Shown here one piece after another: positions 1-64,000 of a stretch of 64,000 nucleotides of DNA (positions are counted from its first letter, which is position 1; each line of letters starts with the position of its first letter). Below the pieces are notes generated by a model. That model worked only from the letters and a program-made list of their open reading frames with translations. It was not told where the DNA came from and did not search any database. A program made the position numbers and the translations under genes. This stretch comes from Colletotrichum lupini (Eukaryota > Ascomycota > Sordariomycetes > Glomerellales > Glomerellaceae), in the NCBI RefSeq assembly GCF_023278565.1, contig NC_064674.1, forward strand, positions 62,001 to 126,000, given 5' to 3'.

Positions 1-1189
1 GATCTATAAGCAAAAATAGTATAGGTAGCTCTACGAAAAAGCTAGATCGATATATACTAGGGACCGCTAGACGGTATTAAAACTAACACTAGTACTAGTT
101 TTAAGTTAGTAAAATTTAAAAAAAATGCGACGGCCTACGGTATATAATTAAAAGTCGTACCCGTTAAAGCGCACTATAGTATTAAAAAAGTAAAAAGGGC
201 GCACTAGTAGTTAAAAAGAGCGTTTAAAATTATTAAAAAAGAAAATCCCGATTCCGACGACGACGAATGCCTCTAGATAGTACTTAAATACTATAACGAT
301 ACTATGGGGCCTAACGGGCTTATACCGACGCTTTTAGTATTTAGAGTATATTTAAGAACGACCTTAGCCTCGCTACCGTTACTAGATATAAGCTAGCGAG
401 CTTAAGTAGTTAAAAAAGTAATATAGGCACTGCGCGAGGTAAGCGCAAAAAAGTAAGTTAATAAAATAATTACTGCGCGTAATAGGCCCGATATAGGGGT
501 TAATTTAGATATGCCCCTAAATTCGGATATACGAGTATAGCGCGAAATTACTTAATAATAGGCTAGGCTATATAAATTAATTTCCGTTAACGAGCGTTCT
601 TACGTAGTTATAAAAGATCGCGACTAGCTACTCGAAGTATTAATTACGGTAGTTAGACTATATTATATAGATCCTATCGAGGTAATTTCTAACTTATAAG
701 AAGAAGAAGAGCTAGGGGAAGCTATATAGCCCGCGGTAAAGGTATAAGAAATTATCTTTAACAAAATCGTCGTAGTAATACTAATAAACGACGAGGAAGA
801 GGAAATTGCTAAAAGGGTACTAATACTACTAGCGAGACGTCGCGAGAGACTACGACAGTAAGTACTAACGCGGCAATTTATTACTAATAACGAGGTAATT
901 AATACTTTTTATATAGTAAAAGAGAAAGCCGATTTCGAGCTAGTAGTTAAACTACGTAAAGAAGGCGTAATTATAACTATTAGAAAGCTATATAAGGGAT
1001 TAGATCTTATTAAAGTAGATACTTTATGCGATCGAGGGGTCTATTAATTTATCCTTTACGATCTAGAAAAGTATATAAACCTCCGTATATTTAAATTGCG
1101 AATAGTTCGTAAAATTAAAAGAAAAGGAACACCCTAACCGTACGAGAAGTCTAGATACGTAATTTAGGGGTACGGCGACGTCGAAAAGG

Positions 1190-1735
1190 CGACGCTACTT
1201 ATATAATCGCCTACTATATAGCGCTATAGCTAACGATTAATAATAGTACTAATAGTATCGCTACGGAAGAAGGGATACGAGATTTAGAGCCGTAATATTA
1301 CCTAAGTATATACCTAATCGGCCACAGGGCTTATAAAGAAAATCCTAGCCTATTTACTAAAGGAAATGGCTAGTAAGTACCTAGAAAGTACGATTATTAA
1401 AGTGCTTAAGCTACTATATAGGCTCGCAAAATCGGGTACTTATTAGTAGGCTACTTACTACGATTTTTATATTAATTAACTATTAATAATTACCTCTACG
1501 TACGACCCGTGCTTACTAGTTACGGAGTACGAAGGCGACTAATTTAGGATTATCGGAATATAGACCGACGATACATTAGGCCTATTTAATATTAACTTTA
1601 TAAAAAAAGAGGATAAGGAGCTTTAAAAAGCGGGCTTCGTAGCGAAGCTAAAAAAGGTCTTTATAATAAATACCCCCCTAGTATTTAATAGCGAGATTTT
1701 TATAATCGAAAGGGAAACCGTCGTTTTTTAATAAA
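1190..1735 (+). pseudogene. copia reverse transcriptase domain (RIP-broken)
   Basis: Ignoring RIP stops, the plus frame gives recognisable copia RT blocks in order: an APT-x-QRYSQRL-like start (about 1215-1245), an AYLPKEM block (about 1345-1370), a VLKPLYGLAE(S/A)GT(Y/H)WW block (about 1398-1450), STYDPCLL (about 1494-1520) and the catalytic QTDDTLG motif (about 1560-1585). Trp and Gln codons have become TAG/TAA, as expected from RIP on either strand. In the intact family this enzyme copies element RNA into cDNA; here it is dead. Confidence 0.85.
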
Positions 1736-1984
1736 AGGGGTAGGGTAAGAAGATTAACCTCGTCGACCCGAACGTAACTAATATTAAGAAGTAGTATAAA
1801 GCTAAGCTTACGTAAGGGGTATATATTATAAGTATTTATTAACTTAAAATAACTTTTAACTATACTAAGGTAGCGTAAGCTATAGATCTAACTAAACGAG
1901 ATATCGAGGTACTTAATAAGCGGCTTAAGTAGTAGTAAACAAATCTCGATCGAGGTCTCGTTTACTACCCGATCGACCTTATAA

Positions 1985-2520
1985 CTAGTAAGCTCTACGT
2001 CTTCGTCGATAGGTTATTTATAAATAATAACGACCTTACTTCGTAATTAGGGTATATTATTATCCTAGCTAACGAGAGTATAGGCAAGAGCGAATTTACT
2101 ATATACGGTAATATAATCTACTACTCGTTAACTAAAAATAAGCGGGTAACGAGGAGTATACTAGCGTTAGAGGTCTACGGTATAGTTAATAGCGTTAACC
2201 TCTCTTATATAATTTTAACGACGCTAAAGAAGATTACCGATCGAATTAGCCTTCTACTTATTTTAATAATTATCTATACTAATTCCTACTCGCTATATAA
2301 ATACCTTATTAAATTAGGAACGACGAAGGAAAAGAGGTTTATAATCGATATTATAGCCCTTAGGTAATCGTACGAAAGGCGCGAGATACTCGAGATCTAT
2401 TAGATTAATAGTAAAGATAATTTCGCAGACGCTTTTATAAAAGTAGTACTAAATAAGGGATTAGAGCAATTTATAAGTAGCGGAAAAGTTATTATACGAA
2501 TAGAGGGATAGGTTATACGA
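1985..2520 (+). pseudogene. copia RNase H domain (RIP-broken)
   Basis: Downstream of the RT, the plus frame reads as the fungal copia RNase H region: a KSEFTIYGN stretch (about 2088-2115), a KRVTRS(V/I)LALEVYG block (about 2138-2175), a YTNSYSLYKYLIKLGTTKEKR block (about 2275-2335) and an INxKDNxADAF block (about 2405-2435). This is the usual terminal pol domain before the 3' LTR. Stops and missense changes are TpA-type. Most of the same order can be read on the minus strand of the element at 22.5-29.4 kb. Confidence 0.85.
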
Positions 2521-2627
2521 AAAGAATAGAGAAAAGGGGGAAAAGGAGACGACTTAGTAAACGGGCCCGAGGTCGAATTATACCTCTAACCGTAGCGGTT
2601 AGATCGATAAAAAAAAGAGAAAGTTAG

Positions 2628-2829
2628 TATCGGATTAGAAGTCTAATTCGACCGCGGTATATAACCGACTACGTAGGGGCTAATTAGGGGCCCTATTTAC
2701 GATTATCGTAGCTAGCCTAACCTACGGTTAGAACCTCCTTTTTATACCTACGCAAATATTCATATAGTTCAATTAATTTTTTCGTTAAATACGGTTCGAA
2801 CTAACTACCCTATAATAGGGATACCAACA
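2628..2829 (+). repeat. 3' LTR of the copia element
   Basis: About 202 bp, starting TATCGG (first G probably lost to RIP) and ending ATACCAACA. It is the reverse complement of the LTRs at 22548-22749 and 29203-29397, sharing blocks such as GACCGCGGTATAT, AGGGGCCC and AACCTACGGTTAGAACC. The start was set by where the right-hand LTR of the second element stops matching. Confidence 0.8.
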
Positions 2830-3590
2830 GTTACTTATATTTAGTATCGAGCTCCTATTATTTCTAAATACTCTCGAGCGTATAGATCCTCTTTATAAGT
2901 ACGGTATAGGGATAGATTTATTTACATAAAGTAAGTAATATAACTAGCTTTATAAAAAGAAACCTAGCTTAGTTCTATAAGTTACTCGTACTCAAGAAAG
3001 TCGAAAGGTTTATATTAGGAATTATATTTAGAAGCTACTAATAGAGGATTTCTTAGTTTTTTTAATCGTTTTTAAACGCTTTATAACGGGCTTAGTAAGC
3101 TCGTAATTCTTCTTTATTATAGGTTACGACTAATTATCTAAATTCTAAGAGCGAAGTAAGTACTATAGAGGGGTCGAGGAATATATCGGAATTTAGAGCG
3201 TTTAGGTCGACGTATTTCTAAACCCCGACGCCTTTACTTATAGCACAAAGTATATTAAACTATTTAATTTAATTATTATAGCTAGTTAGTTTAGCTTAGG
3301 CTAAAGTAGGTATAAGTAAGTTAGTTATCTTAAAAAGATCGTAAGAATTATATTAATAAGTACGTTATCGTAGTATAGGGTCTTAACTAAGAGCTAGGCT
3401 TATAACTATTACGAGTTATAGTACGTAGTAATAAGTATATAGAGTATAATAAAAGTGGCTTAATTATTAAAATAGAAATAGACAAAAGGAAAAGGTCTAT
3501 ATACACGATATCTGAGATAGACACGTGATTCAGCACGTGACGGGCACTTTGTGAGGTGCGATTACTATCCCTGTTACGTGACATTACCTT
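2830..3590. other. RIP-like AT-rich DNA, no gene seen
   Basis: Sequence after the LTR stays TpA-rich and CpA-poor up to about 3480, then turns abruptly into ordinary composition. I recognise no gene. It may be another degraded repeat or unique DNA into which RIP spread from the adjacent element. Confidence 0.6.
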
Positions 3591-3864
3591 ACGCATCACA
3601 AATCATAGCAATCACTCACAGGCATCATATCTGTCCAGGATGCTCCTTTCCATGATAACTCACGCTGTTGTGGGCCATTATCTTTGACACTGTGCTGGTT
3701 GCACCTGGTCATCTAAGGTGCTTTGTAAGAAGTCTATGTTCCTACTCCAGTTCTAGCACATGCTGCTGCTCTGTGGCGCTGTTTGAGCTCGCCAACTTCT
3801 TGCACAAGCGGCAGTCGTGGCGGTCGTGGCAGTCGTAGCTACCTTTATCTAAGGTACCTGAAGG

Positions 3865-3979
3865 TATTGGAATATTGACGGCAGAAAAGAGGCTTCTGGG
3901 AAGGTGCTCGGTCTGGGTCGCTTCAAACAGCCCTTCCACCTACCCACCTACTTCCACTTTTCATCCAGTCATGTCAACA
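3865..3979 (+). repeat. truncated solo LTR-like repeat (family A)
   Basis: Starts with TTGGAATATTGACGGCAG, the left end shared with copies at 5291, 10603 and 52972 (reverse). It keeps a CAAACAGCCCTTCCACCTA block and ends near TCAACA; the middle and right parts are deleted or diverged. Confidence 0.5.
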
Positions 3980-4227
3980 AAGCCTCCTTCCATATCTCTT
4001 TTACTACGCACTCCAATCAATTCCAGATGATTGAGCTTCTCACCGGCCGAAGGGCCTTCCCCTGCTTACGTATATCTTATACCATCAATCGTCAGTGTTG
4101 AGATCACACAACTTCGCATGGCCAGGGTACTCATCAGAAGAGCAAGGTGCGTCAACATTTTAGATGGAGAGACCCAATGGCAGGATCACGACTGGCTCTG
4201 TGCCTTCGAAATCGGAAGAATCCTGCT

Positions 4228-4435
4228 CGACGATCCCCCAGCTTTGCCCACCATGGCACCGAGACTGCCCGCCCCCTTCGATGCTCGGATGACGGCCCAG
4301 GGGCAACTCATGAAGGCGCTATTGATACCAAGAGCAGGCCATGTATCGACGATCCCCCGTTTTGTCCACGGAGGTCGCTCGCCCCCTTCGACTCTCGGAC
4401 GACGCGAAAGCCAGAGGCAAGCTACGAGAGGAAAT
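4228..4435. repeat. imperfect tandem duplication, about 85-bp copies
   Basis: The string CGACGATCCCCC followed by GCCCCCTTCGA occurs twice (about 4228-4316 and 4348-4435) with the same internal order (CGACGATCCCCC, CCAC, GCCCCCTTCGA, CTCGGA, GACG). The duplication inflates overlapping reading frames here. No gene is recognised around it. Confidence 0.6.
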
Positions 4436-5290
4436 TTTACCATGCGAGATTTTCTCTCAGCCAGAAACCCGCCAAGGAAGAGTCACGTCGTCAAACCCTC
4501 CTTCATCGTCCATCACACCCCATTTTCACTAACAACTCGTAGCAGAAGTATCACTTTCACAAGACTCCAGCACGCAACGCTGGCAGCAGTCGGAGAGCTT
4601 CCTGATATGCCAAATGACGTCCTTCCACCAGAAAACCACCGACAAGTCCTCCTCCTCCAGCATTTCCCATACCCTTTCCTCCGTCAAACCAAGACTTCGA
4701 CGGAGAACTGTCACGTGAACAACCTCCTTTTTTACCAAAGTAATCTCCCAACACCAAGTCTCCTCCATTAGCCACTCCGACGGCAAGCCTCCTCCAGTCA
4801 CCTCGACGATAAGGACAAGAGCCCTGCCATCTACTCGTGTGGTTGAAGTCGGAACATGATACAGGCGGCGAACGTATACGCCTCTCAGGCTTCGGCTCAG
4901 GGGACATACGAGTGATTGCAGACGAGAAGTGGGCTACTCGACCAAGATCAGGGAAAACGACAATGCGAAGGAGGTCGTAAGATGTGTCAGCATTTGGAGG
5001 GAGGGGTCAAAGTTCATGTATATCTTCATGTCGCAAACAACCAGCTGTCGGCGCTGTTCAGGCACAGGGGTATCCCGATCAACATGCTCACAGAAGCAAT
5101 CATTGTGTCGTTTAGGATCTCTCATTCATAATCGTATGCGACAACACTTTCTGGTTCATTCCTCTGCCTCCTTCTGTACCGTGCACCATTTGCATGCCTT
5201 GCCTAGAGCTGCGGCGGAGCTTCTCGCCTTCACTTCCTAGTTATACAATGCCTGTCAAGTCTCGTGAACCTCACCCCACGGTACTGTGGT
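4436..5290. other. no recognisable gene
   Basis: Several overlapping frames are open on both strands (for example 4031-4771 plus and 4557-4907 minus), but none has a domain, a consistent codon bias or a plausible composition. Nothing else is identified. Confidence 0.5.
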
Positions 5291-5493
5291 TGTTGGAGTT
5301 TGACGGCAGAAAAAGGAATTCATAAAGTGGCCCGGCCGGTGCAAACGGCTCTTCCATCCCTCTACTTATGCCCAATGGAAGAATTGTGGCTCTGCCCACC
5401 AATGCCTTTCTTCCATACCATGTGCGCAGTCGAAATCGACTGTTGTACTTCGTACTGGCCGAAAGACTTGCCCTGCTGACGTGTATAGCAACA
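5291..5493 (+). repeat. solo LTR-like repeat (family A), best copy
   Basis: 203 bp, TGTTGGAG... to ...GTATAGCAACA, i.e. TG...CA ends with a short inverted terminal match (TGTTG/CAACA). The flanking pentamers GTGGT (5286-5290) and GTAGT (5494-5498) differ at one position and look like a decayed target-site duplication. Shared internal blocks with the other copies are TTGACGGCAGAAAA, GCAAACGGC, TGGCTCTGCCCACCAA, TTCTTCCATACC and CCCTGCTGAC. The shape fits a solo LTR of a copia-like element of another family; no internal region is present. Confidence 0.65.
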
Positions 5494-5563
5494 GTAGTCG
5501 TCCTCATAGCCTCGGGATTACTCCGTACTTGAATAACAGTTCGAGAATCGCCTCCATGGCCTG

Positions 5564-5945
5564 TTACGTATGCCTTGTACAATTGTGTTCCATGTCATCC
5601 ATGGGGTGCGGCAACAAAGTTACCAACGTCTTGACGATGCGACACACAGACGCGCAAACCATGAGTGATGGGGCGGTTGGTGCTCCTCGTGACTCAGCTG
5701 GCGACGGCCATTGCCCTTGTCGACATATGGGAGGAGAATTAAGTCGGAGATGGACGTCACGACGCACGAATCCGTCTCGACCTAGGTCTAAGAATAGGTC
5801 AAAGATCAAAGTGGGCATTTCCAGGGCGAGGCCGACGCATTTTGACGTTGTACGGGAACTTGGGGGCATGTAGTTCCGGGTGTCGCCTAAGGAGATTCCC
5901 GCATGGTACCTGGCCTTGGTGCACATCATCAAGTCGACCATGAAG
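5564..5945 (-). pseudogene. broken coding piece, unknown product
   Basis: From about 5941 down to 5750 the minus strand has G/C-ending codons and reads MVDLMMCTKARYHAGIS, then a stretch rich in Leu, Thr and Phe (LALEMPTLIFDLFLDL). Frame quality is lost below about 5740. No family is recognised. It sits in tandem with the next piece (6006-6362) on the same strand and could be the downstream part of one gene. Sequence-only support: codon bias and composition. Confidence 0.4.
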
Positions 5946-6005
5946 ACGGAGAAGATGGCGGTGTGAGGACCCCGAGGAGGATGATAACAACCTGATGCAA
6001 AGTCC

Positions 6006-6362
6006 CTAGGGAGATGGCATAAAGATGCTCGTTCTCGTATTCTGACATCGTTTCGTAGAGAATATAGCTTTGGGACGCGACGTATGACTCACTGTCCAAA
6101 ACCCGCACATCGAAGCATCCGGCATCAATATCACGGGGTACGGTCCCCCGTAGGACTTCTCGGAGTATTTTCCAAACGTGAAGTTGAGGTACGTTTGGTA
6201 GGCGTCGATGGCCGTAGTATCAATCTTGACGCCGTACGGGCAGTGTTGCGTGCAGTTTGCGCTGTCGTGGTGATGCTGGACCCGTAGCCGCCATAAAATG
6301 AGGCCCCTGGGCTCGAGGTTGAACTTGACCTGGGCGGACGCGATCCTGGGGCGCGTAGCCAT
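6006..6362 (-). pseudogene. broken coding piece, unknown product
   Basis: The minus frame between about 6260 and 6080 has good codon bias and a natural composition (CPYGVKIDTT, then AIDAYQTYLNFTFGKYSEK, then PYPVILMPDASMCGFW). It contains two Cys near the start and an NFT sequon. Flanking parts of the same frame look random. It is on the strand of the DNA polymerase and RPB2 relics. I do not recognise the family and assign no function. Confidence 0.4.
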
Positions 6363-6753
6363 CCACCAAAATGTACCTGCCCCTGCCCATAGGTACTTGC
6401 CAGCCTCTGTGGTTACGCTCCTATGACCGTGTCCCCGTCATCGTTCTCCTCCTCCTCTCGTCAGTCACAGTCGTTTACAAATCAGGGGCGTGGCGACATT
6501 GCGTACTCAGCGTGCAAGTCTTATCAACAAGCCCTCCATATCATCTGTCTTCATCTCCCAGTCAAAGGTCATGTCGTCTACGAAGATGATTCCGAGCGCC
6601 GTCTACTGTCCGCGAAGAAGTCGGCCTTTTGCCTCACGTCGGCTGTCGGGGTCCTGCGTCGAGGTCTCGTTCCACCTGATGTCTGGCACGTGACCATGAG
6701 GCTGGCTCACGCGGCTGCGGGTAGAATCGGAAGTCGCGAGTGTTTAGACAGAA

Positions 6754-6796
6754 TTTCCGACATCTCATATTTCGATTCCTACAATGACAAGGTAAA
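6754..6796 (+). pseudogene. possible second kinesin fragment
   Basis: A 12-codon stretch reads DISYFDSYNDKV, matching the kinesin motor motif (L/I)SYYEIYNDKVFDL seen intact at about 7967-8020. The match ends immediately downstream. On its own this could be chance. Its position 1.2 kb upstream of the clear kinesin piece, together with the triplicated SEY1 piece elsewhere in the block, makes a partial duplicate plausible. Confidence 0.3.
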
Positions 6797-7954
6797 AAGA
6801 GGAGAGGCCCATTGTCGATCATGAACTTGGAATGTTTCTAAAGGTTGACAGGGCGCGCACAGTGGTCTTTGTCATAACGCGATGGCCTCACGCATCGTGG
6901 AGCCGTTTGTGGAAGTGGACCTGACCCAAAGGCATTGGAAGTGAGCAGTGCCCCAGCTGCCCGATCCACCAACAGTGGTGACGCTAATTGGTTGGCAGGT
7001 TCGCGGGAGCAGGAAGAGGTGGTCTGGGTGGCTGCCGCCACACACAGCCACATTCCAAAATCTCCCATTTTTTTGGGTGTTTTTTGCAAAATCTCCCAAT
7101 CTCCAGCACGGGGCAGGAGGTTCATCCGGTGTCCACCTGGCGCGCCTGCCCCCACAAAACAGTAGGTACGTACAGAGCCATAGCAATGGCTGGAGGAACC
7201 CACTTTGCTCCTGCAGGGCAGAGCAGGATGGTTCCCAATGCGACATAGCGGGAAAGGAAAGTGAGAAATGGTCGGGTACCTACTTTACTGTTCATGGGAA
7301 GGGACTTCTTCACCGGCAACCGCGAAAGCACGTGATTGCGCGCTGTTCCTCTCTCCACGGAGTATTTGGTCCGGAATTGTCTGCAGCACGTTCCTCTTCC
7401 ACCGCCTCGCCAAAGCGCGTCTCTGAGACTAACACGCGCGGTGCAGACCGCCACGGTCAACTCCACGGGGCTGTTGACAATGGCTCTTTCAAACCTCATT
7501 GTGTAGCCCCGCTTTCTTCATCATCTCTACGGTCAACGCCATCAATGCCTCGACCGACTCGCACTTGCATAGTAGCAGCCCCGGCGTCTCGTTCAGCACG
7601 ATCCTCCGTGGTTATGCTCCGCCTCCCAGCTTCACTGCATGCTCCAGACGCGACCTATTCACCATTCACGTTATGAAAGCTTGATGTATTCAGGTGAGCC
7701 GCAGGTGCCAGGACCCGCAGATGTCAGCTACTTCGTGTGTTCAAGATGTGGACCGCGTCATCACACGGATTGTTGCAAGTACCCATGTGCTCCATCGGTC
7801 TAGCTGGACTAGACTGACGAGAGACACAGCACACAAATGTCCGCAACAAAGCACAGACGAGCGCCATCATCAAAACCTTTGACTAATGACTACCACACGG
7901 ACAACATCTAGTTGAACCACTTCGCCAAGTGTGAATATGATCGAGTTCTGCCCC

Positions 7955-8260
7955 GCGAATGGGGTCCGACTTGTCTTATCATACTATGAGATCTACAACG
8001 ACAAGGTCTTTGACCTATTCGAACTCCCCGAGACATCAGCCCTCGGGCCTGCCCCTCCGCGGAAAAGATGGCAAGACGATTGTAGTGGGTCTGTCCGAAC
8101 GCGCCTGCAAGGGTCATCTAGGTATATCAAGGAGAGCCCTATCAAGAAGGCGACCGTCGGGGACTACAGAACCAAGCTCAAGCTCAACGTATCTAGGTCC
8201 ATGAACCGCCGTTTTCAAAGAGAACTCGCAAGATATCTCTCGAGAGAAGTATCAAGAGAG
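7955..8260 (+). pseudogene. kinesin motor domain fragment (KIF22-like)
   Basis: One frame reads LSYYEIYNDKVFDLFE, the conserved kinesin motor beta-strand/helix motif. After a frame change near 8030 a second frame continues with GLPLRGKDGKTIVVGLSE, which corresponds to the LRED-KG-VVGLTE block that follows in kinesins. A later frame has TKLKLNVSRS, a corrupted form of the TKLN-SSRSH switch I region. The order is correct and the spacing near normal, so this is a real but frameshifted fragment of a microtubule motor gene. P-loop and switch II are not visible. It most resembles a fungal nuclear gene rather than a virus gene. Confidence 0.75.
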
Positions 8261-8444
8261 CTGCGAGGACGTCAAGACCAAGCCGAGCGTCAGAGGCCAC
8301 GACCCCAGCTTGACTGTCATCTTAGAGGAGATCCCCTCCGGTGCGCTGATCTGGGGGACGATTGAGGATCTGTACGACTGGTTTCGGATAGGACGGCTCG
8401 GGCAACACGGCTGTACGGAACAACGACGAGAAGGCCTTCCACAA

Positions 8445-8995
8445 TCAAGAGTTGGACAGGACAGCGACGTCTGCAGCTACAACGAGAATGACGTCTCCGT
8501 CAACGACAAGAGCAGCTGCGACCATTGTGAGAGCCTCTCCAAGGCCAAGACTAAGCACAACTCGAACATGGACCTTCATGCCGTCGACCTTGTGCATGAA
8601 GATGCCCCTGAACGACTGGAGGCTCGTCACGTCGCCGACGTCGTGGTCCGTGTGACTGACCTAGGAACGTTGCCGTGTCCGTGAGTTCTACCTTGCACCA
8701 GAACAAGGGCGGGTCGGGGTCTGCATGCACCCCCTTATTGATCGTAACCTCCACTGACACGATGGTACAGCCGCATCTTTCCGAGACACGTTGGACATGC
8801 GTCGGTTCTTCAAGACGTCGCCGACGAACGTGTACTCGTGCGAGACGGCCGCGATCAATCCAGGTATGAATTCGCAGGTCGCAGCCTCGTTCCTGACGAT
8901 GTTCTCGCTTTTGACCACGTTCTCGCTGATGCCTCTCGTCCTGACCTTGACGCTCTTCCAGGAGCACTCTCTCCGCGAAGCGCCTCGACATCACC
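8445..8995 (-). pseudogene. broken coding piece, unknown product
   Basis: Three consecutive minus-strand segments have strong G/C third-position bias but lie in different frames: about 8935-8800 (NIVRNEAATCEFIPGL, then SHEYTFVGDVLKNRRM), about 8765-8675 (SVEVTINKGVHADPDPPLFW) and about 8640-8450 (SLQSFRGIFMHKVDGMKVHV, then a hydrophobic Val/Ala/Leu stretch). They appear to be one gene with at least two frameshifts. No family is recognised. It is convergent with the plus-strand kinesin fragment and shares the strand of the polymerase genes. Confidence 0.45.
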
Positions 8996-9299
8996 TCCCC
9001 GAACTACCACTCACTTCATGCTATCCCAGGCGTTCCTCAACATCTCTCCTTTGCGGCTGTGTGGCTGCGTGGCCTGCTTCCCGGACACGAACCTGTCCGC
9101 ATAAGGTGACTCTTCTTCTTGAACAGCTACCTCCTGATCGAGCTGATGATGATGGGCCAGATCACCGACTAGCTCAATACTTTGGTTGCGTAGATGATGT
9201 TGAACGAGAAACTGGCCTGCCTTGACACCCTGTCGATGGACGAAAAGGTGATTGTCAAGCAGGGGGGGCACGTCACCTTGCGAATTACCACTTTGTCGA

Positions 9300-10060
9300 G
9301 GTTCGCTAATGATCTTTAGGATGTTGCGGGATAACTTTGACGACGGGTCAAAGCTAAAGAACAAGCAGAACCTGGCGCACGAGGGCTACGTCTGCATCAG
9401 CAAGAACCAGACATTGGGGGGTGAAGTTGCCCACACTGGACATGGTCTCCAAGTCTGGGTTGTTAAGGACCATCGACCCGGTGATCCAGGTTTCGTACGC
9501 AAAGGCCGGTAAGTCGACAATGAAGGGCGTTGTTATCAAGCTGACCATGTCGAAGCACGAGTTCGGGAACAGCGTCACCTTGTGCAACCCTGTCCCAAGG
9601 CTCGTCAATCACAGACCCAATACCCCGGAGATGATCAGGCGCTACATCCTGGCTGCGGTCAGCAACAAGAACGTATCCACTATCCTATACAACGTCGTGA
9701 GCACATCGGTCGAGATGAGGAAGATAAGCAGCAACTGCGCAAAGAGCCAGGGGGCCTCGGGCAGGAAGGTCATCCATTGTCTGTGTGGGAACCCTAAAGT
9801 TCCAGGAGCTCAAGAACCTGGATCCGAGGAACCGCTCGTACATGGTCGTCGACTTGAATGTCAACACCTCAAGGCTGCTTGCACAGAAGACGAGGCTCAG
9901 AATCTTGAACTGCGACGCGGAAACCAGTCTATTGAAGCAGGTCAAGGCCTTCATGAGGTCGTTCGGCAACATCATGATCTTTAACGGCACGTTCCAAGAC
10001 TTCTTGGTGTCAGAAGGCGTGATAGAGTGCCTCATCTCGGGAAGGTTGCGCGTTGCCTTT
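9300..10060 (+). pseudogene. broken coding piece, unknown product
   Basis: Plus-strand frames about 9325-9420, 9421-9770 and 9790-10050 follow one another with frameshifts, and all have well-biased codons (many AAG, ATC, GTC, TTC, AAC). The readable protein is lysine- and asparagine-rich, includes blocks such as KSGLLRTIDPVIQVSY and NPVPRLVNHRPNTPEMIRRY, and ends LVSEGVIECLISG. No motif known to me is present. The piece runs tail-to-tail into the RPB2-like relic, overlapping at most by a few tens of bases near 10040. Confidence 0.45.
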
Positions 10061-10602
10061 TCAACATGTTGTACTGCTGACAGGAGATCAATACCCTGCT
10101 GTCGAAGAACGTTCCCCCGTCTACGTAGCTGACCTTTCCCACAACGACATCGAGGACGGGATGCTGGGCACGAAGCCGGTGACTTACTGGCTTTTACCTC
10201 AAGGTTATCCCCCTCGCTATACCGCGGTCGCACTCCATTCCTCACGTCGCCGTAGCCGCTCGGCAATCTTGATCTTCTTTCTTTCAGGACACATACGCGG
10301 ACGGTAACTCAGCGTTATAGTCGGGTTTGTCTTCGTGCGTCAGCGTGGTCCGGGCATCCTCGTTCCTGTCCCCCATCCTGAAGTTGATGGCCCCATTGAA
10401 TGGGTTTAGGTTCGCGTTCACCCCCTTAATCTGTTCCACAGTCTCCCGCATTAACTTATTGGTAAAGACGAAGATATTCGGCCGAAATTCGTCCCTCATG
10501 ACGGGTCCTCAAGGTGCGGCATCTCTGACGTCAGAAGCGTTGAGCCAACCGTGAACGTAAGCTCATACCAGTTCGCCAACTTGTCCCTAATCTCGAGTTT
10601 CC

Positions 10603-10753
10603 TGTTGGAATTGACGGCAGAAGCAAACGGCCCTTTCCTTCACTTCCATAAACCTAACGAAGGATTCTTGGGCTCTGCCCACCAACCTTCTCCTTCCACG
10701 TCCCCGTCACGAAGTTCAACACCACAATTACCCTGCTGACTTGGAAACCAACA
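10603..10753 (+). repeat. solo LTR-like repeat (family A) inside the RPB2-like relic
   Basis: Starts TGTTGGAATTGACGGCAG and ends CCTGCTGACTTGGAAACCAACA. Compared with 5291-5493 it is 151 bp because of an internal deletion. It lies between two RPB2-like motifs, so it inserted into that gene and contributed to its loss, or landed after decay. Flanking pentamers do not match. Confidence 0.6.
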
Positions 10754-10763
10754 GTTCTTCTTC

Positions 10764-10768
<5 letters not shown>

Positions 10769-10793
<25 letters not shown>
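10769..10793. repeat. (AC)n microsatellite
   Basis: About 12 uninterrupted AC units directly beside the solo LTR-like repeat, within the RPB2-like relic. Confidence 0.9.
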
Positions 10794-10794
<1 letters not shown>

Positions 10795-12379
10795 CCGCGT
10801 TTATCAACCCCGAGCCCGTTTCCATACGTCCTCAGGACCAACTCGGCATCGTAGGCCTCCACTCTTCCTAGTCAATACCATGATCCCTCTGAACAGACGC
10901 CAAAAGTCGGGTAGGGGCAGTCGATTACGCCATACCACGAGACCTGCTGCGACGTAGCGACACTCATCGGAGATCACGCACTCGTCCTCGACTTTTCTGC
11001 TGCACGACGTTAAACGTCATTGCCGCATCCTCCTCCAGGATAACAACTTTAGACCCCTTGGACTCGTGATGAGCCATGTTTCCCGGCAGCCATGTCATTT
11101 CCATGGGCCTCCGTGGCTGTTCGTCAACATGGTATTGTCGCCCTTGGTTGGCAAGGGGCAGGGGCGTGCTTCATCATCCCCATGTCCAAGCTGGTTTTTG
11201 GGCTCCACGGAGAACCTGCAGAATGGGATCAGCAGCGCGATTGGGGACGCCACCTGGCCCGGCTTCACGTCGTGGGTCGGGAAGAACTTGTCCAAGTCTC
11301 ACTCCATCGTGTCGCATTGTTCAACGCAAGTCGTGAAACTTCTTGCCGTCGGCCAAGAGCCTGATGGGCCTGATCAGGACACCGCTGGACAACGAGATCA
11401 CCAAGGCCTTTGCCTTCCCAAAGACGTGCACCATCGGCATGTTGGGCTCGCACTATATCCTCCATCTGTCAACGATCTCGGTGTGGTACATGTTGGACCC
11501 CCACGGCATCTCCCGCGCCACCTGAGATCGTCCCCAACGTTATGACCCTGACGCATACCCCGGCCACGAACATGGGGTGTTGTCTTTGAAAACGGTCCAG
11601 CCCAGCCACATAGCCTTGAGCGATAGCTTGACGGAGACAGTGGAGCCGCCAAAGACGTTGACTTCGGACTGGACCACTTGGTCGAAAGACTCTTGTACTT
11701 CTCCAGCGTCGCTAGCACCTTGGTTACGGATATGTTCTTGTATTCACCCTGCACAGAACCAAGCTGACGGTCAGGCCCACGCTGTCCATTATCGAGCCGT
11801 GACCGACTATCGAGCCCAGGTGGACGTCGCATACATCTGACCGGGCGGGACTCACTGCTGCCATTCTCGGAGATGACGGAATCCACAGCTACAATGACTC
11901 CGCCATCGTAGTACGCGCTCGCACAGGACTTGGTGACGAGCAAGAGCTCCAAGTTAGGAATAAGGACTATCCAAGCAGAGCTCCGTAGGTAGCTGCTCGA
12001 TCATGAACACCTCGTCGTTGTATATCATGTCGCCAGTCGTATTGGCGTTCCAGGTGTCACATCAGTCGGTATCCGTCCACCAGCACAGCATGACGATGAT
12101 GGAGAGGTCGACCTCGGACCCCGCTGATCTAGGCTTGCCCGCTATCGACTACGTCTGCGGTCTCATCTGCCCTTCTGAACCCCTCGGTTCTCGCGGATAT
12201 CTTTGTTCGCATATTATACACAAAGATCAGCTGCCCGACGTTATCTGTGCCCACGGACACGAGAATGAAGTCGATTCCGACACTATCTTCTACCTCGCCC
12301 ATTTCTTACGCATGTCAAACGGACATATCCTTAACCCGGCCTGCCTCTTCTGCTGCTTCCATCTGCTATCTTCGTAGAC

Positions 12380-14510
12380 ATGGTGCGGCTAGCCCGGGAT
12401 CCTTGTCTCCGAGATGGCTCAGTCCGCGTCCACAAACCCCTCCTGGATGGCCATCATGATTGTCCTGACGATCCCCGAAAGGATATATGCCTCTTTGTTG
12501 GCGTCCGACAGATTTCTCCCCGTGGAGGACTGAAACCACTCTGCATAAGTCGCACCCTCTTTACAATCTTCATCGAAAGCCCTCGGTGTCACACATGTCG
12601 TCCCAGTTCATGTCTTTGTACTTCTTTTTGGCCGATATGCTTGTGGGCTTGTAGTTCGCCTCGACGCCCGCTCCGACCTCCGCGAAGATGGTCCCCTTTA
12701 TGTCCTTGACGACGGACTGCGTGATGAGATGGGCCGTATCCTCGCAGCCGTGCTCTGTCTCCATTCGACGCGGACGAGGATCGAATCGATGTCGCCGTAA
12801 ATGATGTTGAAGCCCAGCTTCCGGGCGACCTTGACCATGTCCCTCATGTAGTATCTGGCAGTGACCATAACAATTATGGCGCACATTGTGGAGTTGCTGA
12901 CGCCGAAGCTGCTGGCCGCGGCGTCGAAAGCGCTCACTGTCAGTGTTTTGTACCCTGCATTCCTGTTCATGTTCCCCTCCGCCTTCATCGTCGCTCTCCC
13001 TTTGGTCAAGTCATGTGAGACCTCACCGAATAACGTGGAACAGCCTTTTACAATGTACAAGTACCCTGTCCCGTCCATCATCAAGACTTGGTCTCCTTGG
13101 TCGATTGTGTTGTTGGTCGTGACGTCGGGTGGGAGCTGCGGCATGTTTATGTATCAGTAGCTTCTCCGCAAGACCATCTAGCGTCCTGTTGAAGAGATCC
13201 TTATCGACATGTATCCCGAGCTCTAAGATGATGTAGCCGTAGACGATGGCTGTCTGAAGACGAAGGTTGTCTCAAGACGCCGACTGTCTGAAGACGATGT
13301 CTGGCTTAAGACGATGGCTAGGTCAAGACGATAGCTAGCTTAAGACGAGGGCTGCCTTAAGACGATGGCTTTCTGAAGACGCCGACTATCTCAAGACGCT
13401 GACTGTCTCAAGACGACGACTGTCTCAAGACGCTGACTGTCTGGAGGCGATGGCTGTCTTAAGGCGATGGCTAGTTAAAGACGGCGACTGTCTTAAGACG
13501 ACGGCTGTCTGAAGACGATGGATGGTTTAGGACGATGGCTGTCTTAAGACGAAGTCCGTCTGAGGATATATAGCGAGTAGTTTACCGGGCCATGTCTAGC
13601 GTCATGTTCATGGCCTTGGGCACAGGAGCGGTATAGCAAAAGGCCAAAAGGCCATGAGCTCGGAGTTGCCGGTGATGGTGTCCAGAAACGTGCTCCTCGA
13701 TATCCTGGCCAGACTGTACAACCCGTCGCATGCCTTCATCTTCCCGGCTACAAGGGCGTGCAAGTCTAAGCCCCTGACGTTTGACATCATCATCTGGACC
13801 ACGGCGTTAGTTGTCGTCCATGTTCGTCGTCCATGTTCGTCATTATGTTGTCGGGCCCGAGCTTCTTCCTTCTTGGAGAGCCTCAACTCGGTCGAGATGC
13901 TATCCAGATAGATGGAGGTTCGTTTCGACCCCACGTCTTTGTTCACGTCGTATTTAGAGCCTACGACGACGGTGACGTTCAACGGTCTTCAAGTCGAAGC
14001 CGACCGTTGTGGATCGCGATGACATCCGGGCTCAGCATCCCGATCATTTCGTAGACCACCTTGCCGCTGGAGACAGTCCCGTAGATCGAGCACGCTCTCA
14101 GCAGCATAACTCGTTCTTAAAGCTCGGTAAGGTCCCGGTTCTGCGGTTGGAATTGTCAGCGTTCACATTTGACATCAACTTCGTTGGGATCGGGATGGTC
14201 AAGTCAGTATGAAATACGTGCAGACACAGAGCATAGAGTAAGTAAACGCCGCTCCGGTACGGTGATTCGGAGTCCGGAAAACGACACCCAGAAGCTGGCG
14301 TAGGCCCACACCAAGGAGGTCTAGAGCTGGATGCTGGATATGGTCGCGGCTTGACAGACTAGTGATTACACGATCGCGGCCCTCATTATCCACGTCAACT
14401 TTCGCCAAAATCTCAGCCGGGGTGGGAATGGTCAAAATGGTGTGCAATACTATCCTGTTCTTTCCGCGCGCTATCCTGGACCCTACCACATGACACCCAG
14501 CCATCTAAGA
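12380..14510 (-). pseudogene. family-B DNA polymerase, virus-type, divergent and broken
   Basis: Read on the minus strand, family-B landmarks appear in order across frameshifts. They are an exonuclease II-like block VIAIHNG then FDLK (about 13998-14030); a post-exonuclease block LARISRSTFLDTIT (about 13675-13720); the helix before motif B as DLTKGRATMKAE (about 12970-13010); a motif-B-like SSFGVSNS (about 12885-12910); motif C IIYGDIDSILV (about 12770-12805), with Ile for the usual Thr in YGDTDS; a thumb KKKYKDM (about 12610-12635); and TEG...MKIVKRVR (about 12545-12580). It does not resemble fungal Pol alpha, delta, epsilon or zeta in these blocks. Motif A (DFxSLYPS) is not found; the 17-bp minisatellite sits where it should be. 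A duplicated segment (VFHTDLTIPIP versus VLHTILTIPTP) lies at about 14150-14460. Confidence 0.75.
13239..13565. repeat. 17-bp minisatellite, about 19 copies
   Basis: Tandem units of AAGACGATGGCTGTCTG type, with AAGACG recurring every 17 bases and variable ends (CTGTCTC, CTGCCTT, CTAGCTT). The period is not a multiple of three, so expansion would break any frame. The array lies between the exonuclease-side and palm-side parts of the DNA polymerase relic. Confidence 0.9.
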
Positions 14511-14514
14511 TTCA

Positions 14515-15470
14515 GTCAGTTCAAGTCCAAAAATTTCTCGTTAGTAACTTAGTCTAGGGACTCTGCAAATCCCATGTCCTTGTCTCCATCCTGTTCCTGA
14601 CGACTTACAAGATAACGCCGGGAATCGTCCTGCTTGTCCTATAGCTCAGTCCATCTACCTGGATGGTACTCGCACTAGCGTTCAGATCCGCGTTCTGACG
14701 CGCAGCGGGTTTTGTAGAGCTATGCGCAGAATCATGCTGAGCATGCTGCATACACAACTGAAGTACATAACCCAGCACACATCCAATATGCAGCTCTCGG
14801 TGTCGGTCAAAAAGAACGGCGTCATGTGCGTCCTGGACGGCTTTCCTGCGTGGGGTAGGGACTCATTTGCAATGTCCAACTAGGTAGGAGAGGGACCTGA
14901 CGAAGTTACCGCACTCAAAGTCTCTGGCAGTGGCGAACGGTTTGACGTACTTCAGCTGATGCACGGGGGTTAGGCATCGTGGATGCAGGTTCACTCGAAA
15001 ACGGGGTCGTAAAAGCTCCTATAGCACCGCCTCTAGACGATAAAGGCCCGCGGCGGCAAAGAAAAGGAAAGGCAATGAGATGAATGGGCTTTTACGGAAG
15101 GATGAGTAAGTGGCACCTTCTAAGGCAGTCCCAAGCACCAGAGAGCAAGACCAAGGCAAAAAGGCAAGATAAGGCCCGATGACGCAACCACGACAATAGC
15201 AGGTACCTACCTTAAGGTATAGCGACAGTGGGGAAGGAGTAAAGAGACGAACGTCGCTAGCTGGTAGGTCGGCCCTCCCATCTACTACGCATTTACCTAA
15301 GGTAGGGGCGGGGGGCCGTTGGTACTGTCATGTGAGGAAAATCAGCAAGAGCTCCAACCACAGCTACACCTCATGAGCTGCCCTTTCTTCCACCACCTTC
15401 TACGACAGAACCTCAACTTCAACCTCAACCCTACACACACAAACACATCAACCAGACGGCTCACAGGGAA
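14515..15470. other. no clear gene
   Basis: Short minus frames such as 14682-14879 show some coding-like codons (LSMLHTQL-type hydrophobic stretches) but cannot be extended. From 15000 to 15470 there is no coding signal; a CAACC-rich pyrimidine stretch precedes 15474. Confidence 0.45.
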
Positions 15471-15473
15471 ACG

Positions 15474-15768
15474 TTGTTGTTGACGGAGACCAGCGACAGC
15501 ATGGACAGCACTACGTTAGACCGTCGCAGTTACGGAACCTACAAGAGGGTCGCGCGCCCAACCTATTCTGACCCTCATGCTTTCCATGTCGTCGCTGGTC
15601 ACCGTCAACAACAACATTTCCCTGCTGAGCATTACAATCGCTCCAAGCACATACGTCGCAACGCTGACCTTGTCCTTTGTCTTCGTCTACCTATACATCG
15701 TTCAGATCTCGTGGAAGCCGACACTGCTATCCAACACCAGCTACTTTGAGTGCTCAGCTGCATAAGTC
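15474..15768 (+). pseudogene. piece of a membrane protein, unknown family
   Basis: A plus frame at about 15560-15768 reads LTLMLSMSSLVTVNNNISLL, then YVATLTLSFVFVYLYIVQIS, then ends with a stop at 15766. It contains one strong transmembrane segment of about 20 hydrophobic residues and two NxS/T sites. Codons are G/C-biased. The upstream frame (15474 on) differs by one register, suggesting a frameshift. It ends about 50 bases before the SEY1-like piece. No family recognised. Confidence 0.4.
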
Positions 15769-15799
15769 GAACCACCAAAACCGCAGCTTCCCTTCCTTC

Positions 15800-16332
15800 C
15801 ACCCAGGGGCCGTGACTGTGGCGAGGACCAGGATTTCGAGAGGAATGGAGTCCTCTTTGCCCGGGCACTCAGTGGGGTCCTGATTGTCAACCTTTGACCT
15901 GTGGAAGACCTGATTGGCCTGTACAACGGTGCCAACATGGGTCTGTTCAAGACCGTTTTCGAGGTCAACAACATGCAGCTCTTCCTCAAAGACAAGGAGT
16001 AAGTTGCCCTTACACTTAGCAAGCCCCGCCGCTCGCTGATATGCGATACAGGTCGAGCCTAAGATTGCTATTCTTCTTCGTTGACCGATATTTTCGGAGC
16101 CCTTCGGGGTCCAGCTCTTCATCAAGGACAAGCGGTGAGTCGTCCTTGCATGAGGGAAATTTCACCGCTCGCTAACACGTCACACAGGTCGAGCCTAAGA
16201 TCACCGCTCTTTCTCGTGATCCGAGACCACCTTGACACGACGCCCCTTGCGAACCTGCGCAACACCCTGGTCCAGGACCTGACCAAGATCTGGTCCTCCA
16301 TCTCCAAGACCAAGACCGGCAACTGTTCGTGA
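15800..16332 (+). pseudogene. SEY1-like: SEY1/RHD3-type dynamin-like GTPase fragment
   Basis: SEY1 proteins fuse ER tubules; this piece covers part of the G domain. The frame from about 15808 reads CGEDQDFERN, then GVLIVNL, then [14 protein letters not shown], then MQLFLKDKE, matching the region after the DxEGTDGRERGEDQDFERK motif in fungal SEY1. A GT-AG intron (donor after AAGGA near 15998) returns to frame as [13 protein letters not shown] second copy of the junction (VQLFIKDKR, intron, [15 protein letters not shown], about 16108-16238) continues correctly into [15 protein letters not shown] and TKIWSSISK up to 16330. Stops and one frameshift occur, and the P-loop is absent. Retained introns mean the source was genomic DNA, not cDNA. 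Confidence 0.85.
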
Positions 16333-16510
16333 TGAGTCTCATCATTATGTCGTCCCTCGCCATCACGCCGGTCGAGGTGGACGTACACTTCGTCTACAAG
16401 CAGTAAGTCGCCCTTGCGTCTGGGCCAACCCTATCGCTCGCTAACACGACATACAGGTCGAGCCTGAGGTCGCTGCTCTTCCTCGTCGTCCGAGACCCCC
16501 ACTCATGTGC
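15975..16510 (+). repeat. three tandem copies of one SEY1-like exon-intron-exon junction
   Basis: Units begin at about 15975, 16110 and 16375. Each has the end of an exon encoding (F/L)...KDK(E/R) or VYKQ, a 50-60 bp intron with GT(A/G)AGT donor, a GCTCGCTRAYACG-like branch region and a (C/T)ACAG acceptor, then GTCGAGCCTRAG starting the next exon. The third copy reads SSLRSLLFLVVRD and then breaks. The spacings of about 135 and 265 bp show these are partial duplicates with deletions rather than one gene. Confidence 0.85.
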
Positions 16511-16578
16511 ACGGTCACATGGATAAGAAGGTCATTGACAAGATTCTGTTGCCCGTCGGGGACGACCAGAAGCCCAAC

Positions 16579-16797
16579 TTAATGTGAAGAGTAGGAAGGC
16601 CCTTGGCGAACGCCGAGGAGGGCGTTGTTGCGGTAGTAATATTTTTTGGCAGGTATGTCCATGAAGGCAAGATCAATATGGTGGATACGTTTGCATCCAG
16701 TACTGACGCGTCGATCTAGCGGTCCGGGCCCGTCAATGATCCTGCTTCTTGGCAATATTTCGATCTGAATGGCGTGAGAGCCACGAGCCTCAAACAA
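16579..16797 (-). pseudogene. open frame of 72 codons, unknown
   Basis: The minus frame has reasonable codon bias and composition (HAIQIEILPRSRIID, HHIDLAFMDIPAKKYYY). There is no known motif, no supporting neighbour on that strand and no promoter evidence. It may be another relic piece. Confidence 0.25.
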
Positions 16798-16992
16798 CTT
16801 TGATCTTATCTCCCGATGCCCAAGCCGATCAGATCATCTGCCCCTGTCCGAAAACAAGCACTTCATTCATCGACACAGACGACGAAAGCCAAGACAGGCA
16901 TCAAGGCCGACTCTCTGAGCTCTTTTAGCCATGCCCGACCCGACGAGGTTCACAGCCTCGCTTGCATCGAGCACACAGATGACATGGCAAAC

Positions 16993-17193
16993 TGTTGATA
17001 TCCCTGTCATAGGGTAGTTGGTTCGAACTGTCCGGGTTCTGTGGGTGACGAAGGGTCAATTGCTGGCTCTTGATTCATTTTGTGTGGTGTGTGAAAATGA
17101 GGTTCCAGCCGTAGGTTGGAGGGTCAATTGGAGTCTGGTTGAGGGTCGAATCGGCCGCTGCGCCGCCACTGAGAGTCGACAACTTCAGGAACA
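16993..17193 (+). repeat. solo LTR related to the copia family, not RIPped
   Basis: 201 bp from TGTTGATATCCCTGTCATAG to CTTCAGGAACA, with TG...CA ends. It matches the RIPped copia LTRs (TGTTGGTATCCCTATTACAG start; GGTAGTTAGTTCGAAC and GGTTCTAACCGTAGGTTAGG blocks appear here as GGTAGTTGGTTCGAAC and GGTTCCAGCCGTAGGTTGG) and has the same length. Most differences are the CpA/TpG-to-TpA type, so this copy shows roughly what the family looked like before RIP. No clear target-site duplication. Confidence 0.75.
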
Positions 17194-17633
17194 TCGGCCG
17201 GCATATCCCGGCGATGGGCCTTGCGGATGTTGTTAAGGATGTTTGGAAAAGGGATATAGGAGATATGAGGAGGAGAATAAGGCGTAGGGGAACAAGTTCC
17301 GTGCAGAGGGACATGTCTTATGAGGAAAATTGCCGCTGCATCTGCAAGACTTGGAAATTGGGATGAATGGCTTACAGGGAACAAACTTCTCTTTGACGAG
17401 TCGAGAGACGCGTTCTTTTCCATTGGCATCAGAGAATTTTGTCCCCTTCCCTTCGTCTTTACATACATACCCATCGCTCCAGCACAAATGTCAGCGCAGG
17501 GAGTACACGTCTAGGGAGGGACAAATTTCAGTAATTCATCCTTTTGAACCCAACAGAAAATGGCCTCTGTGAGCTTCTGCCCTGTGTCGTACGTGTACTA
17601 ACAGCCAAGACCGTGCTGTCGGAGTTGTAGGTA

Positions 17634-18020
17634 GTGAAAAACATGTCGAGAAGAGGTTCCTGGTCTGCGACAAGTACGACATCAGCGATGTTCTCTCGTT
17701 TCCTGCGACTCGCATTATCAGCAACCAACTCCGGTCAACGACAAGGCTTTCATCGTCAACACCATCGACAGGAGGCTCGTGATCTACCACGTGGACAGGG
17801 AAATGTCAGAGAAGACGCTCGTGTACATGGGCTAGATCACCAACACCTCCCTCGTCCAGTTCCTATCCGCGGCTATGACGGTCTACAAGGCCAACACGAG
17901 ATACGCGCTTCTTCCAGAAGGCCGCGAACAAGATCACCGGGGGTTGGGCATACGAGTAGGTGTCGGATAAGTTCAAGTGCAAGGCCGCGACGTGAGCGAT
18001 GGCTGTGAAGTGCGGCATAG
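17634..18020 (+). pseudogene. broken coding piece, unknown product
   Basis: Plus frames about 17640-17720 (HVEKRFLVCDKYDISDVLS), about 17735-17835 (NDKAFIVNTIDRRLVIYHVD) and about 17960-18050 are coding-like in bias and follow one another with frame changes. No domain recognised. It precedes the minus-strand membrane-protein relic. Confidence 0.35.
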
Positions 18021-18483
18021 ACGTGAAGACGAGCAGCGGCGTTCAAGGCCATGCCATCCAGCCTCGCGAAAACGCCGTCGTCTGCAGAGAATACGCGAGG
18101 TACCTCGGGCCGTTGAAGATCAGGCGCTGTTGGCTTCTGGGCAGCCGGCGGATAGGGTGGATCGGGAAGGCGGTCGGGGCCATACCAACGACACTTCAAC
18201 CTCCATACGCAGCAACGCACACCACTTTATTGACGTTTCGTGCCAATCATACGGTTACTCGCTAACGTATATGCTGACAGGTACACAGAGTGCGGCCCCA
18301 ATTCATGCTTCGAACATGAAGAAAGCCTATCGACCCGCTATTGACTTGAAGGTCTTCGAACTAACACACACACACGATCAAGCACAGGATCGTGTAGACC
18401 GTCGTTAAGAGCTTGACGCCGAGTTCACCATCAACTTCAAAACAAGAGATTACTATAAAATGAGGTGGCCAAGAAGAGCTCGT

Positions 18484-19086
18484 TTAGAAAGAATCTACAA
18501 CACCCCCAGGCAGACGAATGTTAGGATTATCAACGTCAAGAAGGCTGTCCAGGACGTCTCCGCAGCTAGTAACAAGGACGAACGAGATACGGGACGCCAT
18601 GAGCTTGGAGCAGACGGTTAGGCGCCCACACCCGGTCCCAGGAAACCGGAAAATGGAGAAACCTGTCGAAGATGGCGATGACGAAGACGGAGAGGACAAG
18701 GGAGGATATAAGGAGGGCGAGGACGAACATGGCCATGATCACGGGGACGGTGGCGACAACGAGAGCCGCAAAGACCAAAGCAGCGGCGATCATAACGACG
18801 ACGACGAAGAAAGCGATAATCGTTCGGACAGGTTTGCGGATGCGACGTCGGAGGCGAACGGGATTACCGAGACCCTGGGGGCTGAGGAGAAGGCGCTGGT
18901 ACGGGCTTGGCGAAGATATTTTAGGTGAAGGTCTAGAACATGACCTTGGCAATTCCCATGAAGCAGTCTGCAACGAGCTGAAGCGTGGAGACAACCAGGC
19001 CCATTCAGTACGTCCCGGGCACGAACATCGGGTCGAGCGCTAACGAACCCAAGCATATGGGGGAGCAGCTCGTCAAGATCAATCAC
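18484..19086 (-). pseudogene. piece of a multi-pass membrane protein, unknown family
   Basis: On the minus strand, about 18850-18640 encodes a long hydrophobic tract (TIIAFFVVVVMIAAALVF, AALVVATVPVIMAMFVLA, ISSLVLSVFVIAIF), enough for two or three membrane helices. An upstream segment about 19080-18930 reads DLDELLPHMLGFVSARP then hydrophobic residues in another frame. The same DNA on the plus strand gives an acidic Asp/Glu/Gly low-complexity frame (18518-18928), which I regard as the shadow. No family recognised. Confidence 0.45.
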
Positions 19087-19249
19087 GAATGCATCATCAG
19101 GCCCCCAACTGTGTCGTCGTCAATGTCATTATCACTACCAAGTGCTCAATTCCTAACGAGGGGGTGTAAGTCACAAAAAGCCCTCATTTCCTCAAACGAC
19201 ATCCCGCACATGAGGTACGCAATCGGTCTTGGGAAGTTTTAAAGAACCA

Positions 19250-19800
19250 GAAGGTCAGCAAGGCCAGATTATTCTCCAGCATCATCACGAAGGTTCATGA
19301 CGCCTGTAGGAGAGCTGCGAAAACATCGTCATAGAGGACGTCCCAATGAAGATCTTGAACAGGGACCCGAGGATGATAGACACAGGCATCAACTCTGAGA
19401 AGCGAGGCAAGTCAATACCATCCACCTTCAAATGCTACCAGCTAACCGCGTGCCAGCTCACAGCCTGATACAAGCACCCGGTCGTGGCTAAGAAAGGAAC
19501 ACACACCCCCGAAGCCAAACGAAGTAGTGAGGATACTCGAGGTCAAGAGCTCGTGATGCTACGCAACTGTTGTCATCTCGCTCTCGATGAAGAGACAGGT
19601 CACGGATTACGACAACGACGTGAAGTTCAGCATCAAGCTCTGCGATACATTCTATACCAAGGTCGTGACGTACAGGAGCCCACCGCAGTGCTCTTTCATG
19701 TGCCTTCGGTTGACTGACGAGCTCTTGATGAACGCCGAGGTAGTCAGCAGTGCAATACAGACAGGCTTCGTTGACGGATTCTTCAGGCGGGATTGTATTG
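19250..19800 (+). pseudogene. broken coding piece, unknown product
   Basis: Segments about 19243-19300 (KNQKVSKARLFSSIITKVHD), about 19318-19450 (ENIVIEDVPMKILNRDPRM) and about 19587-19790 (DYDNDVKFSIKLCDTFYTKV, then DELLMNAEVVSSAIQTGFVD) are G/C-biased and lie in shifting frames on the plus strand. They look like one decayed gene. No relative is recognised. Confidence 0.4.
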
Positions 19801-20284
19801 CGACGCCAAGCGTGGCAGTGGCTTCCCTAAGACTCCCTCGATCAGGCCGGCCGCTGCCGATTCCTATCCTACCCGAATACTCTCGGTAATGAAACTAATG
19901 AGATGCTGACGGAGTAGATGGGCCGATAGAAGGATGTCAGTTGGCGTCTTTTGTGTGACCTGGTCGAGGGTCTGCTCCTTACACTGGATCTAAGATGAGG
20001 GCGGGCGCTAAAGGTGGACAGACCATGCCACGAGTGCAGGCTGAGCTTGGCTTTCTCCAAGCATTGTTGGACCGAGCTATACTGAGGCATATGTGGCGAC
20101 GATCAAAGGGGAAACTGGAATCGTCACCATACGAGAGCCGCAACTGGGCGCAACTCGAGCGTCGCTGGACGTCCACAAAACTAAGTGCTCCAGCCAGTCT
20201 CAGGATTCTCGGCCCAAACTTGATCTTGTACATCTTGTGCGACTCAAGACGGGAGGTCTCCTCGACCATGTCACCAGCGAATCG

Positions 20285-20425
20285 TAATCGGCGAAGATGC
20301 GGTTGGTGACGACGTTGTAGTTGACGACGTAGTTGTTGCTCTCTCCCCTCCACTCGTCCCCGAAGCTGTGGAAGATGACGGTGACCTGGTTGACGATGGG
20401 ATACTTCAGCTGCAGATATCAGACA
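20285..20425 (-). pseudogene. fragment of a gene with relatives at 51.9 and 54.1 kb
   Basis: The minus frame reads LKYPIVNQVTVIFHSFGDEW then ESNNYVVNYNVVTNRIFADY, with strongly biased codons. The first part matches LKCTNVNQVTVISRGLENE at about 53945-54010 (minus), and the DNA is alike over about 40 bases (CGGTGACCTGRTTGACG...TACTTCARCTG). The family is unknown. The NYNV-x-x-x-R ending is vaguely reminiscent of the C-terminal strand of double-jelly-roll capsid proteins, but that is too weak to name it. Confidence 0.4.
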
Positions 20426-20577
20426 TCAGCTACATCGTTTGAAAGCCCGCGAGCCGCCTTCCTGTCAAAAAACCCTTCCCAGCCATGATGTCGAGCATGG
20501 ACCACGAAAGCAGCTTCTGGTTTTCCGATTATTGGAATAATCCCGAATCATGCGTCCTTGTACGTATGGACTAGTGG

Positions 20578-22540
20578 TTGTTCTGTCATAGGTTAGCCAG
20601 AGAACACTCAACAGAAGAGCTAGAGCTCTTTTACCTACTGTTTAGGTCATTGAGGCTGATTGGTAGGATGACGACCGACTCTGTGTTAACGATCATTACT
20701 CGACTGCGGAACACAGATGAAAGCTTCACGAGCGCATTACATCACGTGAGATTACTTCCGCCAGATCTTTGGCCACCGGGAAAGCTTCCTCCAACAACTC
20801 CTCGGCCCGCTGAGAAGACGGCAGTTCAGTACGCCATGCGACTTCTTTACCCCGAAAATCCACTACGGAAGGATCACTTCACGAACTCCTCAGCCTCCCC
20901 AGTAGGCATTCCTCCGAAAGGTCACTTCAGCAAGCTCCTTTCTCCCACAGTTAGCAGCTCCGAAGGCGATGCCAACGCCAAGGATGATTGATCTGCAGCC
21001 AATGGATCGAAGATTCAGAAGTTTGGCAGATGCTCGGTGGTGTTGCCGAATTTAGACGAGACGTAATAAATGCTGACTGGGAATTCAAGCCCTGCCTTGG
21101 ATCATCCGATCTTCGGCTAATCATTCATCTCTCCCAGATCTGGAACGGGTTGATTTCGATTCATTGGTTTTCTCGCACGTGGCTCTTCGACTCCTTATTG
21201 GATGAGAAACCCGCTGCATAGCAAGCCACTGAGACACACGAAGACCTGCGACTGCACATTGCCGCAGAAACACTTTGGGAGCAGTCTGTTCACGACAAAT
21301 TTCCACGGTGTGACTTCATCTGGCAGGACTCTGCCAATCGCAACTCCGCGACAGACATATGTCATTCATGTCATTAGAATCCTTTACCCAAGTTTAATCG
21401 CATATTTTACTTCCCACCACTACCTCAGCTGAACATCAATAGCGTCACCTGGCAAAACCACATTTAGGACGTTCACGGTGAAGGCTTTCAAGGTGGTTCT
21501 CTAGATCCTGATCTTGGCTTGCCCGCATATTGTAGTCTCAGATGAGTTGTTCCACATGTAAGACCGTTACATATACTTAATGACAGCTGAAAGAGCTCCT
21601 TCGACATGGGACTTGGCACACAGCAATGCTGCTGTTGATGTTGGATGCTGTCGTTGCCACTGTCACGTCAGATTAGTCACCAATACTCCACTCGGCTAAT
21701 CCTCGGGGACTTCCCTTCCTCTCAATGTACCGGGGACCTGCCCCACACACACTGGACTTCAGACAGACAGAACACAACAGAGACTGGACTAACTGGACAG
21801 ACCACTCATGTGTTTGGCAGATGCGGTCCCTTCGCAGCTGCTGTCAATGCTGCTGGTCGACATGGGACTTGACAGCAGCATTGTTGCTGTTAAATGAGCA
21901 TTGCTCCTTCCACTCGTCAATTGCTGGCGACTGCTGCTAGTCGTTGGCTGGGTCGCAAAGTCACTCCCTCCTGCCTTTCCAACAACCAGCTCTTTCCTGT
22001 CCTCTCACTGTTGCCAATATCGACGATGCACCTTCCTTTTGCCCACTAAAAGATCTTTCCAGAGCTCAGCGCGACTTCCCAGTTCGAAGATTACCTAGGT
22101 CGCCGTGTAGTCGTCTCGGCCTCCCTTCCTTCCTCAGTCTACCTCACCTTACTTTGCGTCACTCTGGCAAACATGGCTTCCTCCCCATCAACCGGGCGTT
22201 ACCTGATGGCACTCCTCGCAGTCAATGTGCTTGTTTGACGGCGCTGTTCTCACTCGCCCCGAACTTCCTCATCTATTGATTATTATCGTCTACCTCTTTC
22301 TTGATGGGTGTGGCCCTAAGCGGCGCCGACCATCCTCTTTCCATCAGCGATACCTCGCTACCATACTATGCCTACACAGAAGCTACCACACGATGCCCCT
22401 GCCTTCCCTCCATCAAAAGGTACTAACAACATCGCACAGATACCCTCCCGAGAGATTCGCTAAACTACATGGGTAGTGGACATTGACTGTGTTTAAGCAA
22501 TGGACCGGAGGAACTGGCCCAGACGGATTCGCTAGCGAGA
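20578..22540. other. open frames without recognisable gene; imperfect 40-bp repeat
   Basis: Plus frames at 20578-20991 (137 codons) and 20988-21221 overlap by four bases but show no domain. A GACATGGGACTTG...ACAGCA...GCTGTT motif occurs at about 21604-21645 and again at about 21858-21895. From 21900 to 22480 the plus strand is pyrimidine-rich and non-coding in appearance. Confidence 0.4.
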
Positions 22541-22547
22541 GGCCACG

Positions 22548-22749
22548 TGTTGGTATCCCTATTACAGGGTAGTTAGTTCGAACCGTAGTTGACGAAGAGA
22601 TTAATTGAACTATATAAATATCTGGGTAGTTGTAAAAAGGAGGTTCTAACCGTAGGTTAGGCTGGCTACGATAATTATAAATAGGGCCCCTAATTGGCCC
22701 CTACGTAGTCGGCCGTACGCCGCGGTCGAATTAGATTTTTAATTTAATA
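22548..22749 (-). repeat. LTR (3' LTR in sense orientation)
   Basis: Starts TGTTGGTATCCCTATTACAG on the plus strand. It matches the LTR at 29203-29397 and, as reverse complement, that at 2628-2829. Its left part is only lightly RIPped; its inner part (TAGATTTTTAATTTAATA) is heavily RIPped. Confidence 0.85.
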
Positions 22750-22779
22750 CTAACTTTTTCTTTTTTTTATTAATTTAAC

Positions 22780-24230
22780 CGCTGCGGTTAGAGGTATAAT
22801 TCGACCTCGGGCCCGTTTATTAAGTTATCTCTTTTTCCCCCTTTTTTTTACTCTTTTTATATAACTTATCCCTCTATTTATATAGTAACTTTTTCGCTAC
22901 TTATAAATTACTTTAATCCCTTATTTAGTACTATTTTTATAAAAGCGTTTACGAGGTTATTTTTATTATTAATTTAACGGATTGTAAGTATTTCGCGCCT
23001 TTTGTACGATTACTTAAGGGCTATAATATCGATTATAAGCCTTTTTTTTTTTTATTCTTAATTTAACGAGGTATTCGTATAATAAGTAGGAATTAGTATA
23101 GATAACCGTTAGAATAAGTAGAAGGCTAATTCGATTAGTAATCTTCTTTAGTATTATTAAAATTGCGTAGGAGAGGTTAATACCGTTAACTATACCGTAA
23201 ACCTCTAATACTAGTATACTTCTTATTACTTACTTATTTTTAATTAACGAGTAATAGATTATATTACCGTATATAGTAAATTCGCTCTTACCTATACTCT
23301 TATTAACTAGGATAATAATATACCCTAATTACGAAGTAAGGTCGTTATTATTTATAAATAACTTATTAATAAAGACGTAGAGCTTATTAATTATAAAGTT
23401 AATTAGGTAGTAAACGAGACCTCGATCGAGATTCGTTTATTATTACTTAAGCTACTTATTAAGTACCTCGACGTCTCGTTTAGTTAAATTTATAGCTTGC
23501 GCTACTTTAGCGTAGTTAAAAGTTATTTCGGGCTAATAAATACTTATAATATATACCCCTTGCGCAAGCTTAGTTTTATACTACTTTTTAATATTAATTA
23601 CGTTCGGATTAACGAGGTTAATCTTTTTACCTTACCCCTTTTATTAAAAAATAACGGTTTCCCCTTTAATTATAAGAATCCTACTATTAAATACTAGGGG
23701 GGTATTTATTATAAAGACCTCTTTTAGCTTTACTATAAAGCCCGCTTTTTAGAGCTCTTTATCCTCTTTTTTTATAAAGTTAATATTAAATAGGCTTAAT
23801 ATATCGTCGGTCTATATTCTAACGATTTTAAATTAATTACTTTTATACTCTGCGATTAATAAGTATAGGTCGTACGTAGAGGTAATTATTAATAGTTAAT
23901 TAATATAAAAATCGTAGTATGTAGCTTATTAATAAGTGCCCGATTCTGCGGGCCTATATAGTGGCTTAAGTACTTTAATAATTATACTTTCTAAGTACTT
24001 ATTAGCTATTTCCTTTAGTAAATGGGCTAGGATTTTCTTTATAAGCCCTATAGCCGATTAGGTATAGGCCTAGGTAATATTACGGCTCTAAATTTCGTAT
24101 CCCTTTTTCCATAGTAATACTATTAGTACTATTATTAATCGTTAGCTATAGCGCTATATAATAAGTAATTATATAAGTAGCGTTACTTTTTTAATATCGC
24201 TATATCCCTAAATTACGTATCTAAACTTCT
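22780..24230 (-). pseudogene. copia RT-RNase H region (RIP-broken)
   Basis: On the minus strand this stretch mirrors 1190-2520: the RNase H ADAF block lies near 22955, the KRVTR-like block near 23235, the RT TDDT-like block near 23800, and the RT WWATY-like block near 23920. The two elements share most positions, and differences are almost all C/T or G/A. The region is inactivated. Confidence 0.75.
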
Positions 24231-27200
24231 TGTACGGCTAGGGTATTCCTTTCTCTTTAATCTTACGAACTATTCGTAATTTAAATATATAGAGGTTTAT
24301 ATATTTTTCTAAGTCGTATAGGATAAATCGATAGACCCCTCGATTACGAAGAGTATCTACTTTAATAAGATCTAATCCCTTATATAGCTTTTTAATAATT
24401 ATAATTACGCCTTTTTTACGTAGTTTAACCGCTAGCTCGAAATCGGCTTTCTTTTTTATTATATAAAAAGTATTAATTACCTCGTTACTAATAATAAATT
24501 GCCGCGTTAGGGCTTACCGTCGTAGTCTTTTATAACGTCTTATTAGTAGTATTAGTACCCTTTTAATAATTTCTTTTTCCTTATTATCTATTAGTACTAC
24601 TACGACGATTTTATTAAGGATAATTTCTTATACCTCTACCGCGGGTTATATAGTTTCCCCTAGCTCTTTTTCTTTTTATAAATTAGAAATTACTTTATTA
24701 AGATCTATATAATACGGTCTAACTACTATAATTAATACTTCGAGTAGCTAGTCGCGATCTCTCGTAACTATATAAGAGCGCTCGTTAATAAAAATTAACT
24801 TATATAGCCTAGCCTATTATTAAGTAATTTCGCACTATACTTATATATCCGAATTTAGTAATATATTTAAATTATCCCCTATATCGGGCCTATTGCGCAT
24901 AGTAATTACCTTATTAACTTACTTTCTTACGCTTACCTCGTATAGTACCCGTATTACTTTTTTAACTACTTAGGCTCGTTAGCTTATACCTAGCGATAGT
25001 AGCGAGGCTAAGGTCGTTCTTAAATATGCTCTAAATACTAATAGCGTTAGTATAAGTCCGTTAGGCCCTATAGTATCGTTATAGTATTTAAGTACTATTT
25101 AGAGGTATTCGTTATTAATAAAATCCGGATTTTTCTTTTTAATAATTCTAAACGCCCTTTTTAATTATTAATATACCCTCTCTACTTTTTTAATATTATA
25201 ATACGCTTTAACGGGTACGATTTTTAGCTATATACCGTAAGCCGTCGTATTATCCCTAAATTTTGCTAACTTAAAGTTAGTATTAGTATCGGTTTTAATA
25301 CTATCTAGCGGTCCTTAATATATATTAATCTAGCTTTTTCGTAGGGCTATTTATACTATTTTTACTTATAAATCCCGGAGGAATTACCTTACTTAGAAGG
25401 ATATAGCTACGTCGATTATATATAATACTAGCTAACTATTTAAATAAAAGATATCGACGACGATTTCTTAGTTAAAGTTAAGCTTATTATATAATTTAAA
25501 TTTAAATTTACGTAGGCTCTGCGTATTTATTTAGTATTAATAATATACTTTTATTAACTACTTTAGCGCCCCTATTTTAATATTATTATTACTTAATTAC
25601 TTTAGGAGGTTATATAACTTTATAACTAACGGGTACCCAAATCTCTAGTATAGTCTTCTAAGCTTACTTTCCGTTAGGTAATTAATTAACTTCGTATTAT
25701 TAGTAAGCTTTATAAACGCATGCCCCCATCGTCGTTCGACTATTTCGAAGTATTTACTACTAGAGATTTTATTCCTCATATTATCGAATATAATACCTAG
25801 TCGATCCATATCTTTTAAATATAAAAAAAATAGGGTATTAATAAATAAAATATAAAAAGTTATCGTTCCGAAGTACGTCTTTACTTTTACTATACCTAGG
25901 GCGACGATTTCCTTACTTAGGCTAAAACTAATCTTCGTAATACCCGCTATTAACGTATTAAATATTACTAGCGCGATTTTTTATAGCGCTTAGAATTACC
26001 CTTTTCTTTTAGTTAACTATTACGATACCTTAATATCTAAGATAATTTTATAAAAATCGTCTAGGCTATACCTTTTGCTCGTATAGAATACTTATATAAG
26101 CTTAGTATTCGAGGGATCTAAATAATATAAAAAAGACCCCTCTAGCTACCCCTAGATTTACTTAGTACTATATTCTTTTTTTTTTAAATATTAAGAGAAA
26201 TAGCATCTTCGTTTTAATTATTAAGAGAATAAGCTTCGGCCCTATTAAATTCGCCTTTTTAGCCGCCTCCGTATCCGTTATCTAAGGGACCTTCCCTTAC
26301 TATTTATAAATAAAAGCCTACTTATTAAGAGCTTTTATTACCCTCTATTCGTTTAGCCTTATATATCTTTTAAAAGCTAACGGGGCGAAAAAAGAGTAGT
26401 TAATATCGTTAATTTCGTTATAATTTAATTTATTAATATAGGGGGTAAGATCTTTTTTATTTTCCGAATCTCTTATAGGGGGTATATACTTTAGGCCGCT
26501 ACTTTAACTACTGTTACTAAGTTCCGTACCCCCGGATTTACTTTTATATATAATAAGGAATTAGTTAAACTAACGAGGGCTAGTTTTACTATTTATTACC
26601 CTTAACTTTTTATACTATTTATACGATTTAGTACGCTCTTCCTCGGAGTAGTTACTTAACTAATATCTATCCTTTTTATAAATATAATATTACTTTTTCT
26701 ATTACTCTACCTATAAGTTAAATCTCTACTTATTTAACGAATCTAGGCCTCCTTACTAGCGATTATTATATTTAGCCTCTTTTCTTTTCTTATTATACGT
26801 TTAATCGACCTAATATTATTAATAAGGGCCGTTATACGCTTAGAAGTAAGTTTAGTACGGCATTCTCGCTTTAATATTAAAACTAAATCTTAGTTTTAAG
26901 TAGAGCGTCTTATAGTCTTTGGGTGCTTAGTATAGGGTTATTTTTACTTCTAGTATACGCTAAACTACGGTATAAAAATATCCGACTTTCTACTTATTTA
27001 TCCCCTTATTTAGCTAGGTTTTCGCTAGTTTATTAATTCGATTAATAAGCTCTTCAAAGATCTCTACTCGCAATTTACCTTTTATTATCCTAGCTATAAA
27101 TATAAAAAAAATCGCTCGTAGCTTAAATAGGAGCTCTAAGTTCCTATCGTAGGTCTTAAAGTAGCTTTAGATTACGTTAATTATACTAAAAAAGTCGTTT

Positions 27201-29202
27201 TAATTAAGATTACGCACCGCTTCGTAATAATAATTAGAGGCTTTACTTACGAGTATAATATTAATTACTAAATAATACTAATACTCCCTAATTCTAACTT
27301 TTTTATAGTAATTATAAAACATCGTTAGGGTTTTTTATAAGACCTTATACTTCCCCCTAAAGTATAATTTCTCTTTCGGAAAGATCTTTTTAAAGTCTAT
27401 AAATTACCTCGTATTTACTACTAGATTTTTGGTATTTATATATAATCCCTACGTCGCTACGTATTATTAATAACTTCGGGTCGTTTATTTCTTTTTTTAT
27501 TAGCTAATCGGCGCTAAATTTTATATTAATAGCGGTAACGAGTTATAGATCGAAATAAGCAGAATCATTAATTATCGTATTTCTAATACTATATTTTACC
27601 CCGGTATATCCTTTTATAATAATAGATTTCCGTTAGTAATTATAAAGAGGAAATCTAGGTCGTTTACCCTTTTTTTAAATTCGTTAAAGCGATTATACGC
27701 TCTATCGACTTATACTTAGTTCTATAATACGAATTCCTCCTCTATAATTATTATTACTAATATTTCGTATAGCTCTCGTAATTATAATTACGTTAGTAAT
27801 ACCCCTTGCTTATAAAAGAATTTATAAACTACTTTTATAATTCCTAAGCTTACGCTCGCGAACTATTTATTTAGTTAGTAACTAAGGTCGTTTACGATCT
27901 CGTAAAATAGGGGTTACCCCTATAGCCCCTTTTTCTTATAAACCTTAGTTAAATAGATTAACACCGCGTTAATTTACTTACTATTAAGCTAATCCGCAAT
28001 TCTATATATTTATATTCCCTAATAATCCGGGTTAATATTTACCTACTTATAAGAGATTAGGATTCTATTTAGGATCGGGTTTCGTCCTCTTCTTCTTTAC
28101 CCTAACTCGCTAAGGGTCGTACTCTAGCTTATACTTATATTAATAATTATTAGCGTATTTAATTTTAATAAGGATATATTTAATCCGCGCGTTAGTTATA
28201 GTAAATCCGTACTTTTGCTACTTAACGAATTTATCGGGGTTTAAGAGATTCTTATTTCCTCTTATTATCTCGCTACTACTCTCGTTTTTATTATTTCTAA
28301 CGATTACTATTACCTTTTTAAATCGCTAGCTATTATACTTATTAAGATCCTCCTTTTTATTTAATATAAAAGGGTAGGTTTTAGTAGTTCTTTTTTATAA
28401 TAATAGTAATAGACGTTTATATTACTATAAAAAAATATAGTAATTAGTCTCGGGATCTTTATTAATTACCGATTTCCGCTATCCCATATACTTCTAGCTT
28501 CCTAAGCCTCGTACTCTTTATAATCTCTAAATAACTTCCTTCCTTAACCTACCTCCTCTAGGGTAGTATTTTATAAAAATAGTTAAAAATAGACGCCGGG
28601 CGGCTCGTAAAAGAGTTATATAAGCTATTAAGAACTATATAAGCTATTAAGTACGGTTAACGAAATTAAGCCCTCCTTTTTATAAAATTATAGATTTTAA
28701 GGACTTACTAAAAATGCCTACTTATCGCTTATACGTAGTAGGGTTAGATACCTTAAAAATCTTATTTTTTACGGCCTCTCGGTACCCTATTTTATATCTT
28801 TTAAATAGTTTTTTTCGTAGCTTAATTACGGTTAGGTAATTATTACTTAGGTATTTCTTTTTATTAATTTAACTAGTTAATTTCTAATTACGGGCCGGCT
28901 ACGAAAAAGTCGTTTAGTAAAAAAGCTACTCGGGGCGATAGCAAAAGGCTAGTTACTTAAGTAGTTCCGTTAATTAATATATTTTAATATAGTAAACGTC
29001 GACTTCTCGTAAGTAGTAAAGGGCTATAATTACTTAATTCCGTACAGTATTTAAGAATTACCTCCTTTTTTATCTACTTCCGTAAGGTTAATTAATACGA
29101 ATCTCTTATTCCGTACGGTATTAAGAGGTCGTCTTTTCTACGTAGTAAGATACCTTACCGATTTATAATAGTAGAATTTAATTACTAATTAGTATTAGTA
29201 TT

Positions 29203-29397
29203 TTTATTATAAAGTAGTTAGTTCGAACCGTAGTTAACGAAGAGATTAATTAAACTATATAAATATCTACGTAGTAAGTATAAAAAGGAGGTTCTAACCG
29301 TAGGTTAGGCTAGCTATAATAATCGTAAATAGGGCCCCTAATTAGCCCCTGCGTAGTCGGCTATATGCCGCGGTCGAATTAGACTTCCAATCCGATA
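29203..29397 (-). repeat. LTR (5' LTR in sense orientation)
   Basis: About 195 bp. The first bases (TATTAGTATTTTTATTATAAAG) are the RIPped form of TGTTGGTATCCCTATTACAGG. It ends CTTCCAATCCGATA, where matching to the other LTRs stops and normal-composition DNA begins. Confidence 0.85.
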
Positions 29398-30631
29398 GGG
29401 TTATCTCTCTAAGGATTGCGAGAAGCCCGATGGCAGTAAGTTGCCCAGCCGGCTTTATTGACTTTTAGACACTGACACATATTCCTCAATAATTACCCGC
29501 ATTAAGTGCAACAGCTGCGCTCTAGAGCTCCGAAGACGTCCGGCGCAACCTTCCTCCCAATCCCTCCTATGGCGACGATGCTTGCGGCAATTACCTCCGA
29601 TGAACCTTCCTGACGGAAGCGCTACTTCTAATCTCCCGCTGCCGCCACGATCAGACGTCTAGACACGTACAGGGAGAGCGAGAGCTATGAACCCACAATC
29701 GACATTCAATTGCTTGACCAGATATGTGGGTGATATAGTTACTGACCGAGGATCTTTTCGGATCTTTGTGAGGATTCGATGATGAAAGAGCTGATGGAGA
29801 AAGATGGCAATTTACTGGTAATTGGACTATACGAAGGACGCGAGTGTCTCCTGCGCTTGTCGCCTGCTGAGACACGTGGTACTTTTTGGCAGCCGAGACG
29901 ATCTCTGCTCAGGCTCTTTCAGTGTTGTAAGGCGGAGAGGCTAGGTGGGCCTGCGGCATGACGTACATCTTCCAGCCTGGCAAAGGTCCCTCTGCATCCA
30001 GGAATCAACGCACAATAGTTTGAACAGCTGACCGTTTGTCGACACCACCCGTCCCTCAGGACATTGTCGTGATGATAACCTCTGTAGGAGATGCATTGGG
30101 CTTGCGTCTAGTGTCCCTTCTAGTGCCCGCTCTGGCCGGCCATACATCCCATCGTTAAGACGCAATGCTTTAGAATAGTTAGGCGCGCGAGCACGGCACG
30201 TATCCGGTGCGAGAACGAGGTCATCTGCACGAATTCATTCGTATGATACATGTACTACCTACTGAAAGAGAGTCAATCAGCACCTCGGCCCTCGCTGTGC
30301 TTTCCCTTTCCGTTATGATTAGCTGGTGAAGGTGGAGGCGCTCGCATCTTGGACGGGTGCAACCGTCATGCCGACACGTGTGCCCATGGCAGCGGCGGAG
30401 GAATAGTCTACAATGTTCCTTTCTGCCTTGTAGCGCAGCGCTTCAGATGCAAGGATCTTTCTTGGTTTGGGGGCCGCCTGGGGCCGCCTGGAAAACCTAC
30501 CTTTTCTGCTGAGGCAGACTTCGCAGAGCCAGTGCTAATTCGAGCTCGAATCTCTGCCGGTTTGATCAGAGACGATGACTGGGCGGCCAATGTCTCCTAA
30601 GGCTGATACCCTGGGTCAGAAAGTCTATTGC
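29398..30631. other. no recognisable gene
   Basis: Ordinary-composition DNA with only short frames (for example 29651-29875 minus and 30349-30600 plus). None has a domain or a convincing codon pattern. Confidence 0.5.
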
Positions 30632-30693
30632 ATGGTTGTTATATAAAAACGGAACCGTAATTACCGGCTAGTAATTACGCCTTATTACCACAA
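30632..30693 (-). repeat. solo terminal repeat of the TRIM-like element
   Basis: The segment TAAAAACGGAACCGTAATTACC...AATTACGCCTTATTA is the reverse complement of the terminal repeats at 41710-41770 and 41990-42050. It is flanked by CTATTG and CAATAG. Only one terminal repeat is present. Confidence 0.65.
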
Positions 30694-30984
30694 TAGTCTT
30701 TGGTGGGTAGGCAAGAGTCTGGAAGTCTAGACTGAAGCGATTACTAGGGAAACAGTCATTCAAGCGTTGAGGTCAGGTATACCCAAGACTATCCAAGGGC
30801 TTATGCCGACGCCGGTGTGAGTAGAATTGAGACAACATAGGAGAACTTGGAATCGACGAAAGTGACTTACAGCATGTATGCCTTTTGCGTATCAGCGATA
30901 CTACTTCTTTCATCTCGAGCTCATGTTTCCCTTGCAATCTTGTCTCGAAACTCAGGGCCAATTAACTTCAAGTTCTTACAGTGA

Positions 30985-31243
30985 CTGTCAAATAGATCTA
31001 TGACACAGGGAAGAAGCTCACAGAGGCCAACTGCTGTTAGGGTCTAGAAGAGGAATCACTGAAATCTGCCCTTCGCTCGAGGTGTACTACCAGCGCTCTA
31101 TATATGCCTGAGCTGCTCCTTTGTTGCTTGGTCCCCCTCCTCATGCCCCTTAAGCTATCCCTTAATCGGCGAGGCCTGACAGTGACCCTAACAGCAGTCA
31201 GCGCCAGTGAGCTTCCTCCCTGAATATTACGCCTATTGACAGG
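30985..31243 (+). mobile_element. hAT-like MITE with long inverted repeats and 8-bp duplication
   Basis: A 259-bp non-coding element. The left end (CTGTCAAATAGATCTATGAC...) and the reverse complement of the right end (CCTGTCAATAGGCGTAATAT...) align for about 58 bases, including identical AGGAAGCTCAC-like and ACTGCTGTTAGGGTC blocks. It is flanked on both sides by TACAGTGA (30977-30984 and 31244-31251), a perfect 8-bp target-site duplication. The interior holds CTCTATATATGCCTGAGCTG and CTCCTTTGTTGCTTGG. An 8-bp duplication fits hAT-type transposition. No transposase is present; mobility would need one in trans. Confidence 0.85.
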
Positions 31244-31251
31244 TACAGTGA

Positions 31252-31480
31252 GAAAGTTTGCAATAAAGGAAGCTACATATGCACAATACCGTGCTAAACC
31301 AGTTGAAGAGATAAATTACTGAAGTCTGCCCCTTCCTAGACGTGTGTTCCCAGTACTGTATATTTATCTAAGTTGCTCCTTTGTTGCTAGGACACCTCCT
31401 AGTACTCCAAAATAACCCATATCCGGAAGTGCTCTGACAGTAATTCATGCCTGGCTTCTTGTCTTTCAACAAATATAGTC
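31252..31480 (+). repeat. degenerate second copy of the MITE
   Basis: Interior blocks GAAGAGATAAATTACTGAAGTCTGCCCCTT and TAAGTTGCTCCTTTGTTGC correspond to 31045-31130 of the adjacent copy. Terminal repeats are eroded. The two copies lie head to tail. Confidence 0.6.
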
Positions 31481-32880
31481 CCTGAAAGTTACAGTCGGAA
31501 TTGAGGTGACAGCCAAGGCGGTCTCGTCCCACTTCCCATGCTCTGGTTGCTTGAAGCTCGAAACACCGTGGACCACGGTCCTCAGAACATGGTAGATTCT
31601 GTCCCGCCACCGGACTGAGCCACCGATCGCAGGTTTCGAATTCACCACGGTCTTTGCCGTATGTGCGTTCCATTACCTGATCCGTTGTGGTTGCCGCGTC
31701 TATGTAAAGTGGATTTATTGTCGTCATCTGCCTACCCAGAAGAAAGAGAAGCAAGAGAAGAGAAGAATGGATATAACACGGAAAATGAGGTCTTTGCCTT
31801 ACCCGGTATCCAAAACCATAACTATACTAGAATTCGCTACCAAACCTATGCTGAAGACGAGCTCGGGGTGTTGATATGATCATGTAAGTTAGAAAATCTG
31901 ACCTGCTACGCACGCATAGTTATATATATCAAATAGAGGGACAGATTAGAGACGACCAATCTCAAAGTGCTGCATTATTGCCTGAGCGGCAATGGGCGGG
32001 GCGTCGAAGATGGGATCTGCAAAGATAGTGGTCAGCGCGTTGTCACACGAAACTTTCCCAACGGCGTAAACAGCTAGGAAAGATCGTCCCCGGATACTGA
32101 CTCCAAGAAAATGACTTGTCGAGTGGTCAGAAGCCTATGTAGTCGTATTTTATGACGTGGTCCTCGGCCATGGTTTCCTCAATGACCGCTCGGCATGTGC
32201 TAGAGCACTGTTCCACGCCTGGAACTTGGTTCTTCATGGTCTTCTAGATGAGGCACTGTTTCGTGTTCTCATCATTGTGCTTCGCCCTGTCCCAAAGTCC
32301 CACAGTCCGCCGGTTGGCTGGCTGTTTCGACCAACGAATCCTTATCTTCATCCGTCGATGACAAATACGCCGTAGGTACTTTGGGGGCAGTACCTGTACT
32401 TGCACGTAGACTTGCAGAAGCGGTGGGAGTTCAGGTCAAACTCGTCCCAGGCCGCACCCGTGCCCACAACCAACTTTCTGCAGCGATTTGACGGGCCCCG
32501 TAAGCTGCTCTCCGGGCAGAGTTCATAGTTTCATGGAGATTGACAAGTCCGCGTTCAGGTTCGGGGAGTCGACTTACACGCAGCTGATCTCGTCTGTTGT
32601 GGACTGAACGACCGGCGCTTTCACGTCTTTTTGCCGAAGGCCTGGGGATCGGCGGCGATATATATATAACCAGCGAATTTTGGCTTTTCCGATCCAATCA
32701 TCGGGTGTCCCTGGTCACCGGCGTCATATTGCTGATATGTTCTCTGCGACATTCTTCGTTCCAGGGGCGAGGTCGGAACAAGAAGTTGAAAGTCGATGGT
32801 CCAAATGAGAAGAAAATTGACTGGTTTAGATGCAAATGTCCAGACACGGAGCCATCAGACTTTGATCAGCAACCAGAGCG
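31481..32880. other. no convincing gene
   Basis: Overlapping minus frames at 31368-31754 (one with several Cys) and short frames around 32157-32697 are open, but carry no recognisable domain and shift frame quickly. Around 32520-32600 a plus stretch (SFMEIDKSAFRFGESTYTQL) has biased codons like the relic block; its meaning is unclear. Confidence 0.4.
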
Positions 32881-32883
32881 GAA

Positions 32884-33111
32884 TTAGAGGAGAGGACCGT
32901 CGGTCTCGAATTTATGAGCTGGTAGCAATCGGTCTTCTCCGCCCCGGATGATTCCTTTGATCTTAGCACCGTTGACATAGCCAGCTGCGTTCGCACATCT
33001 GCCATCGCTTGTATTTGACTTGAGAAGAATAATAGAGACTTCGCATGGTTGCCCCCCATAACCGTCCAGAGCTATACAGAAGGGTCGGCCGCAGCTTGAA
33101 GAGTCAATCAA
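32884..33111 (-). CDS. hypothetical small cysteine-containing protein
   Basis: A 75-codon minus frame with natural composition and four cysteines (SSSCGRPFCIALDGYG, QPCEV, DGRCANAAGY) and a charged C-terminus ending GPLL. The sequence just upstream on the minus strand (about 33111-33125, ATCAATCAAG before CC) could be a splice acceptor, so the frame may be the last exon of a longer gene. No signal peptide is visible in this exon. No family recognised; it could equally be a decayed fragment. Confidence 0.35.
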   Translation of the reverse strand: MIDSSSCGRPFCIALDGYGGQPCEVSIILLKSNTSDGRCANAAGYVNGAKIKGIIRGGEDRLLPAHKFETDGPLL

Positions 33112-33965
33112 AGGCTTGATTGATCAGATCCAACGATTTGAGCAAGTTTTAGACTCTCTTACCCCGATAAACTCGCCCTGATCGTGGAGAATTACACGAA
33201 ATGAAGTCTAGATAGATGAAGTCGATAGTGCGGCATTCTATGTAAACTAAAGCTTGGGTACAGGATGAACTTAACTTACTTGCGATTTATATATAACCTG
33301 TTTAATGACGACAAAGAATCTCTTGCATGGCGACCTTGCCCCATGTGTATTATGGTTGAATGAAAGAGTTGAAGAGAAGACATTCAAGTGTAAGAACTCG
33401 ATTGTGAAATTGTTTGATATATGCGCATTCTAGTAAAATTCATCTGCCACTATGATCAGGAGCAAGTGATAAGTCAAGGTCATAAACGTACCCTCAACAC
33501 GCAATGGAATGGCTGGAAATGCATCAGTAGACGATTACTATCAACGTGATCATTTGAGGACGTGGAATGAAGGCGAACCTACATCAGCCACTGCTAAAGG
33601 TTATTAACTGTGAGGCAAGATGTGTTAGCGAATACATCAACTCATGTACTGTTAGTTCATTGAGCATAGGCCATCTGAGTTGGAATCCTAAGACGGGTTT
33701 TGAGCTGAGGGCTCCTACGTGCTCTCCGGGGGTTTGAGGCGTTCTTAGTGGTGCCCTGCTGAGTATACTTGCCTTCACTCTTATAGCTGATAGAATTGTT
33801 CCTCACCCAAGGATGGCCCCCAATCAGATCCAAGATCGACTTCTGGGGTTCGACAGTATCATGACGCTTGGACAAGTGACTACTCTGAACAGTGTCTAGC
33901 TGAGCTTCCTCGAGGTGACTTGACTTTGGCGAGTCCTCGATCTTCTTGACAGTCCCCTGAGTGAG
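33112..33965. other. intergenic, nothing recognised
   Basis: Short frames only (for example 33584-33875 minus), overlapping each other in different registers, without domains. This is the 3' flank of the serine protease gene. Confidence 0.5.
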
Positions 33966-35072
33966 CTAGGCTTCGCTGACGGCCGTCTTTGTAATCTCGC
34001 CAGCACTGAGAATCTTGATATCATGATCCGCTTCATGAGGGAACGAAGGAGAATCGAAGAGGACCATAAAGTTGTCGTAGTCAACTCCGTACCGACCTCC
34101 AATAGAGGTGCCAGAATTGCTCGTGCCAGGTCCAAAACCATAGCAATGAGTGCCGATGACAACGTACAATGACTTGTCCTCGAAGACTTTGAGGACTGGT
34201 CCTCCAGATTGGCCTGCATTCGTAATCCCATCAGAACAATAACTCCTGACAGGCTAGTAAAAGGGGTGTACTTTACCTTCATAGGTTGAGACTCGGTATT
34301 CGATCATATGCAAAGTGCTGTCTTGGAGATCGTACTCGGTACGAGCGAACTCTTGATACATCAAGGCACCCCCTTCACCATCTTCACCCCTTGACCCGGG
34401 GAGCTCTTTGTCTCCAGGATATCCTACAACGCCGAGTCTGACTTCGCCAGAAACAGGAGTCGGGTCTTGGACAGGGAACATATTGAGATCACCCTCGAAC
34501 GGACGGTCGAGCTTGATGAATGCAACATCATGCGTCCTAATTTGTGGGCCCGACTGAACCCACTCCAGGGTAGTGATCACTCGCTCACCAAGACGAGCTT
34601 GAACATCGTGCTTCTCGCTATCAACCGAAGAACGCCCAGCATATCCAATGAAGCATTTGATCTCTTTTGCACGCTGGTAGCGATATTTCCAGTCGTAGAC
34701 AACGTGTCCTGCAGTGATAACAGTGTCAGGACTGATGAGCCAGCCGGAGCCCATCATCCAAACTGTTCCACCGCTACCATTGTTGAATGCAGCTAGGATT
34801 TTGACAACAGCTGGGAGACGTCAGTCAAGGAACTTGAGCCATCTGGAAATGCGAAAAAGCTTCTGATAATCATTTCACAACTTACATCGGAACTTGCCAC
34901 CATCCGCAAAGTCTTCGGGATCAACAGCACGGCGGTGATCCTTTGCAAAGACGCCTTCCTCCAGGTCACCCGCTTCAGGCTTGTATGGATTGGCTACAAT
35001 GGCGGACTCCACCTTGGTAGAGGTCGGTTGGTAGAGACTCCAAACCGCCGCCTGAGGATGGTGCTCATCCAT
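33966..35072 (-). CDS. trypsin-fold serine protease (S1-like), three exons
   Basis: Model: complement(join(33966..34213,34277..34810,34886..35072)), 322 residues. Introns of 63 and 75 bp have GT-AG borders and keep frame. Exon 1 encodes about 62 residues without a signal peptide, possibly a propeptide (VFAKDHRRAVDPEDF). Exon 2 begins the protease: GSGWLISPDTVITAGHVVYD with catalytic His, and later THDVAFIKLDRP with catalytic Asp. Exon 3 begins GQSGGPVLK with catalytic Ser and GTHCYG further on. The triad order His-Asp-Ser and the TAGH/GQSGGP motifs are those of glutamyl-endopeptidase-like or trypsin-like enzymes. The gene looks intact. Substrate and location are unknown; without a signal peptide it may be cytosolic, or the true start may be upstream. 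Confidence 0.85.
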
Positions 35073-37290
35073 TATTTCTATGCAATGCTCGGAAGTGAGT
35101 TCCAGTACAAGGATGATTTTGAAGTAGGTGCTGTGGGACTATTAGAATAACGGCGAGAACAATAAGATTAGTAACCGTGACTGTGACGGCTTTGTCTGAA
35201 CCTGTGAAATGAACTGTGATAAATGATGATCTATGATGCTTCTTATGCACTGGTGTCTGCACAGCGTAGAGATGGATTGAACATGTCAGGAAATGCTTCC
35301 ATCTATCATCTATTTCAGTGCGAGCCGTAAACTTGATAGACTTCAGCTGTCGTTCTTAGCATTTCTGTTTCAACTGGCGCCTTGGTGGGTTTCGATGACC
35401 TGGACTCACCCCTCCTCTCTGGATTGGTAAGAGTAAGTCACAATGCAGACTTTGGTGTCTCTGAATCGATCATCTCGGGCTGAATAATCGCACCCAGACC
35501 CTCAGTTTATCATCCTTGGCATGTACAGGGTTCGAAAAACAGACTTGTTTCTACGGTAATCACGAAGAATGTGTCGGTCTACAGGTGACCTGATAAACTC
35601 AGCCGCACGCCCAAAGTTAGTAGTCATGAAATGCCAGAGATATTGTCGCTTGGTTCTGATGTATTAGGTTACTCATGTGCACGAGAGTGAGTTCGAAAGG
35701 GAGGCTCGTTTACTACGGCTTATTGAAAGTAGCTCACATCGCCCACTGAAAGTTCTGCAGCACAGCATCACAATCTAGAGAATGAATTCCGACTTCAATT
35801 TTCAGGTGGGTCAAGCAAGTATACCAAATGACGAAAAAGGCTATCCCAGTTTCAAAGGTTCAGGGCGCGGCCGCTAGCTGGAGGAACGATGTGTTGCCGA
35901 CCAGGGGTCAAATCTTGGCGTGAATCCATCAGGAATGCTGATTTTCCGGACGCGTGATGGAGGTCCACTCAAGAGACGCTACTGATCTCTCAACCAAATT
36001 CTTTCGCATTCCACAGCGTATGTGGTCCCACAGATCCTCTCGTCAAGATCTTCTACTTATCATCAGTCACCTGATTCATTTTTGCGCAGGCCGACATGGA
36101 ATATGAGTAGAACAACACTGGGGTTTTCGCATTGCGAAGACATACAAGTAGGCTCATGTGGTCTCATCTACCTTGTTGCATGTCAGCGCGTCAAAAGATA
36201 ATTAAAGCCATAGTCAGCAAACCCTTTTCAACCAATACGCCACGATTTATATCAAATTGCGTGCCTGCCTATCCAGCTGAGCCAGCCGCTGACGAGTACG
36301 CTGGAAATATCGGGATCAGAGCTAAGGAGAATGCGAAACATCAGAACTTGAAGACACCCAATTCCGTGACTGGAAGCATGGCTTGAATGTTGGTTGCTCA
36401 GCCGGCCCCTCCCGCAGCCCTTCCCGCACCCATTCCGTTGCCACTCACATTCCACATAGGGCCGTCTCGTCAGCTGCAGAAGATACATCTGATAGAAATG
36501 CGTTTCTGCCTTCGATGGTATGAGCTGCCAGGCCGGGAATTATTAATCTAGACTGGAGTCCAATTTGCGGAGAACGTTGGGGAACGTTCTGGTACGTTAG
36601 ACACATGTTTTCCCAATGACGCAAATATAGAGGAGCCAAACATAGCCAGAATGCATACTGGCATGATTCTGATCCTCAGGCACGAGAGGTAATTCCGTGG
36701 CGGGACTTAAAGTATCGCAGGCCGAAACAGTCAGGATGGTTGATACGTCAATGTGGGAAAACATGACAGCTTCTGGATTTCAATATACGTGTAAGATTGA
36801 ATGCTGTGTACTATCATTAACCACTGAACGACAGATGTTGCCTGGCTTTAACTGACATTTAAGGAATGATGAAAGAAACGCCAAGTTGATATTGCTTGGC
36901 CTGAGTCTGACTTCGAAGGTTTGGATATCTTGTCGTCCATTTGGGCCATTCCCACGGTTAATCTATTGGTTGTAAAGACGAAATCAGTTCTCTCAGCAGC
37001 ATGTTTTGTGACTCAGGCTATCGGTGAGAAATGGTGGGTTCAGACCAAAGCTTACAATAAGGACTCATATTCGAGAGACGAGTCGAACTTGAGCATTGGG
37101 GCTTCCAAGAAAATCCAAACCATCTAGCGGTAAGCGAGGGTATTTGAAAGGGGAATAGGAACCAGAGAAGCCTCCGTCTTGATGCGAAGTCATTCTCAAA
37201 TTTGAAAGCAGATATACCTTCAACTTAGGCATGTCCACATTTTGGGACACCATATTCGTCTGGTCTCGTGCACTAATTTACTATGGTACT
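35073..37290. other. intergenic, nothing recognised
   Basis: About 2.2 kb with only short frames on both strands (such as 36132-36386 plus, 36252-36488 minus, 37065-37253 minus), without domains or splice-supported extension. The first part is presumably the promoter of the protease gene. Confidence 0.5.
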
Positions 37291-37735
37291 TCATTTATAT
37301 GTGGCAATGAAGGGATGAGCTCGAAATCTTGGTGGTGCACCTCCTGAAACGATGTGTTCATTAGTTGTAATTAGCCCGCCGTTACTAGCCATGTGGACCT
37401 TTGCGATGGTGAAAGAGTACCTTACGTCAGGAGGTTCGAAGTCAGCTTTCGGAAGATTGAGTACTTCACTTACTGAGAGCCGCACGAGCTGAAGGCGTTC
37501 GGCTCCCCGTAGTTCCACTAGCTGTGAAAATCGTAGGTCCTGCGTATTGCACGGGACCTGCGCTTGATCCAGCCACATGTTTCCCTTTCGTAGAAGGTTC
37601 GATCTCGACCATCGTCAAGCCAAAGGCCCGCGCAATTTTGCCGCAGCTAACTTCGTCCTTGATGATCCCCGTCGCACAGATTCCGTGAGCTGTTAGTCGT
37701 GGGGGGTTCCGGCTTCGTCTCTGCGTGAGAGACAT
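37291..37735 (-). CDS. hypothetical protein, possibly spliced, unknown
   Basis: From an ATG at 37735 the minus frame runs 88 codons (CGKIARAFGLTMVEIEPSTK, HVAGSSAGPVQYAGP). A second overlapping frame from 37578 runs on (LVELRGAERLQLVRLSVSEV, LPKADFEPPD) to a good donor GTAAGGTAC near 37424 and an acceptor TTTCAG near 37345. The composition is protein-like but the two frames must be joined by a frameshift or an unrecognised intron. No domain recognised; may be a pseudogene. Confidence 0.3.
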
Positions 37736-38772
37736 CAGCGCAGCAGCAGATGTAAATTCCTGGCTTGAGAGTCCAGCAGAGGTTAGGCTTTGGGCTGTAC
37801 TCGGTGAGTTCTACACCCGATGTACCGCACTTGGATGCGAGAGAGGTAAAGCCATTGCCTGTGTCGACTCGGTGATACCAGCGGCACGTTGCGCTTTCGC
37901 TGGGGAGACCTGACCAATCCTAAAATATGGTTGTCCTCTTGCCTGAGCTTATGAGACTTCGAGAAGTGCTGTTCGTTGGGATCTTGCTCTCTTTTACCAC
38001 ATCTGTGGGGGGCGTTAAGGCGTTGTACCAAACTTAAATATCTATTGTCTTCATGGTAAGCCGGATATCGCTAGCATCGACGGCATTTTCCACCTTGGCT
38101 CTACGCTATAGCGACCTTCTGGATCGCAACAATACTGTCAAAAGTTTTGGTTAGAGAGACCAAAGACGCTAACGTCTGTCAGTCGGCACAGATATGGGCA
38201 ACAAGACGATTGGGCACTCAGTCGCTGGCTCCTCCGAATTGGGCTGAAAATCCCCGTATAGCAGAGTCCACAAGTCGCTCGCCCAGACCCAGGCAGTTGT
38301 AGATGCTCGCAACTAGCTGTGTGCCTGGTCAGAGAGAGATCCGTTACAGTCATTGTTTGAGTCAAAGGACTTCTTCATGCCGTCTAGCAAATGATTCAAT
38401 CCCCCGCTGAAACCTTGCCCCTAACCAGGCATAGTCAACACGAGCGCACTACTAGTTGTCCGGCCTTCGACTACATGGATTGGAGCCACTTCACTACAGA
38501 GTAAGCAAGAGAGGGGTGGATGCATTCTCGGGGTCATTCATGGGTATGGTAGTTGCGTTGATGACGGTTGCATCTCTAGCAAAGTCTGGATCAGCACCAA
38601 TTATACAACTCCAAATGAGAGGGTTGGTACGGTGTTCGTTCAAAGAGACTAGCAGGGAGAAACAAAGCATGATAATCTTGTAGTGCTTCAAAAGATGAAC
38701 CAAGTGGTAGGAAATCTACTTAATTTAAGCTACACTACCTTCTTGTTTATGCCATTACCTTCAATCCTTATT
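37736..38772. other. intergenic, nothing recognised
   Basis: Short frames on both strands without domains. This is the 3' flank of the G-domain gene. Confidence 0.5.
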
Positions 38773-40625
38773 TTATTTCATGCCCGGGTATTTCCTCTTA
38801 CGCACCTCCATGAACTCCCACAGGGCCGTCTTCATACTCTGCATACGAAACAACGATGCGGAATCACTCCTATCCGCTTGCCCCACAATATCTTCACCTG
38901 TTTGCTCAATGGTCGTAATATCCTCCGTGATTGTATCTTGCAAACTCGCAAGCTCGTTCCACGAGTCTGACGAGGGCCTGGGTGTGGCTGGAGGCGCTGC
39001 GTTATCTCCAGCAAAGAACTGTCTTGAATCCTGCAGAATCTCCTTGATTCCAAGCTTGATTTTGTCCATCCTGAAGCACATGCTGACACCTGGAACAAGA
39101 GCCTTGACCATTTTATGGACTCGCGGAGAGTGTGCCTGATATGCAGCCGCGGCTTTCTCCAAGTCTGCCAACTGGGGTTGAGTGTTGCATTTTCCTGATG
39201 CCTCCTGAAATCCCCTGCTGAACATAAGGATCAGATCGCATGCCAGCATCAGCATAAGTCTTCCTGTGGTTGGTAAAACAAGAGGAACATTGGAACCGGC
39301 GGAAATTAGAAAGAATGGCATCCCTAGAAATATTCCGGTCGTGATAACTGAGACGGTAGCAATCGCTTCAGCTGTCGCTGTCGCGATACTGTTGCCTTCT
39401 TTGTCGAATATGTTCCGCCCGTAAACATCAAAAGCAGTCTTTCCATCGACTCCTGGGATCCCGAAGCAGGAGAGAATAGCTTCACGAAGCTTGATTGCGG
39501 CTGACTTTCGGTTCATGGGGGTTGCTGCGGGCAATCCGGCCGTCAAAGTGGATCTGCGTACGACGTTCTTATAGATGGCCATAACGCTCTCCAAGGCTAG
39601 ATCCACCTTCAGGTCAAGGCGTGCAACCTGAGCCCGGATGTATAGGAGTCTAATCTTCTCATGAGAAAAGCATTCTGCGGTATTCACAGACCAGGCTTTG
39701 AATCGATTTATCATCGTCTGTTGATGTGAGCTTAGGTGTCAGAGGCCTATCTGCGTAGGTACTCTTTAGAACACAGACCTTTTGACACTGCAACGCAAAC
39801 ATCGAAGCGGCCGCCATCCAAATTCATGATCAGTTTCTCGAGATCTCGGAGCCGCTTATAGACTTGGTCGCGCGCAAATTGAGCCAGATTCTCTAAATCA
39901 GGCGTCTGGCCCTGGGCCAACGCTGACATCACTCCGTCACTGAAATGAATCTTTTCGAAGTCATCCTTCTTCGTGGCAATCACAATGACTGGAATATCTT
40001 TCGCATATTCGGCTATGATTCGAAAAAGTTCCTGAGTCGCTTCTTGCACTGGGCGCTGATTGTTGACTTCGAGACAAAACCTGATGCTGTATTAGAGCTC
40101 GCAACAACGGGAGGCGAAGGCATGGAAATATTACCAGATAGCATGAAGACGCTTGTTAATCTCAGTATTCCTCTGTTTTTTTCTCAAAAACTCCCTCACA
40201 GCTTGGAGCTCAGCGGTAGCAGCGGCTTCAAAGCCCCTAGAATCGTGTATGACGAGATCCGGCCTTCCAGGCCAAGTGAGTTCATCCTGGACATTATGCT
40301 CACCTCGAACGTCATTAGAGCTTTTGGTCACCTCTTCACTATCAGGCACGCCAAAGACCTTATTGATCAGTGAGGATTTCCCGACCCCAGTGTTGCCACA
40401 AACTAAAATGCGAAGAGGTCCGAAGTCTTTGTAGTCCTGTATTGCCGCGTCGTTCCAAAACCCTTGATTCGGAAAATCCACATCCTGTCCCAAAATTTTG
40501 TACCTCCACTTTTCCAAGTTGTCATAGAAGGGGAATCTCTGCATGTCCAATCCAATGCCAATGTACCTGTCGAGAAGGAGGTAGACGGAGGGGTGAATAG
40601 TAGTGCCTTGAGGCTCTGTCAGCAT
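38773..40625 (-). CDS. G-domain protein with hydrophobic C-terminal segment, three exons
   Basis: Model: complement(join(38773..39730,39775..40080,40135..40625)), 584 residues; both introns (44 and 54 bp) are GT-AG and keep frame. G1 is GNTGVGKSSLIN, G3 is the DSRGFE region, G4 is ATKKDD. After the G domain, a helical part (VRLLYIRAQ-like, VDLALESVMAIYKNVV) leads to a hydrophobic hairpin (SVITTGIFLGMPFFLISAGS, LVLPTTGRLMLMLACDLILM) and a charged tail ending RKRKYPGMK. The order resembles GTPases with a DUF697-like membrane region and the many lineage-specific fungal GTPases. The N-terminus (TIHPSVYLLLDRY) looks like the end of a DUF2235 domain, so the gene may continue upstream as 40717-42278. 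Confidence 0.8.
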
Positions 40626-40634
40626 CCCGTTTAT

Positions 40635-40684
40635 CTATCACACGTGATCCTAATAGTGGAGAGATAGATTAGTTAAAAACATAC
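40635..40684 (-). other. candidate intron joining DUF2235 and G-domain parts
   Basis: On the minus strand a donor GTATGT (40684) and an acceptor GTGATAG (40635) flank 50 bp. Splicing gives LQ-ING-MLTEPQ in frame with the G-domain ORF. The upstream side (about 40685-40740) is open only in a frame one base off the DUF2235 frame, so a one-base indel (real or an assembly error) separates the two ORFs as given. Confidence 0.4.
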
Positions 40685-40716
40685 CTGAAGAATAGCTCTG
40701 CAGTCCGCCACCCTTA

Positions 40717-42278
40717 TCAAAGAGGGTCCGGATTCTCTCTTTCTGAAAAACCGCCCTTGGGCTTTGCTAGACCGTGTCGAACACTGTATCTTTCATCCTC
40801 ATGCAACATTTGGATATCCGCCATTTCGAAACGTATCCCATTGTCCGTAGTACAACTCCAAGGATTGCCATGGCCTTCGAGAATTCTGAGCAGGATAGGA
40901 TCCATAAGACTGGCCCGATCGCCGGCGAATTCAGCAGATCCAAACTTCAGACCTAGCATCTTGCTTTCGCTGACCGTCCACTGAAGTGGATACAGCGACA
41001 ACCCATCTCTTGCAGAGGATCCCCCGATGTCTTTATGGCTACCTACAAACCAGGCCTGCACAGCCAGGTTCCGTTGCAGTTCCTGGTTCATATTGAATCG
41101 GGGAGTGTTGAATACGTGTTCTGCAAGCGTAAGTTCATTCAAAGCCAATGCATGGCGAAAGTTCTGAATCACGCTGTTGAAAGAGATGTCAAAGCTTTTG
41201 TCGCTACTCATATCCATTTCCATGTCGAATACTCCAACGAATTGGATTGTTGGTGCAGCCCGAGTTGTAGCTTGAAATATCTTCGAAGTCCGGGAAACCG
41301 ATCAGCAACAGGAGACATGAGCAATGAAATCAACAGCTTTGCTGCTAGAATGTCAAGGCGGACTGCTTACTTGACCATCTCCAAGGCCTGCTCTCCCTTG
41401 CCTTCTGCGATACTCTCTGAGAGTTTTTTCGTAGTCGGTTTTGAACTCTCTTTCAGTTTTATCGGCTGATACCAGAGCTCGTACATGGTAAAGTAACCCC
41501 GCCACAGCCTGGACGACAAAGCCGCCCCGCCCGAAGCCAAAGAGCCATACTTCATCTTCAGGCCCGGTCAATCGACAACAGTCTCGGTAGACTTCCCTGA
41601 TATTATCCGAAATCCCGGATGCGATTGCACTACGCATCGTTAAGCCGCGGTCATGAGATTTGATCCCATTGAAGTAACGCTTCTGCTATAGGAATCTTTC
41701 GCATAATTAATATAGTAAATAAGGCGTAATTACTAGCCGGTAATTATAGTTCCGTTTTTATATAATAGTTATAAGCCCTTTACCTCTATTAATTATCATA
41801 TAACTCTAAAAAAAAGTCTAGCTTATATAATATTATACTAAGGGTTACGGGTTCGAATCCTATTTAATTAAATCTTTTTTATATAAAAGTGCGTTAGACG
41901 CTTATTAAGTAGTTAATAGTAAATAAGTCCCTAGTTTATAAGCGATTAATAAATATTTAGCTAGCTAAGCTATAAATCTGGGGGGGGTGTGTAGTAAATA
42001 AGGCGTAATTGCTGGCTGGCAATTACGGTTCCGTTTTTGTATGATAATTGATAATTAGACGTCAATTTCGAGACTTAGACTCATATATGTATTCTCGCAG
42101 CAGCGTACCTTTTCCCATTGTCATCGGTGATTTCCCCCCCGTAGACGGAGGCGAATAGACGGTACACGTTCGTTGTGTTTTGGTTGTCGCTGGCAGATAG
42201 CAAGGACTGGTCTGTATCGCACCATATGCCATCTACACAGACAACGAGACGTTGAGGAACTGGTCGCTCGCCCGCCAT
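40717..42278 (-). CDS. DUF2235 alpha/beta hydrolase (Tle1-like lipase fold)
   Basis: Likely exons on minus: 42109-42278, 41371-41682 and 40717-41280. Exon 1 begins MAGERPVPQRLVVCVDGIWC, the DUF2235 opening, followed by NTTNVYRLF. Exon 2 has YFNGI and the nucleophile elbow FGFGRGGF (usual GFSRGA, so Gly occupies the expected Ser position). Exon 3 has QFVGVFD, HALALNE, QAWFVGSHKDIGG and SLYPLQW, all family landmarks. Intron 2 (41281-41370) is in frame. Intron 1 contains a 341-bp TRIM-like insertion, and its visible borders leave exons 1 and 2 in different phases. With the missing nucleophile Ser and the early stop before the G-domain ORF, the gene may be inactive or mis-assembled. Confidence 0.75.
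41710..42050 (+). mobile_element. TRIM-like mini LTR element inside the DUF2235 intron
   Basis: Two direct terminal repeats of about 60 bp (41710-41770 and 41990-42050) share TAGTAAATAAGGCGTAATT, CCGGTAATTA/CTGGCAATTA and GTTCCGTTTTT. The interior (about 220 bp) is AT-rich and noncoding, has a run of eight G (41980-41987) just before the second repeat like a polypurine tract, and a GGGTTCGAATCC box near 41850 that matches a pol III B-box. ATAATTA occurs at both outer edges (41703-41709 and 42051-42057). The left repeat and interior are RIP-like; the right repeat is not. Confidence 0.65.
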
Positions 42279-44916
42279 AATGGATGCAAGGACAGCAGCG
42301 AGATGATTCGACCTCTGGATAACGCACTGCTGTTGCTTCAAAAAGACGCAAGGGAAATTGCAGGAGAAGAAAGAGGATGGCCTTCCGATTGATAAAGACC
42401 AAACAAGACCCTGAGAACGCAAGTGCAGCAAAGTTCTGAAATCTGAGAGGTACTCTAAGAGGTATATATCCTAGAGGCGGTAGGCCTCGGCCACTCGAAG
42501 GGGCGTCGCAACAAGGCTCCTGGTAGTCGAGTCGGTTAACTGCACATGGATTTCAGTCTCGCCCTCTGGACGACAATCTTGCCCAAGTATTGACAGCCAG
42601 TAGCCTGAATATATGATGAGAAAGACCATAAACAAGTTGTATTCTAATCAGGTGGGAATCAAAAGTGCAGTTGAGAGCCCAAGCTACTGTCACGTTGCAG
42701 GTGCCGACCGTTCACCGAGTCCTACTTTTGAAAATGCTTTCCTATGATTCGCCAGCTCTGATTGATGGTGGGCAAGATTAAAGAGGAGAATTGGTTGAAA
42801 GCCTGGGAACGCGATTGGCAGGTCCATGGTTTGTCTCAGCCTGCGCCGTAGCCTGCTTCAGACACTTGCATTCCTGCGTTACGTTACCAACTATAGAGAA
42901 CCTGTACCAATCTTCAATCAATGTAGGCCTCAAGATGACTCTAATATCGTCCCACCGGCATGATACCACCGCCTATCAATCATCAACTGCAAGCTGGACT
43001 GGCGCCCGCTCTTGTGTAACTCAACTCTGGTGGTATTTCTGGGCCCTCTGCTGCCTTGGGAATCAATTCCGGGCTTTCAATTCGCTGAAAGGCCAATGAC
43101 AAACATGGCTGCAGAGAGGTGCTGGCAAAGCCATTCTTCTCTCTGAGGGTGTCGTCAATCAATGGGTCCCATCGATGAAAGGCACATCGCCACAGCTCGT
43201 ATCTTCCCCCCACAACCCGATCTGGCATCTATGCCTGTACCATCTTCTTATGCGCATTTTCCATTCTATCATCTTGATTGGACGGCGACGCAAGAGCCCG
43301 TCGCGCCTTGCTCGTCATGTCTGTTCATCTCTAGATTTTGGTCGGCCCACAAGCCCGAAGATGACACCTTTGGACTTCGAAATCTGTATATCTCTTCTCC
43401 GAACCAAACGTCCCTGGGCTTTCTCGCTCAAAGGTGGTTCTTGAAGCTCTCAACATTGAACACGACATGAAATCGTCACCCCCTTCCGGAGAACCCTAAT
43501 CGGCCCTCAGGCGATGACCTGGAATCACAATCCATTGATCATTCAACATGCGACTACGGCGGTTGGCCATACGTCTTTTGGGTTGAGTGGCTTGGGTGAC
43601 TGGTTTTGCTTTAATGAGCATGGTAAGAGTTGTCACCTGCCCCAATATTAACCAGTGATCTGTTGATTCGCATGTTAGGAGTAGTTAATTGGAGGTATTA
43701 GGTGTGGTATCGAGATCGCACTATCAACGATCTTGTCATCTTTCTCGCAAAGCAATAGCACTTTCGCAACGGCTTCGGGAACACCATCCTGTGTGGCTTG
43801 ATTCTCGTAAAACGGCTGCAGCTGCGGTGGAAACGATTTTGTTCCTGTCCACGGCCCTGCAGAGCCAAGCACTGCCTTTGTCTTTCTCTCCGGCGAACAC
43901 CAACCTTTTGCCACTTTAGTCCACACTCTCTTTCAGCTCCTCTTTCAATCGGTAGAGCCACGCTGCCTGATGCTTATGAAGATACCGTTCGCTCTGCTAT
44001 GTCTATCACCAAGGAATACTTTCTTCAGAGGCGCTTCACGCTGCCTCTAGCCCTCAATACTTCCACAGGCCTTGCTTGTGCCTTTTTGATCACCTTACGT
44101 TGGCAAGGTCGACTCAGCGACTAATCCTTCGGCTGGGAGGGCGCAATAATCGAGCATGGCTAGCATAGCAAACGCAGACAGGCCATCGCATATCAATTTT
44201 CCATAAAATAAGGAGCAACTCATATTGCGCATTCAAGATTTCCTTCCGGCCTTTCCGCGATATCCTCCGGGAGGGAGTTGGTTTGGAGTTCCGTGCACTA
44301 TAGTTCACTTTGCTGCCTCATGGTTATTCGGCATGTGACCAATTAAGACATCTGTATTACCGTCTTTGAGTTAAAATTATAGATCAGACTAGAAAACCGA
44401 TAGTATCTCAGTGAGCAAGATTCTGGTGGGATGTGCGAGCGTGTACTATTTAATGCTGGGACAGAGATCCCCTACGTAAGCATTGCTTCCTTCAATGGAT
44501 TCACGTATTAACCAGACTTTCGGGGCCGTTTGAAGCAAAGCCAGACTATATTCCAGCCTGATGGCACAGGTCAAAGTCGGAGTTTGTCTTTCCCTCTTCG
44601 TTTTTTCGACCAGGAGAAGGGTTCTCTTTGTCCTAACTCCCGCCGAAGCTTTCTAACTACTCCGAAACCTTGGTGGCATCTTGTTGTGACAACGAGAGCG
44701 ATCCCAGGGTGAGTAACGACATGGTGTTTGATGACCTGCAGTCTGCTGCGAAACAGCATAACACACTACGCCGCATCACATTCAATACCTCTGTTACAAA
44801 GGCCATATTGACATCCCTCCAGTGTAGTTTTGAGCTGGAAAATTCAGAAAACTATTTTTTTGCCCTTAAGGCTGATTGCCGTGGCCAGAGTCACATCGAT
44901 ACTCTTAATGCCGGAG
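42279..44916. other. no recognised gene
   Basis: Includes the 5' flank of the DUF2235 gene. Several overlapping frames occur around 43162-43470 and 43675-44124, some with protein-like composition on the minus strand (43675-43926), but none has a domain or splice-supported continuity. Confidence 0.45.
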
Positions 44917-45125
44917 CCTGTCAATAGATGTACGACGTAGGGAAGAAGCTCACAGAGACCAACTGCTGTTATGGTCAAAGAAATAAATTACTATAATCTG
45001 TACCCCCTACGAAGCGTACTCCTTGCGCTCTATATATACCTTACCTGCTCCTTTGTTGCTTGGATCTTTCCTGTCGCCCTCGTACAATTCCCTATTTGGG
45101 CAGAGCTGACAGAGCCTTTCTAGCC
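44917..45125 (+). repeat. MITE copy (30985 family), right end lost
   Basis: Starts CCTGTCAATAGATG, then AGGGAAGAAGCTCACAGAG, ACCAACTGCTGTTATGGTC, GCGCTCTATATATACC and CTGCTCCTTTGTTGCTTGG in the same order as the 30985-31243 copy. The right terminal inverted repeat is missing or too diverged, and no duplication is visible. Confidence 0.7.
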
Positions 45126-45171
45126 AGGAGACTCTGTCTATCCCCCATATCCGCTCGTGAAATTTTGACAC

Positions 45172-45459
45172 ATGCTACAGCGCCTTGAGTCTTCGATAAT
45201 TGAATCCGTCATCATTGCTGGCTCCGCCAATTCGGTATGTGATGCCGTATATTTGTTGCTCAAGATGGTCAAGGGAATGACGCGAGTCATCACTACCAAG
45301 GGTGCTGGTTCTCTGGTCATTCTGTTTTTGATGATCCTGGGTACAGCGAACTTCATCGCCTTCACCCCTATATGGCTCCTATCGCTCCTGAGCTACTCAA
45401 ATCTCAATGCAGAGAGCAGCATATCCCGGATGTTCCAGAGGACCGAACCAGGTTGTTGA
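45172..45459 (+). CDS. hypothetical protein with one hydrophobic segment
   Basis: 95 codons from an ATG at 45172. The central part (GAGSLVILFLMILGTANFIAF, then TPIWLLSLLSY) could be one or two membrane segments. The frame begins about 50 bases after the MITE copy. Plus-strand coding-like sequence resumes at about 45540-45780 (NILRPEIDRNGIILGPFYF; then KLLEPKNSAALLRLSKPI) in other frames, so it may be the start of a longer broken gene. No family recognised. Confidence 0.3.
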   Translation: MLQRLESSIIESVIIAGSANSVCDAVYLLLKMVKGMTRVITTKGAGSLVILFLMILGTANFIAFTPIWLLSLLSYSNLNAESSISRMFQRTEPGC

Positions 45460-48400
45460 TAAGTTGTTCAAATCTGGGACTTTCTCGATCTTGCAAACCA
45501 GAACCACGCTGGTTAATACGTGGCTAGTGACCACGTGAATATTCTCAGGCCCGAAATCGACAGAAATGGTATCATCCTAGGCCCATTTTATTTTAGGTGT
45601 CGTTATACTGTCCAATTTCCGGCCGATGCTCCGTGGCGATCGCTTGTCTGTGATTTACGATAAGCTCCTTGAGCCCAAAAACAGCGCGGCACTACTGAGG
45701 CTCAGCAAGCCTATCGGGAACGGCAACGGCGACCCGTCATACGCACTGGTTTGGACGACCGCTTCGGAATTTACGGTTAACACTAGAAGCCCGACGTTGG
45801 ACTTCATCATTAGTCTTCTAAGGACAGTAGCATTATTGACCGGAAAGCTACGAGGCGGCTGCTAACGAAGACGTCAACCAAATTCTATCATTTCCTGCTT
45901 CATTGCTCTAGCTGACTTATGAGCAATTCTCGTCTCCGGATCGACAGCAATTTTGGCGCCTTTATTGTATCATGGTCCCTATGAAATTGGCGACGGTGAG
46001 AATTCTCTTGCCATCATGGGACAAATCCACATAGTTCCAACGTCACTGGACTCCGCGGTTCAATCTATCTAGCCTTTACTGTATTGTCAAGGTCAACCAA
46101 ACTCCTGGATATGGTGTTAATGAACAAAGAGGCTTCACTACGGGATACGTGGATACTAAAGCGGTCTCTCAGTCAGGAACGAGAGTTTCATCACTCGCGG
46201 CACGGTTTTCTTCTGGTGAGAGTGTTGCTTCCAAGACCCATACCTAGTTTTGAAGACCTCTCGAAGTGATCATAGATGGAATCTATGGCAACAGCTCGAG
46301 CGCGACCTTGCTGGAGTAAGTTGAGTAGAAACTAATGTAGGCGAGCTGAGTATCTTCGAAATATCCCGATGTCTCTCGCTTGGTTTTGATCAGCAGCAGA
46401 TCTACTCCGTTGTTCATCGTTGCCTAGGTCATCTCTTTTCATAAGGTTTGTTGCAGGAGGTGGATCCTATGACTGGAATAAGAATCGAACACCCGGGGCG
46501 CCTGTTTGTGATGAGTCAGAGATTGTCGTCATCCATTCACCGCTTTGTTTAGAAGACTCTCAGCCGCCAGGCTCTCGCGCATCATGGGCCATCTAATTCG
46601 TGGCTTTACCGAGTGATGTTAGGACCCGGCTGGCTTGAATGAACTGTGTATAGACCGAGACGCGTGGAATAAGTTTGACGGCCCGAGAAGACTGCGTGAA
46701 GTCTCGGACTCGAGGAATTTTATTAATCGGAAGCTCCAGGAAACAAAACTTTCATTCACTGCGTCTAGTACTCAAGTTCTATTATAGATACAGAGCGTTT
46801 GAAGTCACCTTTTAGTTTCATAGCGGTCGATTTATTTATGATAGGTTCGGCTTGCGTTAAGTTGAATGGGTTGCAGCGGGGTTCAGTCAGGGGAACAAGC
46901 CAGTGATACACGAAGTGAACAAGAAGGCTCTGGTTTGTTCTCACTATTCAATGGTTGCATATTCATCACCCAGATTAAGGATAAACTGAGGTTTTCTTGA
47001 CCTTGCTCAGCCTCTATTTACATTGAGCTTACTAGAACGTAGAAGGCGCGAGTCTGTGTCGCTTGCCTTAACTAATATTAATATGGATGACCTTTTGAGA
47101 ATATAGCGAAGAGTCGGTCTTATATAAATATGCTACTAGTATTTGTAGTTCTGATAAGGGTCTTGTTGCGAAGTAGCGGGAGAAGGAGTCTTTGGAAATT
47201 TAAATTTCGTTGTTGCTAGCGCTCATCCTGTAGCATTGCTTAGTTAAAGTGGCCCTGATGTGACAGGAAGTAATGGTGTAACCAATGATCCGTTTTATAT
47301 ACATATAATGAGGATAGAAATAGATAGGAATAGAAATAAGGCCTTGCACAACCGATATTCTTGCACGGGCAACTGGAACTTCATGATTTATATCTGCGCG
47401 TCTCCCGGTTCCTAGCTAATGATGCGGCCTCGATAAAACCTGATTACTACGTGATATTAGCGAGCTCGAAGTTATACTATGGAATGCGATACTACTCTTG
47501 ATCTGGGCGACTTACCTACCCTCCTTTTTGGGCGCACAGTCTTAATCTCTGGCCCGTTGCTGTTCTTTTGCTTGTTAAATTGCCAAAAGGCCCAGAAGTG
47601 ACGCTAACTCGGAAGAAAAGAACACGTTGGGCGCTTTGCGTAATTCTTGATGATCTGCTATTTCCATTGAAAGCTAGTATACTATTCCGGTCAACGCACA
47701 GAATGCCTCGAGTCCCACTCTATCGGGGTCTTTGATATCTTTTGGAAAGTCTCTGCGTCTCTGGAAGCCCACTTTTATTCTCTTCTGGAAGGCTCCGTTA
47801 TGTACGGATTCTGAACTGGTTCATGTCATCTGGTCCTGAATGGCAAGTACTTAGACGGGCTGAGCAGCAGGGAGGGCCGTTATACTGGTAATGTTAGATA
47901 TGGTTATCTCGTTTTCATGTGGAATTCGGTGCCAAGGGTTGAAGTAACGACTCCTACGGCTGGCTTTCACCCACTATGCTCCTAACAATGCAGATGAATC
48001 TCTCAATACTGCTGGCGGACACCGCAAGGCCATAAGGCTGGCTCATTCCCATTTGATCCATGAACATTACCCAAACCCGGCGCATGGTTCTACCTCACGA
48101 AACCCCTGTTGTTGAGATATGTGGTGGCAGAAAGCACAGAGGCGTGATGCAGCGTATCAGGCGGGAAGGCTATGCAGGGAGAGCGGATGGATGTCGCGCA
48201 GCAGTCATCGAGGCATTTGACTTCAAGCTTGATCTCAAGCGTTGTTTCCTCTCTCCTTGTTTTGCGTCGCTTTCTCACGCTGTTCGTGACTAGTAGAGTT
48301 CGGCTGTGCCGCTGGTGATGTCTAAAGAGGTAGTCTTGGTGTCGGTAAACCCATACTTTAAGTACCTTGTTATCGAAGTAATAGACTTTTGTAAGTCATA

Positions 48401-49415
48401 AGTATACTCGGTGCGTTGTGCCTAAGAATTTGGAAACCCCCATATACTCCTGCCAAAGAAACTGGAGTGAGCGCGGGCGAGTCTCGAAACCTTCGGGCGG
48501 GTTGCTGAACCCATGAGCCTCCCAGTCATAATGATTGAAGCATGGCAACCTGTCTTGTGTTTCCTACATGCGCCCGAGGCCTCGGGATCTTGCCACTTCG
48601 CCCAATTGTGTTGAGTTCCACCACCTTCGTCGACTTGATGATTGATATCGAAGATTAGATACGGCGGTATGTCGGTTCCAGGGGCGTGGCAGGCGGCCAT
48701 CAAGCGAAACATCAAGCCAGATAGCGAGGTTGTATTACCGGCGGAAAAAGGGTGGTGAGGTAGGCTGGTCTTTGCAGCCGAGAAAGGAGATTAGGAGGCA
48801 TGCACCGAGATTCCAATCGTCAGGGCCGAATCATGTGAAGTTCGACATGATTCCGTAAGAGTAACGGTGAAGGGATAGCATGAGGGGGTGAGTGTATATG
48901 GACTTGGATTGAAGTCCATAGATTCTGCGCGCATGAAATGAGTTAGGACGCGATGGCACCGAGACCGGCAAGGTGTGCTGTGAATGCGCAATGGCGACCA
49001 GTGAAGTGGGCGAGGCTGACGGTGGCGCTTGGGATGACAAGGCTGAGGAATGAGAATGTGGAATATGTAACTGCAATGATGATGAAGGCGCGTAATCAAT
49101 GAATGGCAAAGGTTGGGAGCCTGTTGCTCTGGCCTGGTCTCATTGTCAGTGGCGCGAAGCAGTAGGTACAGCGCCACGGTAACAATGACAGCCGAGCGGA
49201 TACAGGTGGTGGGAGACGTGGGACCAAGCAACGCAGGACCCAGATCAAAGGAGCCCAGCACGTGCAAGAGTACTCAGCAGATGTCGGGCAGCTGTTTTCC
49301 GCGATTGTCGTAAAAGAAATAGGCCCGGTTATTGTCACTGTGTGCCATTGTCACTCGCTGCCAAGTGCACTCACGTAATCACGCCTCGTCGACTCGCAAC
49401 TTCCGCAACAAAACC
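45460..49415. other. gene-poor, no recognised gene
   Basis: About 4 kb with only short frames. 45626-45865 plus is coding-like but isolated. 46300-48000 shows no frame over 60 codons. 48422-48715 minus and 48791-49267 minus are open but low in support. No RNA gene or repeat recognised. Confidence 0.45.
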
Positions 49416-49416
49416 G

Positions 49417-49530
49417 GTCGCAATATACGCTTTCCACGGTCGCAATTGACAATTTCTCACGGTCGCAATCGACGATTTCCTACGGGCGCAAGGTGACGGC
49501 TTTTGCGGTCGCACTTGATTGGGCGTAAGT
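49417..49530. repeat. degenerate 23-bp tandem repeat, about 5 units
   Basis: Units beginning GGTCGCAAT and ending TTTCYYAC follow one another every 22-23 bases (GGTCGCAATTGACAATTTCTCAC, GGTCGCAATCGACGATTTCCTAC, and variants). No gene is associated. Confidence 0.75.
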
Positions 49531-49937
49531 GGGCGTTTTGCGACAGCACGCGCGATGGGTTACGTAAGCGCCCGTCCCAAGCGTTAGCAGTGGCACGCAA
49601 TCAAGCTATCCGCAATCATAGAAACTCCTGCATGTGAGGTCGCAGTTGAGTTGGCGTATCCGAATATTTCCGAGACCACAAACGTTGACGGGCGCAATTG
49701 ATTGATCATCCATGTGAGCCTGGAGAAAGTCGTTAATTGCGGCGAGATGCAACCGAGGTAAGCCTGGCACATGGGCAACGTAGGCCAACGACTTAACCAA
49801 GATGACCACTCGCGATTAAGAGGGGGTGATAAATGATCCAGTGTACAAGAGTGGTGATAACATGCGATAGCTATTGGAGATCATGAGATGATGGCGTGCA
49901 AGTCGTCAACTGAGGTGCATTACCAATGATGGAAATA

Positions 49938-50565
49938 TTATCGGTGTACCACAAAGATAAGCGATAAGAGATAAGATAAAGCTGGGACAAGGTACCTTAG
50001 GTTGGGCGGGCGGAAGGGTTCTGTGGTGGCCGATGCTTGTAAGTGGGGCTGCGCGCACAGGCCATGTATCTTTGACGGATACGTGCATGATCTTGTTGCA
50101 TCTTGCAACACGACTATGCTAATGCAGAGTATACCGTACTGAAGGGGGTCTGTGTCACACATTACGTGTGCGACTGAGTCAGCGTCCTCGGACCACTCCA
50201 CGATGTTGGCGATGTCCCTTTTGTCCATGTTGACGGGCTGGCACCTGGTCGAACGGCGCCAGTATATCTCTGGCCATCCCGATGATCTCCTAATGGATGA
50301 GACAGAAACCAAAGGGTGCAAAATTTTCCTTTATTTGGCCCATTCCAGATGCCCGCAGCATCGCTAATCTGAGTTTCGCTGGGATGCATCTGCAATCTCG
50401 GATCGTTGACACGTTTAAGACTGGACAAGTCCCAGAGATGACCCAAGCAGCCCGGGCAAGTGCATCGCTATTGGTGCCGTAGCTTTTCCCCTCGGCGCCG
50501 GCAAAAGCAGTCGACAGCTCGGTGATCCTGATGGCCTCAAAAGTGGTGCTGCGTTTAGCTGGCAT
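49938..50565 (-). CDS. hypothetical coding region, two frames, unknown
   Basis: From an ATG at 50565 the minus frame reads MPAKRSTTFEAIRITELSTA, FAGAEGKSYGTNSDALARAA up to about 50290. A second frame continues from about 50290 with RSSGWPEIYWRRSTRCQPV, NMDKRDIANIVEWSEDADSV, ending near 50100. The composition is protein-like, but a frameshift or intron is needed to join them. No domain recognised. Confidence 0.3.
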
Positions 50566-50599
50566 CGGGCGTACGAAGCCTCAATTCTTCTAACAACGA

Positions 50600-51850
50600 G
50601 GAGCGCTCAGTATACAGCGGCCATGGTGGTGATACCCTGGTGATATGATGCTTGTGAAGAAGATGTGGCCACGAGCGATGGATGTGTCCGATACGTCAAT
50701 GTCCATAGTTCCTGCCCCCCACTGCTCATCTTCTTTCAAGTGGCCACTGAAGTGCTGTCAGTGACAAGGACCCTGGACTGGGAAAATGGGATGTGTGGCA
50801 TTGAACCCAGTGTAGCCCGTGTGACACCATGGCGTGGCCGATACTACTACCCTTTGTGATAGTGCTTCCTCGTCTTCAATGATACCGCATCGGCAGGGGG
50901 AAAGCGTGCCGTAATGGTCGCATTGTGATATTAGTCTATGATTGGGTTACAGAGAACCTGCTATCTCCAACAGCCTCATCAATAACAGCAATAGATTTCC
51001 CAAACCTAATTCCAGCCTCCGCGATTGCTCTTAGCATGCCCATGTTCTCCTCTGTCTCTACTAGCCTGAGCTTGCCGTCTTGGCGACCACCTGCTCATCG
51101 CTTGACTGCACTCTGACGGCTGGTGTCCAAAAGCCCAAGCGGGATCCCGGCTGTGTCAAAGGCTCAAACTTGCCATCTTAGTGACCACTTAAGTTTCATC
51201 GACCAGTCCGGCACGACACAGATACCGAATCAGCAGCCATGGCGAACGAGCAGATCTAGCTGTATCTGGTGATGATACTACTGGTGACGGCGTTCGTGAT
51301 ACACTGTCTGTTCTTCTTGCCGGCCTCGCTACCGGCGCCGCGATAGAGCGCTGCAGCGGTATTACGCACGCGTGAGGCGGCGGTAGAGAGGATACAGCAG
51401 ATGTTCCCTCAAGTGTACCGGCGGACGATTCTGTGGGCTCTACGGAGAAATAGCGGGAATATCCAGGCGACGTTTAAGAGTAATCATGCAGGACGGATCC
51501 GTCTGCTACATGCCATCTTAGTGGCGACTTGGTCAGCGCTTGATTGCGATCTGACTTCTGGTGTTCAGGTTCTAAATGGGATTCTGGCTGGCTTGAAGAG
51601 CCCAAGTCTGTTCTCGTGGTCCTTCATCTCTCCAACGATGGATACTTTATCCTCGTGCAGGACTGCTGCGTGCCCTGATCGCCGCCGCTCGGCTTCGAGA
51701 CCTCTGCGCCGGAACATCGCCGTAGTATTAACCAATCTCCGCTGGTGGCTGATCACATCCGGTTTGAGGACACGGTCATTTTCCTGTAGAGCCGTATTCG
51801 AGTCGATATACTTGAAAGAAAGAAAGCAAGAATGGACCTTACCTACTCTG
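50600..51850. other. no recognised gene
   Basis: Open plus frame 51401-51952 (183 codons) overlaps a minus frame 51565-52050; neither has a domain. The minus strand is favoured because its end carries the conserved piece described next. Confidence 0.4.
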
Positions 51851-51859
51851 CTCGGAGTT

Positions 51860-52030
51860 GGCGTACGTGAGCTGGTGTCAATGCTGGCGCCATTGCTGGC
51901 GACGGGCTCCTCATGGAGGGGGCTGGGGTACAGGAGCGGGTTCTCCTGTTGATCGATCCAGGCGCTGAAATCTTCCAGAGCGAAGGTGAATGGTAGCCTG
52001 GTCGCAATACTGTGAGCCGGCAAGCACGGG
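51860..52030 (-). pseudogene. fragment related to 53.9-54.2 kb piece
   Basis: The minus frame reads LEDFSAWIDQQENPLLYPSP then LHEEP, matching MEDSSAWTSEHEYSLLYHNF then LHKKP at about 54030-54115. The DNA is similar over about 75 bases (GTACARGAGCG...CCAGGCGCTGRARTCTTCCA). The protein family is unknown. Confidence 0.45.
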
Positions 52031-52756
52031 GTCTGCAACCACATCCTCATGCTGAGTGGTCGTCACTGATGCAGCAGATATTGAGGGTGGGTGCAAGTGT
52101 CCCGATGGCCGCGATGACGATGAAAGTGACGTTTCCAAAAGGCCGAGTCGGTGGAGCCAACGTCGGACAGGGCCGAACAATGATTGCTGAATTTCAAGTA
52201 GAAGGCTCGTAGACCATAACGTTGATTATGGCTGTAGCTTTGGACGTCGAGATGAGAAGGTAGTAAGGATAGTAGGCGTGTCAATTCGCATGCCGAAGTG
52301 TTCAGCGATTCGGATGGAATACCGGAGGAATTCTGGATGAGTAGCCATGCCAAGGTGAATTTAGCGGCCGCGAAAGTAGTGACCTTGTGAGACTCATACT
52401 TGTGTCGGACGTAAAAGTAGGTAGAGATCATGATGACCACAGATCAAACTGTCGATTCGAGATTTGACCAACATCTTGCATCTCTGTCTCTCAAGTTGAG
52501 CAGACGCAAGAGGGTGTAAAAGAGGAAACGCGTTCAGTCTTGGACGCCTGCTGCCTTTGACTTGCGCGACTTGGGGCCCACGATGGTTTCGGTGTCGCTT
52601 CGCACCGGTGCCCGCATTCTGTATATGGCACTGTCTTGCCCTTGCCGCCCTGGTGCACCTTGGATGCGGTACCGCGCTTGCCGCCGCTGGAGCTCGAAGC
52701 CCATGGGCCGCCACGAATTGCGGGCGTGAGCGGGATGGTGAGTGATAATAATATTT

Positions 52757-52972
52757 TGTTGATATACACGTCAGCAGGGCAAACACTTTCGTCCGTTACG
52801 AAGTCCAGCAATGGTATTCGACTGCGAATATGGTATGAAAGATCGAAGCTGGTGGACAGAGCCCAAAGTTCCTTCGTCGGGTGCAAGGACCTCATGTAAG
52901 GTAGGCGAGAGGGCCATTTGCAGCGGCTCAACCACCTTCCGAGCCCCCTTTTCTGCCGTGAATATTCCAGCA
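52757..52972 (-). repeat. solo LTR-like repeat (family A), reverse orientation
   Basis: 216 bp; the reverse complement starts TGCTGGAATATTCACGGCAG and ends CCCTGCTGACGTGTATATCAACA. All blocks of the 5291-5493 copy are present in order, including GCAAATGGCCCT, GGGCTCTGTCCACCA and CATACCATATTCGCAGTCGAA. No duplication is visible at the edges. Confidence 0.7.
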
Positions 52973-53852
52973 TGTTCTGTGTCGGGGTGGATCGTAAATC
53001 GCCAACCAGAGTGAAGGCAGGCTGTCAATTGCGACCCTTACGCAGCGAGCCCAAGGTAGATGCGAGGGATTAGGGTTTGAACACAAGATTGCCGCTTCCA
53101 TTTCCAGCAACTAGCAATTTGGCTGTCGCAATGGTCCTTCCTGCACTACCTAGATGTTTCCCTATTCGAGCAGGAGGAGCTCGGTTCTGAACTTGGCCCG
53201 GTTTTTTGTAATTCCCGAGCCTTCCATGCTCCCGTTTTTCACGTCCATTGGGTTCCGCGCTATCAGATTGTAGACATTGTTCCTGCAGCTCAAGGCTTGG
53301 TGGGGTCTGGTCATCCTTTCAGCGGCGAGCCCAACTTCCGGCGGATTCTTGAAGGAAACAATCGGGTGGCTATCTATTACCAACTCTGAAATGAACTTTG
53401 AATATCCTGTCAACCGCTCCACTCCACTCCTGGCCAAAAATGTTACCTTTCCGATAAGAGCTTCTCAGGCTCATGTAACCACGGTTCCCCTGTCTACTTT
53501 GACTTGCAGCAAGCACGAACACGACCGCGGTCGAGCGATGAATAGCTGGGCAGGCCAACTCTGACCTGAACCTTTACTATCCCGTCGACCACTCCCTTCC
53601 ACGCCTCGCCGAACAGGCCTTCTTTGCAATGGGAGCTTTCCGGGACCATGTAATCAGATTTGCTCTGCCCGCTTTGACCTGGGCTCGGGTGGTAGGGAGC
53701 TAGCGTCAGGTAAGCACTTCTCCATTTTTACCTCGACGCCTGGTAAGCCTTCTACACCTACCTGCTCACATAGAAATCAACAGATGTGCCTTCCAACCGA
53801 AAGTTTCAATCGCTCAATCCGCTCCCAATCAGTACAATCCCGACCGCTGCGA

Positions 53853-54203
53853 TTAATCTGCCCCGTCACAAAGTCGCCTTCCTCTTTTGCCTTGCCTACA
53901 ACATGCTTGGTCTTCTTGCCTCACTGCCATTCCCGATGGCGGACCATCCTTCCGCTCGTTCTCGAGACCACGGGAAATCACGGTGACCTGATTGACGTTG
54001 GTACACTTCAACTGGTTCACGTCGGTGCTGCTGAGAGGTTTCTTGTGGAGGAAGTTGTGGTACAAGAGCGAGTACTCATGCTCGCTGGTCCAGGCGCTGG
54101 AGTCTTCCATGACAATACGTACCATTTTGAGCTGGGATTTGATGTCGTCTCCAACTATCACCAGCTGATCGGTCAACCCAGAGCTCGGCACGACTTCCCA
54201 CAA
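53853..54203 (-). pseudogene. coding piece with relatives at 20.3 and 51.9 kb
   Basis: A 116-codon open minus frame. Residues about 30-60 (MEDSSAWTSEHEYSLLYHNF, LHKKP) match the 51.9 kb piece. Residues about 60-85 (LSSTDVNQLKCTNVNQVTVI) match the 20.3 kb piece (LKYPIVNQVTVIF). It thus links two otherwise separate fragments into one gene order. No recognised family. The ATG at 54203 is only the first in the open frame. Confidence 0.45.
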
Positions 54204-54596
54204 TTACATCACAATCGTCATGGCCTTTCTCTGAGTCCTTTATCCATCAGTCGATCGCGACGCACATCTTACAGCAAACCATACACCGGCATCCTAGCCA
54301 GTCAGACGGCGGCGTTTTCGCCTCAACAAGAGTTTTTCCATCCTAGACCCAGGCCAACTTTATCTGCGGGCAATTAGCCGACAGCTTTAAGCGTACTCGC
54401 ATCGCTCATCGCACGCTGAACTACCTACACGGCGGTGTGCTTACGATCGCCTCACGCCCTTCCAACAGACACAACGCACAATCAATTTGTCCAAGCACGC
54501 ACATGGATGGATCACAATGAAAGGCGTCAGGGCGGCGGACCGGATTATTCAATGATATGCCAGGAATTCAACGGCAGGCGAGCATCACCATTCTGG

Positions 54597-54790
54597 TTGC
54601 CAATAGGCGTACGATACAGGGAGAGAGACCACAGAGGCCAACTGCTGTTTAGGATCAAAGAGATGGGTTACCAAATCTGTTCCTGCATAGAGGTGTAATC
54701 CGAGCAGCTCCTTCGTTGCTTCGACCCTCCTGTTCTCCCTGACTAACCCATGTCCGAGAGGGCTCTGACACTGGTCGACTCTACAGTTTT
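54597..54790 (+). repeat. MITE copy (30985 family), diverged
   Basis: CCAATAGGCGTACGATACAGGGAG, CCACAGAGGCCAACTGCTGTTTAGG, AGCAGCTCCTTCGTTGCTTCG and GCTCTGACACTGGTC follow the order of the 30985-31243 copy. The central TATA-like stretch is deleted. Confidence 0.6.
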
Positions 54791-56120
54791 TCGCCTCATT
54801 GGCCCACTTCGATGCTCCTAAGAAACCTTTTTCAGATTTAAACGGTTGAATCTGTGATCCTCTTGATCTCGACCTACTTTCGCGTCGCCAGTCTCGATAA
54901 CACAAGGTCGACCAACTTCGGAACCTGCGCCACAGTGGCCTTGTGAGATCTGTACTTGCGCCAAACGTAAAGGGGGCTCGGCGAGGAAGACATTGATACT
55001 CCTTGGCTATTCCTGCCCTTTTTCTGCCAAATTGTATTCAGGTCGGTATACTCTCTCGCTGGCGACGGTCGATGCATAAAGGAGCTCGATGAGGAAGGCA
55101 TGGATGATCCATTGGCTCTTCCTACCCAGCCCCCACGATGATGTGCTCCGATCGGTACACTCACTCGGAGAGAGAGACCGTATTTGGATCCATTTGGATC
55201 AGAGTCAAGGCGGTCGGTAAGAAGAACAGCAACATGTATGCCACCTCATCCAATAAGAGGGAAGGAGTGGCGAGGCTAACAGCACTTACGGACTTGTATC
55301 TTAGTGGAAGTACGTAATTTGGAAGCATTAGACTCATTACCTAGGTGGAAACAGTATGACGGCAATGATTGCAGCCATTAGCCCCGCCGGAGATATTGGC
55401 GCCTGATGGGGGTGGTATCAGAGAACTGAAGGGGTAGTGTGGCTATGTAATTTTTGGCAATGTGGCTAGAATGTCAGGCTTTATCTCAACAAGGTACCTT
55501 TTGAAAGGTACTCGAACGATTTGGCCAGGTCACTGGCGGTGCAATTTGTTCTGCGGGTGCGGGTACGGGCGGGCAGGCCAAGAGATGTAGCAGCGACTTT
55601 CCATTGAGAGCAGCAGGCCGGGGGACGGGGAATTAAGGTTTATAGCTAACGTATAGTAACGTACGCAGTAATTAGGTTCTTAGATATAGGTTCTAATAAT
55701 ATACTTTAACTAGTATTCTTAGCATATCTTAAAGTAAAATAACGTAAGTAAATACTTTACTATACCGAGTCCTTAGAGAGCTTACTATAACTAACTATAG
55801 AATTTAACGAGTACTCCGTATCTATATAGATAGGTACCTTACCTTATAGTAGAAACCACGGGGCCCTAACTCAGGATTCAATACGTGAATCACATCGGGG
55901 GCAGTGCCTACCTCAATGTACCTCAAGTCGCGTGCGGTTTCCGTGGTAGGTATGTCAGGTCAGGTGGCGGTGGTTGTGGCTGCCTAAGGTAGTGTACGTA
56001 CCTACCACCCGCCCGTCGAAGTGGACCTGAGGTCGGAGGTCCAAGTAAGCTGTGGTCCAAGCTCCTTCCCGTCCAGCCCTTGCATCGGGTCCTGGCCTGC
56101 GTCTCTCAATTCCTCCTCTA
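54791..56120. other. no recognised gene; RIP-like AT island at about 55640-55850
   Basis: A short minus frame (54874-55164) lacks domains. 55640-55850 is a TpA-rich, CpA-poor patch resembling a small RIPped repeat remnant. The rest is ordinary intergenic DNA. Confidence 0.5.
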
Positions 56121-56129
56121 CACACCTCA

Positions 56130-56414
56130 CACCTCATACCTCTCTCTCTCTCTCTCTCCCACTTTTCTCTATCATACAATCACCTCCCACACATACACAC
56201 AAACGCACCATCACACACACACACACACAATCGCACATGACCATCCACATCAGAAGTCACCCAAATTGTTGAACCTCGTCATCAAACTCAAATCATTCGA
56301 CTGTGCGCTCCGCGACCGCGTGTCCCACGCCCAAATTCTTTCAACTCAAGCGTAAGCTATTTCTACTCGATGCTACAATCACTCCCGATGTGCTAATTTA
56401 AACGCAGCGCAGAA
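56130..56414 (+). promoter_or_regulatory. promoter/5' leader with pyrimidine tract and leader intron
   Basis: (TC)n at about 56142-56158 and (AC)n at about 56212-56229 form the pyrimidine-rich leader common before fungal genes. A GT-AG intron (GTAAGCTATTT at about 56352 to AAACGCAG at about 56406, with a GCTAATTT branch-like sequence) lies just before the ATG at 56415. Confidence 0.5.
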
Positions 56415-57029
56415 ATGTTCGCGCAATACCGTTCTCAGCACCTTGATCGCCACTATGCGCGCCTTCATTGGGATGCCGAGTTGGAAGCCATGAATGGTGA
56501 GTCGCTCCGCATTTACGACACAGTACTCCTCCTGCTTGAGCACTATTTCTAACATCAGAAAATAGCCAGAGATGACAAAGCCGCTTCAGACTAGCAGTCA
56601 GGCAACGGCGATGACATCCAATTTAACCCGACAATGTCCAACATTGTGCCTGAGTCCGACCACGACGACGACCAAAGTGCGATTCTTCGTCAGGCTGCAT
56701 CCTACCAGAGCCGGTTTCCAGTCAATTTCCCCTACAGAGACAACGTTTCCGACGAAGACTCCGACAGGACATCAAACCAGCGCTATGCGCCGAGCTCCTC
56801 CTACGATCTCGAACCTCCGCCTTCATTGTTAGTGGAGACAGCCATGGACAATGAGGAAAGCCTGACCGGCAGTCCGACGCTTGATTGGGTGTGCGGTTTT
56901 ATAGATAATTCTTTGAACACAATCGATTACTTGATGCCAGAGCAAGTTCGGGAGGTGATACACTTCGTGCTGGACTATGTCTGGGCATTCTGGTGTGGGG
57001 TTGATGACAGAGAGGGCTTTTTAGTCTAA
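56415..57029 (+). CDS. hypothetical acidic protein, split model
   Basis: Exon 1 (56415-56496) encodes MFAQYRSQHLDRHYARLHW and DAELEAMN and ends at GGTGAGT; a 62-bp intron ends CTAACATCAG (56558). Splicing there reaches a stop after four codons (ENSQR). The main open frame, 56634-57029 (131 residues: acidic N-terminus SDHDDDQSAI, Ser/Pro middle, aromatic C-terminus VLDYVWAFWCGVDD), is in another phase. A second acceptor (CTAGCAG, 56591-56597) lies just upstream but does not fix the phase. So either a small exon is missed, the gene is frameshifted, or two frames are translated. No domain recognised. Confidence 0.5.
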
Positions 57030-57142
57030 TAAATGAAGAAAACGGAAAACAGGTGTCCCCACTGGGGCTAATAAAACTTTTTAGGACCGGCAACGTCTCC
57101 TCGCCATTAGCAATGTCCAGAATGATAGTGCGATTATCCCTT

Positions 57143-57487
57143 TGTTATAATAGCTTTAACTATCTATAGACTTACTGTACGTTACGTAACCTTAGTTATA
57201 TAATTACTAAGGCCTACTTCGTTCGCACCCTCTATATTAAAATAAGCTTTATACCTATTTCCTATTTTTAATAAATAACCGTTTTCTTTATATATATATA
57301 AGAGATTAGGCTATAAGTACTTAACTAGCGAGGCTATAATATAAATATAGGTATATTATAAGACTAAAGCTTATAAAGTCCTTTATAAGGGCTCTACTTC
57401 TTAAAAAGTTTTTTTATAATACGATCTATATACTAGTTACTAAGTTATTAGCGTTCTATTACTAGCTATATCCCGAATTTATTATAA
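57143..57487 (-). repeat. possible 3' LTR of the gypsy element
   Basis: Plus-strand start TGTTATAATAGCTT. The inner edge (TATAATTACT) lies directly beside a run of C, which on the minus strand is AAGGGGGGAG, a typical polypurine tract before an LTR. No partner LTR is available for confirmation. Confidence 0.4.
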
Positions 57488-60400
57488 TTACTCCCCCCTT
57501 ATATAACTTTAGTCCCTAAAGTTATTATATAATATCTTTTTTTAATATTAATAATAAAGTTATTAACGTCGTTATTTATAATAAATTCCGTAAAGCGTTA
57601 ATAATATCCTTTTTTACTTAGGAATAAGGTATTATTCCTATTTCCTTATTTAATAGATACCTTATTATTATTATTTAGTAATAGCGCGCTAACTAGTTAT
57701 TAAGTTAGTAATATATATTCGTAATAAAGTATTTTAATTATTATAATATATAAGAGCCCGCTTAACCTCGCGGTTATTATTATTATTAGGCTATTAAGTA
57801 TAATAAAAGATTTTTCTTCTATTATTAGTTACGTATTTACTTTTTCTTCCCTCTTTTTATTTAGTAACCGTTCTACGAATTTTTTCCTATATAACTATAC
57901 TTTTTTTTTTATAATATTCTAATTCCGTATCGTTTCCTAATTACGACTCTCTTACTATACTATTACTAAGTATTTACTAAAATATTTACTATTTTACGTA
58001 TCTAGGATATACTTAATATAGAGTATAATTTTAAAAAGGGCTTTCGTAGTCTTTGTAGTAGTACTCTTTATATATACTATTTAACTAGCCTATATTATAA
58101 TATTAACGAGCTTATCTATATTACTAATACTTACGTTACTAAGTATATTATTTATTAAATTAATAAAAAGAAGTATTTTATTATAAGTCGTCGAGTCCTT
58201 ATTAATCTATTACCGAAATATTAGCTAATAATGTTTTTTAGGTTCTTAAGGAGCTATATAGCGCTGCCTAGTTTATTTAGAATACTTTTATAAAGTTCTA
58301 TAATACTAAGGAATAGGGTAGCCTTAATTCCCGTAAGTATAGCCGCGTTTTTTATATTTTTAGCTATATTACTAGTGTATAAAAAAAGGTTACTATTTAT
58401 ATTACTAACTCGTTAGTAGGTAGTAAGATGAAAAAGGTCTATTTTAAATAGGCTATTCTCTAAGAGCTTATTACTAATTATAAGTATCTAAACTTATTAA
58501 TTTTGATTATAATAAGTTATCAGTAATTATTTAGCGAATTTTTTTTTATTAACTTAGATTTTTCTTTTTAGGCTAGTATCTTTAATATTAATAATAAGAC
58601 TAAGATTATTTCTTACTTTAATTACCTCTAACTAGCTTATTTTTATAGTAATAGTTATATAACCGCTTTATAAAGTAACCTTAACGCTCTAGCTTAGTAT
58701 TATAAAGAAATTCTTAAGGGCGTTATTATTATATATATCTAGGAGTTTTTTATTTTCTTTATTTTTTATAAACGCGTTATTAAGTTCTTAGTAAATAAGG
58801 TATTTATTTATATTATTATTATATATAGCGCTACTTCTATTTTTTATAATCCTAAGATTTAGACTCTTATTAAAAAGCGTACTCTTATTACTAACTATAT
58901 TCTTAATAATAATAACGAGCGGAATAACTTTAAATTTAAATTTAATAAGTCTTAGCGCGAGGATACTAAATTTAAAGAGCTTAGTAATAACTTAGAAAAT
59001 TCTCTTTTTTAGTATTATAATAAGCGCCGCTATTTTAATATTAATAACTTACTAACCCCTATTTACGACGCTCTTTTTAATATAAATAAGGGTACCTTAG
59101 CCCTTAGTTATATTACTTTAGATTTTAATAAGGCTAGTATTATACTCCTCTTATTTTAAGTAAAGGCTTTATAATAGCTCGACGAGGCTATTACTTATAC
59201 TAAAATTAAAACCGCGGGTCGTAATAAGTAGTTTAATATTAATAAGTTCTTTACGAATATTAATATTACTAAAGTCCCTTAGCTCGATTAGGACTACGAG
59301 AGCGTCGCTTTAAATAACGTCCCCCGTCCCTAACTTATTATTAATAATAATAATATTATACTCCTTATTTTATTTCTTATTTTATTGTTTATTATAGCTC
59401 CCGTTATACCTCTTATTATAGCTCCCGTTATACTTCTTATTATAGCTCTTATTATACTTCCCGTTATACTTCTTATTATAGCTCCTATTATATTTCTTAT
59501 TATAGTTTTTAATAATAACTAGGTAGCGAACGCTTTACGAACTATTATTATTAATATATATAATACTCTACGCAACTTTAACTACCTCCTTTTTACTTAT
59601 TATAATATTAATAAGGTTAACGGCCTTATTTTAAATAGTTAGCTAAGTATGCGTACGAAGCCTCTTTACTTTTTACTTATTAAGCGGACTATTATTACTA
59701 ATTATTAAGCTTTAGAAGTATACGCTAGAGCTATTACTACTACTATTAGTATTACGTAGGTTATTCCCCCTACGTAACTAGATTTTAGTAATCTCTTAGC
59801 GACGTATTACTAAGGGTTATAATACTATATCTTTTTTTTAAGGATTGCGCTAGGCTAGATAAAAAGGGTTTTATAGTATTATTAATTAACTTATTTTCGG
59901 TAACCTTTTACTACGAACTTAACGTTTATTATCCTATTTTATATATACCCTTTTTTTATAGTATTCGAATTTATTAACTATTTTTACTACTTTTTTAAAA
60001 TACTTAATAAGCTCTTACGTATTATACTTAGTAAGCTACTTAGCCTATTTAATAAGATAATATAATTTTCTTCCCTCGTTTTATATTATAATGATTTTTT
60101 TAACTTTTTAAACGTTTTACTTATTTTCTAACTCTAAGAGATTTACTATTTAGTTACTAACCGTTCGGCGATTTCCTTATAGCTTAAGTTAGGAAATTAG
60201 GAAAATATTATATATTTTCTAATACTATTTTAATAAATATACTTAGTAAGCTTATTTCCCTACCCTTTTAGTTATTACTATTTTAATATATCTTAGCGCT
60301 AGTTTATTATTTTTAAATCGTATATTCTTTATTAATAAGCCGACGACCTCTCTATAATTAAACTCCTTTAGGGTATATTTTCTATTATAATAAGCTACTT

Positions 60401-62149
60401 AGTTTTTAAAGGCTTATACTTACGCTTACGTAGCCTAGGCCCTAATCTCTTTAATTTTCTAAACCTTTTCTTAAACCCCCTAAATTATAGCTTTATAATT
60501 AAGTATATATTTAATATACCTAGGGTAGTAGCTATATAGTATTATATATAGGGATACTTTTATAATAGAGTATTAGTTATTATTATATATAAACTTAGCC
60601 TCTTTTAGCTACGCTACTTACTTATTTAGTAAGCCCTCGGTATAGATTTTTAAATAGTTTTTTAATATTTAATAAGTTCGGTCCGTTTAGCTATTTATTT
60701 ATAAGTAATACGTAGTAAATAGTTAGTAATATATTACCTATTCTTTAGTAAACTCTTTTTAAAATACGTTTATAAAGAGCTTATCTTTATTTATAATAAT
60801 ACTTTTAAGTATACCGAACTTATATTCGACCTCTTAGTATAAAATACTTACTATTTATACTACGTTAAGTATTTTAATAGTAAGTAGGAACTTTGCGAAC
60901 TTTATTATATAATAAATAATAACTAAGATATTATTATACTCTGCGCCGTTATTACGAGCGCTCGGTAATAGCCCCGTAATAAAGTTTATAAATATTTCTT
61001 AAAATAAATATAAGGGTAATAATAGTAACTATAGCTACTTATATAGCTTATATTTTAGGGTTATAACTCCTAAATAATACTTATAGTTCTTAATATATTT
61101 TTAAATATCTCGTTAAATATCTTCTTAATAGAACTTTTTTTAAATTAGCTTAAGAGTTTTCGTAGCTCTTATATAACCTATTCTATAATTATCGTAGTAT
61201 TAGTAAAAGATTTCTATTTAAAAAGACTCTACTTAAGGAATAATAAGTCTTTTTTTAAAAAATAGTATACTTTATTTATTAAGCGAATATATTTTTAGTT
61301 CGCTAGCTATAGCGCAAACTCTTATTAATTATAATATATAGAACTCGTTTTTAACTTATAGTTTTTTAATAAGCTCTTTAGTTTTTAATAAGAAATAAGA
61401 AATAAATACCGTTTTACTTTTTATAAGCTCTTTTATAACGGGGCGTAAAATATACTATTTTAATATAATAACCTTAGCTCTATTTAACTCCTTTTTATCC
61501 TTATTAAACCGTTAACGAGCGTTTATTAATAACTCTTTTACTTTTTTACTTTAAGTTATTATAATAATAATTATTACTATTTTATTAGTACGCCCTATAA
61601 TACGCTACTAATATAAGGGAGAGGATTCCCCGTTTTTAGAGCTAGTTAATATTTAGCTAGGATTACGAAGGGAGGCCTTAACTATTTAAACGTATACTTT
61701 AGTAGTATTATTTTATTTTTTTAAGCTAATTATCCTTTACCGGACGTTAGGTAGTAGTTTATTAATAAGACGTAGTTTCTAAGCTAGTATAGGGAGGACG
61801 TTTTTATAAAGTACTTCCTCTTTTATATAGTTTAGCTTTTTAAATAGACTATTTACTAAGTTCGTTTTCCTTAGCTAGTATTCTAAGTTAAAGTTAAATA
61901 TTAATAGTTTATATACTTACCTCGCGAGCCTTTTTTAAAAGTCCCGCGCTAATACGCCGATTATTTTTTTAAGTACTTAGTAATCCGTTCAAATTATAAA
62001 TTTTTATAAAAGGCCTTAAAAATAATAAGCCTAGTGCTCTAGCCTTTTTATTATAGTAAGTAGTTTTTATTAACTTATAATTTATTATTACTCCGTATTT
62101 ATAAGCTTTTATAATTAATAAGTAACGGGTTACTATTCTCTATTAGCTT

Positions 62150-62960
62150 ACTACGATAAAATTACCGTAATAGTTTTAATTAAAGCGTCGGTTTTTATTT
62201 ATATAATACATTATAGGTTCTAATACGTAAGTACGGTTATTAAAGTAAAAGTAACCTTTAGCTAATTAAACGCCTCGTTTATTTCCTTAGTCTACTAGAA
62301 GTCCCTTATTTACCCCTTTTCTATTTTTAATCATACTATTATTAGTATAACGATACCTAAGTATTTAGTAATAAACTTCTAATAAAAATTATAAAACCCT
62401 AAGAATACTTAGATATCCCTAATAAACTCTAGCGCCTTTTAATTAGCGATTATTCGCACTCGCAATAAATTAATCTCGATTCTTTTTAGTATAATAATAT
62501 AACTTAAGAACTCGACCCTCTTTTAATAGAACGAGTACTTTAATAGTTTAGTAAAAAGCCCGTATAAATATAAATATTAAAGGACCTTCTTAATATTCTC
62601 CATATATTACTCTTTTATTATTAAGTAGATTATTAAATTATCTATATATATTATATAGTAAATATCTAGCAAATTAATAAGCGCTTAGTAAATATATACT
62701 TAGAACGTTACGGGTACGTTCGTTAGCCTAAAAGGCATAATAATATACTTAAAATAACTATATTAGCTCCGGAATACTATTTTCTATCGGTCAACTTTTT
62801 TAATTTCAATATAATAATAAGTATCCCTAATATTTATTTTTAAGATCTATTTTACTCTGCAAAGCCTATTTAAGAGCTTATTAATAAGTAGTAGTAAGTA
62901 TCGATTTTTTGTAATTATTTTATTTAGCCCGTAGTAATTTATATAAAAGCGTAGTATACT
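62150..62960 (-). pseudogene. Ty3/gypsy reverse transcriptase (RIP-broken)
   Basis: On the minus strand, despite stops, the order is that of gypsy RT: RLCR-KW-LKINIRDTYYYI (about 62890-62800), MPFRLTNVPVTF (about 62738-62703), YIDNLIIY in place of YLDDILIY (about 62650-62625), VEFLSYII (about 62525) and VFLGFYNFYKFI-like (about 62415-62375), followed by a KEINEAFN-LK-TFT block (about 62290-62240). The catalytic YxDD is damaged. Confidence 0.85.
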
Positions 62961-63540
62961 ATCCTTTTTTAATATCAAAAGGATCGGTACCCTAACCTTA
63001 CTAATTAAAAATATAATATAACCGTTCGCTAAGTTCTTAATAATATACGCGCGAAGCTTGTTAAGTTATTTCTTATTTAATAAATAAATAGGACTATAGA
63101 GTGGTTTAGTACTTAGAACTAGGTTAATAAAGTATTTTACCCCGCTATATAACTACGGTCCCTTTACTAACTACTTATCGAACGTTTTTATTTTTAATTA
63201 AAGTTTTAATAATAAACCCCTTTATAATTTAATCTCTATTACCCCCGTAATACTTCTTATAGTAGTAATATATAATATATACGCCCTCTCGTAATTCTTA
63301 ATAATATTATAAGCTATTGCCTCTAATTTAATAACTAAAATAGGCTCGTACGACTATATATTTATTATTATATTAATATAAATACTCTCTTAGCCTATCG
63401 ATAGTTATAATAGTAAGAGGTCTACTATTCCTTTATCCTTATTAACTATAGTAAATAGTTACTAAATCTTCCTTAGCTACTTATAGTAATTAATAAGTCT
63501 AGCACGTATAGCTTTAACGAGGTAATGCGGGATATTCTTA

Positions 63541-64000
63541 TAAAGAATATAAAAAGTGAATATTCATATAGAAGCAAGAATATATAAATATAGGGGAAAT
63601 AAGCGTATATAAAAGAGGTTTTTGTAGTAAAGAGAGTAATATAGTTGAATTACTATATGAGAAGTTGCTTGCTTAACGAAAGGTCTAGGTAGGCAAATAC
63701 ACGCCTATATATAGGCATAAAAACCTCCTACTAGAATATTCCATGCTTATTAATTATGATATAATTAATAAGCGTATACGTAAGTGAATGCGTAATCGTA
63801 GTACGTAATTCCGCCTCGAGTAAATTCCAGATTATTCAGTTACCTTCCAGTACTTTCCATTGCTCACGTAAGCTTATATAAGCAGTATTGCTTACATAAT
63901 CAATACCTATAATAATCTACAGGAATCGTAGATTAATATGGTATATAGTTTGCTTACGTAATATTGACAATAAGGCGAATAATAAGGTAAACAAAGTTAC
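63541..64000. other. AT-rich end segment with a 13-bp hairpin
   Basis: Composition changes near 63540 (TG and CA reappear). A perfect inverted repeat, GCTTATTAATTAT/ATAATTAATAAGC with a 3-base loop, lies at 63745-63773. GCTTACGTAA-like strings recur at about 63868, 63888 and 63951. It could be part of an LTR or leader of the adjacent element; no gene seen. Confidence 0.4.

What the first reader, a model, noticed from the sequence alone, without database searches (positions are those of the whole stretch)
12380..14510. Virus-type family-B DNA polymerase relic in an ascomycete
Seen: exonuclease-, palm- and thumb-type motifs of family-B polymerases in correct order on the minus strand across frameshifts, including IIYGDIDSILV and a FGVSNS-type motif B. 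Known: fungal Pol alpha, delta, epsilon and zeta have different sequences in these blocks. Inference: the source is a large DNA virus or virus-derived element not closely matching those I know. Integrated large-DNA-virus polymerases are rarely reported from ascomycetes.
Basis: partly seen in the sequence, partly recalled or inferred. Interest (0 to 1): 0.9.

Follow-up and report, generated by a model that had tools for sequence, protein, structure and literature searches.

The report
Dead DNA polymerase in anthracnose fungus
A dispensable chromosome of a Colletotrichum fungus carries the broken remains of a DNA-copying enzyme gene that does not look like the fungus's own and may have come from an unknown DNA virus, a kind of virus not yet firmly known from this group of fungi.

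Summary
The window lies on what is almost certainly accessory chromosome 11 of Colletotrichum lupini. At 12.57-13.14 kb, minus strand, lies a genuine family-B DNA polymerase palm, broken by frame changes. A profile of 85 polymerases gives that piece 41.8 bits (E 2.7e-12); no other of 7,202 reading-frame pieces scanned exceeds 2.8. Relics in C. filicis and C. melonis pass the Pfam cut-off. It is 17-22% identical to three nuclear polymerases of the same genome and single-copy. Motif C (YGDIDS) is real. Exonuclease-side and thumb-side pieces look once coding (third-position GC 0.72-0.75) but no profile recognises them. The stated limits include a 17-bp minisatellite and a core-chromosome fragment. 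Viral origin is the best explanation but is not shown: matches to archaeal, eukaryotic, bacterial Pol II and poxvirus polymerases are all weak, no reference set of large eukaryotic DNA viruses could be fetched, and no other viral hallmark gene was found. A stretch of about 5.4 kb (8.7-14.15 kb) shares the once-coding signature, so the relic may be more than one gene.

The parts
12764..13144 (-). PolB palm/fingers piece (open frame 12698-13153): finger helix LTKGRATMK, degenerate motif B KTLTVSAFD (12923-12949), motif C YGDIDS (12782-12799)
   Evidence: Profile of 85 PolBs 41.8 bits, E 2.7e-12; motif B-C spacing 46 as in 58 of 72 measured PolBs; the positions conserved in an alignment of 29 (R50, K54, K66, R97, YGD-DS, numbered in the C. 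filicis protein) are also in the window piece (for the positions, for the letters); GC by codon position 0.46/0.40/0.76
12573..12761 (-). PolB piece after motif C, with the KKKY block, in another frame
   Evidence: C. filicis CSPX01_11056 spans this and the palm piece in one frame, 95% identical here; Pfam DNA_pol_B over cut-off in the C. filicis and C. melonis proteins; GC3 0.81
12422..12550 (-). once-coding piece at the position expected for the thumb; not recognised as such
   Evidence: GC3 0.72 in this frame, phase map; no profile match
13611..13988 (-). once-coding piece at the position expected for the exonuclease domain; unproven
   Evidence: GC3 0.75 over 13611-13790; rank 19 of 648 scored, -0.9 bits, colinear position; not significant with an exo-only profile
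13982..14116 (-). piece with PDVIAIHN, and GFDL in an overlapping frame; resembles an Exo II motif (recalled) cut by a frame change; unproven
   Evidence: read by eye; phase map agrees with this frame; no profile match
13241..13552 (.). 17-bp (51-bp) tandem repeat lying inside the relic
   Evidence: Tandem Repeats Finder
8700..12300 (.). neighbouring once-coding stretch, several frames, no Pfam match for the pieces tried; may belong to the same relic; colinear in the C. abscissum gene model
   Evidence: Phase-locked GC windows 15 of 71 in 8700-14150 against 11 of 771 elsewhere, limits chosen after seeing the map; no Pfam match at E<=10 for 8 pieces; P0004 maps colinearly from 13144 to 9357
14217..14366 (.). 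fragment also present on core chromosome C1 (86%); taken as not polymerase and as marking the upstream limit

Best explanation
It is a dead fragment of a family-B replicative DNA polymerase gene of the Pfam DNA_pol_B type (PF00136; no sign of the protein-primed type), of a lineage without close relatives in what was searched, most simply left by a double-stranded DNA virus that inserted into an ancestor of part of the Colletotrichum acutatum complex. While alive it would have copied viral DNA with the two-aspartate palm site whose motif C survives (inferred from the family). Now it most likely makes nothing useful: shown are the broken frames, the degenerate motif B and the missing motif A. 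It persists passively on a dispensable chromosome and is inherited or exchanged with it (inferred from relics in four species).
For: PolB palm. Not a recent host copy: 17-22% identity to three nuclear PolBs. Shuffled-alignment Z for the C. filicis relic: 15.5 with the viral-contig polymerase L041 against 9.7, 8.6, 6.9 and 0.7 with four nuclear polymerase ORFs (biased, since L041 was picked by similarity). No sign of the protein-primed type: PF03175 not found in the genome (a weak negative), PF00136 the only polymerase family hit. Only relatives found among 5.8 billion proteins, within the tool's word and length limits: C. filicis, C. melonis and C. abscissum. Once coding: GC3 0.72-0.81 against 0.65-0.69 in four nuclear polymerase ORFs. 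Precedent: PolB genes of viral origin in early-branching fungi and a 1.5-Mb viral region in Rhizophagus (PMC10640383, passages read).
Confidence: 0.6

Rival explanations
1. Very old, decayed duplicate of a host nuclear polymerase, captured like other core-gene fragments on this accessory chromosome.
Against: Identity to the three own polymerases aligned is 17-22% while the core fragments are 72-91%; no core match listed in 12.3-14.15 kb; GC3 higher than in nuclear polymerases.
Confidence: 0.1
2. Horizontally acquired cellular (archaeal or bacterial) or non-viral mobile-element PolB.
For: In NCBIfam the C. filicis relic scores best with DNA polymerase II (27.9 bits; pol2 22.9), the C. melonis relic with pol2 (23.8); many archaeal genomes match.
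Against: The archaeal matches are 22-51% with the higher values over short lengths; no close donor among the stretches holding the one pattern scanned in 84,980 prokaryote species.
Confidence: 0.2
3. A functional host gene (exapted), not a relic: an open frame of 148 codons from a Met here and annotated proteins in relatives.
For: Open frame and strong GC3 kept; annotated in C. filicis and C. melonis.
Against: The window is in two frames where C. filicis is in one, C. abscissum's model is spliced across the debris, motif B is degenerate and motif A absent.
Confidence: 0.07
4. Chance resemblance.
For: The window's own piece alone is below the Pfam cut-off (E 0.022).
Against: 41.8 bits against at most 2.8 for every other piece scanned; relatives exceed the Pfam cut-off.
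Confidence: 0.01

Closest known systems
PolB genes of Nucleocytoviricota origin in early-branching fungi (Rhizophagus irregularis, Gonapodya; Gong et al. 2020 as cited in PMC10640383 and PMC9894930, passages read; Gong itself not held)
   Same: PolB of non-nuclear type inside a fungal genome
   Different: Those are assigned to a virus phylum and, in Rhizophagus strain 4401, one lies in a 1.5-Mb viral region; here the host is an ascomycete, the lineage is unplaced and no viral neighbour is identified
Putative Ascomycota-associated Nucleocytoviricota from oceanic crust (PMC9894930, passages read)
   Same: Proposes large DNA viruses of Ascomycota
   Different: Virus genomes from single particles with the host inferred; here an insertion without the virus
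Host nuclear PolBs (alpha, delta, zeta by recalled motifs)
   Same: Family B, motif C
   Different: 17-22% identity
Protein-primed PolB of linear plasmids and Polintons (PF03175)
   Same: Family B (recalled)
   Different: PF03175 not matched in the genome at E<=1 (the control rang in 1 of 14 genomes, over the cut-off in none)

Membership tests
Family-B DNA polymerase (PF00136) | profile match over curated cut-off | tested here: met
   Met by the C. filicis (28.7 bits) and C. melonis (34.9 bits) relics, cut-off 23; the window's own piece alone is below it (14 bits) but has 41.8 bits with an 85-sequence profile
Family-B DNA polymerase (PF00136) | motif C with two aspartates | tested here: met
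   YGDIDS in all four copies seen
Family-B DNA polymerase (PF00136) | motif B Kx3NSxYG | tested here: not met
   KTLTVSAFD at the right spacing; K, S and an aromatic kept, N and G lost
Family-B DNA polymerase (PF00136) | motif A DxxSLYPS | tested here: not met
   not recognisable; the candidate fails spacing; loss by deletion is a guess
Family-B DNA polymerase (PF00136) | 3'-5' exonuclease domain (PF03104) | tested here: inconclusive
   no profile support; phase signal agrees with the frames
Endogenous large DNA virus (Nucleocytoviricota type) | other hallmark genes nearby or in the genome | tested here: inconclusive
   PF16903, PF04947, PF08706 not found, PF04665 sub-threshold; controls silent for the first two, and the PF00136 search itself missed this relic. 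119 ORFs of 130 residues or more from the other held parts of C11: no viral hallmark among the 25 families shown of 37. 146 window pieces: only weak virus-named hits, TT_ORF2-like 0.0061 and UvsW_N 0.03, not followed
Endogenous large DNA virus (Nucleocytoviricota type) | PolB nested in a viral clade | not testable with these tools
   no polymerase known to be of a large eukaryotic DNA virus could be fetched
Protein-primed PolB | PF03175 match | tested here: not met
   (weak control); no PF03175 hit for the relic proteins
Copy of a host nuclear PolB | clearly higher identity to one host polymerase | tested here: not met
   17, 22, 20%

The most novel reading that the evidence does not exclude
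The 8.7-14.15 kb stretch is the remnant of a previously unseen lineage of double-stranded DNA virus that infected Sordariomycetes: a deeply diverged PolB beside several proteins with no known family, preserved on accessory chromosomes of the C. acutatum complex, and the first trace of such a virus in an ascomycete genome.
Probability: 0.3. Interest if true: 0.8.

Novelty: new member of a known kind. Interest (0 to 1): 0.5.

Why it matters
As told in two papers of 2023 (PMC10640383, PMC9894930, passages read), double-stranded DNA viruses of fungi are known from insertions in early-branching fungi and from particles whose host is inferred. A non-nuclear replicative polymerase relic shared by species of an ascomycete genus would extend that to the Ascomycota and make accessory chromosomes a place to look for further fossils. 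If the source is not viral, it is still an unplaced PolB lineage.

Tried and rejected
Rejected: FGVSNS as motif B; exonuclease recognition by profile; a recent copy of a host polymerase; the protein-primed type (weak control); the WWAEP segment near 10.65 kb as a viral gene (similar short segments lie at several other places of this chromosome). Led nowhere: PHROGs, NCBIfam for the exonuclease- and thumb-side pieces, phages (no match; only E 3 and above), viral contigs with nuclear polymerase palms (nothing; four loci, of which none placed the relic), the tree, the PDB with a neighbouring ORF, PMC13373834 (passages: Starships in Colletotrichum, nothing on polymerases). Structure prediction: with 3 rows pLDDT 33.9, meaningless; with 29 rows pLDDT 60.3, ten-residue means of 81-87 over residues 41-70 and 72-83 over 91-140, finger-like helices and two strands over motif C, but that alignment presupposes the homology. 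Fold search was never accepted. Gong et al. 2020 is not held.

Full report
Source. The window is C11:62001-126000 of a 63,443,975-base genome in 12 contigs; C11 is 523,226 bases. PMC11645255 (passages, sections 12 and 7) describes C. lupini genomes of 54.5-63.4 Mb with an accessory chromosome 11 of 0.34-0.52 Mb, absent in lineage I, whose orthologues occur in most clade 1 species, among them those coded CFIL01 and CABS01. The protein hits are only to C. filicis, C. melonis and C. abscissum.

The polymerase. The piece 12698-13153:- alone gives Pfam DNA_pol_B at E 0.022, below the cut-off, and the genome-wide PF00136 search lists 4 other places and not this one. The C. filicis relic is 80%, 85% or, over its first 127 residues, 91% identical to the window piece, with 95% over the 63 residues that lie in the next frame. 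It passes the cut-off with E 7.6e-7, the C. melonis relic with 9.7e-9. A profile was built from 85 of 88 polymerase reading frames (those of 550-1300 residues; from 80 archaeal loci, 5 viral contigs and 3 of the fungus's own polymerases, less the 3 too short). It gives the window piece 41.8 bits, E 2.7e-12 among 1,501 pieces. The next best, 2.5 bits, are an unrelated piece and the colinear piece 12573-13010:-. In 5,701 pieces from the other held parts of C11 the best is 2.8 bits. About 200 kb of C11 (256-456 kb) could not be read apart from 2.5 kb.

Motifs. In an alignment of 29 sequences the invariant positions YGD-DS and the nearly invariant R50, K54, K66, R97 (numbered in the C. filicis protein) are also in the window piece. 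Motif spacing could be measured in 72 of the 85 reference frames: 58 have 46 residues between the motif B Asn and the motif C Tyr, 11 give 3 (mis-hits of the search pattern), and 3 have 47, 50 or 55; the relic has 46 counted from VSAFD. So motif B is KTLTVSAFD, degenerate, and FGVSNS is a look-alike; C. filicis reads FSVTKS there. One contig polymerase that I take to be haloarchaeal does read NSFFGVSNN at its motif B (L044), which may be why FGVSNS looked right. The gap-free alignment to L044 puts that motif at the relic's VSAFD. Motif A is not recognised: the only candidate, before LPPDV, is 70 residues from motif B, where the 72 references have at least 82. All four copies share GDIDS and the three that cover it share VSAFD, so the ancestor of the copies may already have been damaged.

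Exonuclease and thumb. No library or profile recognises those pieces. But GC by codon position in the frames read is 0.45/0.48/0.75 for 13611-13790 and 0.47/0.42/0.72 for 12422-12550, like the palm (0.46/0.40/0.76) and the post-motif C piece (0.51/0.38/0.81). A spread of 0.36, as in the palm, is reached by 2 of 506 background windows of 4-22 kb. The phase map agrees with the frames of the palm, post-motif C, thumb-side and both exonuclease-side pieces; for 13026-13271 it is ambiguous. They were therefore probably coding, in the order expected for a polymerase, but their identity rests on motifs read by eye.

What surrounds it. 17-bp repeats fill 13241-13552. A core-chromosome fragment lies at 14217-14366. 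None of the 19 matches listed for 4.0-15.4 kb (7 on core chromosomes, 12 on C11) falls in 12.3-14.15 kb (which scores only the best candidates). From 8.7 to 14.15 kb, 15 of 71 windows show strong phase-locked GC against 11 of 771 in the rest of the window (10 windows across borders dropped; limits chosen after seeing the map). Eight pieces from 8.5-12.4 kb have no Pfam match at E<=10. C. abscissum's gene model maps colinearly from 13144 to 9357. Of 146 window pieces scanned (145 of the 176 ORFs of 70 residues or more in 3.9-22.6 and 48-57 kb, plus one shorter), the clear family hits are RHD3 GTPase (2.9e-11) and CUE (4.9e-7), SUR7 being weaker (0.0005). Fragments at 72-91% identity to core chromosomes lie around. 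The island is a patchwork in which the polymerase is the one item that looks foreign.

Not in print, as far as searched: Colletotrichum with endogenous viral element and DNA virus, with Nucleocytoviricota, with NCLDV and horizontal gene transfer, and ascomycete or Ascomycota with giant-virus, dsDNA-virus and mirusvirus terms (20 of 26 papers listed, 20 of 258 listed) showed, in titles and starts of abstracts, no report of a family-B polymerase of viral type in an ascomycete genome. The library is open-access papers only, and the key earlier paper (Gong et al. 2020) is not held.

Noticed in passing
window 4000-22500: Patchwork of short (about 50-240 bp) pieces of core-chromosome sequence at 72-91% identity (one reads like a kinesin, one like RHD3 GTPase) on the accessory chromosome; how they got there is unexplained.
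   Followed up: partly
window 1-2829 and 22548-25374: A 2.8-kb, largely AT-rich inverted repeat (86%) flanks the GC-rich island that holds the relic.
   Followed up: no
window 5291-5494: Degenerate repeat family with at least 8 further copies (70-79%) on C11 and a short one on C1.
   Followed up: no
window 8700-12300: Once-coding debris with GC up to 0.88 in the richest phase and no Pfam match for the pieces tried, colinear in the C. abscissum gene model.
   Followed up: partly
window 10623-10710: Short segment (WWAEP) with similar segments at several other places of C11.
   Followed up: partly
L041: Archaeal-type virus contig, 18.8% GC in the held part, with TFIIB, STIV B116-like and PolB genes.
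   Followed up: no
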